A stretch of 54,104 bases of DNA from Microbacterium sp. p3-SID336. Its GTDB lineage: Bacteria > Actinomycetota > Actinomycetes > Actinomycetales > Microbacteriaceae. The translations under genes and the position numbers were made by a program. The first letter of the stretch is position 1. The number at the start of each line of letters is the position of its first letter. Shown here one piece after another: positions 1 to 54,104 of the stretch. The notes beneath the pieces were generated by a model. It had not been told where the DNA came from. It saw only the letters and a program-made list of their open reading frames with translations, and did not search any database. The stretch lies in assembly GCF_025143365.1 (NCBI RefSeq), contig NZ_JALXPE010000027.1, positions 1 to 54,104 of the forward strand, written 5' to 3'.

Positions 1-24
1 TGGGGCGCTTCTTCTTGCTGTTGC

Positions 25-549
25 TCAGGCGTTGGCTTCTGCTTCGAGCTTGGCGAGTCGGTCTGCGAGTCGCTTCGCATCCTTCTCTGCCTTCTCCTTC
101 GCCTTGCGGAGTTCTGCGAGCTTCTTGGTCTTGGCGCTGTTCTGCTTCTTCTCAGCGTCCCGTGCTGCCTTCTCCTGCTGCTTCACGAGTTCACGCTCGT
201 AGCGGGTGATCTGCTGCTTCTTGTCCTTGATGCCCTGAGTGAGTTCGATGACTCGCTCCTTGGCTTCGGCAAGGTCGCTCTCCCACCCGGACAGTTCGGC
301 GCGGAGGCTGTTCAGCCCCTCATCGTCAAGGTCGCCGGTGATGACAGCCCGCTTCTTGCGGGGGTTCTCGTTCTTCCACCCGAGGCTGTCAAGAAGGGAC
401 TGAGGGATACGGGACTGCTGCCCACGTCCACCGAGTTCAGCCCCACCATCCTTGAGAGCCTTCTTCTTCTCCGGGTCGTTGAGCCACGCGACAGAGTAAC
501 CGAGGTACTCCGCTGCTTCCTTGAGCGAGAAGAACTGTTCCTCTGCCAT
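25..549 (-). CDS. HTH-like protein with long C-terminal coiled coil
   Basis: 174 residues from the ATG at 549, which has AAGG about 8 bases upstream; a GTG at 558 is the alternative. Residues about 6-50 (SLKEAAEYLGYS onwards) resemble the small winged-helix fold of MerR/excisionase-type DNA-binding proteins. From about residue 75 to the end the chain is almost continuous charged coiled coil rich in Lys, Glu and Ala. The gene is divergent from the small gene at 683. It could be an element-encoded DNA-binding or partition-type accessory protein. Function not recognised. Confidence 0.7.
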   Translation of the reverse strand: MAEEQFFSLKEAAEYLGYSVAWLNDPEKKKALKDGGAELGGRGQQSRIPQSLLDSLGWKNENPRKKRAVITGDLDDEGLNSLRAELSGWESDLAEAKERVIELTQGIKDKKQQITRYERELVKQQEKAARDAEKKQNSAKTKKLAELRKAKEKAEKDAKRLADRLAKLEAEANA

Positions 550-620
550 TGTCTTCACCTTGCTTCCTTGAATCAGTCAGGTTTGAAAGCCACTTTACAC
601 AGAGGATCCGTCATTTCGTC

Positions 621-649
621 GTACTTCGCCCTCGTTAGAGATGAAGTAC
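621..649 (+). promoter_or_regulatory. Element promoter motif inside inverted repeat
   Basis: CTCGTTAGAGATG (631-643) is the same motif as at 2658 and, with one change, at 6287. It is flanked by the inverted repeat GTACTTC (621-627) / GAAGTAC (643-649). It lies about 35 bases before the start at 683. Probably the promoter region and an operator for the unit starting at 683. Confidence 0.5.
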
Positions 650-682
650 ACCCCCCGCCTGACCATCCAAGGAGACCAACTC

Positions 683-853
683 ATGAAGTTTTTAACCACC
701 CATCCCCAACCCGACCGGCTTGCCCAAGCCCGATCCGTCTACTACCGCTCCCCCGAAGGGAAGGTAGCGCTCGCTCGTGCGGGTCGCTTCATAGAGCTTG
801 TGTTCGTCGCTGATGAGACCGAAACAACCGAACTGATTGAAACCTACCGATAA
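683..853 (+). CDS. Small hypothetical protein, 56 residues
   Basis: Start chosen at the ATG at 683, preceded by AAGGAGA; the upstream ATG at 641 lies inside the promoter motif. The product is small, basic in the middle (SVYYRSPEGKVALARAGRF) and acidic at the end, with no membrane segment or cysteines. It is followed after 46 bases by the larger gene at 900, which has its own AAGGAGA, so the two are probably co-transcribed. No family recognised. Confidence 0.6.
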   Translation: MKFLTTHPQPDRLAQARSVYYRSPEGKVALARAGRFIELVFVADETETTELIETYR

Positions 854-899
854 CAGTTGGTGAGAGCATTCCCCGACCCGCTCTCACAAGGAGACCCTG

Positions 900-2540
900 A
901 TGTGCCAATTGAAGAGTGAAGGACCACGCTGCGCCACTCACGCCCCCGCCCTCTACCTGTATGCGGAGAACCGCTGCTCCGTATACGCCCGCATCCTTGC
1001 TGATGACTCCGTTCTCACACCTGAGGAACAGGCATCGTTCAAGGAACTCTCCGCGAAGGCAGTGTTGGATGCCAAAGAGAAGAACCGCCTGTCGGAGTTA
1101 CAACGCATCCAAGCCAACGGCTCTAAGTTGTCTGAGACTGAGAAGGACAATTACGAGAAGAACCGCGCCTCCTTCTTGAAGCTATCTCGTGACGTTGACC
1201 TGAACGCTGTAGCCGGTGGAGCGATGAGCGTTCGTCAGCTTCATGCTGCTCGTGTGGATGTGCTGCGCGCCGTGACCCGTGACCCTTCCTTCAAGTCCCG
1301 CCCTGACCACAGGCTCATCACTGAGGCATTAGCGGACATAGACAGAGACCCCGAGAACTTCGGAAAGCTCTCTCGTGACCTTGAACGCACCGCCGATGAG
1401 CTTGTGGAGAGTGGCGCAGTAGCCGACTTGAAGCCCACCGTGAAGCTCGGGAACGGTCGCATCTACCCGGTGGACGCGAACAGGTTGGAGAACTTGAAGT
1501 TTCTTGCCAACCGCTACTACGAGGTGAGGGGTCAATCTCCTGTCGCTGCTGACAAGAAGCAGCGGGACGCGTATGGGGTAGTCACTCGACTTCGTGTGAA
1601 CAACCCTGAGGCGTTCAAGACGATGTGTGACTTGGATGCCACAGAGGAAGAGATTGCCGAGCTACCTCCTGAATATGTTCAGTTGCGTACAAGCGCTCAC
1701 TTCACCAAGGTGCTTGCGCTCGCGCATCACTATGACACGAAGCAGTTCGCGTCGGGCATTATCGCTGCTGAGGCGAAGGTTCACTCTCCCACGAACTACA
1801 AGAACAACCCTGACCGTGATGTATATGACGAGTACATTGCTGCGCTACCGAGCGTCCCTCACGTAGACGGCGTTGAGTGTGGATGGGCGGACGAAACGAA
1901 GTTCGGCAGCATGCGCAAGAGACTCACTCGTGACGAAGCTCTTCTCAGAGTGGGGAAGTATGCGCAACTCATCGAAGACTACAACGGAATGTTCACCACA
2001 ACCCCACCCACCGTTGCTCTTCCAATGCCCGGTGCTCCAAAGAAGAATATGAACCCTCGTGAAGCTGAGCTACACGCTGCTGCTTCTCTCCCTCGTGGTA
2101 CATCGCCTTCAAAGAAGACCGAACCATCTCTCCGTCCTGAGCTACTAACCGGCAAGGGAGGGGTGAGTCCATCAGATGCGAAGGCTCGCGCGACTGTGAA
2201 GACCTCAACTTCCACGGATGAGCCTGTGACCACACCTAAGAGCACCGTCAGGGCGTCCATCCGTTCGGATGCTCAGAGCACTCCTGCTCCTACGGTCAAG
2301 GCTGCGCCGTCAGCGACGAAGCCCTCTCCACTGCCTTCACCTCTGCCTCTTCCTTTCCCTGACAAGCAATCGTCTGCGCCGATGAAGACAACCTCCGTGG
2401 AAGTTCCTCTCAGTGCGGTCACTTCGGTGAAGGAGAGTAAGCCTCTGCTACCTCCTGCTGACACAGCGAAGGAGAAGGTAACCGAGGGAAGCATCACTGA
2501 CTTCATAAACAAGATACTCAGACCAAAGAGAAGGCACTGA
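900..2540 (+). CDS. Hypothetical element protein with N-terminal Cys/His motif
   Basis: 546 residues; ATG preceded by CAAGGAGACC. The N-terminus (MCQLKSEGPRCATHA) carries a C-x8-C-x2-H signature that recurs in the protein at 3061. Residues about 40-380 are largely helical and charged. Residues about 390-520 are a low-complexity Pro/Ser/Thr/Lys-rich tail. No signal peptide or membrane segment is seen. It is followed by a strong hairpin at 2548-2575. The Cys/His motif might bind zinc or serve as a targeting tag; function is unknown. A DNA-processing, relaxosome-like or exported effector role is possible but not supported by any motif I recognise. Confidence 0.75.
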   Translation: MCQLKSEGPRCATHAPALYLYAENRCSVYARILADDSVLTPEEQASFKELSAKAVLDAKEKNRLSELQRIQANGSKLSETEKDNYEKNRASFLKLSRDVDLNAVAGGAMSVRQLHAARVDVLRAVTRDPSFKSRPDHRLITEALADIDRDPENFGKLSRDLERTADELVESGAVADLKPTVKLGNGRIYPVDANRLENLKFLANRYYEVRGQSPVAADKKQRDAYGVVTRLRVNNPEAFKTMCDLDATEEEIAELPPEYVQLRTSAHFTKVLALAHHYDTKQFASGIIAAEAKVHSPTNYKNNPDRDVYDEYIAALPSVPHVDGVECGWADETKFGSMRKRLTRDEALLRVGKYAQLIEDYNGMFTTTPPTVALPMPGAPKKNMNPREAELHAAASLPRGTSPSKKTEPSLRPELLTGKGGVSPSDAKARATVKTSTSTDEPVTTPKSTVRASIRSDAQSTPAPTVKAAPSATKPSPLPSPLPLPFPDKQSSAPMKTTSVEVPLSAVTSVKESKPLLPPADTAKEKVTEGSITDFINKILRPKRRH

Positions 2541-2547
2541 CGTTCGT

Positions 2548-2575
2548 GAACCCCCACCGAATCAGGTGGGGGTTC
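2548..2575 (+). terminator. Hairpin terminator
   Basis: Perfect 11-bp stem GAACCCCCACC / GGTGGGGGTTC with a 6-base loop, 8 bases after the stop of the 900-2540 gene. No U-tract, as is usual in high-GC actinobacteria. Confidence 0.75.
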
Positions 2576-2657
2576 TTCGTTCGCGCCTCTGACCGGGAAA
2601 TGGGTTGAGGGACAAGTTTCCGTCCCATCCGCATTTTTGTTCCTCGTCATCATCTTG

Positions 2658-2669
2658 CTCGTTAGAGAT
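2658..2669 (+). promoter_or_regulatory. Element promoter motif
   Basis: CTCGTTAGAGAT, identical to the copy at 631. About 20-30 bases upstream is TCCGCATTTTTG, a block also found before the motifs at 8260 and 10591. Start codon of the next gene at 2713. Confidence 0.5.
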
Positions 2670-2712
2670 AGATCATCACTCTCCCCTGAGTGCCTGACCA
2701 AGGAGAACCAAA

Positions 2713-2937
2713 ATGCCTGAATTACTCATACCCGCAATCGCTGTCGTGATGGTGGTGCTACTCACCTTCTTCATTCCGAACACGGTTGTGAAGGTGTTGC
2801 TCGTCGTGGGCTTCATCAGTTACGTCGTGTTCGCGGGCTTCAACGCTGCTGACACGCAACAGAAGTTCGTCAACGACACCACCTCATACATCGGTGAACT
2901 CGACTCAGTGAAGACCATCACTGATGGTTTGAAGTGA
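2713..2937 (+). CDS. Small two-helix membrane protein
   Basis: 74 residues, ATG with AAGGAGA 6-8 bases upstream. Two hydrophobic segments, roughly residues 3-21 and 26-44, are separated by a short FIPNT turn and followed by a polar tail of about 28 residues. No cleavable signal peptide is evident. The gene is alone between the promoter motif at 2658 and the motif at 2956. Small membrane proteins are common in actinobacterial conjugation clusters (Spd-type), and phage coat proteins also look like this; neither is demonstrated here. Confidence 0.65.
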   Translation: MPELLIPAIAVVMVVLLTFFIPNTVVKVLLVVGFISYVVFAGFNAADTQQKFVNDTTSYIGELDSVKTITDGLK

Positions 2938-2955
2938 CCCGAACCACTTCACGGC

Positions 2956-2969
2956 AGATCTGCCGATAA
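2956..2969 (+). promoter_or_regulatory. Element promoter motif, AGATCTGCCGATAA form
   Basis: AGATCTGCCGATAA is identical to the copy before the rep gene (8934-8947) and close to those at 6024, 8260, 10591 and 11670. It lies about 90 bases before the start at 3061 and just upstream of four tandem repeats. Confidence 0.5.
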
Positions 2970-2986
2970 AACTTGTGAGAGGTTCC

Positions 2987-3026
2987 TTCGGACAGTTTTC
3001 GGACGAGTTTCGGACGAGTTTCGGAC
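2987..3026 (+). repeat. Four 11-bp direct repeats in a leader
   Basis: TTCGGAC occurs four times at exactly 11-base spacing (2987, 2998, 3009, 3020), with AGTT or GAGT between copies. One copy per helical turn suggests a cooperative protein-binding array. It lies between the promoter motif and the start of the 3061 gene, where a bound repressor would block transcription of the operon that includes the DNA pump. Confidence 0.75.
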
Positions 3027-3060
3027 ATGCCCTCTCAATCATCAGATGAAAGGACTGTCT

Positions 3061-3552
3061 ATGTGTAGACCTCAACCCGCTCCCCGTTGCGCATCTCACG
3101 CCAAGGGTGCGATAGCGAAAGCGAAGAAGAACGGTGACGTTGAAGCTCTGACTGCTGCGCAACGCGCCTACGAACTCACGCCTGAGTTCAGGAAGCAACT
3201 GAGTCAAAAAGTTGAAGAGTTGCGTGCTGACCTTGTGCGTGGTGTATCCGATGGAAAAGGACATCAGGAGCTGCTTGATGAGCTTGCTGCTGCGGAGCTA
3301 CTACTTGCTCGCCGTTCTCGCGAGTACAACAGGCGCATCAAAGCTTGGAAGAAGAGTCGCTGTGTTCTTGCTGCTGACACCTCAGCCAACTACCCCACCA
3401 TCACGAAGCTCGTGGAAGACGAGAGAGAGCCTGTGGAGGCTCGTCGCATCGGGATAGAGAACCTTCGCACTCGTGGTGGACTCTACGGCTCATTTGAGTC
3501 GCGTGAACTGTCCGCGATGTTCGGGGTTCCTCTGTTGAAGGAGTCCGCATGA
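3061..3552 (+). CDS. Hypothetical protein with MCxxxxxxPRCAxHA N-terminus
   Basis: 163 residues from the ATG at 3061, chosen because AAAGGA lies 7 bases upstream and because the product then begins MCRPQPAPRCASHA, matching the N-terminus of the 900-2540 protein. The ATG at 3046 is an alternative. The rest is helical, charged and soluble, rich in Lys, Arg and Glu. It is the first gene of a three-gene operon: its stop overlaps the next start (ATGA), and that gene in turn overlaps the DNA pump gene. Role unknown; the coupling suggests it acts with the pump. Confidence 0.7.
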   Translation: MCRPQPAPRCASHAKGAIAKAKKNGDVEALTAAQRAYELTPEFRKQLSQKVEELRADLVRGVSDGKGHQELLDELAAAELLLARRSREYNRRIKAWKKSRCVLAADTSANYPTITKLVEDEREPVEARRIGIENLRTRGGLYGSFESRELSAMFGVPLLKESA

Positions 3553-4136
3553 ACCCGAACGAGTTTGAGATGCGTGTGCGTTCTTCTGTCTACCGAGCGA
3601 GCGCTGCTGTTGCTGTGCTTCCCGCAGTCAATCCACCCAACCCACCACAACCGGCTGACTTCATCAATGCCTACTTCAAGCACATAGGAGAACCCGCCCC
3701 TGCGATGACAGACGGAGTGAGAGAAGGGTTCCTTCACGCCGGTAGTCAAGTACAGATGCTCTTCGTGGCAATCAACCACACGCAGTGGTGCCTCTGTGCC
3801 GATTGGTTGAACAGGGAGTTCTCTTCTCAAATCACCGCCTCAGCAAGCATCCGTTGCTTCACCGACAGGGTTACCGCAGCGAACGAACCGTTCCGTCAAA
3901 GGATAGGGAGAACTGACTACCTCGTGTTGGTGTCCACTCCCTACGGAGCGAAGAACACAGTGAAGAACCATGTGAGCGACATATGGCGGGTAAACGTGAA
4001 CGTGCTGAACGCTCAACCGTCAGCATCATCTTCACCGCAACCAACGAAGTTCAACCTTCACACCCCGGACAGGTTCAAGAACCTTCCACCCCGACCACAA
4101 CCATTTACCCCAATCAACCGAAAGGACACACCATGA
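3549..4136 (+). CDS. Hypothetical protein, middle gene of FtsK operon
   Basis: 195 residues. The start overlaps the upstream stop as ATGA, and its own stop overlaps the start of the FtsK-like gene the same way, so all three are translationally coupled. Residues about 1-145 look like a compact globular domain with three cysteines (WCLCADW and IRCF). The last 45 residues are Pro/Gln/Ser-rich and probably disordered. No signal peptide. Family not recognised; position suggests an accessory or adaptor of the DNA pump. Confidence 0.65.
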   Translation: MNPNEFEMRVRSSVYRASAAVAVLPAVNPPNPPQPADFINAYFKHIGEPAPAMTDGVREGFLHAGSQVQMLFVAINHTQWCLCADWLNREFSSQITASASIRCFTDRVTAANEPFRQRIGRTDYLVLVSTPYGAKNTVKNHVSDIWRVNVNVLNAQPSASSSPQPTKFNLHTPDRFKNLPPRPQPFTPINRKDTP

Positions 4137-5962
4137 AAAAGAAAGAAGAAGAGTTACCCCGCATCAACCGTTGGGAACTGTTAACCAACAAGCAAGACCC
4201 GTGGGAAGACCTCTACGAGTTGTACACTCGTCCGCGAGTGGAGCAGCCCTCTCCGGTAGCTGAGCTCTTACACTCAATACTGCGCGGGGTCGGCATCTTT
4301 GGTGTAATCGCGGGGATAATCATACTATTCTTCGCACCGTTCGCCGGAATCACACTCATAGCCGTAGCGAGCGGGGTCTACTTCGCTCAGGTCTTCCTTG
4401 TGATACTTGACTTTGCGTTCCTGTTCGTCATCTCTCGTTATCCCCTTCAAGTTCACGTTGCGGGGTTGGCAGTTTCGTTCGGAGTGTTCGTAGCGAGCTT
4501 AATCTTCAAGCTTGGAAACACAACCACGGCATTTGCCTTCTTCTCTGCCGCCTACTTCTTGGCGGTGTCAGTAGTTGTAGGTCTCTACATCGGCATTCGT
4601 CGCTTTCTAAATCCACCCGTGATGGAGGAAGTGACAACCAAGAAAGACACGAGAACCAAGTTCGAGGTCAAGGTTGATGAGCAACTCCCCTCCACCCTTG
4701 TCAACTACTACTCACCAACTACCGAGTATCCGGTAGACAGGCTTGTAGAACGAGACTTCGCGAGCAAGGAAGATTTCAAGGTTGCGCAAAGAGAGGCAAA
4801 GGAGGAAAACCATCTTGAACGCGTCCGTGACGCCAACCGCTACATTGACCATGCCCGGGAGATAGAAGACGGCGTGGTCGAAGTTCTGTTGCTCACCAAA
4901 GAGGGAACTTCAGCGGACAAGCTCATCAGCAACATATCCATCATCAACAACGACTTAGGCGCTTTCGGGGTGAACGTCGTTGCTAACCCCGACCGTCCAT
5001 CCAACCAAGTTCTCATTCACATCAACATGAAGAGACAGAAAACTGAGATGGAGAAACTGATTGAAGCTCGTCCCAACGCTGCGATGTACGCGAATCACTC
5101 ACGCGAGAACCTCTTCCGTCTTCCAATCGGCGTTGACGCTTCGGGTACGACTATCTACCTTGACCTCTCACACACGTTGATTGCGGGCGTGAGCCGTTCC
5201 GGAAAGGGTTCTCCAATTCAAAGAATCCTTGAGTACTACGCACCCCTTGTGAAGGAAGGCAAGGTTCGTCTGTGGGGTATCGACCCCAAGAATGCGGAGT
5301 TCAAAGATTTTCGCAACACCACCCTGTTCTACCGTCTCGCGATTTACTCCAACGAGCAAGGAGCGCTACTCGATGAGTTCCACTCCGAGATGAAGCGTAA
5401 ACAAGAAATCTCCGGGCGTCATGGAGAGGTGTCTACCGAGACCCCCATTGACATCCTCATCGTCGATGAGATTGTGGCGTTGATGAACAACAAGACTGTG
5501 ATGAAGAGTGAGGGATACACAGGAGAGTCGCGTCAGCTTCTTTGGGACGAGATTCTTACCCAAGGTGCTTCTGACTTCTCCTTCATCGTTGCCGCGACTC
5601 AGATAGTGGTTGCGAGTGTCTTGGGTGATACTCGTGTTAACTACATCAACCGAATCGCGCTTCGTCTTGCTTCCGCAAGTCATGTTGACATCGTTCTCGG
5701 AGATGGTGCCGTTCGTGACGAAGGTGCGCTTGCTAACAAGATTCCACGCGCAACAGTCGGAAACGGCTACTTCTCGTCCGGTATCGCTAACGTGGTTGGC
5801 GACGATGGGCTTCATCTCATCAGGTTCGCATACACAAGCGACGAGGATATTGAGAGGCTGATAGAGGCGTTCCCTCTACCCGAGGGCACTCCCCCTGTGG
5901 ACGTAGGTGAAGACAGAACGGCTGAGATTGATGCCTTCCTCTCTTCCTTCGCTGAAGACTGA
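4133..5962 (+). CDS. FtsK/TraB-like membrane DNA translocase
   Basis: 609 residues from the ATG at 4133, preceded by GAAAGGA and overlapping the upstream stop (an in-frame start at 3983 lies inside the previous gene). Residues about 45-160 contain four to five hydrophobic segments. The ATPase domain has a Walker A GVSRSGKGS (352-360, Lys358) and a Walker B IDILIVDE (Asp445, Glu446). GKGS instead of GKS/GKT is, from memory, common in FtsK-like pumps of actinobacterial plasmids and AICEs. Known: such TraB/FtsK proteins move double-stranded DNA between mycelial or Gram-positive cells without a type IV secretion system. Inferred: this is the conjugative pump of the element. No gamma domain typical of chromosomal FtsK is seen. 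Confidence 0.85.
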   Translation: MKKKEEELPRINRWELLTNKQDPWEDLYELYTRPRVEQPSPVAELLHSILRGVGIFGVIAGIIILFFAPFAGITLIAVASGVYFAQVFLVILDFAFLFVISRYPLQVHVAGLAVSFGVFVASLIFKLGNTTTAFAFFSAAYFLAVSVVVGLYIGIRRFLNPPVMEEVTTKKDTRTKFEVKVDEQLPSTLVNYYSPTTEYPVDRLVERDFASKEDFKVAQREAKEENHLERVRDANRYIDHAREIEDGVVEVLLLTKEGTSADKLISNISIINNDLGAFGVNVVANPDRPSNQVLIHINMKRQKTEMEKLIEARPNAAMYANHSRENLFRLPIGVDASGTTIYLDLSHTLIAGVSRSGKGSPIQRILEYYAPLVKEGKVRLWGIDPKNAEFKDFRNTTLFYRLAIYSNEQGALLDEFHSEMKRKQEISGRHGEVSTETPIDILIVDEIVALMNNKTVMKSEGYTGESRQLLWDEILTQGASDFSFIVAATQIVVASVLGDTRVNYINRIALRLASASHVDIVLGDGAVRDEGALANKIPRATVGNGYFSSGIANVVGDDGLHLIRFAYTSDEDIERLIEAFPLPEGTPPVDVGEDRTAEIDAFLSSFAED

Positions 5963-5972
5963 GAATCATCCT

Positions 5973-6011
5973 GAACGAAACCCACCACTGAAAAGTTGGT
6001 GGGTTTCGTTC
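5973..6011 (+). terminator. Hairpin terminator after FtsK operon
   Basis: 15-bp perfect stem, 5973-5987 with 5997-6011 (core AAACCCACCA / TGGTGGGTTT), 9-base loop, 10 bases after the stop codon. Confidence 0.8.
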
Positions 6012-6023
6012 GTTTTGGCGTAC

Positions 6024-6041
6024 TTCTGCCGATATAGAAGG
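6024..6041 (+). promoter_or_regulatory. Element promoter motif before a non-coding unit
   Basis: TTCTGCCGATATAGAAGG is identical over 18 bases to the motif at 8260-8277. No convincing ORF follows before the hairpin at 6151-6200, so it probably drives a small RNA. Confidence 0.55.
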
Positions 6042-6206
6042 AGACAAGGTTCCCCGTTTGAATCAGTCCTTTCGTTGAACATGTCACCGAACCCATAAAG
6101 GTTCTCCAACACAGATCAAGGCTCAGGGGTAAAAGTAGTCTCTGATCACCGAAGGTTGGAGGAAGTCACACCACTCCGGTACTGACATCCTCCAACCTTC
6201 TTTTTC
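6042..6206 (+). ncRNA. Putative small RNA
   Basis: About 165 bases lie between a copy of the element promoter motif and a classical terminator with a run of T, and hold no ORF with a ribosome site; the only small frame is a five-codon ATG frame at about 6081-6098. A possible internal pairing is GATCA (6115-6119) with TGATC (6143-6147). No known RNA family is recognised. A plasmid-type antisense or regulatory RNA is plausible. Exact 5' end is unknown. Confidence 0.45.
6151..6205 (+). terminator. Rho-independent terminator of the putative small RNA
   Basis: 13-bp perfect stem GAAGGTTGGAGGA (6151-6163) / TCCTCCAACCTTC (6188-6200), 24-base loop, followed by TTTTTC. It is one of very few terminators in the element with a T-run. 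Confidence 0.8.
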
Positions 6207-6286
6207 GATTCGGGAATGTTGCTTTTCGGAGAAGTGTTCTACTATGTACTACACAACATGTCAAGTTGGGAGTTCTCAAAGTCATT

Positions 6287-6334
6287 CTCGTTAGGGATGT
6301 ACTTAACACAAGATCGGAGAACTAACCGATATAG
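6287..6334 (+). promoter_or_regulatory. Double promoter motif before lipoprotein gene
   Basis: Both motif variants occur together: CTCGTTAGGGAT at 6287-6298 and CTAACCGATATAG at 6322-6334, upstream of the start at 6366. The 5963-6365 interval is thus filled by a terminator, a small-RNA unit and this promoter region. Confidence 0.5.
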
Positions 6335-6365
6335 CTTGTGAAGTCCCGACCAAAGGAGAACACCA

Positions 6366-6731
6366 ATGACTATCAAGAAGAGCCTCACAGTCCTCAGCCT
6401 CATCGTGGCTGCGAGCATCACACTCACCGCGTGTAGTGGCACCGCAGAACCCACACCCAAGCCGAGCGTGACCGCACCCGCAACCACCGAACCCACACCT
6501 GTTGAGACCCCTGACGAGGGTGAGCAGATCAGCGGCGTGGAGGACAAGGCAGTCGACATTGACCTTGCGGAGGGTCAGACCACCGTTGAATACGAAGGTC
6601 AGACCTACGAATGTGAGAGCGGTGCTATCGCTGTTCGTATCAAGACCACGCCAAGCGGAACCATCCACGAGTGTGTTCTTCCCGTTGATGACGAGATCGG
6701 TGGGCTGATTGAAGAGCATGTAGGCGAGTAA
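6366..6731 (+). CDS. Small lipoprotein
   Basis: 121 residues; ATG with AAAGGAGA upstream. A signal peptide with a lipobox (LTAC, Cys23) directs lipidation and anchoring to the outer face of the membrane. It is followed by a Pro/Thr/Glu linker (residues about 25-55) and a small acidic domain with two cysteines (YECES and IHECVL) that could form a disulphide. The secreted-protein gene follows after 15 bases, so the pair is probably one operon. Function unknown; surface exclusion or attachment are possibilities for an element-encoded lipoprotein. Confidence 0.75.
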   Translation: MTIKKSLTVLSLIVAASITLTACSGTAEPTPKPSVTAPATTEPTPVETPDEGEQISGVEDKAVDIDLAEGQTTVEYEGQTYECESGAIAVRIKTTPSGTIHECVLPVDDEIGGLIEEHVGE

Positions 6732-6746
6732 GGGTTTGACCGTTGT

Positions 6747-8141
6747 ATGAACCGATTACTCAACTACATACTTGGAGGCTTCCTCGTCCTAACAGGCGCA
6801 GCCCTATCACTCACGCTCAGTGAGACATCCGCTCATGCGGTGAACTGTGGCGCTGCTGAATGCTACGCCGACTCCACCGTTCGCGGTGAAAGCAATTGGG
6901 AGGACACAGCATCCTCCGGTGGCTCAGGTTCCACGGGTGGCGGGGGCGGAGGTCACTCTTCCTCAGACTTCGTGATGACCGTCCGAACCTGCGACTCGTG
7001 GCTTCCTGTTGGTGGAGGGCAAAGCACCGGCACCTACCCTGCTGAGAACTCCAACCGCTACAACTGCTCGTTCGCTGATGGTGGCGCATACACAGGCTCA
7101 GGCGGCGAGATATGGTTCAGCTGTGCTCCACGCTCTGACCGTGCCTCAAACGGTCGTGTGACGGTCTTCTACCAAGACCCGAACACCGGTAGACGAACCT
7201 ACGCGTGGTACTACTGCCTGTACCCCACCGACGCATACGCTCCGATTGAACGCCTACAAGGTTCCGGAAAGATCTACACAGGCGGTCAAGGCTCCTTCTT
7301 CCTCACAGGAACAAGCCCCAACGCGTCACAGGTGCGAACCTATAACGGTGGAGGCAACCTCTCCAACACCTCCGGTTACATCAGCCGAAACGTGAACCTC
7401 GCAAATCCTGAGGCGTACACCGGGGCATGGCAACCATCCTTCACCGGGCGAACTTCCACGAAATCCAACGGAGACCCTGACTACGGGTTCTACCGTTTGG
7501 ATTGGCGTTTGGACTACCGAATCTGTGAGAAGTGGGCTTATCCATCTTGGTTGGGTGTTCCCGCCCGCTACGACTGTTCTCGCACCGGAGTGGACACTTC
7601 CGCGACTCCATACACCTACGCATGTAACTTCAACCCACCACTTGTTGAAGGCGTCCGTTCAGATGGACTGTTCATCCCGAGCGCGTGTGAACCACGTTGG
7701 GTATGTGACATCAGTGGTGACACCACCGTTGGTGGTCAGCCTGATGCTCTCACAGTGATGCGTAACGGTGAGCAGCTTCCTGTTCGCTTCCCAAGCGTAG
7801 GAGTGTCAGGAACGAACGTTCGCAACGCTACTGATTGGCGCTACTTCAACGCTCCCCTGCGGGATGTGTCACCAACCCTGAACTACGTGGAGTCCTCGTG
7901 GGCTTGGAGCACGTGGGATAGCTACCGTCAGGATGGAACGATTGCGTTCCGTTGGGCAAGTGTGAAAACAGGGCAAGGCTTTGAGTGGAACACTCGCTTC
8001 CGCTTCACAGCGCAGTTCTACCTACCTACACAGACCGTGGTGGGTGGTTCGCCTACCTACCGTTGGGTGACGGGCACGGCTGAGTGTCCTCAGACTGTTG
8101 ATAGTCCGAAAGTGGAGGTGGTGCGTGCTGTGAACAGATGA
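6747..8141 (+). CDS. Large secreted protein with Gly-rich linker
   Basis: 464 residues. A signal peptide with a hydrophobic core (LGGFLVLTGAALSLTL) and an AHA cleavage site at about residue 31 is followed by a linker with GSGSTGGGGGGHSSS near residues 57-71. The rest is a Tyr/Trp/Asn/Gly-rich region with about a dozen cysteines, probably disulphide-bonded. No membrane segment follows and no sorting signal is seen, so it is probably released or bound to the surface. Ribosome site is weak. Composition resembles surface adhesins or filamentous-phage attachment proteins only in general style; no family is recognised. Confidence 0.75.
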   Translation: MNRLLNYILGGFLVLTGAALSLTLSETSAHAVNCGAAECYADSTVRGESNWEDTASSGGSGSTGGGGGGHSSSDFVMTVRTCDSWLPVGGGQSTGTYPAENSNRYNCSFADGGAYTGSGGEIWFSCAPRSDRASNGRVTVFYQDPNTGRRTYAWYYCLYPTDAYAPIERLQGSGKIYTGGQGSFFLTGTSPNASQVRTYNGGGNLSNTSGYISRNVNLANPEAYTGAWQPSFTGRTSTKSNGDPDYGFYRLDWRLDYRICEKWAYPSWLGVPARYDCSRTGVDTSATPYTYACNFNPPLVEGVRSDGLFIPSACEPRWVCDISGDTTVGGQPDALTVMRNGEQLPVRFPSVGVSGTNVRNATDWRYFNAPLRDVSPTLNYVESSWAWSTWDSYRQDGTIAFRWASVKTGQGFEWNTRFRFTAQFYLPTQTVVGGSPTYRWVTGTAECPQTVDSPKVEVVRAVNR

Positions 8142-8193
8142 GCCGATAGTACTTGTGCCACCTCGGTTCGTATCGTTGTTCGGTTTTTGTGTT

Positions 8194-8226
8194 GAAGTGC
8201 CCCACCTGAGTCAGGTGGGGCACTTC
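8194..8226 (+). terminator. Hairpin terminator
   Basis: 16-bp perfect inverted repeat, 8194-8209 with 8211-8226 (core GTGCCCCACCTGA / TCAGGTGGGGCAC), about 50 bases after the secreted-protein stop. The same CCCCACC-TGA arm style recurs at 12176. Confidence 0.8.
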
Positions 8227-8259
8227 GTTGTTTCACCCTCGCCCGCATTTTTGTGGCGA

Positions 8260-8277
8260 TTCTGCCGATATAGAAGG
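8260..8277 (+). promoter_or_regulatory. Element promoter motif
   Basis: TTCTGCCGATATAGAAGG, identical to 6024-6041. CCGCATTTTTG lies at 8243-8253. Next start at 8303, 25 bases downstream. Confidence 0.55.
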
Positions 8278-8302
8278 GGAACGACTAACCAAGGAGGACT
8301 CC

Positions 8303-8830
8303 ATGAGCGAGATCACTGACCAAACACCTGAGATGAAAGCAGTGATGCTTCATACGAAGAAGACCACGCGTGCGTTCTTGAAGCAGCGTCATCCTGAGTT
8401 GGGGTCTCGTGCTTCCATCGGAAAGATCGACTACGGCTTAGAGAAGAAGCAGCGTGCCGAGTTTGATCCTGAAACGGCTGATGATGACTACAAGCACTTG
8501 ATGTCAGTGTTCCCATACATCTCACGTTCTATGACTCGCTTGGCGGTTGAGAACCCGGATGTCTACAACGAAGAACTCGTTGAGGATCTCGTTGAGATGT
8601 ACAACGCTGACCCCGCTATCCCTTCAACTGTGCTCGCTTTCGCCTCTCCGTTCAATGAGGACGGCAATCTGTTGGTCACTTTTGTGTTCGCGGACATCCC
8701 GCTTCGTGACGAACGTGCTGCTGCGGGTGAGTACACCACGCTTGAGGATGTCGTGGAACCGATAGAGCTTCTACCTCCACGTCCTGTCTCCAAGGTCAAC
8801 CCAATGAATCTGCTTCGTTCAGCGGAGTGA
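8303..8830 (+). CDS. Hypothetical protein, 175 residues
   Basis: ATG at 8303 has a strong AAGGAGG 6 bases upstream; the longer frame from 8228 would start inside the upstream hairpin. The product is soluble and acidic, with no signal peptide or membrane segment. The C-terminus is Pro-rich (LLPPRPVSKVNP). It is a single-gene unit between the motif at 8260 and the hairpin at 8837. No family recognised. Confidence 0.7.
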   Translation: MSEITDQTPEMKAVMLHTKKTTRAFLKQRHPELGSRASIGKIDYGLEKKQRAEFDPETADDDYKHLMSVFPYISRSMTRLAVENPDVYNEELVEDLVEMYNADPAIPSTVLAFASPFNEDGNLLVTFVFADIPLRDERAAAGEYTTLEDVVEPIELLPPRPVSKVNPMNLLRSAE

Positions 8831-8836
8831 CCACCT

Positions 8837-8872
8837 GAAACCCCCACGCTGCTTGTTCGGCGTGGGGGTTTC
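8837..8872 (+). terminator. Hairpin terminator
   Basis: 13-bp stem GAAACCCCCACGC / GCGTGGGGGTTTC with a 10-base loop, followed by GTTTTG. Confidence 0.8.
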
Positions 8873-8897
8873 GTTTTGCCCGTTAGGAACTTCAGGT

Positions 8898-8947
8898 CTT
8901 CAAGTTTTTGAAGCGTTCTGTCCGTTACGGACGAGATCTGCCGATAA
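8898..8947 (+). promoter_or_regulatory. rep upstream control region with two palindromes
   Basis: It contains CTTCAA (8898-8903) / TTGAAG (8908-8913), the palindrome GTCCGTTACGGAC (8920-8932) and the element motif AGATCTGCCGATAA (8934-8947). The palindrome's CGGACGAG edge also occurs in the 11-bp repeats at 2987-3026, so one regulator may act at both. A double-strand replication origin could also lie in this interval, but no nick site is recognised. Confidence 0.45.
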
Positions 8948-9009
8948 CACTTACAACCCCTGATCCTGCCACCGACTGAAAGGCAGTTCACCCTGAAGGA
9001 GACCTAACG

Positions 9010-10476
9010 ATGACACCCTCAACCACCACGCTCAACGAGCAACACTTAGCTGATGCGGCATTCGACGCTCGTGGTGCCACAACTGAGCATCAACGAAATC
9101 GCGCTCGTCTATACCGAGACCACATCACGTTCAACCGAATCTCTTCAACCGCAAGCGGTAGGAACTGTTTCCGTTCTCGTCGTGGAGGCTCCAACGGAAC
9201 TGCACTACTTAGGACACACACATCCAAAGGCATCTTCTCAAAGTGGGCGCGTCAGTCTTGTAAGAGTGCTCTCTGCCCCATCTGCTCCACACAACGCGCG
9301 AAGCAGGATGCTGCTGAACTTACAGTTGCGACTCGTGCTCACGTGGCTCGTGGTGGCACAGCCCTGTTCCTCACGTTGTCCGCGCGTAGTGTCTATTCGC
9401 GAACTCCACAGTTTGACAACGCCGAGTACCACTTCCGCAACGACGCAGAAGCCCTTACGGCGTTCAGAGAGTCAGAGAAGAACTACTCTCCTGTCGGAAG
9501 GTCAGAGAGGCTCAGAGCACGGGTAGCTGCTTACGCAGAAGAACATGCCGTGAAGGTTCACACTCACACGGATTGGGAGCTTACTCATCGCCATGACGTG
9601 TTCAAGAGTGTGGCATCTCGTAGCGTCTTTGGTGGAGCACAGTGGAGCAAGGACGCAAAGCGTTACGGTGTGCGTGCCCGCGTCATCGTGACTGAGTTGG
9701 TGCCTACTCCCGCGAAAGCCAAGTCATCCGCACCCAACAAGCGCGGCGTGGATTGGAACTATGTGACCCACAACCTTCACCTTCATATCGTTCTCTTCCT
9801 TGACCCTCTTCCTACGGAAGAGGGTTCCACTCGTCGTCTGAACGCTTCGGAGCGTGACGAGCTCGTGAACCGTCTATACGGTCGTTGGGAACGCGCTCTC
9901 AAGAAGCACGGAATCACCGCGAAGAAGGAAGCACAGGATTTCTCTTGGATAGCCGCTGATGAGATTGAGAAGGTTGCTCACTACATCAACAAGCTTCCTC
10001 GTGAACTCATCACCGGGAAGTCAGCGGGTAAGGAAGGGCACATGTCGATATGGGATGCGTTACGTGCTGCTGAAGGCGGTCACATCACTGAGTCAGGTGA
10101 ACTACTTGAAGCTGACCCCGCTGCTCGTAATTGGTTCCGTCAGGTTGAGCAACTCTTCTACCGCAAGAAGCTCATCATGTTCTCCACCAACTTCGCTGAG
10201 CGAATGGGTGTTGCTGATGAGTTGAAGGCTCGCCGTGAAGAGTTCTTCAGCACCGCACTGACGGAGACCGTGCTGTTGTTCGGTGAGGGCACGTGGAGGT
10301 GGATGTGTGAAGAGAACCCCGAGTTCCGATACGAACTTCTCAACATGGCTGAGAACACCACAGGCGAGAACTTGAAAGCCTTCATCAGAGAACACGGTTA
10401 CCCGTTCATCGAGCCGTCAACACCAACCTTGGATGAGGTTGAAGATGACGACTTTTGGAACATGGAACCGTTCTGA
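9010..10476 (+). CDS. HUH rolling-circle replication initiator
   Basis: 488 residues; ATG preceded by GAAGGAGACC. A zinc-finger-like motif CKSALCPIC is at residues 84-92. The metal-binding HUH motif is HLH at 257-259 within NLHLHIVLFL. The candidate catalytic tyrosine is Tyr325 in VAHYINKLP. Length and motif order match the Rep (RepSA-type) proteins of actinobacterial plasmids and AICEs. Known: such proteins nick the double-strand origin and stay covalently linked to the 5' end. Inferred: it replicates the excised element and may also serve mobilisation. It stands alone between the control region at 8898 and the hairpin at 10495. Confidence 0.85.
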   Translation: MTPSTTTLNEQHLADAAFDARGATTEHQRNRARLYRDHITFNRISSTASGRNCFRSRRGGSNGTALLRTHTSKGIFSKWARQSCKSALCPICSTQRAKQDAAELTVATRAHVARGGTALFLTLSARSVYSRTPQFDNAEYHFRNDAEALTAFRESEKNYSPVGRSERLRARVAAYAEEHAVKVHTHTDWELTHRHDVFKSVASRSVFGGAQWSKDAKRYGVRARVIVTELVPTPAKAKSSAPNKRGVDWNYVTHNLHLHIVLFLDPLPTEEGSTRRLNASERDELVNRLYGRWERALKKHGITAKKEAQDFSWIAADEIEKVAHYINKLPRELITGKSAGKEGHMSIWDALRAAEGGHITESGELLEADPAARNWFRQVEQLFYRKKLIMFSTNFAERMGVADELKARREEFFSTALTETVLLFGEGTWRWMCEENPEFRYELLNMAENTTGENLKAFIREHGYPFIEPSTPTLDEVEDDDFWNMEPF

Positions 10477-10494
10477 GTCACTCCCGTTCTCGCT

Positions 10495-10527
10495 ACTGCC
10501 CCTCGTTCTTCTTGAGCAAGGGGCAGT
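10495..10527 (+). terminator. Hairpin terminator after rep
   Basis: 9-bp stem ACTGCCCCT / AGGGGCAGT with a 15-base loop, 18 bases after the rep stop. Confidence 0.6.
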
Positions 10528-10590
10528 TCCATGTCTCGCCCTGATTCACGGTCGTAGAGAGACGCGATCTTGTCCCGTCCGCATTTTCTG

Positions 10591-10611
10591 AGATCTACCG
10601 ATATTAGAAGG
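10591..10611 (+). promoter_or_regulatory. Element promoter motif before pilin gene
   Basis: AGATCTACCGATATTAGAAG (10591-10610) combines the AGATCT and GATAT...AGAAGG parts of the other copies. TCCGCATTTTCTG is immediately upstream. Start codon at 10640. Confidence 0.55.
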
Positions 10612-10639
10612 GAATGAACAACGAAAGGACTACACCAAC

Positions 10640-11608
10640 ATGATTCAAAAGCTTAGAGAGTTACAAGCGCAAGCATCGGAAGAAGGCTTCACCCTCATCG
10701 AACTGATGATCACAGTCGTCATCATCGGAATCCTCGCAGCGATAGCGATCCCCATCTTCACCGGGCAACAGAAGGCAGCCATAGACGCAGGAGTGAAGAG
10801 CGACGTGAAGAACATGGCTGACGTAACCATACCCACCAAGCTCTCCGCGAACGGCAACAACCTTGCTGCTCAAGTCGCTCCCTTAGTTGGCTCCGTGGAT
10901 GGTCAAACCCTCACCGCACAACAAGCCAAGTATCAAGACATCAGCCTCTCAGACGAGAACACCAAAATCACCATCGGTGGTGGGTGGTCTGACTTCACTG
11001 TTCTTGCCACCAACGAGAGTAGTGAATCCGTATGGTGTTCATCTATCAAAGATGGAGCAAGACGCCTTCACTCCGGTGAGGACTGTAAGGGCATCCCCGG
11101 TTACACCGAATGGACAGATGAACTTGGTAACCCCGGCGAAGGCGGCGGCTCATTAGCTGAAGGTTGTGAAGCGTTCGGCGGACTACAACCGGAAGAGGTT
11201 GCTCTACAACACGGATGGTACGGCTCATACGAGGCTGACCACTACGTAGACAATATTGACGAAGGTTGGTTACGCACACCTCAGCAGAAGGCTGACTGTC
11301 GCGCTCGCTACTCAGCAGCCGAAGCAGCTGATATTGGCGCAAAAGAACGTGCTGCGGCTCGTGAGGTTGTTCTTCAAATGGTGAAAGACAACATCGCAGC
11401 AAACAACAGAACCGACCGCACCGAGTGGAGTGGAAGCACTACCTACTTAAATATTGAAGGTAGCTACAATTACAACTACGGAGCGGTCGACGTTGATGGT
11501 GCTGACTTCAGCGCAGAAGCATCAGTGACTTCCAAAGATCCACGTATCGGAATCCAAGAGAACTTCACTTGCTACGGAAGTTCAATCGCAACCGCTACCT
11601 GTTTCTAA
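10640..11608 (+). CDS. Type IV prepilin-like protein
   Basis: 322 residues; ATG with GAAAGGA upstream. A class III leader of 16 residues ends in Gly16, followed by FTLIELMITVVIIGILAAIA: the prepilin peptidase site (G16/F17), Glu21 as mature residue 5, and the hydrophobic assembly helix. The remaining 280 residues form a large head with several cysteines (CSS, DCKG, EGCE, FTCYG, ATCF). No prepilin peptidase or pilus ATPase is present in the window, so assembly would depend on host or distant element genes. Such a gene on an AICE-like element is unusual and may serve cell-cell contact or DNA transfer; a pseudopilin is the other option. Confidence 0.85.
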   Translation: MIQKLRELQAQASEEGFTLIELMITVVIIGILAAIAIPIFTGQQKAAIDAGVKSDVKNMADVTIPTKLSANGNNLAAQVAPLVGSVDGQTLTAQQAKYQDISLSDENTKITIGGGWSDFTVLATNESSESVWCSSIKDGARRLHSGEDCKGIPGYTEWTDELGNPGEGGGSLAEGCEAFGGLQPEEVALQHGWYGSYEADHYVDNIDEGWLRTPQQKADCRARYSAAEAADIGAKERAAAREVVLQMVKDNIAANNRTDRTEWSGSTTYLNIEGSYNYNYGAVDVDGADFSAEASVTSKDPRIGIQENFTCYGSSIATATCF

Positions 11609-11619
11609 ACGCTCCGACT

Positions 11620-11654
11620 GAGACCCCCTCTGACTTGTTCAACGAGGGGGTCTC
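11620..11654 (+). terminator. Hairpin terminator after pilin
   Basis: 11-bp perfect stem GAGACCCCCTC / GAGGGGGTCTC, 13-base loop, 11 bases after the pilin stop. Confidence 0.8.
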
Positions 11655-11669
11655 ATCATGTTTCGTGTC

Positions 11670-11690
11670 AGATCTTCCGATATTAGAGAT
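11670..11690 (+). promoter_or_regulatory. Element promoter motif, hybrid form
   Basis: CCGATATTAGAGATG joins the CCGATAT core of one motif variant to the TTAGAGATG of the other, indicating that both variants are the same element. AGATCTT precedes it. Start codon at 11706. Confidence 0.55.
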
Positions 11691-11705
11691 GAACAAGGAG
11701 AACCC

Positions 11706-12170
11706 ATGAAACGAAAAACACTCACACTCACTGCGATAGGTGCTTCCGCCCTCATCCTTGCGGGAGCAATCGCTGTTCCTTCTCTCGCAGCAACCACCAC
11801 ATCCAACGCCACCGCTCCACCCGCTATGAACCAAGCAGCGGTCAGTAGAACCGCTGTCGTGGCTGCTGCTGTTGCGGGAACGAAAACAATCACTTCATGT
11901 ATTGCCTCAAAGCCCGTGGACACCTACGCGAACGTCGTTCTGACTGAGGATGTGGAAGATTGCCGCTCTCGTGCCGGATGGAAGGACAGCTATACAGACG
12001 GCTACCTCTCCCAAGCGTTCGGCAACAACACCAAGGCTCCCGTAGACCCCTACAACTTCGGACGCCCCATACCACCATCCACATACTGCGTAGAGGTCAC
12101 CTATTTTGGTAGCGAAGACCTTCCCCGCTACCCGGTCATCTGTAACGGTGTGCTCTACACCACGTACTGA
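11706..12170 (+). CDS. Secreted hypothetical protein
   Basis: 154 residues from the ATG at 11706 (CAAGGAGA upstream). A signal peptide with basic start (MKRKT) and hydrophobic core ends near SLA-A at residues 28-29. An Ala/Thr-rich stretch and a domain with four cysteines (TSCIAS, EDCRS, TYCVEV, VICNG) follow, suggesting two disulphides. It is a single-gene unit directly behind the pilin gene. Function unknown; the neighbourhood suggests it acts outside the cell with the pilin. Confidence 0.7.
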   Translation: MKRKTLTLTAIGASALILAGAIAVPSLAATTTSNATAPPAMNQAAVSRTAVVAAAVAGTKTITSCIASKPVDTYANVVLTEDVEDCRSRAGWKDSYTDGYLSQAFGNNTKAPVDPYNFGRPIPPSTYCVEVTYFGSEDLPRYPVICNGVLYTTY

Positions 12171-12175
12171 CACGA

Positions 12176-12206
12176 AGAACCCCCACCTGAATCAGGTGGG
12201 GGTTCT
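12176..12206. terminator. Bidirectional hairpin between convergent genes
   Basis: 15-bp perfect stem, arms 12176-12190 and 12192-12206 (core CCCCCACCTGA / TCAGGTGGGGG), between the stops of the convergent genes ending at 12170 and 12216. Confidence 0.8.
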
Positions 12207-12215
12207 CGCATAGGT

Positions 12216-13010
12216 TCACGCAGCGAGGTCAACCATGCGCCACGTCTGAACGTCACAAGGGAACAGGAGCAGCCCATCGAACTGCCACTCGTCAAGCGAT
12301 GGACTGACACAGGCAATTGGCACTTGAACACAGTGGTCAGTGTCAGAGTTCGGGCTGAGGGTAAACGCTGCTGCTTCACCCGGTGCCTCATCCTCAGGGA
12401 GGAAACCCAACACGGCATGTTCGTTGGCGTGAGCGTTTCGGACATTCTCAATCTCGGTCGCTATCCCACTCATCTCTGCTCTGAAGATGTCACTCAGTGC
12501 GATAACAACTTCGTAGTACTCATCGTCGTAGTCGTATGCGATGCGTGCGGCTGTCTCGTTGATGAAGGCTTCGAACTGTTCACGGTGTTCTCGGGTGGGC
12601 ACACTGATGATGAGCGTCTTGGTTCGAACAGGACGGTACTCAGTTCTGTGAACCTCGACTAATCCACCGTCGTCAGACATCACCGCGTGGGTGTTGTAGC
12701 CGTTGCTTGGTGGACGTGTGTCCACAATCGGGAATAAGGTGTAGAACTCAACACTGCTGTCCTCACCGAATGAGTAGATCGCATGGATGGGGTAGTCCCT
12801 CACATCGTCTTCTACGCGGTGGGTGGATGGGGTGATGCCGTGGTTGGCACACCAAAGCTGATAGTTGCGGATGAGGGGTTCAAGGGAGAGATCGCGGATC
12901 ATCCCGGCGTAGGCACTGTGGTCATCTTCTTTGGGGTGGAGGTGGTCTGTGGTGAGTCGTTCGTAGAGCGTGGGTTCGTCGTTGTCAAAGTTCAGTATGT
13001 CTGCGTTCAT
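12216..13010 (-). CDS. Hypothetical protein, 264 residues
   Basis: Start placed at the ATG at 13010 with GAAAGG 7-8 bases upstream; a GTG at 13037 would lie within the promoter motif. The product is soluble and acidic, beginning MNADILNFDNDEPTLYERL. No signal peptide, membrane segment or known motif is seen. It is the only gene in this part of the element on the minus strand, with its own copy of the element promoter motif. Function unknown. Confidence 0.65.
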   Translation of the reverse strand: MNADILNFDNDEPTLYERLTTDHLHPKEDDHSAYAGMIRDLSLEPLIRNYQLWCANHGITPSTHRVEDDVRDYPIHAIYSFGEDSSVEFYTLFPIVDTRPPSNGYNTHAVMSDDGGLVEVHRTEYRPVRTKTLIISVPTREHREQFEAFINETAARIAYDYDDEYYEVVIALSDIFRAEMSGIATEIENVRNAHANEHAVLGFLPEDEAPGEAAAFTLSPNSDTDHCVQVPIACVSPSLDEWQFDGLLLFPCDVQTWRMVDLAA

Positions 13011-13036
13011 GTTGGGTGCCTTTCGTAAGATGTCCA

Positions 13037-13055
13037 CCTTCTATATCGGTAAGAA
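13037..13055 (-). promoter_or_regulatory. Element promoter motif, minus strand
   Basis: Read on the minus strand this is TTCTTACCGATATAGAAGG, matching the copies at 6024 and 8260 in all but two bases. It points toward the minus-strand gene starting at 13010, showing that the motif is directional and travels with starts. Confidence 0.6.
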
Positions 13056-13122
13056 CACACTCCGATGAACAGCAAAATCATCATGTTGAGTAGAGTTAGA
13101 TCGTCAACGAGGGGATGGGTGC

Positions 13123-13590
13123 GTGCCGATCAACGACCCGGATGAGCGAGAAGCGATAGATTCATCCAACCCTTTCCGTCTTTGGTGTTTGGCTCAGCAC
13201 CCTTCTGCGCAAGTGAAAGAGCTTGTGGCATACAACTCTTGGACGCCGCCTGACGCGTTGGCATGGCTCGTGGGCGGTAGTAACCCATATGTTCGCGAAG
13301 CGGCTCTGAAACACCCGCGTATGACTTCTCAGGTCATGTTGTGGGCTTGGGAGGTAGCTGATGTTTGGACGAAAGTGGATTTGGTGGAGTTGGAGGACTG
13401 TCCTCTTGAGCTTCTCACTGATGCGCTGTTGGAACATCAGCCGATGCGGTTGAGGTGGGCTGCGTGGCAGCAGATTGTGGAAGAGCCGCTTGGGTCTGAA
13501 AAGTTCGAGACTGTGATGCGTCCACTGTGGGCTGATGGAGACTACACGTCGATGCCGCACTCGTGGATCGGTGCCATGTTCGGCTTCTGA
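13123..13590 (+). CDS. HEAT/LRV-repeat-like hypothetical protein
   Basis: 155 residues from a GTG with GAGGGGATG upstream. The sequence shows short helical repeats of the leucine-rich-variant/HEAT type: WCLAQHPSAQVKELVAYN, WLVGGSNPYVREAALKHP and a third weaker unit. It is Trp-rich. A related protein is encoded at 20994-21314. These folds usually act as protein-binding scaffolds; the specific role is unknown. The strong hairpin at 13612 follows. Confidence 0.6.
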   Translation: MPINDPDEREAIDSSNPFRLWCLAQHPSAQVKELVAYNSWTPPDALAWLVGGSNPYVREAALKHPRMTSQVMLWAWEVADVWTKVDLVELEDCPLELLTDALLEHQPMRLRWAAWQQIVEEPLGSEKFETVMRPLWADGDYTSMPHSWIGAMFGF

Positions 13591-13611
13591 ACCGGTGTCG
13601 TGCTGAGAAGC

Positions 13612-13659
13612 ATGAACTGAGAGAACAACACTTCTCTCAGCGTTGTTCTCTCAGTTCAT
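13612..13659. terminator. Strong bidirectional hairpin
   Basis: 18-bp perfect stem, 13612-13629 with 13642-13659 (core TGAGAGAACAAC / GTTGTTCTCTCA), 12-base loop. It lies between the stop of the 13123 gene and the stop of the convergent methyltransferase gene. Confidence 0.85.
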
Positions 13660-13671
13660 TGAAAGCCCGTC

Positions 13672-16473
13672 TTAGCGCCTCTGACGCTTCTTCGGAGCAG
13701 CCGCAAGCAGCCCTGCCGTGACGCTCTCGTAGAGATTGAACAGCGTCTCCAAGATTCCGACCTCACTCGTGTTGGTACGCAGCCCATAGGCGTTGAGAAC
13801 AGCCTTGTCGAGATCTGCGTGTGCCTTCCGGAGGACGGTTGGCATCACTGCGCGGTTGTAGAGAGTCGCGAGTGTGGAGTCCGGGAACTGAGCACGTGCT
13901 TCCAACACCTTCTCTGCTGCGACCGTCACAGCCTTCTTACGAGCATCATCCGTGTAGACCGGGAAGGGGAAGTTGTTGTAGGTGATCTCAGAAGAGATGC
14001 GCGGGTCTTCCTTCAACCGTCCCGACACCGCTTTGTTCCAAACGCTGAAGACCTTGCTGCTCATCACACCGAAGGTCTCAGTGCTTGCCCCGATAACGCA
14101 TGAGAGCGCATCGTTCGGCACGAAGTCGGGGGTCAGGAACTCAAACGGCGTATAGTCCCGGTCGTGAGATGAGTGCCGGGGAACCCCAAGGAAGTCGACG
14201 GTGGGCTGACGGTTAATCTGCTGCCACTCCCACGCCCGGTCGGCATCCTTCTGAGTGGCGAGCTTCGTTGATGCCGCACGGAACGCCCGCACAGCCTCAA
14301 CGCGCTCCTTCAGCACCGGGCTGTTGAGCAGGTCGTTAGGGTCAACCCCCACCATCCACAGCCCCCACCGCTCAATGCCGTTGATGAGTTCCTCGCTGCC
14401 GACAACTCGCCTCAGGTACTTCGCCGCAATGGGGTCATTCGCCCGGATGCGCGCAGCGTCCTCAGCGCTGATCTTGGAGAGCAGGTTGTTGTCCACCGGC
14501 TTATTGCCGTTGGTCATGGGAGGGCTGTCCGCACGAAGGGGCTTGCTCCTGCTGCGGATGAGAAGGTTTGGGGCGTCCAACAGGTAGGCATTGATGTTGT
14601 CCACCGCGACAAGCTCAGGGTCGCTGTTCACGGTTTCGTATGACCACAGCGACCGCTTCCCCTTCTTCGGGGTGTCTCCATGCCAACTGATGCCGACGAT
14701 CACCACATAGACGCTTGCTTCCTTACCGCCCGCGTTCCTCCACCGGAAGGTGCGGTGAGCGAAGTCGATAGCGGCACCCAACTGATAGAGAACGTTCCAA
14801 ATCACTGCGGGCTGCTGCCCCTGAGTGATGCTATTGGTGGAAACGAACGCCGCTACAGCCTTGGTTCCTTCGATGTGTCGTGCCGCCACGAGATACCACG
14901 ACGCGACGTAGTCGAGGATGCCGGAACCGCTGAGTCCCTTCCACACCAACGCAACGTCTTGCTTCTGCTCCGCGTTCAGGTTCGTTGAACCGTAGAACGG
15001 AGGGTTGCCCATGATGATCGTGTTGTCGTCCATCGGGCAGACCTCAGCCCAATCCAAACGGAGAGCGTTGCCCCTCACGATCTTGGCGGATTCCTTCAGC
15101 GGGAAACGGTTGGGAGATGACCCCAACACCTCATCCATTGCGAGGTTCGCTTGCCTGTCAGCGAGATACATCGCCACGGTTGCGATCTGTGAAGACCACT
15201 CTTCATACTCAATGCCGTGGAACTGTGTGAGCTTCACCACCACGCCCACATTGTCTGCGTTCGCAATCTCCAACCCGACCTGTCCCTGAGTTCCCTCAAG
15301 CTCTTGAAGACGAGCAAGGATCTTCAACTCAATGTCGCGGAGACGCTTGTAGGCAACGATGAGGAAGTTACCGGAGCCACACGCGGGGTCAATGTAGTTC
15401 CTCTCCCCAAGCGACTTACGAAGCTCCCTCAACCCCTTAACGTCATCCCACACCTTGCGCAGCCGATCCAAGTAGTCATCAAGGAAAAGCGGACGGATGA
15501 GCTTCAGGATGTTCTGCTCCGAGGTGTAGTGCTCTCCAAGCGCCCGTCGTTCTTCTTTGCTCTTGACGGTTTGGAACATCGCACCGAAAACAGCAGGGCT
15601 GATGCCCGACCAATCGTAGTGACAGGCTTTCAGAAGCGCTTCCCGCATCTCGGGGGTGAACTTGAAGAACGGGAGATCGTCCTTGTTGTCATACAGCCCG
15701 CCATTCACGTAAGGGAAGGCGGCGAGCAGCGGATCCGTGTGGGGCGGTCGTTCTTCGTGAGCGAGGACGTAGAAGAGTTCCTGTAACCGGCTACCGACAT
15801 CGGATCCGTCAGGGCGGGTGGCTTCAACGATCTCCTGAAAGCGTCCCTTCTTCTTCCACATGTAGGTGTCGTCACCAAAGAGAAGGAAGAGGACACGGAC
15901 GAGGAAGACTGAGACGTGATGACCGGTGTACCCGGCTTTCTCAAACGTCTCAAACAGGTCGCCCATCAGAACTGCCGCGTCCCTGTCAGCGACAATCTCG
16001 TTGATGGTGGCGTTCTTGTCGTACTCCCCGAAAACGGCTTCTACCCGGTGGAGGTTCGCCGGAAGCTCGTCAAGTGCGAACTCTGACGTGGTGCCTTGGA
16101 ACACGTCGATGATGCGGATGGTTGCGAAGTCGCTGATGATGAGGAACGGAGCACGGTCGTGAGACGGGAGGGAGACAAGGTAGTCACGCGCTTGCTTCTC
16201 GGCAGCGTCAAGGCTCTTCCCGGCGCTCTTGTGCTCGATGAGAACGATGCCGCTCCACAGCACGTCAATGAACTGAATGGTGTTCGTGGTGCTGCTTCGG
16301 ACGGGGTACTCGAACTCCACCCCGGCTGCGAGTAGGTCTTCAACTCCGACGACGTATCGGAGGAAGTCGCTCCAAAAGGACTGCGCGTACTGCTTCTCAC
16401 GCTTGATCTTGCTCCACTTGGAAGCGAAGTCTTTCGCTGCTTTTCGACGCGCGGTTACGTCCTTGATCGCCAT
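13672..16473 (-). CDS. MmeI-like fused restriction endonuclease-methyltransferase
   Basis: 933 residues from the ATG at 16473. The N-terminal nuclease has a PD-(D/E)xK centre of spacing D-x9-E-x-K (Asp70, Glu80, Lys82, in FIDVLWSGIVLIEHK). The methyltransferase has motif I DPACGSGNF and motif IV NPPF, at about residues 360 and 488, which indicates an amino-methyltransferase (N6-adenine type). A long C-terminal half would hold target recognition. Known: MmeI-family (type IIL) enzymes combine cutting, methylation and recognition in one chain of about 920 residues with the same active-site spacing. It ends a four-gene minus-strand operon. Inferred: restriction of invading DNA. Recognition sequence cannot be read. 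Confidence 0.85.
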   Translation of the reverse strand: MAIKDVTARRKAAKDFASKWSKIKREKQYAQSFWSDFLRYVVGVEDLLAAGVEFEYPVRSSTTNTIQFIDVLWSGIVLIEHKSAGKSLDAAEKQARDYLVSLPSHDRAPFLIISDFATIRIIDVFQGTTSEFALDELPANLHRVEAVFGEYDKNATINEIVADRDAAVLMGDLFETFEKAGYTGHHVSVFLVRVLFLLFGDDTYMWKKKGRFQEIVEATRPDGSDVGSRLQELFYVLAHEERPPHTDPLLAAFPYVNGGLYDNKDDLPFFKFTPEMREALLKACHYDWSGISPAVFGAMFQTVKSKEERRALGEHYTSEQNILKLIRPLFLDDYLDRLRKVWDDVKGLRELRKSLGERNYIDPACGSGNFLIVAYKRLRDIELKILARLQELEGTQGQVGLEIANADNVGVVVKLTQFHGIEYEEWSSQIATVAMYLADRQANLAMDEVLGSSPNRFPLKESAKIVRGNALRLDWAEVCPMDDNTIIMGNPPFYGSTNLNAEQKQDVALVWKGLSGSGILDYVASWYLVAARHIEGTKAVAAFVSTNSITQGQQPAVIWNVLYQLGAAIDFAHRTFRWRNAGGKEASVYVVIVGISWHGDTPKKGKRSLWSYETVNSDPELVAVDNINAYLLDAPNLLIRSRSKPLRADSPPMTNGNKPVDNNLLSKISAEDAARIRANDPIAAKYLRRVVGSEELINGIERWGLWMVGVDPNDLLNSPVLKERVEAVRAFRAASTKLATQKDADRAWEWQQINRQPTVDFLGVPRHSSHDRDYTPFEFLTPDFVPNDALSCVIGASTETFGVMSSKVFSVWNKAVSGRLKEDPRISSEITYNNFPFPVYTDDARKKAVTVAAEKVLEARAQFPDSTLATLYNRAVMPTVLRKAHADLDKAVLNAYGLRTNTSEVGILETLFNLYESVTAGLLAAAPKKRQRR

Positions 16474-16510
16474 GACCACACCCTATCGGCTGCGGAGGCG
16501 GTCACCGTCG

Positions 16511-17140
16511 TCAGTAGTCCGCTTGCTCCCTAAGTGTTGGCACGTGGGAGTAGACGCCGTCGATCTCATCCTCAAGGAGGGCAAGGTTGGTGTAGCCGGT
16601 ATCCAACCAATCAGCGAGCGCCGGGAAGTCCGCGGACTCCTGAACGTTCGGAAGGTTCCCGGCATACCTGAACCCCACCCCGCCTGCGTCATCCTCGTGG
16701 AACGCAAGCACAAACTTCTCCATCTCAGGAGGGAAGGGTCGACCTTCACTCAGTACCTCGTAGTGAACCTTCGTCTCAGCGAGTAGCCGGTCAAGCTTGT
16801 GCCCGAACTTCTTCCTCAGCCATTCGGCGCTTGCTGCGTCCCTCAACGCGGGTGTGACTCCGTCGACGTAGTTCATACGGATGCTCGCGAAGTATTGGAT
16901 ATGGCTCTTGAGCCTTAGCTCCACTGCCTGACGGTAGAGGTAGAGGAAGGGCAGCAGCATGGTGTCGTCTTCAGGCTTGCCGCTGAATGTTGAGGCAAGG
17001 CGCTTCGCTGATTCTTCGTAGAAAAAGGCGAAGTCTCCCGCGTCTTTGTGTGCGTATCGGACGATGAGGTTGCGGTAGGTGGTTGCCGGGGCGTTCCCCA
17101 TCACAGCCGTTGACTTAGGCGTGGGCTTAGGATTCTTCAT
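16511..17140 (-). CDS. HEPN-like hypothetical protein
   Basis: 209 residues from the ATG at 17140 (GGTGGAGAG upstream), overlapping the previous gene's 3' end by 14 bases. FLYLYRQAVELRLKSHI near residues 60-80, FGHKLDRLLAE and a later FRYAG are features I associate with HEPN-type helical proteins of defence loci. No canonical Rx4-6H catalytic motif is obvious, so it may be a non-catalytic partner. Cytoplasmic, no membrane segment. Being between the ApeA-like gene and the restriction enzyme gene suggests a role in the same system. Confidence 0.55.
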   Translation of the reverse strand: MKNPKPTPKSTAVMGNAPATTYRNLIVRYAHKDAGDFAFFYEESAKRLASTFSGKPEDDTMLLPFLYLYRQAVELRLKSHIQYFASIRMNYVDGVTPALRDAASAEWLRKKFGHKLDRLLAETKVHYEVLSEGRPFPPEMEKFVLAFHEDDAGGVGFRYAGNLPNVQESADFPALADWLDTGYTNLALLEDEIDGVYSHVPTLREQADY

Positions 17141-18542
17141 TCGGCTCTCCACCTTCGGTCGACACGATGTTCCCTCGCGAGTCAAAAGCTAAGCGATAGT
17201 GCTTCGCACGGTTCTCAAGGTCTCTCATTGCTCCGACCTCACGATACTGAGTGAGAAGAGAACCACTCTCGTCAAGAAGATGAAGAGTCATCAACCTCAC
17301 GATCATCTGCGCAATACCACTAACGAGGTGGGAAACTGCCGCGTCGGGGTACTCTCCATCGTTGAAGTGCTTGATGGAGTTGTATGTTCGCGCGACACCT
17401 CGGGCGATCCCTGCGTTGTCGCCAATTTCGCCCCATGAGACACCGACAACATCGAGGCAACGATAGACCTGTGTAGCCGTGATGGGGCGGTTGCGCTCGT
17501 AAGTATCTTCCTCGCCGGGTCTCTCCCCGATCATCTTGCCCGCTGCTTCAAGGCTCATGGACATCGAGATGATGGTGTCTTCCATGAACGAGTTGGTGCG
17601 TCCGAAGTCTCCTACCGCAGGGAGTATGAACTTCTTCCAAGGCTCGTACTGTTCGTTCCACCGAACCATTCCCGCTTCGCCAACGTCGCTGAAGCGGGTG
17701 AGCATGCCGTCCAATGCTCTCTTGTTCGGTCTCGGTTGCGCGTAGTCCTGAACCGTGTGACTACTGATCGCCTCAACCTTCGGGTGCCCGAGCACGGTTG
17801 CTCCCATCGATCTCAGCACGATCTGCTCATCGCCCACATGATGCTGACGGAAGTGAATGGGACTTCCGGCTATGAGGGTCAGAAGGTGAACAACCTTCCG
17901 TTGCTCGTTGATGTGATCATTCAGGGGGCGCGGTTCCGGGAACTTGGATACGAGCACGGGTTGCGTAGAGATGTTCAAACCACTGTGAGGGTCGATATCG
18001 GGAGCCGCTGTGCGCCAATCACTCATGAGGCTCATCGTTGCCTCACCCTGTTGCCACGTGGACTCAACCCCGGTTGTGACTCGCACGACGAGATCTGCCG
18101 TCCCGTCTTCGCCAATCTCCCGGTCGGATGTGATGCCGTACAGCTGAGTCCACTGACGAAGCCCGTCAACTGCGCTACGAGCCTCAGCAACTTTGAACGG
18201 CTCGCTAAGAGAGCCTTCGTATCGTCCCAATAGGGTCTCTGACGGGGTGAGCTGTCCCAAAGAGACTCCGCTTCTCACTGAGTGCCCCCGCCACCGAATC
18301 CCGTAGAGACCGATCATGCCGTCAGGTGTGTGAAGGATGAGGTTTTGAGGGGGCGTCTGCGTCCGAAACCACTCGTCCACGTGTGCGAACTGCCCGGTCT
18401 CGTCGTGGGAGATGAAGGGAACGTCGACCACCGGACCCCGGTCTTCCATTCGCAACGTTGCGCCTGTGTAGGGGGTGCCGTCCACGCCGTCGATGAGCAA
18501 GCCGACATACGACTGACCGGGCGTAAGAGAGGTGATAGCCAT
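17127..18542 (-). CDS. ApeA-like HEPN abortive-infection protein
   Basis: 471 residues, ATG at 18542. The N-terminal half is beta-rich with the pattern I associate with the ApeA N-terminal domain (GATLRMED..., LLGRYEGSLSEPFKVAEARSAVDGLRQW). The C-terminal half is helical and holds an R-x6-H motif (Arg385 to His392, ARTYNSIKHF), the HEPN ribonuclease signature. Known: ApeA proteins give phage defence through a HEPN RNase. Inferred: an RNA-targeting abortive-infection effector in this operon. Its stop overlaps the next gene; the upstream gene ends 21 bases before its start. Assignment is from pattern recognition only. Confidence 0.6.
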   Translation of the reverse strand: MAITSLTPGQSYVGLLIDGVDGTPYTGATLRMEDRGPVVDVPFISHDETGQFAHVDEWFRTQTPPQNLILHTPDGMIGLYGIRWRGHSVRSGVSLGQLTPSETLLGRYEGSLSEPFKVAEARSAVDGLRQWTQLYGITSDREIGEDGTADLVVRVTTGVESTWQQGEATMSLMSDWRTAAPDIDPHSGLNISTQPVLVSKFPEPRPLNDHINEQRKVVHLLTLIAGSPIHFRQHHVGDEQIVLRSMGATVLGHPKVEAISSHTVQDYAQPRPNKRALDGMLTRFSDVGEAGMVRWNEQYEPWKKFILPAVGDFGRTNSFMEDTIISMSMSLEAAGKMIGERPGEEDTYERNRPITATQVYRCLDVVGVSWGEIGDNAGIARGVARTYNSIKHFNDGEYPDAAVSHLVSGIAQMIVRLMTLHLLDESGSLLTQYREVGAMRDLENRAKHYRLAFDSRGNIVSTEGGEPNEES

Positions 18543-18563
18543 ACCCCGCAGTGTATGGGTGCT

Positions 18564-19412
18564 TCAGGCGCCCTGTTCCTCTGTTGGTTTGTCGTCCTCC
18601 GCGCCCTGTGACTGTGCCTGTGCGCCGAACACCTCGTGGAACGACTTCCAACCTTTCCCGAACTCTTCCCCCATCGCGGGTGGTTCCGGGAGTTTCCCAT
18701 CCTCGCCGTACTCGGCTAAGTACACGCGAGTCTTGACGGCAGCTGTTGCCTCGTCGTAAACAACGTCCTCATTGAAGACGTTGCCGAGGTCAGGGATAGT
18801 GCCGTTCGCGTGAAGCACCTCAACGAAGGTGAGCGTTGTCATCGCGAGCATCAGTAGTCGAACCACCACAGGAACGGCGGCACGGTAGCGCTCATCTACT
18901 CCGAAGATTTGCCCCTGCGCTCGTCTTTCCGGGTCTGCGTGAACAACATCACCGTATATCCATGAGAACGCCAAAGCGTTGTCGCCAATCTGAGTCTCAG
19001 GATCATCGTTCATCTGAACGCGCACTTCGTAGTATCCGTTGCTCTCTGCTTTCGGATTCACCTTCGCCCACTGCTGCTTGAGCACACGGATGGATTCGAT
19101 GTTGACCTCAGGGAGATTCGCCTTGTTCGCGAAGTAGGAGATCGCTTTCATGACCTTGGCGTGATAGGTGTCCTCGTCGTTGAGGATGAGTGGTCTCACT
19201 CGGGCAGCAGCGCTCTCTACCTGTTCTTCAGGCGGCAGGTTCCACGTAAGCGTGGTCTCGCCCGTCTCCGGGTTGAGTTGAATGGTCATCGTGGGGTTGA
19301 GCAACTTCTGAAGGAGCGCGGCATCCTTGGACAGGGAATGCGCCCGTATGCGTCGGGCACGGAGCACGAACGCCCGTAGCGTGCTCAGATACCGCTCTTC
19401 ATGGTCAGTCAT
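18564..19412 (-). CDS. Hypothetical protein, first gene of defence-like operon
   Basis: 282 residues; ATG at 19412. A helical, Arg-rich N-terminus (VLRARRIRAHSL, residues 16-27) contains R-x4-H (Arg20 to His25), which may be chance. A central mixed domain follows, and a low-complexity acidic/Gln tail (AQAQSQGAEDDKPTEEQ). Residues about 185-205 are hydrophobic (VVVRLLMLAMTTLTFVEV), possibly a buried helix. No family recognised. It is the leading gene of the operon ending with the MmeI-like enzyme, and may be a sensor or regulator subunit. Confidence 0.6.
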   Translation of the reverse strand: MTDHEERYLSTLRAFVLRARRIRAHSLSKDAALLQKLLNPTMTIQLNPETGETTLTWNLPPEEQVESAAARVRPLILNDEDTYHAKVMKAISYFANKANLPEVNIESIRVLKQQWAKVNPKAESNGYYEVRVQMNDDPETQIGDNALAFSWIYGDVVHADPERRAQGQIFGVDERYRAAVPVVVRLLMLAMTTLTFVEVLHANGTIPDLGNVFNEDVVYDEATAAVKTRVYLAEYGEDGKLPEPPAMGEEFGKGWKSFHEVFGAQAQSQGAEDDKPTEEQGA

Positions 19413-19464
19413 GACTTCACCCTATGGCTGCGTCTCTGATGACCGGTCGACACGCCCGAGAATC

Positions 19465-19507
19465 AATAACCTTGACATAACTTATATAATCCCATATATT
19501 GGTTATG
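19465..19507. promoter_or_regulatory. Near-consensus promoter embedded in inverted repeats
   Basis: On the plus strand TTGACA (19472-19477), a 17-base spacer and TATATT (19495-19500) form a near-consensus sigma-70 promoter. It overlaps the inverted repeats ATAACC (19466-19471) / GGTTAT (19501-19506) and CATAAC (19476-19481) / GTTATG (19502-19507). The minus strand has TTACAT and TATATA 16 bases apart. This AT-rich island lies between the defence-like operon and the gene at 19626, so it is probably a divergent, repressible promoter. It does not match the element's common motif. Confidence 0.6.
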
Positions 19508-19625
19508 TAACCGCCCGTGACCGGGAATTAGCTTGGGACGCGAATCTGTCCCGCCTATGGTTCGAAGTAGTGCCGATCTCTCACCCTCACTCGGAGGGGT
19601 ACGAGAGATACACGAAGGAAGACCA

Positions 19626-20255
19626 ATGGCAAACGAATGCTACAACCGCTTTGAAATCACCGCCCCTACTGAGCATGTCACCTCGCTTCACGAGCTGCTG
19701 ACCACAGCCCCCAAGAATGGCGATGCTGACGGGTGGCTTGACGCCCTGAACGTCCTACTTGCTACGGACGCAACCACGGGCATCCGCGACGACGCTTTCT
19801 ATGACTCGCTTGAAGATGAAGAGAAGCGCTACCCGTTCGATACGGAGTGGACTTTGACTGACAACGAGGATGGGTCATCAACGCTTGGATGGGTTTGCTT
19901 CACCAAGTGGTTCGGGTACAACCCGATTCTTTGCCCGCTCTTGGACTTCCTTGAAACCAACTGCTCCCTGATTCGGTTTGAGTACTTGGAGTGCGAACCT
20001 GCGACTTCTTACGGCTATTGGGTTGCTTTCTCCCGTGACCGCAACGGAAGTCTTGAACGAGACTTCTCTCGTGAAGTAGTGGAGTCCATTTCGGAGGATG
20101 ATGTACAGGCTTCGGATGAGGTCAAGTTTTTCAACCCGACCGGCTATGACCTTGAGGATTACTACCCCATCCTCATGTGGGATGACGGAACGTTCACAGA
20201 CATAACGTACGTAGACGTGTTGACTGTGCTTCCTCTCACACCTGTCAACCGGTAA
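19626..20255 (+). CDS. Api92/YubB-like (DUF1281-type) hypothetical protein
   Basis: 209 residues from the ATG at 19626 with GAAGGAAG upstream. The N-terminus MANECYNRFEITAP matches the typical start of the Api92/YubB-like family with a ferredoxin-like fold found on plasmids and phages (MANxCxNxxxxxG pattern). A Trp-rich middle (TLGWVCFTKWFGYNP) fits this family. The C-terminus carries FFNPTGYDLEDYYPILMWDD, which recurs in the next gene. Function of the family is unknown. Leader of about 120 bases from the promoter at 19472. Confidence 0.6.
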   Translation: MANECYNRFEITAPTEHVTSLHELLTTAPKNGDADGWLDALNVLLATDATTGIRDDAFYDSLEDEEKRYPFDTEWTLTDNEDGSSTLGWVCFTKWFGYNPILCPLLDFLETNCSLIRFEYLECEPATSYGYWVAFSRDRNGSLERDFSREVVESISEDDVQASDEVKFFNPTGYDLEDYYPILMWDDGTFTDITYVDVLTVLPLTPVNR

Positions 20256-20261
20256 CCACCG

Positions 20262-20304
20262 TGTGAGACAGAGACCGCCACTGCGCCAAGCTCTGTCTCA
20301 CACC
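20262..20304 (+). terminator. Hairpin terminator
   Basis: 13-bp perfect stem GTGTGAGACAGAG / CTCTGTCTCACAC with a 17-base loop, 6 bases after the stop at 20255. Confidence 0.75.
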
Positions 20305-20371
20305 CCACTTCTTCTCTGATCGCACTCCCTCACAAGGAGGGGTGCTTCTTGAATCAGAAAGAAGAACATCA

Positions 20372-20929
20372 ATGGACATCAACCACTCTCACTACGCAGA
20401 TTATGGACCCAACCTACTTCGGATTCTTGACCGTACGACGTGCCTGAATGAAGAAGCGGATGGATTCTTCATCAACCCGGAGGGCGTCAACCTTGAAGAG
20501 CACTTCCCCATCCTCATGTGGGATGACGGAACTCTGTCAAGTGGGGCGGAGAAGCTTGCCCTCGGCTTCGCTTGTCCACCTCATCTCTATGACGAGGACT
20601 TTGACGTTGACTCTGATTGGGTGACCGTGTACTTGTATGGCTTCCCTCAGACCTTCATGAAGAAGCTCATCCCTTTTCTATCAGTCGCGGCTCTCACCAA
20701 CATCGAGAGCGACGAGTTCTTGTCAGAGAACGAGGTGTTCAGGGCGGGCTTCCGTGCCGAACTTCGCGAACGCTCTGCGAATGACGCAGTTGCGGAGTTC
20801 ATGGAAGTAGCCCTCCCTATTCTGTTTTCAACAGCTTCGTCTACTTTCGTGAGCAACCGCGATGCGCTCATGTTTGAGATGGGTTGGGCATGCGGAAAAC
20901 TGAACCTTGCCGCACCCGAAGGATTGTGA
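20372..20929 (+). CDS. Hypothetical protein sharing a PILMWDDGT module
   Basis: 185 residues from the ATG at 20372 (GAAAGAAG upstream). Residues about 32-54 (FFINPEGVNLEEHFPILMWD and on) match the C-terminal module of the previous gene (FFNPTGYDLEDYYPILMWDD). Here the module comes before a longer helical domain, so the module has been placed in different contexts. Soluble, acidic, no membrane segment. Function unknown. Confidence 0.65.
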   Translation: MDINHSHYADYGPNLLRILDRTTCLNEEADGFFINPEGVNLEEHFPILMWDDGTLSSGAEKLALGFACPPHLYDEDFDVDSDWVTVYLYGFPQTFMKKLIPFLSVAALTNIESDEFLSENEVFRAGFRAELRERSANDAVAEFMEVALPILFSTASSTFVSNRDALMFEMGWACGKLNLAAPEGL

Positions 20930-20937
20930 CCGAGCAT

Positions 20938-20973
20938 CCTTCTCCAAACTTAAAGAAGTTGGTTTGGAGAAGG
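20938..20973. terminator. Bidirectional hairpin
   Basis: 12-bp perfect stem CCTTCTCCAAAC / GTTTGGAGAAGG, 12-base loop, between the convergent genes ending at 20929 and 20994. Confidence 0.8.
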
Positions 20974-20993
20974 GTGATTCTCTTCGTTTGAGG

Positions 20994-21314
20994 TCAAGCG
21001 TTCTTCCACAGCCGGTAGGCAACTCGCTTCACCGGCATGGAGTATCCCGGCTTCCGAAGCACGTACTCCCACAGCCGAGCGTCAGCGTTGTCGTGGTTGA
21101 GAAAAGACATCGCGAGGTCATCGTGATGAGGGAGCAACGTCTGAACAAGAGCAAACAGAAGATCCCTTGGAGTGGATTGATTCGTGATGAGGTTTCGGAA
21201 CACAGCCTCACGAACGATGGTGTCACTGTCGCAAGCCCACTCCCACAGTTCAGCAAGCTCCTGCTCACCGGTAGCCGGGTTAGCAGACCGTCCAATCAGA
21301 GTGTTCTCGCTCAC
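20994..21314 (-). CDS. HEAT/LRV-like small hypothetical protein
   Basis: 106 residues from a GTG at 21314, chosen because AGAAGGAG lies 6 bases upstream; an upstream start at 21371 has none. The repeat-like segments LWEWACDSDTIVREAVFRN, LLPHHDDLAMSFLNHDNADA and LWEYVLRKPG resemble the short helical repeats of the 13123-13590 protein. It is divergent from the recombinase gene at 21435. Role unknown. Confidence 0.6.
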   Translation of the reverse strand: MSENTLIGRSANPATGEQELAELWEWACDSDTIVREAVFRNLITNQSTPRDLLFALVQTLLPHHDDLAMSFLNHDNADARLWEYVLRKPGYSMPVKRVAYRLWKNA

Positions 21315-21434
21315 GGTATCTCCTTCTCCTGATGGGAAGCACACTACGAGGAACCGCCGACATTCCTTCACCGAGTTTCTTTTAGTTCAATGTCCGAACT
21401 TCGAGCGATACTGTACGCAACGAAGGGAGTAACC

Positions 21435-22502
21435 ATGAGCACCATTGAAACCGTAGAGGCTGTGATTGTTCAGCCGGTCGCTAACCGTGATGCGATTCTC
21501 TCCACCATCGCTGATGAGGTTGCTTCCTCCACTCAGAAGGCTTACGCACAGTCCATGAAGGGGCTTCTCGCCTTCTACGAGCAGCAGGGGTGGGACTTCT
21601 ACCCTCAGAGCGGTGATGTGACCCGTGACAGCGGCATGTTCACTGAGCGTGTGCTGTCCTATCTGCGTCACCTCGCTGACAACGGACGAACTCTCTCCAC
21701 CATCAATAAGACTCTCGCTGCCGTGAAGAACCGCACCTCGTTTGAGAACCCGCTGTTCTACTCAGCGCTTCACTCCAAGCCCGTCAAGGCGTTCATGGAA
21801 GGTCTCGCCCGTCAGGGCAAGGAACACTCCCCCCGCAAGGCTCAGGCGTTCACCCTTGATGACCTGAACCTCATCTACAAGAGCATCAGCACCCACACGC
21901 CGCGTGACATCCGGGATAAGGCACTCATCGCACTTGGAGTAGCGACCGCTCTTCGCTCATCCAACCTTGGAGAGCTCACCCTGTCTGACATCACCCCGGC
22001 AGTAGCGATTGACGGTGTGAACGTCCGTGTCCGCTTCTCCAAGACCGATCAGACCGGGCAGGGGATCTTTATCCCTGTGGCACGGTTCTCCAAGCGCCGG
22101 TTTGACCCGGTGCGGGCGCTCACGGATTGGCTTGCTGTGCTCCGTTCCTTCGGATACACGAAGGAGACTCACCCCAAGTTCCCGCTGTTCCCCGTCATCC
22201 GGGGTCTGAGGGGCGTTCAGGCGACCGGAATGCGTCATCCGAGTATCGCGATCACCGAGATGCTGCGTCAGCGCGTTTTAGAGGCGTCTGTGGCTTCTCC
22301 CGCTCAGGCTGAGGCGTTCTCGTCCCACAGTCTCCGCGCTACGTTCATCACCCTGAGCAATCAGGCGGGTGTTGCTGAGAAGGACATCGCTCGTGTTTCA
22401 GGGCACAAGGATATGACGACGCTTCGCGGGTACGACCGCACGAGTGCTGAGATGAGTGCTCAGACCGCCTACCTGAACCCGGTGAAGAAGAAGAGTCGGT
22501 AA
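21435..22502 (+). CDS. Tyrosine recombinase
   Basis: 355 residues from the ATG at 21435, preceded by GAAGGGAG; an earlier ATG at 21390 lacks a ribosome site. An N-terminal SAM-like DNA-binding domain (STQKAYAQSMKGLLAFYEQQ) is followed by a catalytic domain with Arg174 (ALRSSNL), His298-x2-Arg301 (HSLRAT), His324 (SGHKD) and nucleophile Tyr333. All catalytic residues are present. Known: this family performs site-specific recombination. It faces the second recombinase at 22531 across a shared terminator. It may resolve dimers, move the 19-22 kb segment, or be a remnant of a nested element. Confidence 0.85.
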   Translation: MSTIETVEAVIVQPVANRDAILSTIADEVASSTQKAYAQSMKGLLAFYEQQGWDFYPQSGDVTRDSGMFTERVLSYLRHLADNGRTLSTINKTLAAVKNRTSFENPLFYSALHSKPVKAFMEGLARQGKEHSPRKAQAFTLDDLNLIYKSISTHTPRDIRDKALIALGVATALRSSNLGELTLSDITPAVAIDGVNVRVRFSKTDQTGQGIFIPVARFSKRRFDPVRALTDWLAVLRSFGYTKETHPKFPLFPVIRGLRGVQATGMRHPSIAITEMLRQRVLEASVASPAQAEAFSSHSLRATFITLSNQAGVAEKDIARVSGHKDMTTLRGYDRTSAEMSAQTAYLNPVKKKSR

Positions 22503-22512
22503 CTCGTTCACC

Positions 22513-22552
22513 GGAGAAGACCCCTGTTGCCTACGCTACGGGGGTCTTCTCC
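22513..22552. terminator. Shared terminator of convergent recombinases
   Basis: 12-bp stem GGAGAAGACCCC / GGGGTCTTCTCC with a 16-base loop, followed by TTTT on the plus strand. It overlaps the last codons of the minus-strand integrase. Confidence 0.8.
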
Positions 22553-24105
22553 TTTTCCGCCTGAGCCTTCTTGATTGCCGCAAGGTCGGTTTCCGCTCGC
22601 GTCTTCGGCTCACGTCCGGTGGAGTTCAGGATCGCCTTCATATCTGCGACAGCACGCTCAGAGGCAGTCATGTCGATCTCATTGCCCTTGGGGTCTTGCC
22701 CCATGAGCAGCAGCTTGGTGAGAGCGTTGCTGCTACCCACCACTTCGAACATGTCGTCGGCTTCTCCGTCTGCTTCCACCCGGAGAGTCGGAGCATCAGC
22801 GGAGAACATCGCTGCCACTTCGGTAAGAGCTTCTGCCGTATCAGCGGCATTGAAATGCATGTAAAAAAATGTCATCAACGTAGTGGAGTGACCGAGGATG
22901 GAACGAGCTATGGCGGGGCTAACTCGTGCCGTGCCCAACGCTGTAGCGGTCATGTGGCGCATGTCATGCCCACGGTGGTGAGGCAGGTTGAGACGAGTGA
23001 GCAGCCGCGTCCACGCGTACCTGTCCTTCTGAGGTCGGATCGCGGTGCCGTCCTCCTTCACGAAGAACAGATTCTCCAACCCCTCATCAGGCTCCCACGT
23101 GCCGTTCTTCTTGCCCTCTCGCTTCCACTTGTCCCGCTGCTTCTTCCACAACAGAAGGTGATGGGTGACTTCATCGGGCAGGGTGATGATGCGCTTACCT
23201 GAGCGGGTCTTGGTCTTCTTCTTGATGAAGAACTTCCCGGTTTCCCGGTTCCGGTCAAGCTGCCTGTTGATGATTAGTTCGGTCGGGTGGGACGGGTCTT
23301 CCAAGTGGCGGAAGGATGAGTCCTCCACCCCAAGCCGTTCGCTTGCCCGGAGACCCATGAACGAGAGAATCCACATCCCGAGTTCAGGGGTGTCGTAGAG
23401 CGACTTGTAGATCTGAGCAGGGATGTAGTGGTGCTCAATGATTGCTGCTTCTGCCGCGTCACTCATCTTGGCTTGCTTGGGTCGGGTGACACCAAGCAGC
23501 GGGTTGTGAGTCAGGAGGTCATCGAAGACCGCGTATTCAAGCATCTGATTCAGCAGGGAGTAGATGGTTCGCCTGAGAGACAGTCCGTTCCGAGGCTCAT
23601 CGGTCTTGACGATCTCCCCGTTCTCATCCACTCGCGTCTTCTTCTCAATGACGAGGGTTGTCCATATGAACGTGTTGAGCATCTTCTTGGTGAGGGCGCT
23701 GATGCGCTTCGTCCCAAGGTGCGGCTCAATGTGGACGCGGAACCGGGTGTTGTACTCGCCTACTGTTGCCTGATCGAGCTTGTCCTTGTTGGATGCTTCC
23801 TGCCGGTGAACAAGCCACTTGTCGTATAGCTCTGAGACGGTGATGCTCTGCTGATACCGCTGAGGCACGAGGTTGTCGTTGTAAGGGTCAGCCACCATCA
23901 GGGCACGGAAGTCCATGACCTTCTCTTCAAGGCGCTGCTCAGCGAGAGCTTTCGTGGGTGCCGTGCCGGTGAGACGCTTCTTGATGCGCTCAAAGCCGAT
24001 GACCGCACCTGTCGCCTCATCCTGAACGGGACGCTTGACGGTGAACACCCTGACGGCTTGCCACGACGGGACACCGTTGATGGTGCGTCTGTTCGCCTGT
24101 GCCAT
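22531..24105 (-). CDS. Tyrosine integrase next to tRNA-Ser
   Basis: 524 residues, ATG at 24105. An AP2-like/Arm-binding N-terminus (residues about 10-80) and a SAM-like core-binding domain (about 90-200) precede the catalytic domain: Arg253 (MGLRASE), His380-x2-Arg383 (HDMRH), GHST and Tyr415 (FFYMHF). About 100 extra C-terminal residues are charged and helical. The gene's 5' end is 145 bases from the 3' end of tRNA-Ser(CGA). Known: AICE and phage integrases commonly lie beside the tRNA they target. Inferred: this is the integrase of the whole element. No separate excisionase gene was identified. Confidence 0.9.
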   Translation of the reverse strand: MAQANRRTINGVPSWQAVRVFTVKRPVQDEATGAVIGFERIKKRLTGTAPTKALAEQRLEEKVMDFRALMVADPYNDNLVPQRYQQSITVSELYDKWLVHRQEASNKDKLDQATVGEYNTRFRVHIEPHLGTKRISALTKKMLNTFIWTTLVIEKKTRVDENGEIVKTDEPRNGLSLRRTIYSLLNQMLEYAVFDDLLTHNPLLGVTRPKQAKMSDAAEAAIIEHHYIPAQIYKSLYDTPELGMWILSFMGLRASERLGVEDSSFRHLEDPSHPTELIINRQLDRNRETGKFFIKKKTKTRSGKRIITLPDEVTHHLLLWKKQRDKWKREGKKNGTWEPDEGLENLFFVKEDGTAIRPQKDRYAWTRLLTRLNLPHHRGHDMRHMTATALGTARVSPAIARSILGHSTTLMTFFYMHFNAADTAEALTEVAAMFSADAPTLRVEADGEADDMFEVVGSSNALTKLLLMGQDPKGNEIDMTASERAVADMKAILNSTGREPKTRAETDLAAIKKAQAEKEKTPVA

Positions 24106-24204
24106 GCCCCGTACCCTATCTCAGGGTCGCGGATTCATTAACACCCATATTGACACCGGGGCGGCGTTTTTCAACCCGTCCGACAGGTGCCCGAGTAAGA
24201 GAAA

Positions 24205-24243
24205 ACCCCCGGTCAGAGTGGATTTCTCCATCTAACCGGGGGT
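24205..24243 (-). terminator. Terminator downstream of tRNA-Ser
   Basis: 9-bp stem ACCCCCGGT (24205-24213) / ACCGGGGGT (24235-24243), with a small TGGA/TCCA hairpin in the loop. On the minus strand it ends in GGGGGTTTTC, so it terminates the tRNA transcript. Confidence 0.8.
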
Positions 24244-24249
24244 CTAACG

Positions 24250-24337
24250 CGGTGACGGTGGGATTTGAACCCACGGTAGGGGGTTACCCTACACAACTTT
24301 TCGAGAGTTGCACCTTCGGCCGCTCGGACACGTCACC
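24250..24337 (-). tRNA. tRNA-Ser (anticodon CGA)
   Basis: 88 bases on the minus strand. The acceptor stem GGTGACG pairs with CGTCACC and the discriminator is G, as expected for serine. The anticodon stem CAACT/AGTTG encloses the loop CTCGAAA, giving CGA. A long variable arm (GTAGGGTAACCCCCTAC region) and the T-loop GGTTCAAATCC are present. CCA is not encoded. It is the integration site; its 3' part should be the attachment core. The 5' side continues into high-GC chromosome. Confidence 0.95.
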
Positions 24338-24382
24338 GCGGATCAGTTTACGACACACGGGGCGGCCGCGCGAATCGGGCGC

Positions 24383-25429
24383 TCACCAGGCGGCGGCGAC
24401 CTCGGCGTGCGTGCGCAGGATCCCCTCGGTGCTGCCGGCCGGTGCGCGCCCGATGCCGCACTCGGTCGCGACGCCGAAGGCCTGCACGTACGGGGTGGCG
24501 GCGGCGATGCGGCGCTGCGCTCCTTCCGCGCCGTCCTCGCGGTGCACGAGACCGAGATACAGCTCGTCCACCGGAGACAGGTCGGCGAGCGGCGCGAAGT
24601 AGGCCTCGTCGTCGTGGGCGATCGGCACGGGCAGGTGCAGCCACGTCAGCGACCGGGAGGCGGCGGCGGCCACGGCGTTCGCGTAGCGCACGAGGTTCCC
24701 CGCGTCGGACGGCTCGAAGAAGTGCTTCTCCCCCGCGTCTCCGTAGCAGAGGTGCACGCCGACCTCGACGTCGACCGGCACCGCGTCGACGAGGGCGGCG
24801 AGCCGCGCCACGAGGCCGTCGAAGGGGTCGCCGGGCCACCAGGCCTCCATCACGGCGCCGTACCCGGAGGCGCGTTCGATGATTCCCATCTCGCTCGCGA
24901 CGTCCCACTGCACGGCGAGGTCCTCGTGCGGGATCGCCGCGAGGATCTCGTCGAGCTCGCGGAGGACCGCGGCGGTGTACACCGGCTCGATGGCGGCACG
25001 GTCGTCGCCGCGGAAGAACGACGAGATCACCGCGAGCGGCGTGGGCAGCGACACCTGGAAGCGCGTGCCCGGAGCGACGACGCCCTCCGCGCGCAGACGG
25101 GCGAAGAGGGCGTACGACTCGATGGCGGCAGCGGCGTAGCCCAGCGGGGGCAGCACGATGGCGGCCGCGTCGACGCCCTCGGCGATCCGCAGTCCGCGCG
25201 CGTCGATGCCGGCGGGGAACGGGATCGGCTCGTCGCCGATACGCTCGATCCCGTCGGCCTGCCCGATCACGTCGGGCTGGAACATGATCCAGTGGAACCG
25301 CTTCCCGACTTCCCCGTCGGGGATGCGGCGCAGCCGGTCGCCGAGCAGCCCCGCGGCCGTGCGGATGGTGGTCTCGGCGTCGTCGTAGTTCACACTGCCC
25401 ACGAGAAGGGCACCCTGGGGCTGCGTCAT
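24383..25429 (-). CDS. MetE/UROD-superfamily-like hypothetical protein
   Basis: 348 residues from the ATG at 25429 (MTQPQGALLVGSVNY). It looks like a TIM barrel of the uroporphyrinogen decarboxylase / cobalamin-independent methionine synthase superfamily. Segments such as FQVSLPTPLAVISSF, VQWDVASE and VGVHLCYGD-x-GEKH occupy places expected for substrate or zinc residues. It is shorter than MetE, so it is probably not methionine synthase itself. First chromosomal gene beyond the tRNA; it diverges from the gene at 25573. Confidence 0.6.
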   Translation of the reverse strand: MTQPQGALLVGSVNYDDAETTIRTAAGLLGDRLRRIPDGEVGKRFHWIMFQPDVIGQADGIERIGDEPIPFPAGIDARGLRIAEGVDAAAIVLPPLGYAAAAIESYALFARLRAEGVVAPGTRFQVSLPTPLAVISSFFRGDDRAAIEPVYTAAVLRELDEILAAIPHEDLAVQWDVASEMGIIERASGYGAVMEAWWPGDPFDGLVARLAALVDAVPVDVEVGVHLCYGDAGEKHFFEPSDAGNLVRYANAVAAAASRSLTWLHLPVPIAHDDEAYFAPLADLSPVDELYLGLVHREDGAEGAQRRIAAATPYVQAFGVATECGIGRAPAGSTEGILRTHAEVAAAW

Positions 25430-25512
25430 GCCCCCAGAATATCGGCGCGAGCACCGGCCCAGGGGCCGGCTGTTTTGCACGGGCATCGGCGAGGCGGTGG
25501 TCGCGAACCCGG

Positions 25513-25526
25513 TTAGGATTGCCTAA
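25513..25526 (+). promoter_or_regulatory. Possible DtxR/IdeR-type iron box
   Basis: TTAGGATTGCCTAA is a perfect 5-4-5 inverted repeat (TTAGG / CCTAA), like the left two-thirds of the DtxR/IdeR consensus. It lies 47 bases before the start at 25573. The right third of the 19-base consensus is not conserved. Confidence 0.4.
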
Positions 25527-25572
25527 GAACCCGCCGCCTGAGGGGGCAGCACCGACGGGAAGGATGCGCAGC

Positions 25573-26349
25573 ATGGGATTCATCACCTCCGAGGCGCTCG
25601 CGAGCACCGGCTACGTCGTGCTCGACGACGACACCACCCCGATCGACCCCTCCGAGTGGCGCGACCTCGAGTACGTCGGCTGGCGCTCCTCCGGCGTCAC
25701 GCGCTTCGCCCCGCTCGCGAGCTACGCAGGAGCCGTCGACTGCAACGGGTTCTGGAACCACACCCCGCCGCGCACCGACAAGGACGGCGTGTGGATCGAC
25801 TCCCAGGTCGCAGTCGCACCCACGCTCCAGCGGCGCGCACTGGAGCCGGGCGCCGGTGTCGGGCGGTGCCGCGTGATCGAGCTGCAGCCCAACGAGTACG
25901 CCGATGCGATCTACAACCTGCACCAGGACGACAACAACCGCCTCAACGAGCCCGGCACGGGCTGGGTCGTCCGCGGCTACTACAACCTCACCGACGACGC
26001 CGACTCGATGCTGATCCTGCGCTCCGATCGGTTCGACCCCGCCACCGAGGTCCGCCTGCCGCTGCACGCCGGGTCGCGCATCATCCTCGACACCCAGCGC
26101 TTCTGGCACGCCGTCTGGCACCGCGGCACGGAACCCCGCTACGCGCTCATCACCTCGTGGACCAGCGGCCCCGAGCTCGACGCCTACATCGCCGCCCACC
26201 ACGGCGACCCGCATCCTCCCACCGTGCCGCTCGATCCGCGGCTCGTGGACGACGCACAGGTCGAACTCCATAGGCGCATCGAGGAGCGCCGCCGCGCGTT
26301 CGAGGCGCAGGGCATCGTGATGGAGCCGCCCGTCGACATGAGCGTCTGA
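25573..26349 (+). CDS. 2OG-Fe(II) oxygenase-like hypothetical protein
   Basis: 258 residues from the ATG at 25573, with GGGAAGGA upstream. It contains an H-x-D pair (YNLHQDDNNRL, about residues 115-125), a later WHAVWHRG histidine and an Arg in EPRYALITSW about 8-10 residues on. Order and spacing fit the double-stranded beta-helix iron site and 2-oxoglutarate Arg of non-haem dioxygenases. Substrate unknown. The possible iron box upstream would fit an iron-dependent enzyme. The molybdenum-cofactor genes follow after 38 bases. Confidence 0.5.
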   Translation: MGFITSEALASTGYVVLDDDTTPIDPSEWRDLEYVGWRSSGVTRFAPLASYAGAVDCNGFWNHTPPRTDKDGVWIDSQVAVAPTLQRRALEPGAGVGRCRVIELQPNEYADAIYNLHQDDNNRLNEPGTGWVVRGYYNLTDDADSMLILRSDRFDPATEVRLPLHAGSRIILDTQRFWHAVWHRGTEPRYALITSWTSGPELDAYIAAHHGDPHPPTVPLDPRLVDDAQVELHRRIEERRRAFEAQGIVMEPPVDMSV

Positions 26350-26387
26350 CCCTCGATGTCCCGGCAGTGCGACGCTACGCTCACCTC

Positions 26388-26864
26388 ATGACCACCGCAG
26401 CCGTCCTCACGGTGTCCGACCGCTCCGCCGCCGGCACCCGGACCGACACCGCCGGACCGATCGCTGTCGCCGCCCTCCGCGATGCGGGCTTCGAGTGCGC
26501 CGACGCGGTCATCGTGCCGGACGGCGCCGATTCGGTCGAACACGCCCTGCGCGCGCTGCTGTCCCGCGGCGCACGGCTGGTGGTCACCACCGGCGGCACC
26601 GGAGTCGCTCCCCGTGACGCGACACCCGATGGCACGGCACGTGTGCTCAACCACGAGCTGCCCGGCATCGCGGAGGAGCTGCGTCGCCGGGGCGCCGCCA
26701 CCGTTCCCACGGCTCTGCTCGGCCGCGGACTCGCGGGGGTCGCCGGCGGCGCACTGGTCGTGAACCTGCCCGGATCCGTCGGCGCGGTCGAAGACGGCAT
26801 GCCGGTGATCCTGTCCGTCGCGCAGCACGTGATCGCCCAGCTCGACGGCGGAGACCACGCATGA
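26388..26864 (+). CDS. mog: Molybdopterin adenylyltransferase (MogA/MoaB family)
   Basis: 158 residues, ATG at 26388. It has the family signatures VLTVSDRSAAG at the N-terminus, VTTGGTGVAPRDATPD at about residues 67-82 and a later LPGSVGAVED. Known: the enzyme adenylates molybdopterin before molybdenum insertion by MoeA. The stop overlaps the moaE start as ATGA, so the two are coupled. MoaB and MogA cannot be told apart reliably from sequence here. Confidence 0.9.
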   Translation: MTTAAVLTVSDRSAAGTRTDTAGPIAVAALRDAGFECADAVIVPDGADSVEHALRALLSRGARLVVTTGGTGVAPRDATPDGTARVLNHELPGIAEELRRRGAATVPTALLGRGLAGVAGGALVVNLPGSVGAVEDGMPVILSVAQHVIAQLDGGDHA

Positions 26865-27295
26865 CCGTCGCTCTCGCCGCGATCACCGAGGGCGAGCTGT
26901 CGCTCGACGCCCACGTCGCCGCCGTGGAGGATGCGACCGCCGGCGCCGTCACCACGTTCCTCGGCCGGGTGCGCGACCACGACCCGGACGCGAGCGGCAC
27001 GGTGGTGGCCCTGGAGTACACCGCGCATCCGGATGCCGAGCGCATCCTGCAGACCATCGCGGCGCACGCGGTGTCGACCGGGGAGAGCGGTGAGGCGATC
27101 GTGGCGGTGAGCCATCGGATCGGCCGCCTCCCGGTGGGTGCCGCCGCCGTCGTGATCGCGGTGGCCGCGGCGCACCGCGACGAGGCGTTCGCCGTGTGCC
27201 GCGAGACCATCGAGGCCATCAAGCGCGATCTCCCGGTGTGGAAGCGTCAGGTCGAGGCCGACGGCACGACGGTCTGGAAGGGCATCGGCGGCTGA
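26861..27295 (+). CDS. moaE: Molybdopterin synthase catalytic subunit MoaE
   Basis: 144 residues. FLGRVRDHDPDASGTVVALEYTAHP and the C-terminal block HRIGRLPVG...AIKRDLPVWKRQ contain the conserved Arg, His and active-site Lys region of MoaE. It forms the MoaD2-MoaE2 synthase that converts precursor Z to molybdopterin. It starts within the upstream stop codon (ATGA) and faces moaD, on the opposite strand, across a block of 35-base repeats. Confidence 0.93.
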   Translation: MTVALAAITEGELSLDAHVAAVEDATAGAVTTFLGRVRDHDPDASGTVVALEYTAHPDAERILQTIAAHAVSTGESGEAIVAVSHRIGRLPVGAAAVVIAVAAAHRDEAFAVCRETIEAIKRDLPVWKRQVEADGTTVWKGIGG

Positions 27296-27313
27296 GCTGC
27301 GCGTCACCCTCCC

Positions 27314-27532
27314 GCGAACGGCGGCTGAGGGCTGATGCTCACCCTCCGGCGAACGGCGGGAGGGGACCGCGCGCTCCCTCCGGCGAACGGCAGCTGAGGA
27401 CCGAGCGCGCCCCTCCGGCGAACGGCGGGAGGGGACCGCGCGCGCTCCCTCCGGCGAACGGCGACTGAGGGCCGAGCACGCCCCTCCGGCGAACGGCGAC
27501 TGAGTGCCGAGCGTCACCCGCCGGCGAACGGC
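27314..27532. repeat. Seven 35-bp tandem repeats derived from the moaD 3' end
   Basis: GCGAACGGC occurs at 27314, 27349, 27383, 27418, 27454, 27489 and 27524, at a spacing of 34-36 bases. The last copy lies within moaD and encodes its essential C-terminal PPFAGG; the other six are downstream copies beyond its stop, some still reading PPFAGG on the minus strand. No gene is present in the rest of this interval. Confidence 0.85.
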
Positions 27533-27747
27533 GGGAGCACGTCGACCGTCTCCACCCCGGCCAACGCGAACCCGTCGTCGACTCGACGCCCGTCCACCAG
27601 CAGCGCGCAGCGGTCGAGGATCCCGGCAAGGCCCGGATGGTCCGCCGTCAGGCGTGCCCGCAGGTCACCCAGCGTCGACGCCTCGAGAGCCTCGGCCTCG
27701 ACGCCCGCCGCATCCTGGGCGGCGGCGAAGTAGCGCACCGTGGTCAT
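27514..27747 (-). CDS. moaD: Molybdopterin synthase sulfur carrier MoaD
   Basis: 77 residues. Ubiquitin-like beta-grasp sequence (MTTVRYFAAAQDAAG) ending in the obligatory Gly-Gly (VDVLPPFAGG). The C-terminal glycine is adenylated and thiocarboxylated by the MoeB/MoeZ-type enzyme, here probably the fusion at 30320. Its start overlaps the stop of the upstream DUF6457-like gene (ATGA). It is the last gene of the minus-strand moe/moa operon. Confidence 0.93.
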   Translation of the reverse strand: MTTVRYFAAAQDAAGVEAEALEASTLGDLRARLTADHPGLAGILDRCALLVDGRRVDDGFALAGVETVDVLPPFAGG

Positions 27748-28019
27748 GCCGACTCCTGCCCGCGGTGGGCTGCGGCGAGCGCGACGATCTCGGCCACGGT
27801 CGCCCGCACCTGCTCCGGTGTCCCTCCCCCACGCCCGGCGACCAGCCCGGCCACGAACGCACTGAGGGGTGCCGCAGGTCGCGCGACCCCGGTCGCCACA
27901 TCCCGCGCGAGGTCGAGGATCAACGCGATCGGCACGTCGTCCGGGCCGAGCGCGAAGCGCTCACGGAGTTCGCCCGCCCAGGCGTCGAGGGCCTCCGGGG
28001 GCAGTGTGCGATCGGTCAT
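27744..28019 (-). CDS. DUF6457-like molybdopterin-associated protein
   Basis: 91 residues, ATG at 28019 overlapping the upstream mobA stop (ATGA). The sequence LDAWAGELRERFAL...ILDLARDVATGVARPAAPLSAFVAGLVAGRGG matches, from memory, the small domain found beside or fused to MobA in actinobacteria. All helical and soluble. Its biochemical role is not established; the tight coupling supports a part in cofactor maturation. Confidence 0.7.
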   Translation of the reverse strand: MTDRTLPPEALDAWAGELRERFALGPDDVPIALILDLARDVATGVARPAAPLSAFVAGLVAGRGGGTPEQVRATVAEIVALAAAHRGQESA

Positions 28020-28630
28020 GGCGTGTCCTCCTTCTGCTGCTGCTCGCGAGCGCGAGCGAGATCGGCCGGGGTGTCGATGTCGTCGCAGAGCCCATCCTCG
28101 TCGGGCAGCCACGTGATCGCGAGCCCTTCGAACAGCTCGCGCGCCGCGACGCTCTGCACGGTCCCGAGGGCGGCGCGCGCCCGCTCCATTGCCGCGGTGC
28201 GGTAGAGCCCCGCGAGCCACTGCGGGTGCCCGCCCGCTGTGAACACGAAGCCCTCCGCGTCCGCCAGCGCTCCGGCCTCCGCCGCCTCCGCTCTGGCCGC
28301 GGACAACCGTGCGACGAGCGCGGCCGGATGCACCAGGTCGCCCGCGAGCACGAAGGCCCACGGGGCGTCCAGCGCGGGAAGGGCAGCCGCGATGCCCGCG
28401 ACGGGGCCCCCGTGCGGCGGTTCCTCGCGGGTCCACGCCACGCGCTCGTCGTCCTCGATGCGCGGTCCGACCGCCACCAGCGGCGCGACACCCGCCCCGG
28501 CGAGGGCGCCGACCGTGCGCACGAACAGGCTGCGGCCGCCGAGCAGGAGTCGCGGCTTCACGACGCCGCCCATCCGGCTGCCGCGTCCGCCCACGAGCAC
28601 GACGGCGGCGGTGCGCAGATCGTCCGTCAC
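28016..28630 (-). CDS. mobA: Molybdenum cofactor guanylyltransferase (MobA-like)
   Basis: 204 residues from a GTG at 28630 overlapping the moaC stop (GTGA); a longer start lacks support. The nucleotidyltransferase signature VVLVGGRGSRMGGVVKPRLLLGG is near the N-terminus (GGRGSRMG, then Lys). LAGDLVHPA is the metal-binding DxD-like strand and DIDTPADL is near the end. It transfers GMP to Moco, giving the bis-MGD form needed by NarG. Leu-Val replaces the more usual LAGG opening (LVGG), as in other divergent MobA proteins. Confidence 0.85.
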   Translation of the reverse strand: MTDDLRTAAVVLVGGRGSRMGGVVKPRLLLGGRSLFVRTVGALAGAGVAPLVAVGPRIEDDERVAWTREEPPHGGPVAGIAAALPALDAPWAFVLAGDLVHPAALVARLSAARAEAAEAGALADAEGFVFTAGGHPQWLAGLYRTAAMERARAALGTVQSVAARELFEGLAITWLPDEDGLCDDIDTPADLARAREQQQKEDTP

Positions 28631-29100
28631 TCCCCCGGCCTCCGCCACGATCCGCTACGACCGCCCTCCTTGGCGACGATGCGCACCTGCTCGATCGACG
28701 CCGACCGGTCGACGCCCTTGATCATGTCGACCACGGCGAGCGCCGCGACAGACACGGCCGTGAGCGCCTCCATCTCGACGCCGGTGCGGTCGGCCGTGCG
28801 CACGGTCGCCGTGATGCGCACCCCGTCGTCGTCGATGTCCAGATCGACCACGGCGCCATGGACCCCGATCACGTGCGCGAGCGGCAGCAGCTCCGGCGTG
28901 CGCTTGGCCGCCTGGATGCCCGCGATCCGGGCGACCGCGAGCACATCCCCCTTCGGCACCGCGCCGTCGCGGAGCAGCGCGATCGTCGCAGGGGCGCAGC
29001 GCACGAGCCCCGCGGCCGTCGCCGCCCTGACGGTGGGCTGCTTGTCGGTCACGTCGACCATGCGGGCATTCCCGGCCGAGTCCAGGTGGGTGAAGGTCAT
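28627..29100 (-). CDS. moaC: Cyclic pyranopterin monophosphate synthase MoaC
   Basis: 157 residues from the ATG at 29100, overlapping the moeA stop. It has the family blocks MVDVTDKQPTVRAA, ARIAGIQAAKRTPELLPLAHV (catalytic Lys and His region), GVEMEALTAVSVAALAVVDMIK and a C-terminal KEGGRSG. It works after MoaA in the first step of Moco synthesis. Confidence 0.95.
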   Translation of the reverse strand: MTFTHLDSAGNARMVDVTDKQPTVRAATAAGLVRCAPATIALLRDGAVPKGDVLAVARIAGIQAAKRTPELLPLAHVIGVHGAVVDLDIDDDGVRITATVRTADRTGVEMEALTAVSVAALAVVDMIKGVDRSASIEQVRIVAKEGGRSGSWRRPGE

Positions 29101-30323
29101 GTCAGCTCCATCACGTCGATCAGGTCCCCCGCCGCGACCTCGACGGTCTCCGCGGGGACGATGGCATAGGCGGTCGCGGCGGCGAGGCCGACCGCGAGGT
29201 GCGAGCCCGAACCGCCGCGGGCGGCCGGCAGCACCACGCCGCCCTCGGCGAGCACGGCCGGAAGGTACTGGCGCCGACCGGGAGGGGTGCGCCACGAGGC
29301 CCCGGCGGGCAGACGACGGAGCGGGCGATGGAGGTCCCTGCGTCCCTGCAGCCTCCGCAGCGCCGGCCGCACGAACACCTCGAACGACACGGCCGCGCTC
29401 ACCGGGTTGCCCGGCAGTCCGAACAGCAGGGTGCCGCGGTCGGTCACCCCGAAGCCCTGCGGCTTCCCCGGCTGCATGGCGATCCGTGCGAACTCCATCG
29501 TCCCGCCGAGGCTCTGCCGCACCGGCTCGTACGCCCCGGCGCTCACACCGCCGGAGAAGATCACGACGTCCACGCCGAGCTCCTCGGCCGCGGCGACCGC
29601 CGCACGTGGCTCGTCGCCCTCGTCGCCGAGCACGTCCCGCAGCACCACGTCCGCGCCCGCCTCTTCCGCGAGGGCAGCCAGCAGCAGCCCGTTCGACTCG
29701 GGGATCTGCCCGCGGCGCAGCGGCTGCCCCGGTGCGACCAGCTCCGCACCCGTGGAGAACACCGCCACGCGAGGGCGGGCGACCACCGGAGCCGTGTGGA
29801 TGCCGACGGAGGCCAGGGCGGCGAGCTGCCGCGCGCCCAGCACGCTCCCCGCGGGAAGGGCCATGGCACCCGCCGCGACGTCCTCGCCGGCTCGACGCAC
29901 GTGCGCCCCGGTGGCCCGCGGCGCCCGGAGGACCGTGATCTCGCCCAGCGAATCGGCCAGGCCGCCCGCCGTGTCCTCGAACGGCACCACGGTGTCGGCG
30001 GCACTCGGCAGCGGCGCTCCCGTCATGATGCGCGCCGCCGTGCCGGGCGGAAGCGCAGGGTCGTCGCCGCTGCCCGCCGGCACGTCCGCGACGACGCGCA
30101 GCCGTGCGGGCGCGAACTCGGTCGCGCTCGCCACGTCGCCGAAGCGCACCGCGAAGCCGTCCATGGCGGAGTTGTCGAACACGGGCACCGGGTTGCGCGC
30201 GAGCACGGGCTCCGCGAGGGTGAGGCCTCGGGCCGCGGCGAGCTCCGTCTGGATCGACGGGAGCACCGCGGCAGCCGCCAGCACTCGCGCGAGCTGCTCC
30301 TCGACCGTGCGGAGACCGCTCAT
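29097..30323 (-). CDS. moeA: Molybdopterin molybdenumtransferase MoeA
   Basis: 408 residues from the ATG at 30323, overlapping the stop of the upstream moeZ-like gene (ATGA). Motifs: PVFDNSAMDGFAVR (about residues 44-57), a PPGTAARIMTGAP block, SGGVSAGAYEPV with the catalytic Asp position changed in appearance (usually SGGxSxGxxD/E), KPQGFG and LPGNPVSAAVSFEVFV. It inserts molybdate into adenylated molybdopterin, the step after Mog. Confidence 0.95.
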   Translation of the reverse strand: MSGLRTVEEQLARVLAAAAVLPSIQTELAAARGLTLAEPVLARNPVPVFDNSAMDGFAVRFGDVASATEFAPARLRVVADVPAGSGDDPALPPGTAARIMTGAPLPSAADTVVPFEDTAGGLADSLGEITVLRAPRATGAHVRRAGEDVAAGAMALPAGSVLGARQLAALASVGIHTAPVVARPRVAVFSTGAELVAPGQPLRRGQIPESNGLLLAALAEEAGADVVLRDVLGDEGDEPRAAVAAAEELGVDVVIFSGGVSAGAYEPVRQSLGGTMEFARIAMQPGKPQGFGVTDRGTLLFGLPGNPVSAAVSFEVFVRPALRRLQGRRDLHRPLRRLPAGASWRTPPGRRQYLPAVLAEGGVVLPAARGGSGSHLAVGLAAATAYAIVPAETVEVAAGDLIDVMELT

Positions 30324-31699
30324 CGCGCCGCCCACGCCATCATGCCGCCGGTCAGCACCACGGCATCCGCGCCGGCGGCCCGCAGCGCCCGCGCCGCGCG
30401 TGCCGCGCGCATCCCTGCCTGACACACCACGACGATCCGCCCGCTGTCCGCGAAGCGCGCGGGCGCCGCGAGCACCTCGCCGAGCGGCACATGCTCGGCC
30501 CCCGGGATCATGCCGGTGGCGACCTCCGCCGCCTCGCGCACGTCGAGCACCGCAGCACCCGCCGCGACCTCGGCCGCGAGGGCAGCGACATCGACATGAG
30601 GCACGCCGGGAGGCGCAGAGCGAGGAGCCGTGCCCGCCGTGGGCACTCCGCGATCGACAGGGCGCGTCTCGTGATCGACAGGGCGCGTCTCGGGATCGAC
30701 AGAGAGCCTCTGAGGATGGACCGCGCGCCCCGCAGGACCGACCGCCCGCCCCTCAGGACCGACCGCGCGCGTCTCGGGACCGACCGCGCGCGTCTCGGGA
30801 CCGACCGCGCGTGCCTCGGGATCGACCGCGCGTGCCTCGGGATCGACGAGGCGCGCCCCAGAATCGGCGGGCCGTGTTCCTGCGGCCGGCGAGCGCTCCC
30901 CGGCTTCCGCAGCCGCGCCCGTCGTCGCGGCACGCGATCCGCGCAGGGGCACCTCGCTCATGCGGCCGCGCAGCGCGTCGATCAGCAGTACCCGGCCGAA
31001 CAGGGGCTCGCCGATGCCCGCGACCAGCTTGATCGTCTCCATCGCGAGCAGCGACCCCACCTGAAGGCACAGCGCGCCGAGCACGCCCACCGCCGCGCAC
31101 GAAGGCAGTGCCCCCACCTCCTCCGGCGGATACAGGTCGCGCAGGACGACCGGCTCGGTGCCGGCAGGGGGATCCGACCAGAACACGGTGACCTGCGCCG
31201 CGAACTCCTGCACCACGCCCCACACCAGGGGGACGCCGCTGCGCTCGCAGGCGGCGGCCACGAGGCTTCTGGTCTCGAACGAGTCGGAACCGTCGATCAC
31301 GACATCGGCGCCGGCGAGCAGCGTGTCCGCGTTCGCCGCGGTCAGCCGCTCACGCACCGGGCGCACGATGGTCTCGGGAGACAGCTCGCCTGCCACGCGT
31401 ACCGCGCTGTCGACCTTGGGCGCATCCACATCGGCGAGGCGGTGCAGCACCTGCCGCTGCAGGTTCGACAGCTCCACCGTGTCGTCATCGATGACGGTGA
31501 GCGTGCCGATGCCCGCGGCAGCGAGCGCGAGCACCACGGGCGAGCCCAGTCCGCCGGCACCCACGACCGCGACGTGCGCGGCCCGCAGCCGCCGCTGTCC
31601 GAGCTCTCCCAGATCGGCGAGGACGAGATGCCGCGCGGCTCTGGCGGCTTCGGCGCGGCTGAGCGCCTCGACCGGCTCGACGAGCGGGGGCAACGGCAT
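30320..31699 (-). CDS. moeZ: MoeZ-like adenylyltransferase-rhodanese fusion
   Basis: 459 residues. Residues about 20-255 form an E1-like (ThiF/MoeB) domain with VVGAGGLGSP, the IDDDTVELSNLQRQ block and a GDSFETR-like DGSDSFETR. Residues about 350-459 form a rhodanese domain with active Cys in VVVCQAGMRAARA. Known: MoeZ/MoeBR proteins adenylate MoaD-type carriers and pass sulfur from the rhodanese. Odd: the linker (about 280-350) is a run of 7-residue repeats (RAVGPET type), and the zinc CxxC pairs typical of MoeB are absent. First gene of the minus-strand operon down to moaD. Confidence 0.85.
   Translation of the reverse strand: MPLPPLVEPVEALSRAEAARAARHLVLADLGELGQRRLRAAHVAVVGAGGLGSPVVLALAAAGIGTLTVIDDDTVELSNLQRQVLHRLADVDAPKVDSAVRVAGELSPETIVRPVRERLTAANADTLLAGADVVIDGSDSFETRSLVAAACERSGVPLVWGVVQEFAAQVTVFWSDPPAGTEPVVLRDLYPPEEVGALPSCAAVGVLGALCLQVGSLLAMETIKLVAGIGEPLFGRVLLIDALRGRMSEVPLRGSRAATTGAAAEAGERSPAAGTRPADSGARLVDPEARAVDPEARAVGPETRAVGPETRAVGPEGRAVGPAGRAVHPQRLSVDPETRPVDHETRPVDRGVPTAGTAPRSAPPGVPHVDVAALAAEVAAGAAVLDVREAAEVATGMIPGAEHVPLGEVLAAPARFADSGRIVVVCQAGMRAARAARALRAAGADAVVLTGGMMAWAAR
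30652..30861. repeat. Ten 21-bp tandem repeats in the moeZ linker
   Basis: GATCGAC or GACCGAC-type units start every 21 bases from 30652 to 30841 (e.g. GATCGACAGGGCGCGTCTCG at 30652 and 30673). They encode ten heptapeptides of the form R-A/P-V-G/D-P-E-T in the interdomain linker, keeping the frame open. Confidence 0.85.
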
Positions 31700-31794
31700 G
31701 CGGCCAGGCTACTCCGCAGCTCGCCGACCGCGGCCCGAGTTCGCCCGGGGGAAATCGCGCGCTGCATCCACTGACAGGCTCGAAAATCCGCAGC

Positions 31795-31810
31795 CACGGA
31801 ATAATCCCGG
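31795..31810. promoter_or_regulatory. CGGAATAAT-type candidate operator
   Basis: CACGGAATAATCCCGG lies in the divergent interval between the moeZ-like gene and the HTH-TOBE gene, 46 bases before the latter's start. Similar sequences occur before the cyd regulator gene (50591 and 50631). The rest of 31700-31855 shows nothing else I can name. Confidence 0.35.
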
Positions 31811-31855
31811 CACAACCCCTGGATCTGCGGAAGTGAGGGCTTTAGGCTCGGCGCT

Positions 31856-32245
31856 GTGAGCAGCTATCGCATCGCCGAAGCAGCGCGCCTGCTCGGCGTC
31901 AGCGACGACACCGTGCGGCGATGGGTCGACCAGGGCACGCTCCCGGTCACCGACGACAGCCCCGCCCGGATCCCGGGCGAGGCGCTGGCGCAGCATGCGG
32001 TCGCACTGGCCGCCGCTCCCGCTGTGCCGGGCGACGTGCTCTCCAGCGCGCGCAACCGCTTCACGGGGCTCGTCACCCGCGTGCAGGTCGACGGGGTCAT
32101 GGCGCAGGTGGACATCCAGGGGGGACCGCACCGCGTCGTCTCCCTGATGTCCGCGGAGGCGGTGGCGGAGCTGGACCTTCATCCCGGTTCGCTGGCGGTC
32201 GCCGTCGTCAAGGCCACGACGGTGATCGTGGAGACCCCGCGATGA
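31856..32245 (+). CDS. HTH-TOBE (Mop) molybdate-responsive protein
   Basis: 129 residues from a GTG. Residues 1-45 are a MerR/excisionase-type HTH (SYRIAEAARLLGVSDDTVRRWVDQGTLP). Residues about 60-128 are a TOBE/Mop domain (SSARNRFTGLVTRVQVDGVMAQVDIQ...HPGSLAVAVVKATTVIV), which binds molybdate. Known: proteins of this design occur next to modABC and act as molybdate sensor-regulators or storage proteins. The modA start overlaps its stop (ATGA). Inferred: autoregulates the mod operon and perhaps the divergent moe/moa operon. ModC here lacks its own TOBE domain. Confidence 0.85.
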   Translation: MSSYRIAEAARLLGVSDDTVRRWVDQGTLPVTDDSPARIPGEALAQHAVALAAAPAVPGDVLSSARNRFTGLVTRVQVDGVMAQVDIQGGPHRVVSLMSAEAVAELDLHPGSLAVAVVKATTVIVETPR

Positions 32246-33033
32246 ACGCGGGTGAGCGCGGAACAGGCCGCATGGCACCTCGGGGCCGTCGCGTCACCGC
32301 GGCCGCCGCGCTCGCCCTCGCTCTGACTCTCGCGGGCTGTGCGAGCGCCCCCTCCTCGGCGGACCGGGCGGGGGCGGACGGCGAGGTCACGGTGTTCGCC
32401 GCCGCCTCCCTGCGCACGGCCTTCGACGCGATCGCCGAGGCCTTCCGAACCGCGCACCCGGAGGTCACCGTGCACCCGATCGTCTACGACGGGTCGAGCG
32501 TGCTCGTCACCCAGCTCACCGAGGGCGCGCACGCGGATGTGCTCGCCACGGCGGACGAGCGCACCATGCAGACCGCGGTCGATGCCGGACTCGCGTCCGA
32601 TCCGCAGCCCTTCGCCACGAACACGCTGGTCGTCGCGATGCCGGCCGGGAACCCCGCCGGCATCACCACCCTGTCCGACCTCGCCGCAGCCACCGCCGTG
32701 CTGTGCGCGCCGGAGGTGCCGTGCGGGGCGGCCACCGCACGGCTGCTCGAGTCTGCAGGGGTCACCGTGACACCAGCCAGTGTGGAGCAGAACGTCACCG
32801 CCGTGCTGCAGAAAGTCGTCGAGGGCGAGGCGGATGCCGGCATCGTCTACGCCACCGATGTGCGCGGCGAGGACGTCGAGAGCTTCGCCCCGGAGGGCGC
32901 GGAGGACATCGTGAGCCGCTATCCGATCGCCACGCTCGACGGCTCCTCTGAGGCCGGCGCCGCCTTCGTCGCGTTCGTCCAGGGGCCGGAGGGGCAGCGC
33001 CTCCTCGCGGATGCCGGCTTCGGGACGTCCTGA
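32242..33033 (+). CDS. modA: Molybdate ABC transporter substrate-binding lipoprotein ModA
   Basis: 263 residues. The signal peptide has a lipobox LAGC at about residue 33. Then VTVFAAASLRTAFDAIAEAF and DGSSVLVTQLTEGAHADVLATAD carry the Ser residues that hold the oxyanion in ModA. Later VVEGEADAGIVYATD fits the family. Lipid-anchored outside the membrane. Translationally coupled to the HTH-TOBE gene. Confidence 0.92.
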   Translation: MNAGERGTGRMAPRGRRVTAAAALALALTLAGCASAPSSADRAGADGEVTVFAAASLRTAFDAIAEAFRTAHPEVTVHPIVYDGSSVLVTQLTEGAHADVLATADERTMQTAVDAGLASDPQPFATNTLVVAMPAGNPAGITTLSDLAAATAVLCAPEVPCGAATARLLESAGVTVTPASVEQNVTAVLQKVVEGEADAGIVYATDVRGEDVESFAPEGAEDIVSRYPIATLDGSSEAGAAFVAFVQGPEGQRLLADAGFGTS

Positions 33034-33043
33034 GGCCGCCCCC

Positions 33044-33862
33044 ATGCCCTCGACCATCCGCACCGACACCGGGGCCACGCCGCCGTTCCTGCTGATCGCC
33101 CCGGCCGCGCTCGGCATCCTGCTGCTCGTCCTGCCCCTTCTCGCGCTGGTCGGCCGGACGTCCTGGGCGACCTTCTGGACGGACGTGACCTCGCCCACAG
33201 CCCTCGACGCCCTGCGCCTGTCGCTCACGACCGGGCTCGCTGCCACCGCCGTCTGCGTCCTGCTCGGCCTCCCGCTCGCCCTGCTGATCGCCCGCTCCGG
33301 CCCGCGCACCTCGGCTCTGCTGCGCGCCCTGGTCGCCGTGCCGTTGGTGCTGCCGCCGATGGTCGGCGGAGTCGCGCTGCTGTTCCTCCTCGGCAGGTCG
33401 AGCCCGCTCGGCGCCGCGATCGCGGACTGGTTCGGCACCGGCATCCCGTTCACCCCGCTCGCGGTCGTCCTGGCGCAGGCATTCGTCGCCCTGCCGTTCC
33501 TCGTGCTCGCGGTCGAGGGCACGATCCGCAGCACCGGCAGCCGCTACGAGCGCACCGCCGCCACGCTCGGCGCCTCCCCCTCCATGGTGCTGTGGCGCGT
33601 CACCCTCCCCCTGGCCGCTCCCGGCATCGTCGTCGGCGTCATCCTGTGCTTCGCCAGAGCCATCGGCGAGTTCGGCGCGACCGCGCTCTTCGCCGGCAAT
33701 GCGCCGGGAGTCACGCAGACCATGCCGCTGGCGATCTACACCGCGTTCAACGGTGCGAGCGGCGGCCGCGAGACCGCGGTGGCCCTGTCGGTGCTGCTGC
33801 TCGCGACCGCCGTGGTCGTGCTGCTGCTCGTGCGGGCCTGGCGCCCCGGGGCGCTGCGATGA
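33044..33862 (+). CDS. modB: Molybdate ABC transporter permease ModB
   Basis: 272 residues from the ATG at 33044. There are about six hydrophobic segments and the inner-membrane transporter signature with EAA loop (YERTAATLGASPSMVLWRVTLPLA). FARAIGEFGATALFAGN is the typical ModB/CysT-type motif. The modC start overlaps its stop (ATGA). Confidence 0.92.
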   Translation: MPSTIRTDTGATPPFLLIAPAALGILLLVLPLLALVGRTSWATFWTDVTSPTALDALRLSLTTGLAATAVCVLLGLPLALLIARSGPRTSALLRALVAVPLVLPPMVGGVALLFLLGRSSPLGAAIADWFGTGIPFTPLAVVLAQAFVALPFLVLAVEGTIRSTGSRYERTAATLGASPSMVLWRVTLPLAAPGIVVGVILCFARAIGEFGATALFAGNAPGVTQTMPLAIYTAFNGASGGRETAVALSVLLLATAVVVLLLVRAWRPGALR

Positions 33863-34749
33863 CGCGCGACGAGGGTGCACCGCAGGACGGTGGGGCGACG
33901 CAGGACCCACAGGCGACGCAGGACGGTGGGGCGACGCGCGACAGTGGAGCGACGCGCGACCGTGGAGCGACGCAGGACTCACGAGCGACGCACGACTCAC
34001 GAGCGACGCAGGACCCACGGACGACGCAGGGCCCGTCGACGGCGCAGGGCCTCGACGCACACGTGGTGGTGCGGCGCAGCGGCCTCGACGCGGCGCTGCG
34101 CGTGGGGGCGGGCGAGGCGGTGGCGATCATGGGGCCGAGCGGAGCCGGCAAGACCACGCTGCTGGAGGCGGTAGCCGGACTCGTGCGCATCGACGACGGT
34201 CACATCGACCTCGACGGACGACGCCTCGCGGGAGCGACCACGCACACACCCCCCGCGCAGCGCGCGGTCGCGCTCCTGGGCCAGGAGGCGCTGCTGTTCC
34301 CTCACCTCAGCGCGGGGCAGAACATCGCGTTCGGGGCACGCGCCGGCGGCCTCGACCGCACACAGGCACGGCGGTCCGCTGCCGACTGGCTCGCGCGCCT
34401 CGGGCTCGAATCCCTGCGCGACCGTCGCCCGCACGAGCTCTCCGGCGGTCAGCGGCAGCGCATCGCCCTCGCCAGGGCTCTGGCCGCACGACCCCGGCTG
34501 CTGCTGCTCGACGAGCCCTTCACCTCGCTCGACGTGGAGGCCGCCGCCCACCTGCGCGACGTCGTCCGCGCACACCGCGACGACACCACGAGCGTGATCG
34601 TGTCGCACGGCATCGTCGATGCCCAGTCCCTCGCCGCACGGCTCGTGATCCTGCAGGACGGCCGCATCGTGCAGGACGCCCCGGTGGCGGCCGTGCTCGC
34701 AGCCCCCGCCACGTCGTTCGTCGCCGCGCTGGCGGCCTCCGCCCGCTGA
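33859..34749 (+). CDS. modC: Molybdate ABC transporter ATPase ModC, no TOBE domain
   Basis: 296 residues. Walker A GPSGAGKTT, a Q-loop in LLGQEALLFP, signature LSGGQRQRIALARALA, Walker B LLLLDEP and the switch His (VSHGI) are all present. The chain ends soon after the ATPase domain, lacking the C-terminal TOBE (Mop) domain usual in ModC; the separate protein at 31856 carries one. Odd: residues about 12-58 are a run of hexapeptide repeats (GATQDP type) not found in the family. A later start near 34060 would remove them, but the overlap with modB favours this start. Confidence 0.9.
   Translation: MTRDEGAPQDGGATQDPQATQDGGATRDSGATRDRGATQDSRATHDSRATQDPRTTQGPSTAQGLDAHVVVRRSGLDAALRVGAGEAVAIMGPSGAGKTTLLEAVAGLVRIDDGHIDLDGRRLAGATTHTPPAQRAVALLGQEALLFPHLSAGQNIAFGARAGGLDRTQARRSAADWLARLGLESLRDRRPHELSGGQRQRIALARALAARPRLLLLDEPFTSLDVEAAAHLRDVVRAHRDDTTSVIVSHGIVDAQSLAARLVILQDGRIVQDAPVAAVLAAPATSFVAALAASAR
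33895..34026. repeat. 18-bp tandem repeats at modC 5' end
   Basis: GCGACG occurs at 33895, 33913, 33931, 33949, 33967, 33985 and 34003 (a diverged ACGACG at 34021), spacing exactly 18 bases. They encode GAT/RAT-Q/R/H-D hexapeptides. In frame with modC. Confidence 0.85.
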
Positions 34750-34772
34750 GGCGTCCCGTCGGTGCCGCCGAC

Positions 34773-34869
34773 CGCCCGCCGCGTCAGGACCGTAGCCCGC
34801 GCCCGCCACGTCAGGGCCGAAGCGCGAGCCGTCCGCCCGCGGACCGCCGCCCGCGCCCGCCGCGTCAGG
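34773..34869. repeat. 27-bp repeats around the narI stop codon
   Basis: CGCCCGCCGCGTCAGG or a one-base variant occurs at 34773, 34800 and 34854; the position expected at 34827 is degenerate, so the unit is 27 bases. The copy at 34854 contains the narI stop codon (34865-34867). The remaining bases between modC and narI hold no gene. Confidence 0.65.
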
Positions 34870-35620
34870 GGCGCCGCAGCCGCGCGGCGTCGGGTGTGGA
34901 CACCGGGTCCCACCCGCGCTTCGGCGCGCGTGTGCCGCGCTGGTCGTCGCGCGAGCGGTAGACGATGTACGGGCGGAACAGGTACCCGACCGGGGCCGAG
35001 AACACGTGCACGAGTCGCGTGAACGGCCACAGCGCGAACAGCAGCATCGCCGTGAACACGTGCAGCTGGAACAGCAGCGGCACGTCCAGCATCAGATCGG
35101 GCCGCGGCTGCAGGATGATCAGCTGGCGGATCCACGGCGAGATCGTCTCGCGGTAGTGGAAGCCGCCGCCGAACACCTGGTACACCACGGTCGCGCCGGT
35201 GCCGAAGAGCAGCGTCGCGCCCAGGAACACGTACATCACCTTGTCCATCACCGTGGTCGCGAGGAACACCGCGGCCACCGTGCGCCGCCGGTAGATCAGG
35301 ATCGCGAGGCCGGCGAGGGTGAGCACCGCGGCCGCCGTGCCGAGCACGGTCGCCCCGACGTGGTAGATCTCCTCCGTGATGCCGATCGCGTACAGCCACT
35401 CCCGCGGGATCAGCAGCCCCACGACATGCCCCGCGATCACCATGAGGATGCCCAGGTGGAACATCGGCGACCCCCACCGCAGCAGCCGGTTCTCGTAGGT
35501 CTGCGACGACCGCGTCGTCCAGCCGAACTTGTCGTAGCGGTACCGCCAGATGTGGCCGAGCACGAAGACCGCGGCGCAGACGTAGGGCACCACGACCCAC
35601 AGGATGATGTCGAGGCTCAT
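34865..35620 (-). CDS. narI: Respiratory nitrate reductase gamma subunit NarI
   Basis: 251 residues from the ATG at 35620, overlapping the narJ stop (ATGA). Five hydrophobic segments; haem-ligand histidine regions FHLGILMVIAGHVVG and LFQLHVFTAMLLFALWPFTRLVH, and KFGWTTRSSQTYENRLLRWGSP near the N-terminus. It is the membrane cytochrome b that oxidises quinol and passes electrons to NarH. The C-terminal tail (RAPKRGWDPVSTPDAARLRRP) is cytoplasmic and basic. Confidence 0.95.
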   Translation of the reverse strand: MSLDIILWVVVPYVCAAVFVLGHIWRYRYDKFGWTTRSSQTYENRLLRWGSPMFHLGILMVIAGHVVGLLIPREWLYAIGITEEIYHVGATVLGTAAAVLTLAGLAILIYRRRTVAAVFLATTVMDKVMYVFLGATLLFGTGATVVYQVFGGGFHYRETISPWIRQLIILQPRPDLMLDVPLLFQLHVFTAMLLFALWPFTRLVHVFSAPVGYLFRPYIVYRSRDDQRGTRAPKRGWDPVSTPDAARLRRP

Positions 35621-36324
35621 CTCGGCTCCCTCGTTCGGAAAGCGGGCATCGGCAGGCTCAGGCCCACGGTCTCGGCGGGCGGCCCCTCGTTCACGAGCGA
35701 CAGCACGCGCTCGCGCATCGCCTGGTCGACCTTCGGAAGCGACAGCGTCACCGCACGAACCACGTCCGCCCAGCGGCTGTCCATGCTCTCCAGCGCCGCC
35801 CGCAGCACCTCCACACCCTCGCGGTGCGCGGCCAGTACGGCGTCGGCCACGGGCGAGGCTGAACGCGCGGAGAACTCCAGCACGGCGGGCAGGTAGTCGG
35901 GCAGCTCCGCCGCGTCGAACTCCCATCCCGCCGCGCGGTATGCCTCCCGGAACGTGACGAGGGCCGTTCCCCGCCGCCGCGTGTCACCCGTCGCGTAGTA
36001 GCTCAGATACAGCGAGCACTTGCGCTTGAGGTCGAAGGTCGTCACGTATTCGCGCTGCACCTGCGCCTCTCCGGCCTGCACCGCACTCTCGAGGAACCGC
36101 AGCAGCGGCTCCTCGACCGCCGCCGGCAGCCCGACTGTGTGCGCCCGGACGACCGGCACCCGGTCGAACCACGCCGCGTCGGGGTAGTCGAGCAGCAGCG
36201 ACGCGATCATGTGCACGGTGCGCCGCTGCGGCGGGCTGAGCGGCGCCGGCGTCAGCGCGTCCGGCAGCGGGCGCCGCGGGGTGACCCGCCCTGCACGCTC
36301 CCTGATCGGCAGGACGCTGCTCAT
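35617..36324 (-). CDS. narJ: Nitrate reductase assembly chaperone NarJ
   Basis: 235 residues from the ATG at 36324, overlapping the narH stop. All-helical TorD/NarJ fold with the family block YVTTFDLKRKCSLYLSYYATGDTRRRGTALVTFREAYRAAG and a later ELPDYLPAVLEF. It delivers the molybdenum cofactor to NarG and is not part of the final complex. Confidence 0.95.
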   Translation of the reverse strand: MSSVLPIRERAGRVTPRRPLPDALTPAPLSPPQRRTVHMIASLLLDYPDAAWFDRVPVVRAHTVGLPAAVEEPLLRFLESAVQAGEAQVQREYVTTFDLKRKCSLYLSYYATGDTRRRGTALVTFREAYRAAGWEFDAAELPDYLPAVLEFSARSASPVADAVLAAHREGVEVLRAALESMDSRWADVVRAVTLSLPKVDQAMRERVLSLVNEGPPAETVGLSLPMPAFRTREPR

Positions 36325-37958
36325 TTCTCGGCCTCCGGCGGGAACAGCCCGCCGGGGCGACCGTTGCCGTCCCAGTTCAGCAGGTTGACGCGGCCCGGTG
36401 TCGATGGGCGGTCGGCGGTCTGCCGGTCGGCCAGCACGTGGAAGTTCTCCACCGCCACCGGGGTGAGCCGGCCACTGTTCTCGCCGAACGGTCCGGCGCC
36501 GCCCATGCCGGGGCCGTCCTCGTAGTCCAGCGAGCACGCCATCTCCTCCAGCTCGTGCGCCCGCTCGGCATGTGCGGCCGGGATCACGTAGCGCTCCTCG
36601 TACTTGGCGATCGCCAGCAGCCGGTACATCTCCTCGATCTCCGCGCCGGTCATGCCCACGGCGTTCGCGATCCGCTCGTCGCGCTCGTCGTCGAGGTTCA
36701 CTCCGCGCATGTACGACCGCATCGCCGCGAGCTTGCGCAGGGAGGCGTCAACGGGCTTCACATCCCCGGCGGTGAACATCTCGGCGAGGTACCCGATCGG
36801 GATCCGCAGCTTGTCGATCGCGGCGAACAGGGTCCGCGCGTCCTCCCCGTCGTTGCCCGATCCGCTCACCACGTCGACCACGGGCGACAGCGGCGGGATG
36901 TACCAGACCATCGGCATCGTCCGGTACTCGGGGTGCAGCGGCAGCGCCACCCGGTACTTCTGGATGAGCCGGTAGATGGGGCTGCGCTGCGCCGCCTCGA
37001 TCCAGTCCTCGGGGATGCCGTCCCGCCGCGCGGCCTCGACGACGGCGGGGTCGTTGGGGTCGAGGATGATCGAGCGCTGCGCATCGAGCAGTTCGTGCTC
37101 GTCCTCCACCGCCGCCGCCTCGGCGACGCGGTCCACGTCGTACAGCACGAGGCCGAGGTAGCGCAGCCGTCCGACGCAGGTCTCGGAGCACACCGTGGGA
37201 AGCCCGACCTCGATGCGCGGGTAGCACATGGTGCACTTCTCGGCCTTGCCGGTCTTGTGGTTGAAGTACACCTTCTTGTACGGGCAGCCCGACACGCACA
37301 TGCGCCAGCCGCGGCAGGCGTCCTGATCCACGAGGACGATGCCGTCCTCCTCGCGCTTGTACATCGCGCCGGAGGGGCACGAGGCCACGCACGAGGGGTT
37401 CAGGCAGTGCTCGCAGATGCGCGGCAGGTAGAACATGAACGCCTTCTGGAACTCGGCCTCGACCTGCTCGCTCATCTTCTGCAGGATCGGGTCCTCGTGC
37501 ATGGTCTCGAGCGATCCGCCGAGGTCGTCGTCCCAGTTGGCCGACCACGAGATCTTCATGTCCTTGCCCGTGATGAGGCTCTTCGGCCGCGCGACGGGGG
37601 TGTGCTCGCCGCTCGGGGAGTTCACGAGCATGTCGTAGTCGTACGTCCACGGCTCGTAGTAGTCGTCCATGCCCGGCAGCTTCGGGTTAGAGAAGATCCG
37701 CGCGAGCTTCGCGAGCCGCCCGCCGCTGCGCAGCCGCAGCCGCCCGCGCCTGTCGCGGACCCAGCCGCCGCCCCACTTCTCCTGGTCCTGATAGCCGCGG
37801 GGATAGCCGACGCCCGGCCGGGTCTCCACGTTGTTGAACCAGACGTACTCCATGCCGGTGCGGTTGGTCCACGCCTGCTTGCACGTGACCGAGCACGTGT
37901 GACACCCGATGCACTTGTCGAGGTTCATCACCATCGACATCTGCGCCATGACCTTCAT
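36321..37958 (-). CDS. narH: Respiratory nitrate reductase beta subunit NarH
   Basis: 545 residues from the ATG at 37958, overlapping the narG stop. Four Cys clusters bind Fe-S centres: CIGCHTCSVTCKQAW, ICEHCLNPSCVASCPSG, CRGWRMCVSGCPYKK with the Trp that marks the 3Fe-4S site, and KCTMCYPR with a later CSETCVGR. Known: NarH wires NarI haem to NarG. Length slightly above E. coli NarH. Confidence 0.97.
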   Translation of the reverse strand: MKVMAQMSMVMNLDKCIGCHTCSVTCKQAWTNRTGMEYVWFNNVETRPGVGYPRGYQDQEKWGGGWVRDRRGRLRLRSGGRLAKLARIFSNPKLPGMDDYYEPWTYDYDMLVNSPSGEHTPVARPKSLITGKDMKISWSANWDDDLGGSLETMHEDPILQKMSEQVEAEFQKAFMFYLPRICEHCLNPSCVASCPSGAMYKREEDGIVLVDQDACRGWRMCVSGCPYKKVYFNHKTGKAEKCTMCYPRIEVGLPTVCSETCVGRLRYLGLVLYDVDRVAEAAAVEDEHELLDAQRSIILDPNDPAVVEAARRDGIPEDWIEAAQRSPIYRLIQKYRVALPLHPEYRTMPMVWYIPPLSPVVDVVSGSGNDGEDARTLFAAIDKLRIPIGYLAEMFTAGDVKPVDASLRKLAAMRSYMRGVNLDDERDERIANAVGMTGAEIEEMYRLLAIAKYEERYVIPAAHAERAHELEEMACSLDYEDGPGMGGAGPFGENSGRLTPVAVENFHVLADRQTADRPSTPGRVNLLNWDGNGRPGGLFPPEAEK

Positions 37959-40900
37959 CGGTACCGCACCTCCTGATCGCGGCGGCGGATCGTGGTGACC
38001 TCGTCGCGCTGGTTGCCCGTCGGCCCCAGGTAGTTGAACGCCCACGCCAGCTGCGCGTACCCGCCGATGAGGTGGCTGGGCTTGAGCAGGATGCGCGTGA
38101 GCGAGTTGTGGATGCCGCCGCGCTGACCGCTGACCTCGGAGATCGGCACATCGACCGTTCGATCCTTCGCGTGGTACATGTACACGGTGCCCTCGGGCAT
38201 ACGGTGCGACACGTTCGCCCTGGCGACGACCACGCCGTTGCGGTTGTACGACTCGATCCAGTCGTTGTCCCGCACCCCGATCTTCTCCGCGTCCTGCGGA
38301 CTCATCCAGATCGTGGGTCCGCCGCGGGAGAGCGACAGCATGAACAGGTTGTCCTGGTACTCCGAGTGGATCGACCACTTCGAGTGCGGCGTCAGGTAGC
38401 GCACGTGCACCTCGGCGGCGCTGCTCGTGCCCGGCACGACGTCGTCGAAGAGCCGGTGCATGTCGAGCGGAGGACGGTACACCGGCAGCGCCTCGCCCAG
38501 CTCGTCCATCCAGTCGTGGTCGAGGTAGAAGTGCTGACGCCCGGTGAGGGTGTGCCAGGGCTTGAGGTGCTCGACGTTGATCGCGAACGCGGTGTACCGT
38601 CGGCCGCCGTGCTCCGACCCCGACCACTCCGGAGACGTGATCACGCTGCGCGGCTGCAGCGAGACGTCCGCGAACGTGAGCCGCGTGCCCTCGTGCTCGT
38701 CCGCGAGGAAGGCCATCTCCTGCCCGGTGTGCTTCTCGAGCGCGTGGAAGCCCTGCACCGCGAGCCGGCCGTTGCTGGTGCCGGAGAACGCGAGGATCAT
38801 CTCGCACGCCCGCCGATCCGTGTCCAGGCGCACCGAGCCCGTGTACGGCCCGGCCGCGACCACCCCGTTCACCCGCTTCAGCTTCTCGATCTCGGGTTCC
38901 GCGCGATAGGTGATGCCCTTCGTGGTCATCCCAAGCTTCTGGGTCAGCGGACCCAGCGCCTTCCACCGTTCGTAGAGGTTCGGGTAGTCCCGCTCGACCA
39001 CGGCCAGCTTCGGCATCGTCACCCCTGGCACCCGCGGCAGGTCCTGCACCCGGCCGTGCGGCGTGGCCATCACGTCCGGGGTGTCGTGCTGCAGCGGCGT
39101 GGCGACGAGATCGTGCCGCACCCCCAGGTGGGTGCGCGCCATGGCGCTGAACTTCTCCGCCAGCAGGCCGAACGCGTCGAAGTCGGTCTTCGTCTGCCAC
39201 GGCGGGGCGATCGCCGGATTGAACGCGTGGATGAACGGGTGCATGTCGGTCGAGGAGAGATCGTGCTTCTCGTACCAGGTGGCCGCGGGGAGCACGATGT
39301 CGCTGAACAGCGTGGTGCTCGTCATGCGGAAATCGGCCGTCATCAGCAGGTCGAGCTTGCCCTCGGGCGCCTTCTCCCGCCATGTCATCGTCGCCGGGCG
39401 CGAGCCGGGCGCCGCCTCCTCCGCGCGGATCGCGGCATCCGTGCCCAGCAGGTGCTTCAGGAAGTACTCGTTGCCCTTGCCGGAGGAGCCGAGGATGTTC
39501 GCCCGCCACACCAGCACGATGCGCGGGAAGTTCGCCGGCGCGTCCGGATCCTCCACCGCGAAACGCAGAGTCCCGTCGTCCAGGCTGTCGACCACGTGCT
39601 GCGCGGGCTCCTTGCCGTGGGCGGCCGCCTCGTCGCACAGGTCGAGCGGGTTGCGGTCGAACGTCGGATAGCTCGGCATCCAGCCGCGCTGCACGGACTC
39701 CACGAGACAGTCCGCGGTGGTGCGTCCCGCGAACCGCCCGGTGCCGAGCGGCGAGGCGAGCTGATCGGCCGGGAGTCCGTCGTAGCGCCACTGATCCGTC
39801 GCGAGGTACCAGAACGCCGTGCCGATCGTGTGCCGCGGAGGGCGGCCCCAGTCGGCCGCCGCCGCATACTGCTGGTAGCCCGTGATCGGGCGCACCTTCT
39901 CCTGCCCGACGTAGTGCGCCCAGCCGCCGCCGTTCACGCCCTGGCAGCCGGTCATCGTGGTGAGCGCCAGGAACGTGCGGTAGATCGTGTCGGAGTGGAA
40001 CCAGTGGTTGGTGCCCGCGCCCATCAGGATCATCGACCGGCCGCCCGAGCGCTCAGCGTTGTCCGCGAACTCCCGCGCGATGCGCAGAGCCTGCGCTGCG
40101 GGCACCGCGGTGTGCTCCTCCTGCCAGGCCGGGGTGCCGGGGGTGCCCGCATCGTCGTAGCCCTCCGGCCACTCCCCCGGCAGGCCATCGCGCCCGACAC
40201 CGTACTGCGCCAGCATCAGGTCGAACACCGTGGTGACCGCCCTTCCGGCGACCGTGCGCACTGGCACTCCGCGGACGACGACGCCGGACCCGCCCGCGTG
40301 CTCCTGCCCGGGCTGCGGGTCGAGGTCGAAGCGCGGCAGCCGCACCTCCGCCGACTCCGAGGTTCCGGGCAGGTCGGCGATCGACAGCGGCGGAACGACG
40401 CCCTCCAGGTCGAGGTTCCACTTCCCCTCGTCCTCCGGCGTGAAGCGGTGGCCGAGCGAGCCGTTCGGCACGACCGGCTTCCCGGACGCATCCAGCAGCA
40501 CCGGCTTGAACTCGGCCCGCGGCTGCGCGGCGGTGTCGCCCTCCAGGTCGGACGCGGTGAGGAACTTGCCAGGCACGAGTCCCCCGTCCCGCTCCTCCAG
40601 CGCCACGAGGAACGGCGCGTCGGTGTACCGCCGCATGTACTCCTCGAACCTCGGCGTGCGCTTCTCGACGAAGTGCTCGCGGAGGATGACGTGGCCCATC
40701 GCGAGCGCGAGCGCGGCATCGGTCCCGGGGTGCGGGGCGACCCACTCGTCGGCGAACTTCGTGTTGTCGGTGTAGTCGGGTGAGACCGTGACGACCTTCT
40801 GACCGCGATACCGGGCCTCGGCCATGAAGTGCGCGTCGGGGGTTCGGGTGACCGGTACGTTCGAGCCCCACATGATGAGGTAGCCCGCGTTCCACCAGTC

Positions 40901-41674
40901 GGCGGACTCCGGCACGTCGGTCTGGTCGCCGAACACCTGCGGGCTGGCGACAGGGAGGTCGGCGTACCAGTCGTAGAAGGACAGCATCGTGCCGCCCAGC
41001 AGGTTCAGGAAGCGGGAGCCGGCGCCGTGCGACACCATCGACATGGCGGGGATCGGCGAGAAGCCGGCGACGCGGTCGGGACCGTAGAACTTGACGGTGT
41101 GCACATGCGCGGCCGCGGCGATCTCGATCACCTCGTCCCACGTGGTGCGGATCAGGCCGCCCTTCCCCCGCACCCGCTTGTAGGCGGCGGCCTTCTCCGG
41201 ATTCTCGACGATGGACGCCCAGGCGTCGACCGGGTCGGCGTGGATCGCCCGCGCCTCGCGGTACAGCCGGGCCAGCGTGTCGCGGATGTACGGGTAGCGC
41301 ACCCGGGTCGGCGAGTACGTGTACCAGCTGAAGGCCGCTCCGCGCGGGCAGCCCCGCGGCTCGTACTCCGGGGAGTCGGGCCCGATCGACGGGTAGTCCG
41401 TCTGCTGCGCCTCCCACGTGATGATGCCGTCCTTGACGTACACCTTCCACGAGCACGAGCCGGTGCAGTTCACCCCGTGGGTCGAGCGGACGACCTTGTC
41501 GTGCGACCAGCGGTCGCGGTAGAACGCATCCCCCGCGCGCCCGCCGTCGAGGAACAGGGACCGGAGGTCGGGCGACACCTCCCCGGGGCGCAGGAACCGT
41601 CCCAGATTGAGCAGGCCATCGGCGAGGGCGCCGTCGGTCGCAGGCGGGCTGTCGGTTCGGCTGCCAGGGGTCAC
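37955..41674 (-). CDS. narG: Respiratory nitrate reductase alpha subunit NarG
   Basis: 1239 residues from the GTG at 41674, chosen for GAAGGAG 5 bases upstream and fit to the usual length; an ATG at 41707 or 41815 would add residues. The N-terminal HGVNCTGSCSWKVYVKDG (H-x3-C-x3-C) starts the 4Fe-4S ligand set typical of NarG. WNAGYLIMWGSNVPVTRTPDAHF and FRMTSTTLFSDIVLPAATWYEK are bis-MGD binding segments. No twin-arginine signal is visible, so the active site faces the cytoplasm and needs NarK-supplied nitrate. First gene of narGHJI. Confidence 0.97.
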   Translation of the reverse strand: MTPGSRTDSPPATDGALADGLLNLGRFLRPGEVSPDLRSLFLDGGRAGDAFYRDRWSHDKVVRSTHGVNCTGSCSWKVYVKDGIITWEAQQTDYPSIGPDSPEYEPRGCPRGAAFSWYTYSPTRVRYPYIRDTLARLYREARAIHADPVDAWASIVENPEKAAAYKRVRGKGGLIRTTWDEVIEIAAAAHVHTVKFYGPDRVAGFSPIPAMSMVSHGAGSRFLNLLGGTMLSFYDWYADLPVASPQVFGDQTDVPESADWWNAGYLIMWGSNVPVTRTPDAHFMAEARYRGQKVVTVSPDYTDNTKFADEWVAPHPGTDAALALAMGHVILREHFVEKRTPRFEEYMRRYTDAPFLVALEERDGGLVPGKFLTASDLEGDTAAQPRAEFKPVLLDASGKPVVPNGSLGHRFTPEDEGKWNLDLEGVVPPLSIADLPGTSESAEVRLPRFDLDPQPGQEHAGGSGVVVRGVPVRTVAGRAVTTVFDLMLAQYGVGRDGLPGEWPEGYDDAGTPGTPAWQEEHTAVPAAQALRIAREFADNAERSGGRSMILMGAGTNHWFHSDTIYRTFLALTTMTGCQGVNGGGWAHYVGQEKVRPITGYQQYAAAADWGRPPRHTIGTAFWYLATDQWRYDGLPADQLASPLGTGRFAGRTTADCLVESVQRGWMPSYPTFDRNPLDLCDEAAAHGKEPAQHVVDSLDDGTLRFAVEDPDAPANFPRIVLVWRANILGSSGKGNEYFLKHLLGTDAAIRAEEAAPGSRPATMTWREKAPEGKLDLLMTADFRMTSTTLFSDIVLPAATWYEKHDLSSTDMHPFIHAFNPAIAPPWQTKTDFDAFGLLAEKFSAMARTHLGVRHDLVATPLQHDTPDVMATPHGRVQDLPRVPGVTMPKLAVVERDYPNLYERWKALGPLTQKLGMTTKGITYRAEPEIEKLKRVNGVVAAGPYTGSVRLDTDRRACEMILAFSGTSNGRLAVQGFHALEKHTGQEMAFLADEHEGTRLTFADVSLQPRSVITSPEWSGSEHGGRRYTAFAINVEHLKPWHTLTGRQHFYLDHDWMDELGEALPVYRPPLDMHRLFDDVVPGTSSAAEVHVRYLTPHSKWSIHSEYQDNLFMLSLSRGGPTIWMSPQDAEKIGVRDNDWIESYNRNGVVVARANVSHRMPEGTVYMYHAKDRTVDVPISEVSGQRGGIHNSLTRILLKPSHLIGGYAQLAWAFNYLGPTGNQRDEVTTIRRRDQEVRYR

Positions 41675-41750
41675 GGCTGCTCCTTCACGAGGCTTTTGAC
41701 TCAGCATCCTTTCTCCGGGTCCGAGGGCGCACAAGGGTACGCCGGGGTAA

Positions 41751-41779
41751 ATCACCAGGGCGGAATTAGCACGGGTGAT
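41751..41779. promoter_or_regulatory. Inverted repeat in narG-narK intergenic region
   Basis: ATCACC (41751-41756) and GGTGAT (41774-41779) are separated by 17 bases, roughly midway between the divergent narG and narK starts. GTAAATCACCAGG here resembles AATAATCACCTGG at 50634-50646. No clear FNR or NarL site is recognised in the 162-base interval. Confidence 0.4.
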
Positions 41780-41836
41780 GGTGCCTCGCGCGGCCGGACG
41801 CGAAGCTACTCTCAACGCACGAAGGAGGCTTCACCC

Positions 41837-43078
41837 ATGACTTCTGCTGCTCCCGCCACGACCGCCACCGCCCAGGACGACCTCCGCGGCGGCATCGTCC
41901 AGGTCGTCCTCGCGACGCTCGCCTCCACGGTCGGCTTCTGGGCGTGGATGGCGATCTCGCCGCTGCAGAAGCTCTACGCCACGCAGATCGGGCTCGACGA
42001 GGGGCAGATCTCCCTGATGCTCGCCACCCCCGTGCTGGTGGGAGCGCTCGGTCGCATCGTCGTGGGCGCCATGACCGACCGCTTCGGCGGGCGCAAGATG
42101 TTCACGTTCGTCCTGGTCACCTCGGTGCCGGCCGTGCTCCTGGTCGCTCTGGCCGGACAGATCGGCAGCTTCCCGCTGCTGCTCGTGGCCGGCTTCTACC
42201 TCGGCGTCGCCGGCACGATCTTCGCCGTCGGCATCCCCTTCTCCAGCGCCTGGTACCCGCCGTCGCGCCGAGGCTTCGCGAACGGCGTCTTCGGCATGGG
42301 CATGATCGGCACCGCGATCTCGGCGTTCTTCACGCCGCGCCTGGTGGAGGCCATCGGCTACCTGCCCACGCACCTGCTGATCGCCGGAGTGCTCACCGCC
42401 TTCGCCGCGATGTCCTGGCTGCTGCTGCGCGACTCCCCGGCCTGGCGACCGAACACCGACCGCTTCGTCCCGAAGGTCGTGGGGGCGCTCAAGCTCGCGG
42501 TGACCTGGGAGATGGCCTTCCTCTACGGCATCGTGTTCGGCGGCTTCGTCGCGTTCTCGACCTTCCTGCCCAAGTACCTCACGACGATCTACCCGGACGA
42601 CGTCGACGTGGTCGGCGCCGGGACCCGCACGGCGCTGTTCGCGGCCGCGGCGGTGGTCGCACGCCCCATCGGCGGTGTGCTCGCCGACCGGTTCGGCCCC
42701 AAGGTCATCGCGCTGATCTCGCTCGGCGGCATCGTCTCGCTCGCCTACATCGTCGGCCAGCAGCCGCCGGAGGGCATCGTCACCGGCGCGACGTTCATCA
42801 TGATGGCGGCCGCCATGGGCCTCGGCATGGGCGCCGTGTTCGCCTGGATCGGCCCGTCGACGCCCCCGGAGAAGGTGGGCTCGGTCAGCGGCATCGTCGC
42901 GGCGGCCGGCGGGCTGGGCGGCTACTTCCCCCCGCTCGTCATGGGCGCGACCTACAATGCCGACACCAACTCGTATTCGCTCGGCCTCTGGCTGCTCGTG
43001 TTCGTCGGCGCGTTCGCGCTGGTGGTCGCCGGGATGCTCCGCGACGTCGGAGGGCGTCGCAACGGAGGGAAGGCATGA
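41837..43078 (+). CDS. narK: Nitrate/nitrite transporter NarK
   Basis: 413 residues; ATG with a strong AAGGAGG. About 12 hydrophobic segments of a major facilitator. The signatures RIVVGAMTDRFGGRKMF, GFANGVFGMGMIGTA and SGIVAAAGGLGGYFPPLVMG match the two Gly-rich nitrate signature motifs. It imports nitrate or exchanges it for nitrite. The gene overlaps nothing but moaA starts 1 base after its stop, so the two are an operon. Confidence 0.93.
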   Translation: MTSAAPATTATAQDDLRGGIVQVVLATLASTVGFWAWMAISPLQKLYATQIGLDEGQISLMLATPVLVGALGRIVVGAMTDRFGGRKMFTFVLVTSVPAVLLVALAGQIGSFPLLLVAGFYLGVAGTIFAVGIPFSSAWYPPSRRGFANGVFGMGMIGTAISAFFTPRLVEAIGYLPTHLLIAGVLTAFAAMSWLLLRDSPAWRPNTDRFVPKVVGALKLAVTWEMAFLYGIVFGGFVAFSTFLPKYLTTIYPDDVDVVGAGTRTALFAAAAVVARPIGGVLADRFGPKVIALISLGGIVSLAYIVGQQPPEGIVTGATFIMMAAAMGLGMGAVFAWIGPSTPPEKVGSVSGIVAAAGGLGGYFPPLVMGATYNADTNSYSLGLWLLVFVGAFALVVAGMLRDVGGRRNGGKA

Positions 43079-43079
43079 C

Positions 43080-44138
43080 ATGACGGCAGTGGCCGTGCAG
43101 ATCGGACGCCGCAGGCCCGTGGCCACGGCGCCCGCCTCGCACGGTCCGCTGCTCGACACGCACGGCCGCGTGCACCGCGACCTGCGCATCTCCCTCACCG
43201 ACCGGTGTTCGCTGCGCTGCACGTACTGCATGCCCGAGCAGGGCAACGAGTGGCTCGCGCGCACCTCCATCCTCACGCTCGACGAGATCGAGCGGGTGGC
43301 GCGCGTCGCCGCCGCGGCGGGCATTACCACCTTCCGGCTCACGGGCGGAGAGCCGCTGCTGCGCCCGGACCTGGTCGAGGTCGTCCGACGGCTGAGCGCG
43401 ATCGACGAGGGTCACGGTCCCGTGCAGGTGGCCATGACCACGAACGGCATCCGCCTGGCGGAGCAGCTCGACGCGCTCGTCGCGGCAGGTCTCGCACGCG
43501 TGAACATCTCGCTCGACACGCTGCGCCGCGACCGGTTCGCCGCCCTCACCCGCCGCGACCGCCTGGACGACGTGCGGCGGGGCATCGAAGCCGCCCGTGA
43601 CTCGGGTCTGCGACCGCTCAAGCTCAACGCGGTCGCGATGCGGGGCGTGAACGAGGACGAGTTGTGCGACCTGGTGGAGTTCGCGCTCGCGCACGACGCC
43701 GAGCTGCGCTTCATCGAGCAGATGCCGCTCGATGCGGGTCACACGTGGGATCGCGCGCGGATGGTGACACGCGAGGAGATCCTGCACGCGCTGGCGGAGC
43801 GCTGGAGCCTCACGGCGGTGCCAGGGCGCGGCGGCGCCCCGGCCGAGCGCTGGCGGCTGGACGGCGGCCCCGCCACGGTCGGCGTGATCGCCTCCGTCAC
43901 CGCCCCGTTCTGCGGAGACTGCGACCGGCTGCGCCTGACGGCCGACGGGCAGCTGCGCAACTGTCTGTTCTCCACGGACGAATACGACCTGCTGCCCATG
44001 CTCCGCGACTCGACGCGGACGGACGCCGACCTCGAGGCCGTGCTGCGGAACTGCGTCTGGGCGAAGCTGCCTGGCCACGCGATCGACGACCCCGGCTTCC
44101 TGCAGCCCGACCGCGGCATGAACGCGATCGGCGGCTGA
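43080..44138 (+). CDS. moaA: GTP 3',8-cyclase MoaA (radical SAM)
   Basis: 352 residues from the ATG at 43080. The radical-SAM motif is CSLRCTYC within LTDRCSLRCTYCMPE; FRLTGGEPLLR follows. The second C-terminal Fe-S cluster site is PFCGDCDRLRLTADGQLRNC. The chain ends in Gly-Gly (MNAIGG), required for catalysis. It makes the first Moco intermediate with MoaC. Probably co-transcribed with narK. It ends 1 base before the convergent cydC stop, leaving no room for a terminator. Confidence 0.96.
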   Translation: MTAVAVQIGRRRPVATAPASHGPLLDTHGRVHRDLRISLTDRCSLRCTYCMPEQGNEWLARTSILTLDEIERVARVAAAAGITTFRLTGGEPLLRPDLVEVVRRLSAIDEGHGPVQVAMTTNGIRLAEQLDALVAAGLARVNISLDTLRRDRFAALTRRDRLDDVRRGIEAARDSGLRPLKLNAVAMRGVNEDELCDLVEFALAHDAELRFIEQMPLDAGHTWDRARMVTREEILHALAERWSLTAVPGRGGAPAERWRLDGGPATVGVIASVTAPFCGDCDRLRLTADGQLRNCLFSTDEYDLLPMLRDSTRTDADLEAVLRNCVWAKLPGHAIDDPGFLQPDRGMNAIGG

Positions 44139-44139
44139 C

Positions 44140-45807
44140 TCAGCGCGTGCGACCGGCCTCGATGTGCACCACACGATCGATCGTGCCCGCGGGCGGCGCC
44201 ACGTGCGAGATGAGCAGCACGGACTGATCGCCCGCAGCCCCCAGCAGGTCGCGCAGCAGCGCGTCGGACGCCTCCGGGTCCACCCCGGCCGTCGGCTCGT
44301 CGAGGACCAGCACCGGGAACCCCCGCAGCAGCGCGCGAGCCAACGCGATCCGCTGCGCCTGACCGCCGGACACCAGCGCGCCGCGGTCGCCGACCCTGGC
44401 GTCGAGGCCCCCGCGCTCGCGCACCCAGGCCCCGAGCCCGACACGGTCGAGCACGGCCAGCAGCTCGTCGTCGGTCGCGGTGTCGCGTGCGAACAGCAGG
44501 TTCTGGCGCACGTCCTCGTCGAACAGCTGCGGCTGCTGCTCGCAGAGGCCGATCACGCGCCGCAGCGCCGGTCCGGACAGGGCGCTCGCGTCGTGGTCGC
44601 CCACCCGGTACTCCCCCTCCACCCGCAGGAAGCCGACGAGCGCGGCGGCCAGCGAGCTCTTGCCCGCACCGCTCGGCCCCGTCACCAGGACCCGCTCGCC
44701 GGGCCCCACGGCCAGGTCGACGCCCGCGAGTGCCGTGGCCCCGCCCAGCCACGCGGCTCGGACATCGCGCAGCGAGAGGGAGGGCGTGCCGGCGATCTCG
44801 ACCTCGTCGCCCGCATCGGCGCGCAGCTCGGGCGGCATGCGCACCGGCAGCACGTCGACGATGCGCTCGGCGCTCGCGCGCACGCTCCGCCACGACGCCG
44901 CCGCCACCGGCACCGCCCCGAAGATCTCGAACACCACCATCGGCACGAGCACGGCCACCGCCAGCCAGGGAGCGTCGATCGCGCCGGTCGCGAGCCCGGG
45001 AGAGGCGGCGGCCAGCGCCCACACCGAGGCCGCCCCCGCGAGGAACGACACGGCGCCGGCCGCGACAGCCTGCGCCAGCGAGGCCCTGGTCACCACGCGC
45101 CGCAGAGCAGCATCCGCCTGCCGGATGCGCTCGCGCGCCGCCTGCTCCGCCCCGAAGGCGAGCAGCACGTCCAGGCTGCCGAAGTAGTCGACCAGCGCCG
45201 CAGACACTTCGGCCCGCCGCGCGGACACGGCGGCTTCGGCGCGCGAGCCGAAGACCCAGCCGAGCCCGACCGCCGCGACCGCCGCCAGCAACAGGCACAC
45301 CGCGAGCGTGAGAGCCGCCACCGGTGACACGAACAGCAGGAAGCCCACGGCCCCGAGCGCGACGACGGCCGAGACCGCGAGCGGCTGCACGACGCGCAGG
45401 GGCAGGTTCTGCAGGTTCTCGACATCGTCCACCAGGGCCGCGAGCACCTGCCCGCGGTCGGTGGCGCCGAGCCCGGCCGGCGAGAGCGGGATCAGCCGCC
45501 TGACCATGTCGGAGCGCGTGGCGGCGAGCTGCCGCAGGGCGGCATCGTGTCCGCTCAACCGCTCGAGGTAGCGGGTGACCGCCCGCGTGACGGCGAAGAA
45601 GCGGACGCCCACGACGGCGATCGACAGGGGCACGAGCGAGTCGACGATCGAGGCGCTGACGATCAGCCAGCCGCTCACGGCGAGCAGGCTCACGGCGGCG
45701 GCGGCCGACAGCACGCCCCACACCAGTCCGGGCAGGAAGCGGCGCACCGGCGGCTGCGCGAGCCGCAGGACATCGCGGACCCGCTGCCCTCTCGTCACGT
45801 CGCTCAT
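44140..45807 (-). CDS. cydC: Cytochrome bd assembly ABC transporter CydC
   Basis: 555 residues from the ATG at 45807, overlapping the cydD stop (ATGA). Six hydrophobic segments in the first half. ATPase: Walker A TGPSGAGKSS, Q-loop EQQPQLF, signature LVSGGQAQRIALARALL, Walker B VLVLDEP, switch His LLISHVAPP. Known: CydDC exports thiols/haem to allow bd oxidase assembly. Last gene of the regulator-cydABDC operon. Confidence 0.92.
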   Translation of the reverse strand: MSDVTRGQRVRDVLRLAQPPVRRFLPGLVWGVLSAAAAVSLLAVSGWLIVSASIVDSLVPLSIAVVGVRFFAVTRAVTRYLERLSGHDAALRQLAATRSDMVRRLIPLSPAGLGATDRGQVLAALVDDVENLQNLPLRVVQPLAVSAVVALGAVGFLLFVSPVAALTLAVCLLLAAVAAVGLGWVFGSRAEAAVSARRAEVSAALVDYFGSLDVLLAFGAEQAARERIRQADAALRRVVTRASLAQAVAAGAVSFLAGAASVWALAAASPGLATGAIDAPWLAVAVLVPMVVFEIFGAVPVAAASWRSVRASAERIVDVLPVRMPPELRADAGDEVEIAGTPSLSLRDVRAAWLGGATALAGVDLAVGPGERVLVTGPSGAGKSSLAAALVGFLRVEGEYRVGDHDASALSGPALRRVIGLCEQQPQLFDEDVRQNLLFARDTATDDELLAVLDRVGLGAWVRERGGLDARVGDRGALVSGGQAQRIALARALLRGFPVLVLDEPTAGVDPEASDALLRDLLGAAGDQSVLLISHVAPPAGTIDRVVHIEAGRTR

Positions 45808-47468
45808 GCGGGCACCCCCAGGTCGACGATGCGGTCGGCGATGTCGCGGGCGGTACGGCGATGCGAGACGAGGAGGACCATGGCCCCGGAGTCCGCGCGC
45901 TCGCGCAGCGACCGCCAAAGCCGCGCCTCGGTCTCCGGGTCGAGCGCGCTCGACGGCTCGTCCAGCGCGAGCACGGCGTGCGGGGCACGGCTGTGCCGGT
46001 AGAGGGCACGGGCCACGGCCACGCGTTGCGCCTGCCCCCCGGAGAGGCCACTGCCCTGCACGCCCAGCGGCCGGTCGGGCTCGACCCCCTCCGCGCACGC
46101 CGCGGTGAGCGCCGCACGCACCAGCGCCGCATCGGGGTCTTGGTCGCCGAGCGCGACGTTGGCGGCGACGGTCCCCCGGATGAGCCCGGGGGCCTGCCCT
46201 GCCCACGCCAGCCACTCGGACGGGGCGAGTCCCCGCACGTCCCGCCCTCCCCACGCGGCCTCACCCGTGAACGGCACGGCTCCGCGCAGCGCCGCCAGCA
46301 GGCTCGACTTGCCCGATCCGCTCGGCCCCTCGATCAGGGTGATGCTGCCCGGCTCGGCCGTGAACGAGACCGGTGGAAGCTCGCGGACGCGGAGGCCGTC
46401 CACCACGAGCAGCCCGTCCGGCGTTCGCAACTCAGGAGAAGCACCGCCGGCTCCGCCGGAAAGCGCGCGGGATCGGCTCGAAGACGCGGGAACTCCTGCG
46501 TTGTGAACCTCCGCGCCCCGGTCCTGCGCGGCGTCCAGCACCGCGAACACATCCTCGGTGGCCGCGACCCCCTCGGCCGCCGCGTGGAACTGCACCCCCA
46601 CCTGGCGGATGGGGAGGAAGGCCTCGGGTGCGAGCAGCAGCACGAACAGCCCCACCTCGAGGCTCAGGTCGCCGGAGAGCAGCCGGAACCCCACACCCAC
46701 CGCGATCAGCGCCACCGCGAGCGACGACAGCAGCTCCATCGCGAATCCGGAGAGGAACGAGAAGCGCAGCACCTTCATGGTCTCGCGGCGGTAGTCGTCC
46801 GCCGTGGCCTCGATGCGGTCGGCCGCGCGGCGGTCCCGGCCGAACAGGCGCAGCGTGGACAGGCCCTGGACGGTGTCGGCGAAGCGCGCGGCGAGGCGCT
46901 GGAGCGTCTGCCACTGCCGCTTCTGGACGGTGCGGGTGGCCATGCCGATCAGGATCAGGAACAGCGGAATGAGCGGCAGCGTGATGATCGCGGTCAGTCC
47001 GCTCGGCCAGTCCTGCCACCACATGACCGCGACGAGCACGGGCGTCGCGATCACGGTGAGCACGAGCTGCGGGATGTAGCGCGCGAAGTAGGCGTCGAGC
47101 GCCTCCAGCCCGTGCCCGGCGGTGACCGCGATCTCGGTCTGGTTCCGCTGGGCCAGCCACCCCGGGCCGAGCCGCCCGACCGCGGCGACCAGGGCGGCCC
47201 GCAGCTGCACCCCGGTGCGGGCGGCGGCGCGGGTGCCCGCAGCATCGGACGCGGCGATTAGCAGCCCGCGCAACAGCGCCGCCAGCAGCAGCCACAGCAG
47301 GAAGGCGGACACGTCGCGTCCCGCGATCGCGCCGACCACGGCCTGCGTCAGCAGCCAGGCGAACGCGATCGTCATGCCGGTCTGCACGACCCCGATCAAC
47401 GCGGATGCCGCGAGGAAGCCCCTCGCGGCAGCCGCGTATCTCAGCAGTCTCGGGTCGACCGGCTTCAT
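45804..47468 (-). CDS. cydD: Cytochrome bd assembly ABC transporter CydD
   Basis: 554 residues from the ATG at 47468, overlapping the cydB stop. Transmembrane half with MWWQDWPSGLTAIITLPLIPLF, typical of CydD. Then a Ser/Gly linker (SSSRSRALSGGAGGASPE) and the ATPase: Walker A GPSGSGKSS, signature LSGGQAQRVAVARALY, Walker B LALDEPSSALDPE, switch LLVSHRRT. Partner of CydC. Confidence 0.92.
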   Translation of the reverse strand: MKPVDPRLLRYAAAARGFLAASALIGVVQTGMTIAFAWLLTQAVVGAIAGRDVSAFLLWLLLAALLRGLLIAASDAAGTRAAARTGVQLRAALVAAVGRLGPGWLAQRNQTEIAVTAGHGLEALDAYFARYIPQLVLTVIATPVLVAVMWWQDWPSGLTAIITLPLIPLFLILIGMATRTVQKRQWQTLQRLAARFADTVQGLSTLRLFGRDRRAADRIEATADDYRRETMKVLRFSFLSGFAMELLSSLAVALIAVGVGFRLLSGDLSLEVGLFVLLLAPEAFLPIRQVGVQFHAAAEGVAATEDVFAVLDAAQDRGAEVHNAGVPASSSRSRALSGGAGGASPELRTPDGLLVVDGLRVRELPPVSFTAEPGSITLIEGPSGSGKSSLLAALRGAVPFTGEAAWGGRDVRGLAPSEWLAWAGQAPGLIRGTVAANVALGDQDPDAALVRAALTAACAEGVEPDRPLGVQGSGLSGGQAQRVAVARALYRHSRAPHAVLALDEPSSALDPETEARLWRSLRERADSGAMVLLVSHRRTARDIADRIVDLGVPA

Positions 47469-48493
47469 GCGTGCGCCGGGGCCCCCTCGATGGAGCGGCG
47501 GGTGACGCGCTTGCGGAACACCCAGTAGGTCCACGTCTGGTACGCGATCACGAGCGGCAGGGCGATCAGCGCGGTCCAGCTCATGATCTGCAGCGTATAC
47601 GGGGTGCTGCTCGCGTTCGCGATCGTGAGGCTGTAGGCCGGGTCGATGGTCGACGGCATCACGTAGGGGAACAGCGCGGCGAACAGCATGGTCACCGCCG
47701 ACATCACGGTGACGACGCCCGCCGCGAACGCCTTTCCGTCCCGTCCGCGCAGTGACAGGGCCACCGCGCTGAGCAGCGACACCGCGGCCACGGCGCCGGC
47801 GCCGATCACAAGCCACAGCAGCGGCGCCTCACGACCGGAGGCGATCAGCACGGTCCACAGCACGGTCGCGGCGGCCGCGATCACGGTCGGCAGCGCGGCG
47901 CGGGCGGCGAGCTTCCTGGCGTCCTCGTGCACCTGGCCGTCGGTCTTCAGCGCGACGAACAGCACGCCGTGCAGGAAGAACAGCAGCAGCGTCGTCACGC
48001 CGACGAGCAGCGCGTACGGGTTGAGCAGGGAGAACAGGCCGCCGACGTAGATGTGGTTCTCGTCGATCGCGACGCCCTGCACGATGTTGCCGAACGCGAC
48101 GCCCCAGAGCAGCGCGGGGACGACGGAGCCGATCACGATCATCCGGTCGAAGCCCTGCTTCCACTTCCGGCTCTCCCGCTGGTGACGGTATTCGAACGAG
48201 ACGCCGCGCAGGATGAGCGCGAGCAGGATGAGCAGCAGCGGCAGGTAGAAGCCGCTGAACAGCGTCGCGTACCACTCGGGGAACGAGGCGAACAGCGAGG
48301 CGCCGGCCACGATGACCCAGGTCTCGTTGAGGTCCCACACGGGGCCGATGGTGTTGATGACCTGGCGGCGCGACACGTCGTTCTTGCCGAGGAACGGCAG
48401 CGACATCCCGACGCCGAAGTCGAAGCCGTCCAGGACGAAGTACCCCACGAAGAGGAAGGCGACGATCCAGAACCAGAGCGTTGCGAGATCCAT
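47465..48493 (-). CDS. cydB: Cytochrome bd ubiquinol oxidase subunit II
   Basis: 342 residues from the ATG at 48493. WFWIVAFLFVGYFVLDGFDFGVGM at the N-terminus and NTIGPVWDLNETWVIVAGASLFASFPEWYATLFSGFYLPL are family-defining (GPVWDGNETW block, here D-L-N). About eight to nine hydrophobic segments. Its stop overlaps the cydD start. Confidence 0.95.
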   Translation of the reverse strand: MDLATLWFWIVAFLFVGYFVLDGFDFGVGMSLPFLGKNDVSRRQVINTIGPVWDLNETWVIVAGASLFASFPEWYATLFSGFYLPLLLILLALILRGVSFEYRHQRESRKWKQGFDRMIVIGSVVPALLWGVAFGNIVQGVAIDENHIYVGGLFSLLNPYALLVGVTTLLLFFLHGVLFVALKTDGQVHEDARKLAARAALPTVIAAAATVLWTVLIASGREAPLLWLVIGAGAVAAVSLLSAVALSLRGRDGKAFAAGVVTVMSAVTMLFAALFPYVMPSTIDPAYSLTIANASSTPYTLQIMSWTALIALPLVIAYQTWTYWVFRKRVTRRSIEGAPAHA

Positions 48494-48507
48494 GATGCTC
48501 CTTCCTC

Positions 48508-49923
48508 TCAGTACACGACCGACGGCAGCTGGGCCGTCTCCTCATGGGGCTGCTCGTCCGTGTCCGGCCCCTTCTGGGCGGCCTTCACGATCAGCCGGAC
48601 CTCGACCACGGCGAGCGCGGCGTAGATGGCGGTGAAGGAGATCAGCGAGATCAGCACCTCGACGCCCGTCACGCCCGGCGAGACGCCGTCGCGGGTGGAC
48701 ATCAGCCCGAACACGATCCACGGCTGCCGACCCATCTCCGTGAACACCCAGCCCATGATGTTGGCGGCGAGCGCGAGCGGGAACGACCAGATGGCGAGCT
48801 TCCACATCCATGGCGCCGGTGCCTTCTTGGCGTTCTTGCGGGTCAGCCACAGACCGACGACGGCGACGAGCGCAGCGGCCATGCCGAGGCCGATCATCCA
48901 GCGGAACGACCAGTACGTGATCCAGAGGACCGGGGCGAAGTCAGTGAGGCCGGTGCTCGCGTAGGTCTGGGCGTATTCCGCGTTCAGGTCGTTGATGCCG
49001 TGCACGCAGGCGTCAAGCGTGTGCGTGGACAGCAGCGACAGCAGGTAGGGCACCCGGATGGAGAACAGCTCCGAGCTGCCGTCCGGCGTCCCCAGCGTGA
49101 AGAGGCTGAAGGAGGCGTCGGCGCCGCAGACGGTGTTGAACGTGGCCTCGGCCGCGGCCATCTTCATCGGCTGGGCGTCGTACATCGCCAGACCCAGCTG
49201 GTCACCCGTGAGCACGACTCCCGCGGTCGAGAAGATCATGGCCCAGAGGCCGAACTTCAGCGAGATGCGCATGGTGTCGAAGTGCTGTCCGCGGGCGAGG
49301 TGCCAGGCGGAGACCGAGATCACGACGCCGGCGGCGAACATGAGCGCACCGAAGATCGTGTGCGGGAAGGCGGCGAGCGCGACCGGGTTCGTCAGCAGCG
49401 CCCAGAAATCGGTGAGCTCGGCGCGATTGGTGACCTCGTTGTACGTGTAGCCGACCGGGTTCTGCATGAACGCGTTGGCCGCGATGATGAAGTACGCCGA
49501 GATGATGCTGCCGATCGACACGCACCAGATGGTGGCGAGGTGCAGCTTCTGCGGGAGCTTGTCCCAGCCGAAGATCCACAGCCCGATGAAGGTCGCCTCG
49601 AAGAAGAAGGCCAGCAGCCCCTCGAAGGCCAGCGGGGCGCCGAACACGTCGCCGACGAAGCGGGAGTAATCGGACCAGTTCATGCCGAACTGGAACTCCT
49701 GCACGATGCCGGTGACCACGCCCATCGCGAAGTTGATCAGGAAGATCTTCCCGAAGAAGCGGGTCAGGTGCAGGTACTGGACCTTGCCGGTGCGCACCCA
49801 CGCGGTCTGGAAGATGGCGGCCACCATCGCCATGCCGATCGTGAGCGGCACGAACAGGTAGTGGTAGACCGTCGTGAGCCCGAACTGCCATCGGGCGAGA
49901 GCGAGCGGATCAAGCCATTCCAT
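48508..49923 (-). CDS. cydA: Cytochrome bd ubiquinol oxidase subunit I
   Basis: 471 residues from the ATG at 49923 with AGAAGGGG upstream. RWQFGLTTVYHYLFVPLTIG contains a conserved haem ligand His21. Later segments include IVQEFQFGMNWSDYSRFVGDVFG, a Met/haem region WALLTNPVALAAFPHTIFGA and WIVFGLM. It binds three haems and reduces O2 with high affinity. Length indicates the short Q-loop type usual in Gram-positives. Its start overlaps the regulator gene's 3' end by 14 bases. Confidence 0.96.
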   Translation of the reverse strand: MEWLDPLALARWQFGLTTVYHYLFVPLTIGMAMVAAIFQTAWVRTGKVQYLHLTRFFGKIFLINFAMGVVTGIVQEFQFGMNWSDYSRFVGDVFGAPLAFEGLLAFFFEATFIGLWIFGWDKLPQKLHLATIWCVSIGSIISAYFIIAANAFMQNPVGYTYNEVTNRAELTDFWALLTNPVALAAFPHTIFGALMFAAGVVISVSAWHLARGQHFDTMRISLKFGLWAMIFSTAGVVLTGDQLGLAMYDAQPMKMAAAEATFNTVCGADASFSLFTLGTPDGSSELFSIRVPYLLSLLSTHTLDACVHGINDLNAEYAQTYASTGLTDFAPVLWITYWSFRWMIGLGMAAALVAVVGLWLTRKNAKKAPAPWMWKLAIWSFPLALAANIMGWVFTEMGRQPWIVFGLMSTRDGVSPGVTGVEVLISLISFTAIYAALAVVEVRLIVKAAQKGPDTDEQPHEETAQLPSVVY

Positions 49924-50584
49924 GCGTGATTCCCCTTCTGTCGAGCGAACGCGCGCTGGTGTCGCGCAGCTGCACCGTGCACTCCGCGGGGAGGTCGGCA
50001 TCGCGCACGCACTCGGCTTCGAGCGGTCCTCCTGCGGCCGTCAGCACTCCCTGCATGAGCCCGAGGTGCACCTGGCAGAGCATCGGACGGTCTTCCGGCC
50101 GCCCCGCCGCGTGCGGGCACGGGCTGAGGTCGACCGTGAGAATCCGGTCGTCCACGACGGGCTCGAACCCGCTCTCCTCGAGGTGCTCGACCAGGGCGTC
50201 GAGCTGATACGTGGCGTCGCGGCCGAGCTCGGTGACGGCTCCCGGCAGCATGCTGCGGAGCAGGTCGCCGCGTCGTGCTGCGGCCTTGGCCTTGTCTCGT
50301 GCGACCGGGCTGGACGCCTCGGGCGCACCGGTCGCCGCGCGGTACAGCGTGCGCGGACGGCCCCGCGTGGTGCGGTGCTCCACGGTGGGGATGACGTAGC
50401 CGCCCTCGATCAGCCGCTGCAGGTGCTCACGCACCGTGTTGGGGTGCAGCGCGGTCTCCGCGCACAGCTCCCCGATCGAGAGCTCGCCACCTCCGCCGCT
50501 GCGACCGGCCTCGAAGAGCAGGTGCAGGATGCGCACCCGCGAGAAGCTGGAGATTGGTCCGCAGACGGACCCGCCGTTGGACAT
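49910..50584 (-). CDS. Cys-rich HTH regulator upstream of cydAB
   Basis: 224 residues. N-terminal winged helix-turn-helix (ELSIGELCAETALHPNTVREHLQRLIEGGYV, wing GRPRTLYR). The C-terminal third has four conserved-looking cysteines arranged C-x13-C-x21-C-x9-C (SPCPHA, PMLCQVH, EAECVRD, AECTVQ), suggesting an Fe-S or other metal-bound redox sensor, comparable to SufR-type repressors although the spacing differs. Its gene overlaps cydA, so it is the first gene of the bd operon and likely controls it in response to oxygen or redox state. Confidence 0.75.
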   Translation of the reverse strand: MSNGGSVCGPISSFSRVRILHLLFEAGRSGGGGELSIGELCAETALHPNTVREHLQRLIEGGYVIPTVEHRTTRGRPRTLYRAATGAPEASSPVARDKAKAAARRGDLLRSMLPGAVTELGRDATYQLDALVEHLEESGFEPVVDDRILTVDLSPCPHAAGRPEDRPMLCQVHLGLMQGVLTAAGGPLEAECVRDADLPAECTVQLRDTSARSLDRRGITHGMA

Positions 50585-50590
50585 GACTCC

Positions 50591-50646
50591 ATTATTCCGG
50601 CGTGACGGGGACGCATGGATAGTCCCGGCCGTGAATAATCACCTGG
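50591..50646. promoter_or_regulatory. Inverted ATTATTC/GAATAAT pair between regulator and radA
   Basis: ATTATTCCGG (50591-50600) and GTGAATAATCACCTGG (50631-50646) form an inverted pair of GAATAAT half sites about 30 bases apart, immediately upstream of the regulator start at 50584. Likely an operator of the cyd operon. The first half site reads CCGGAATAAT on the minus strand, as in the mod/moe region. Confidence 0.5.
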
Positions 50647-50684
50647 TCGATAGGGATGTCCGATCCCCCCGATAGCGTGGGGGC

Positions 50685-52052
50685 ATGGCCACCCGAAAAC
50701 CCGCTCCCCCCGCCTACGTGTGCACCGAGTGCGGCTGGACGACGGCGAAATGGGTCGGGCGCTGCGGCGAATGCCAGCAGTGGGGCACCGTGCAGGAGCA
50801 GGCCGCGCAGACCGGCATCCTCCGACGTGTGAGCGCCCTCGCGCCCACGGCCGATCGGGCCGCGCGGCCCATCACGCAGATCACGACGCAGGACGCTCCG
50901 CGGCGCACGAGCGGTGTCGGCGAGTTCGACCGCGTGCTCGGCGGCGGCATCGTGCCGGGCGCCGCGATCCTGCTCAGCGGGGAGCCGGGTGTCGGCAAGT
51001 CGACGCTGCTGCTCGAGGTCGCCGCGCAGGCCGCACGGTCCGGCCGCCGCGTGCTGTACGCGAGTGCCGAGGAGTCCCCCGCGCAGGTGCGACTGCGGGC
51101 CGAGCGCACCGGGGCACTGCACGACGAGCTGTACCTGGCCAGCGAGACCGACCTGGCGACCATCCTGGGCCACATCGACGCGGTGCAGCCGCAGCTGGTG
51201 ATCGTGGACTCCGTGCAGACGGTGTCGTCGTCGCTGACCGACGGTGCGGCCGGACAGCCGAGCCAGGTGCGTGAGGTCGCCGCGACCCTCATCCGCGTCG
51301 CGAAGGAGCGCGACCTCCCGATCGTGATCGTCGGCCACGTCACGAAAGACGGCCAGGTGGCCGGACCGCGCGTGCTGGAGCACCTGGTCGACGTGGTGTG
51401 CCACTTCGAGGGCGACCGGCAGACGTCGCTGCGCTTCATCCGCGCCCTCAAGAACCGCTTCGGACCGACCGACGAGGTGGGCTGCTTCGAGATGACCGGC
51501 GACGGCATCGCCGAGGTGCCCGATCCCTCCGGTCTCTTCCTCTCGCAGGGTGCCACCGAGCCCGGCACCTGTGTCGCGATCTCGCTGGAGGGTCGCCGGG
51601 CGCTCCCGGTGGAGGTGCAGGCCCTCACGGTGCCCAGCAACGCCCCGAACCCGCGGCGCATCGTGCACGGGCTGGACTCGTCCCGGGTCGCGATGGTGCT
51701 CGCGATCCTGGAGCGTCGCGCCGGGGTGCCCACCGGCAGCCTCGACGTGTACGTGTCGACCGTGGGCGGCGTGCGCTTCACCGAGCCCGCGGCCGACCTC
51801 GCGATCGCGATCGCCGTGGCCGGTTCCATCCAGATGATCTCGGTGCCCCGCACGGTCGCCGCGGTCGGCGAGCTCAGCCTCGCCGGAGAGGTGCGCCCCG
51901 TGACCCAGGCGGCGCAGCGCCGGTCCGAGGCCGCGCGGCTCGGCTACGAGCAGGTCGTGGACGATCGATCGAAGACGCTGCGCGCGGCCCTCGGCGACGT
52001 GCGCTCCCGCAACGGCGCCCGCCGACCGGACCGCGACATCCCGCCGTTCTGA
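50685..52052 (+). CDS. radA: DNA repair protein RadA
   Basis: 455 residues; ATG at 50685. C4 zinc finger CTECGWTTAKWVGRCGEC (residues 10-27), Walker A GEPGVGKST, the RadA KNRFG motif (ALKNRFGPTDE) and a C-terminal Lon-protease-like domain (LDVYVSTVGGVRF...LAIAIAVAGS). It drives branch migration in recombination repair. Not functionally linked to the cyd operon; divergent neighbour only. Confidence 0.96.
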   Translation: MATRKPAPPAYVCTECGWTTAKWVGRCGECQQWGTVQEQAAQTGILRRVSALAPTADRAARPITQITTQDAPRRTSGVGEFDRVLGGGIVPGAAILLSGEPGVGKSTLLLEVAAQAARSGRRVLYASAEESPAQVRLRAERTGALHDELYLASETDLATILGHIDAVQPQLVIVDSVQTVSSSLTDGAAGQPSQVREVAATLIRVAKERDLPIVIVGHVTKDGQVAGPRVLEHLVDVVCHFEGDRQTSLRFIRALKNRFGPTDEVGCFEMTGDGIAEVPDPSGLFLSQGATEPGTCVAISLEGRRALPVEVQALTVPSNAPNPRRIVHGLDSSRVAMVLAILERRAGVPTGSLDVYVSTVGGVRFTEPAADLAIAIAVAGSIQMISVPRTVAAVGELSLAGEVRPVTQAAQRRSEAARLGYEQVVDDRSKTLRAALGDVRSRNGARRPDRDIPPF

Positions 52053-52062
52053 CCGCCCGATC

Positions 52063-52101
52063 GCGCGGTCGGCTCAGGCGGCGGCGCGGTCGGCTCAGGC
52101 G
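52063..52101. repeat. 21-bp tandem duplication at SseB-like gene 3' end
   Basis: GCGCGGTCGGCTCAGGCG occurs at 52063-52080 and again at 52084-52101, offset 21 bases. The second copy contains the stop codon of the minus-strand gene (52095-52097), so the first repeats the stop outside the gene. Confidence 0.8.
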
Positions 52102-52505
52102 TCGAGCGCCTTGAGCAGCTCGACCGGATCGGCCTGCATCGGGTGCGGCCCGGCGATGTCGAGGAAAACGGTCGTGATCGGGTGCGCGGAGAGGAAGGAC
52201 CGCAGCCAGGCCGCGTCGTAGATGCCCACTCCTGGCGGGAGGTTGGCCGGCTTGTTCTTCGCGTCGCTGAAGAGCAGCAGCGCGAGGTCGCCCGAGTTCG
52301 GGTCGCGGTACGTCCACACCTCTCCACTGTCGAGAGGGTTGTCGCGCGCACCGGGCTTGATCAGCGGCACCACGGTCGTGCCATGGCGAAGAGCCAGCGC
52401 GACGGCGGCGACGTCCTGCTTCTCCAGCGCCACAGCCAGCGCCTCGGACCGGAAGTCCTCCGGTGCGGGCTTCTTCTTCGCGGACTTCGCCTTCTTCCCA
52501 GCCAT
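52095..52505 (-). CDS. SseB-like domain protein
   Basis: 136 residues from the ATG at 52505. A Lys-rich start (MAGKKAKSAKKKPAPED) precedes an SseB N-terminal-type domain: EALAVALEKQDVAAVALALRHG, VWTYRDPNSGDLALLLFSDAKN and a closing PVELLKALDA. Cytoplasmic. In enteric bacteria SseB relates to serine sensitivity; in actinobacteria the function is unknown. Convergent with radA. Confidence 0.65.
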   Translation of the reverse strand: MAGKKAKSAKKKPAPEDFRSEALAVALEKQDVAAVALALRHGTTVVPLIKPGARDNPLDSGEVWTYRDPNSGDLALLLFSDAKNKPANLPPGVGIYDAAWLRSFLSAHPITTVFLDIAGPHPMQADPVELLKALDA

Positions 52506-52574
52506 GTCTCCAGCTTAGGCATCGGCGCGCCGTGCGGCGCCCGCCCAGGGGGCGGAGCGGGCCGGACATGATTG

Positions 52575-52622
52575 GGGCCCTCTCGAGTCCTCCATTGGGG
52601 ACTGGGGTACTCGAGAGGGCCC
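52575..52622. other. Long perfect hairpin in gene-free interval
   Basis: Arms GGGCCCTCTCGAGT (52575-52588) and ACTCGAGAGGGCCC (52609-52622) match over 14 bases with a 20-base loop; a further CTCTCGAG follows at 52628. It lies in the 346-base interval 52506-52851 which has no supported gene and is less GC-rich than its surroundings from about 52660 to 52760. Could be a terminator, a mobile-element scar or a protein-binding site. Confidence 0.6.
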
Positions 52623-52851
52623 TCGGACTCTCGAGCGGCGATGTCGAAGCGCTGGGGACGCTGTAGTTCGACGCCACTGGGGATGGCTTGTGCCGCATAG
52701 GCGGAGAGTCATGTCTATGGTATCCCAAAGAACCACTCCTGTCAGCACATGTTGCCCCTCCCGGGCATGTCGCCGCTTTTCGGAGCGGGCGCTGCCGAAG
52801 ACCCCGCGATCCGAAGCACGGCGGCAGGAAGACCTCGAAAGCCGAGGCCGG

Positions 52852-53496
52852 TCAGTACAGCAGGAACTGTGCCGTGCCGGTGCTCGGGAAGCCCCCGATC
52901 GACACCGCCACGTGGTACGAGGCACCGCCCCCGGGGGCGCGCTGACGATTCTCCTGCGCGCAGGTCTCCACGCTCGACCGCGTGCGATCCCAGGTCACCG
53001 GCTGCTTGCTCACCACGGTCGACCCGGCCGTGAGCGTGGCGATCATGCTGCTCGGGTTCTCCTGACAGTCGGTCGAGCGCCACCACACGTCCGCACCGCT
53101 GGACACCGTGAACACCTGGGTGCTGGACCCCACGTCCATCGTGCAGTCCGTCGCGCCCTTGTTCGTGAGCGAGATCGACAGCTGCGGGTTGACGCCCGCC
53201 GCGTAGCTGTCGGCGTCGGTGACCGCCGTCACCTCGATGTCCTTCGCCTCACAGGCCACGATCGCCGGCGTCGCGGGGGCGGTGGGCGTGACGTCGGGCG
53301 TGGGCGAGCCCGTGACGGGCGGCGCCGTGGCCGTGGTGCTCGCGGACGAGGTGGGTGCCGGGCTCTCCCCCGCCGTCGCCCACGGCCGTGCGATCAGCAG
53401 CCACACCGCGATGCCGATGACGGCGACCACCAGGATCAGCGCGAGGAGCACCGCCAGGCGCCGACGACGATAGACGGCGGCGGAGGGACGGGGCAT
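52852..53496 (-). CDS. Membrane-anchored protein with extracytoplasmic Cys domain
   Basis: 214 residues, ATG at 53496. A basic N-terminus (RRRRL) and one transmembrane helix (residues about 14-35) are followed by a Ser/Thr/Pro linker (about 40-80) and a beta-rich outer domain with four cysteines (IVACEAK, ATDCTMD, STDCQEN, VETCAQE), likely two disulphides. WWRSTDCQ and VTWDRTRS are typical of actinobacterial DUF4232-like outer domains, though I am not sure of that family. Function unknown. Confidence 0.7.
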   Translation of the reverse strand: MPRPSAAVYRRRRLAVLLALILVVAVIGIAVWLLIARPWATAGESPAPTSSASTTATAPPVTGSPTPDVTPTAPATPAIVACEAKDIEVTAVTDADSYAAGVNPQLSISLTNKGATDCTMDVGSSTQVFTVSSGADVWWRSTDCQENPSSMIATLTAGSTVVSKQPVTWDRTRSSVETCAQENRQRAPGGGASYHVAVSIGGFPSTGTAQFLLY

Positions 53497-53556
53497 ACGT
53501 CCAGGTTAAGCGATCCGCGGTCGCGAGCCTGGGAGGGCGCGGCGCGGTGCCGTGCG

Positions 53557-54057
53557 TCAGAGGACCTTGAGCATGCGGGTGTTGCCGAGGGTGTTCGGCT
53601 TGACGTGCGCCAGGTCGAGGAACTCCTCGACACCCGCGTCTCCACTGCGCAGCAGCTGCGAGTACACGTCAGGGTCGACGACCTGCTCGCCGATCGCCGT
53701 ATAGCCCCGGCGCCCGAAGAACTCGACCTCGAACGTGAGGCAGAACAGCCGCGACAGTCCGAGGGCGTGCGCGTTCTCCTCGAGCCGGTCGACGATGGCC
53801 CGGCCCACCCCGCGCTGCAGCCAGTCCTCGCGGACGAGAAGCGTGCGCACCTCGCCCAGGTCCTCCCAGATGACGTGCAACGCGCCGCAGCCGATCAGCT
53901 CGCCGTCGGCCTCCGCGACCACGAACTCCTGCACGGCGCCGTAGAGCACCGCCAGGTCCTTGCCGAGCAGGATGCGCTGCTCCACCATCGGCTGCAGGAG
54001 GTTCCGGATGCTCACGATGTCGGCGCTGCGCGCCGGCCGGACGATGTACTCGGTCAC
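53557..54057 (-). CDS. GNAT acetyltransferase, ArgA-like
   Basis: 166 residues from a GTG at 54057. Single GNAT domain: IVRPARSADIVSIRNLLQPMVEQ, LGEVRTLLVREDWLQRGVGRAIVDRLEENA (acetyl-CoA-binding Q-x-x-G-x-G/A motif as QRGVGR), LTFEVEFFGRRGYTAIGE. Length and sequence resemble the short amino-acid N-acetyltransferases that supply N-acetylglutamate for arginine synthesis in actinobacteria (Rv2747-like). Not next to other arg genes here, so the assignment is moderate. Confidence 0.75.
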   Translation of the reverse strand: MTEYIVRPARSADIVSIRNLLQPMVEQRILLGKDLAVLYGAVQEFVVAEADGELIGCGALHVIWEDLGEVRTLLVREDWLQRGVGRAIVDRLEENAHALGLSRLFCLTFEVEFFGRRGYTAIGEQVVDPDVYSQLLRSGDAGVEEFLDLAHVKPNTLGNTRMLKVL

Positions 54058-54104
54058 CCGACCAGCCTAGGGCGATGCTCGCCGAGCGGACCCTGGACAC
54101 GGAG

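Follow-up and report, generated by a model that had tools for sequence, protein, structure and literature searches.

The type IV prepilin gene considered here is built into a family of AICE-like elements with a conserved core, in which it is optional. It lies within the first half of the window, by which we mean the whole 54,104-nucleotide stretch of Microbacterium sp. p3-SID336 DNA that was analysed, and pilins were found in two of the four elements that carry the core (the window element and that of Agrococcus sediminis, but not those of genomes G209 and G352). The reading that we tentatively place first is that the gene encodes an accessory surface-display pilin of the element, serving cell contact in transfer.

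The original prediction had placed the pilin inside an element with Rep, FtsK and an integrase, and this was borne out by a low-GC region integrated at a tRNA-Ser gene and carrying two tyrosine recombinases. Measured over 2-kb intervals, GC content is 0.52-0.58 as far as about 24 kb and 0.66-0.76 past 25 kb, and the low-GC part, about 24.2 kb, stops at the 3' end of tRNA-Ser(CGA). In the nearest of 396 genomes searched (G297), 83% DNA similarity extends over 6 kb and starts exactly at 24249, the tRNA 3' end. The left end of the element lies beyond the window, and the element is described from position 1 to about 24.2 kb, with the following features (the upstream motif is treated further below):

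900..2540 (+), element protein with no assigned function; motif at 847 upstream
3046..3552 (+), element protein with no assigned function and a weakly similar one in Agrococcus, first gene ahead of the 3549 gene and FtsK; motif at 2957-2968 upstream
4133..5962 (+), FtsK/SpoIIIE DNA pump; start picked by inspection, longest open reading frame from 3983
6366..6731 (+), core gene for a lipoprotein with a lipobox (LTAC) assigned by inspection; motif at 6326
6747..8141 (+), 464-residue secreted protein, cysteine-rich and beta-rich; core gene
8303..8830 (+), element protein of 175 residues, preceded by the motif at 8265
9010..10476 (+), rolling-circle Rep (Rep_1 match under its cut-off), preceded by the motif at 8935-8946
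10592..10603 (+), GATCTACCGATA, agreeing exactly with the upstream motif; the CCGATA within it stands 42 bp ahead of the pilin start
10640..11608 (+), type IV prepilin of 322 residues, recognised from its leader, its helix and family models
11671..11682 (+), GATCTTCCGATA, copy of the motif ahead of the 11706 gene
11706..12170 (+), 154-residue secreted protein adjoining the pilin
12216..13037 (-), element protein with no assigned function, preceded at 12 bp by the motif on the minus strand
13672..16479 (-), MmeI-type IIG restriction-modification gene, with a single CCGATA 10 bp ahead of it
17127..18542 (-), ApeA-like defence gene, cargo
21390..22502 (+), tyrosine recombinase Int1 (Phage_integrase match); core gene
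22531..24105 (-), tyrosine recombinase Int2 (Phage_integrase match), adjoining the tRNA
24249..24337 (-), tRNA-Ser (CGA), attachment site; the element ends at the tRNA 3' end

The FtsK_SpoIIIE family (PF01580) was matched at 24.8 bits (cut-off 24), and the window Rep matched Rep_1 at 24.8 bits, under the cut-off of 33.2, with no NCBIfam match up to E 0.1. The element resembles AICEs of the pSAM2 type (AICE criteria as given in parts of PMC3218068) in its tRNA integration, its tyrosine integrase at the att end, its single FtsK/SpoIIIE pump and its Rep, and the AICE feature of an integrase beside one att site, here the tRNA, is present. AICE Rep proteins are of the RepSA, RepAM or Prim-Pol type in the relevant part of PMC3218068, where flanking att repeats and transfer as double-stranded DNA are also AICE features; such repeats, of 15 bp, were found in the Agrococcus relative described below. 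The present Rep is only weakly Rep_1-like, and this family adds a conserved lipoprotein, the 464-residue secreted protein, a second recombinase and pilins. In parts of the same source FtsK-pump conjugation in actinobacteria seems to require one transfer protein, and within its main text the word 'pilus' occurs once, for the T4SS in Gram-negatives, and 'pili' never (PMC3218068). No T4SS families were detected among the 20 window element proteins scanned and, as the original prediction had stated of the window, neither a peptidase nor a pilus ATPase was found among them; a pattern scan of the whole window gave no second prepilin and no PilB-type Walker motif. At 13612-13659, between convergent genes, lies a nearly perfect inverted repeat (21 bp, with a loop of 6 bp) that is perhaps a terminator, and the host part of the window contains tandem-like 21-bp and 18-bp repeats at 30631-30903 and 33843-34048.

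The predicted prepilin hallmarks are all present in the 10640 gene, in which the leader MIQKLRELQAQASEEG/FTLIE supplies Gly16, Phe17 and Glu21 and is followed by a long hydrophobic helix and a long head, with matches above cut-off to Pfam N_methyl PF07963 (29.2 bits against 21.2) and NCBIfam TIGR02532 (30.0 bits against 16.3). A profile built from the alignment of the window pilin also matched type IV pilins in the PDB. The protein divides into the leader (residues 1-16), a pilin module to about residue 150, a Gly-rich linker (GNPGEGGGS) and an extra head of about 150 residues with a cysteine pair at its C-terminal end; the N-terminus is major-pilin-like and the head is large. Among 120 proteins listed from the protein database, five are full-length relatives at 74-99% identity; all six cysteines are retained in each of the five, and 119 to 167 of the last 169 residues are identical in them, so that the head is regarded as a maintained domain. 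The remaining 115 listed proteins cover 15-53% of the query, the aligned portion being the N-terminal pilin part in those that were aligned. Pfam PF02018 is present in three of the relatives listed and PF05345 in one, and the pilin-linker-head build is shared by the window pilin, two Agrococcus pilins and some database relatives. The predicted structure is poor (pLDDT 49.3), and a pilin fold of the head is putative.

The neighbouring 11706 product, predicted to be secreted, does have a signal-peptide-like start, although signal peptides and lipoboxes were here assigned by eye. Three relatives of it were found in the database, and one at 90% shares a longest-contig figure of 48409 with an 84% pilin relative; the two are thus probably on one contig, which suggests that pilin and 11706 gene may travel together. 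A pilin relative (P0089) and a relative of the 464-residue protein (P0146) likewise share a figure of 30718. The 464-residue protein has 35 protein-database matches, one of them the window's own, and its AlphaFold model (pLDDT 81) is beta-rich, with most of the first ~75 residues at low confidence; the only matches obtained for it were weak Ig-like ones.

Among 398 genomes of the family to which Agrococcus sediminis (G001) belongs, which we take to be the Microbacteriaceae, three have a gene for the 464-residue protein. In all three (G001, G352 and G209) the gene occurs together with relatives of Rep, FtsK, Int1, Int2 and MmeI, the Rep proteins sharing 24-26% identity with that of the window. 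The lipoprotein gene was found by similarity in Agrococcus and G209, while G352 has, beside its 464-residue gene, a 135-residue gene with a lipoprotein-like start by inspection only; with that assignment, the core including the 464-residue protein and the lipoprotein is present in four of four elements, the window counted. The Agrococcus element (554571-615414, 60.8 kb) is bounded by 15-bp att repeats, one of which sits at the 3' end of tRNA-Ser(GCT). The MmeI-type IIG gene is as constant as the core genes, being present in all four elements at 58-73% pairwise identity, and of the 44 Agrococcus element proteins nine matched the leucine-rich repeat variant (LRV) family, while a NikA-like match was seen in one.

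Within the Agrococcus element, inside the 15-bp att repeats, there are five prepilin-like genes:

581910-582752, prepilin-like gene, 280 residues
611738-612610, prepilin-like gene with acidic repeats in the head
612802-613194, prepilin-like gene
613294-613821, prepilin-like gene with a weaker leader, GFGLPE
613966-614436, prepilin-like gene

N_methyl was matched at E <= 0.01 by 5 of the 44 element proteins, and the whole genome has four matches at E <= 0.001, all of them within the element; TSP3_bac was matched by one of the 44. The first and last of the five genes are 40-44% identical to the window pilin over 129 residues. Pilin homologues are not confined to isolated chromosomal positions, as the Agrococcus element has them together with both Rep and FtsK, and the combination of pilin, 464-residue protein, lipoprotein, FtsK and Rep proposed for other Microbacteriaceae recurs there in full; in G209 and G352 it recurs short of the pilin, G209 having zero N_methyl matches in its genome and G352 a single one on a contig other than that of the element. 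The conjugation apparatus that had been envisaged from these proteins is only partly supported: the 464-residue protein and a lipoprotein occur in all four elements, but the pilin does not appear to be an obligatory transfer part, since none was found in two of the four. A pilin also occurs on a 15.5-kb low-GC island of G008 that lies between 16-bp repeats, one of them at the 3' end of tRNA-Tyr. The island also encodes an integrase resembling Int2 and a relative of ApeA; matches to Rep, FtsK and the 464-residue protein were not found on this island.

Matches to the pilin were found in 187 of the 398 genomes of the family, with at most five candidates scored per genome, and outside G001 pilus ATPases of the PilB/PilT type were present within the 15-20 kb read at 24 of 26 pilin loci (10 of 11 and 14 of 15), the two ATPase-less loci being in G221, at a contig end, and in G008. 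In the larger of two trees, with 99 rows, 36 pilins of other genomes are parted by a starred branch (97/92) from four island pilins (those of the window and G008 and two from Agrococcus), with most database pilins on the island side. This tree includes 59 of the 120 listed database proteins (P0002-P0059 minus P0016, plus P0069 and P0089) and leaves out loci without the strict leader pattern, among them three of the five Agrococcus prepilin-like genes and the G297 pilins; of its 36 rows labelled chromosomal, 20 had their context read, an ATPase being present at 19 of them and the remaining one lying at a contig end, and 16 carry the label without context. A context-checked tree gave the same division, a starred branch (99/96) parting 25 ATPase-locus pilins, G297 included, from five island rows (the window, three from Agrococcus, and G008), and this split was recovered in 100% of 200 bootstrap trees and in 0 of 500 shuffles. 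G008 had already fallen outside the chromosomal group in an earlier tree, before its island context was read. The island pilins are not a single clade among themselves in either tree, and the Agrococcus row 612802 sits on a very long branch in the context-checked one.

Genomes with type IV pili (T4P) have PilB-like PF00437 matches of 457-466 bits, and G001 reaches 238 bits at best, in a gene that by inspection lies within a Tad cluster. The Agrococcus genome gave no T4P-type PilB or PilM match, Tad-type ATPases only, its completeness not being given, so that absence is not proof; the same applies to PF11104 (PilM), which was unmatched in G001, G209 and G352 and matched once each in G297, G042 and G315. 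G001 has one A24 peptidase, short and by inspection of the CpaA kind. None of the PF00437 and PF01478 matches of the Agrococcus genome falls inside the element, and neither family was among the best 25 of 30 families for the 44 element proteins. A classical pilus in the Agrococcus host is accordingly doubtful, there being no T4P-type PilB or PilM match despite five prepilin-like genes. Seven genomes near the window's host were checked for full PilB, and three have it (G297, G042 and G387); the two genomes closest to that host have both full PilB and a PilM match.

The upstream motif CCGATA was traced from repeats found in the window, in whose full length GATCTNCCGATA, with two mismatches allowed, has 19 matches against 8.64 expected (0 of 100 shuffles as high). 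CCGATA has 18 sites in the 24.2 kb of the window that belong to the element and 3 in the 29.8 kb that belong to the host. The 60.8-kb Agrococcus element has 38 and 19.2 kb of its flank none, and CCGATAT is among the top enriched heptamers of the Agrococcus element (18 against 1.8). With gene starts taken from simple ORF calls, co-oriented sites no more than 150 bp before a start numbered 9 of 18 (window), 19 of 38, 7 of 15 and 10 of 20 in the four elements, against strand-flipped counts of 1, 3, 0 and 1 (shift P 0.0008-0.0034); about half of the sites are not ahead of any same-strand start. Window genes with the motif ahead of them include those for the pilin, Rep, the lipoprotein and the 11706 product, though also MmeI (10 bp), and in Agrococcus it precedes FtsK, Rep, the lipoprotein, the 464-residue gene and four of the five prepilin-like genes. 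There was no CCGATA before the G008 pilin. The MmeI genes of Agrococcus, G352 and G209 and the ApeA genes of Agrococcus and the window likewise have, among the sites listed, none on their own strand in the 150 bp ahead of them. Because the upstream motif is common to the pilin, Rep and other core genes, and recurs in four elements, the pilin is wired into the element; the motif, a candidate promoter or operator, may possibly mark the regulon of an element-encoded regulator. It resembles the -10 box of the flagellar WhiG/FliA promoter, in which a -35 TAAA stands ahead of a -10 GCCGATAA (part of PMC8325347), but an identity with that promoter was rejected on the -35 box: with one mismatch allowed, none of 45 sites has TAAA at offset -20, two have it at -21 and three at -19, and exact TAAA is found at no offset from -34 to -11.

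Elements of the TP114 and PAPI-1 type use a T4SS, and where a conjugative type IVb pilus is present (R64, TP114, PAPI-1) the element encodes an ATPase, a platform protein and a peptidase with the pilin. Element-encoded T4P mediate mating contact in TP114 (IncI2) and PAPI-1 (parts of PMC9045228 and PMC5297154); in the same portions of these sources, exchangeable C-terminal heads of the TP114 minor pilin PilV select recipients (PMC9045228) and PAPI-1 has a ten-gene pilus cluster (PMC5297154). The likeness here is that of a mobile element with its own type IV pilins; in contrast, pilins only were found, the pump is of the FtsK type, the host is Gram-positive, and the left end of the window element is outside the window. 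The chromosomal T4P of the Microbacteriaceae share the prepilin leader, helix and major-pilin module, but their pilins stand beside PilB/PilT-type genes and on the other side of the tree. The orphan pilin VC0502 of the Vibrio island VSP-II resembles the window pilin as a lone type IV pilin on a genomic island, though host and island are unrelated to those of the window; deleted with other pilins, it was dispensable for the cell congregation studied (part of PMC8248653).

Cell contact for transfer is our first choice because the pilin-linker-variable-head build recalls the PilV adhesins of conjugative T4P. The pilin would be made together with the replication and transfer genes, its hydrophobic helix holding it in the membrane with the variable head outside; it might be polymerised in hosts that possess type IV pilus machinery, and could help donor cells to keep hold of recipients during DNA transport by the FtsK pump. 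More likely as obligatory transfer partners are the lipoprotein and the 464-residue protein. Counted in favour of an accessory display pilin are the Agrococcus core with five prepilin-like genes, the shared motif, the tree split and the TP114/PAPI-1 precedent; counted against it are the pilin-less elements, the lack of a T4P-type PilB or PilM match in Agrococcus, the G008 island without core or motif, the CCGATA of MmeI, the half of sites off-start, the island pilins not forming one clade, and the poor model. The broader proposition that a T4SS-free, FtsK-type family uses its own pilins, with exchangeable heads and an element motif, as mating-contact adhesins, displayed from a membrane anchor with no classical pilus in hosts without T4P, is conceivable but unlikely. 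We know of no clear mechanism for contact of non-mycelial cells in FtsK-pump conjugation; pilins inside FtsK-pump elements offer a concrete, deletable candidate for it, the 464-residue protein and lipoprotein, constant in four divergent elements, a second, and the shared CCGATA motif a handle on the regulon and regulator of the element.

Ranking close behind cell contact is cargo adhesion, in which the pilin would serve adhesion to surfaces, biofilm or nutrients, to the advantage of the bacterium and not of DNA transfer. This is a real but less probable possibility, consistent with a pilin in just two of four elements and on the G008 island, where Rep and FtsK were not found, with relatives bearing PF02018 heads, and with MmeI and ApeA as other cargo, the window MmeI likewise having CCGATA just upstream. 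However, in two elements that have diverged from each other the pilin has the same motif ahead of it as Rep, the lipoprotein and genes on the FtsK side, and same-strand sites are missing before the other MmeI genes and both ApeA genes considered above. It is improbable that the element pilin enters or caps a host T4P, altering phage adsorption or DNA uptake and so excluding competitors: a major-pilin-like N-terminus with a large head, full PilB in three of the seven genomes checked close to that of the window's host and defence genes on the element would suit such a role, but no T4P to hijack was found in the Agrococcus host. An obligatory mating apparatus of pilin, lipoprotein and 464-residue protein would account for the presence of all three in the window and Agrococcus, and for the one pair of pilin and 464-residue relatives with a common longest-contig figure (30718), and is nevertheless a little less probable again given the two other core-bearing elements in which no pilin was found. 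That a chromosomal pilin gene was picked up by accident and does nothing for the element is already disfavoured and the least probable, for although pilins are common in the family (187 of 398 genomes), the tree separates the window pilin from T4P-linked pilins, five full-length relatives keep all six cysteines, the pilin has its own motif copy, and a second element has five prepilin-like genes.

Parts of the gene complement also occur in other settings. ApeA-like defence genes were seen in the window (17127-18542), in the Agrococcus element (L006:4684-6075) and on the G008 island (2774227-2775828). Int1-like recombinases at E <= 1e-20 occur in 5 of the 398 genomes of the family of G001, and G227 has a weak Int1 match only. 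Matches to Rep, FtsK and the 464-residue protein were absent from the 40 kb read in G315, where a small low-GC island on contig C68 (~46000-56000) carries an Int1 relative (46%).
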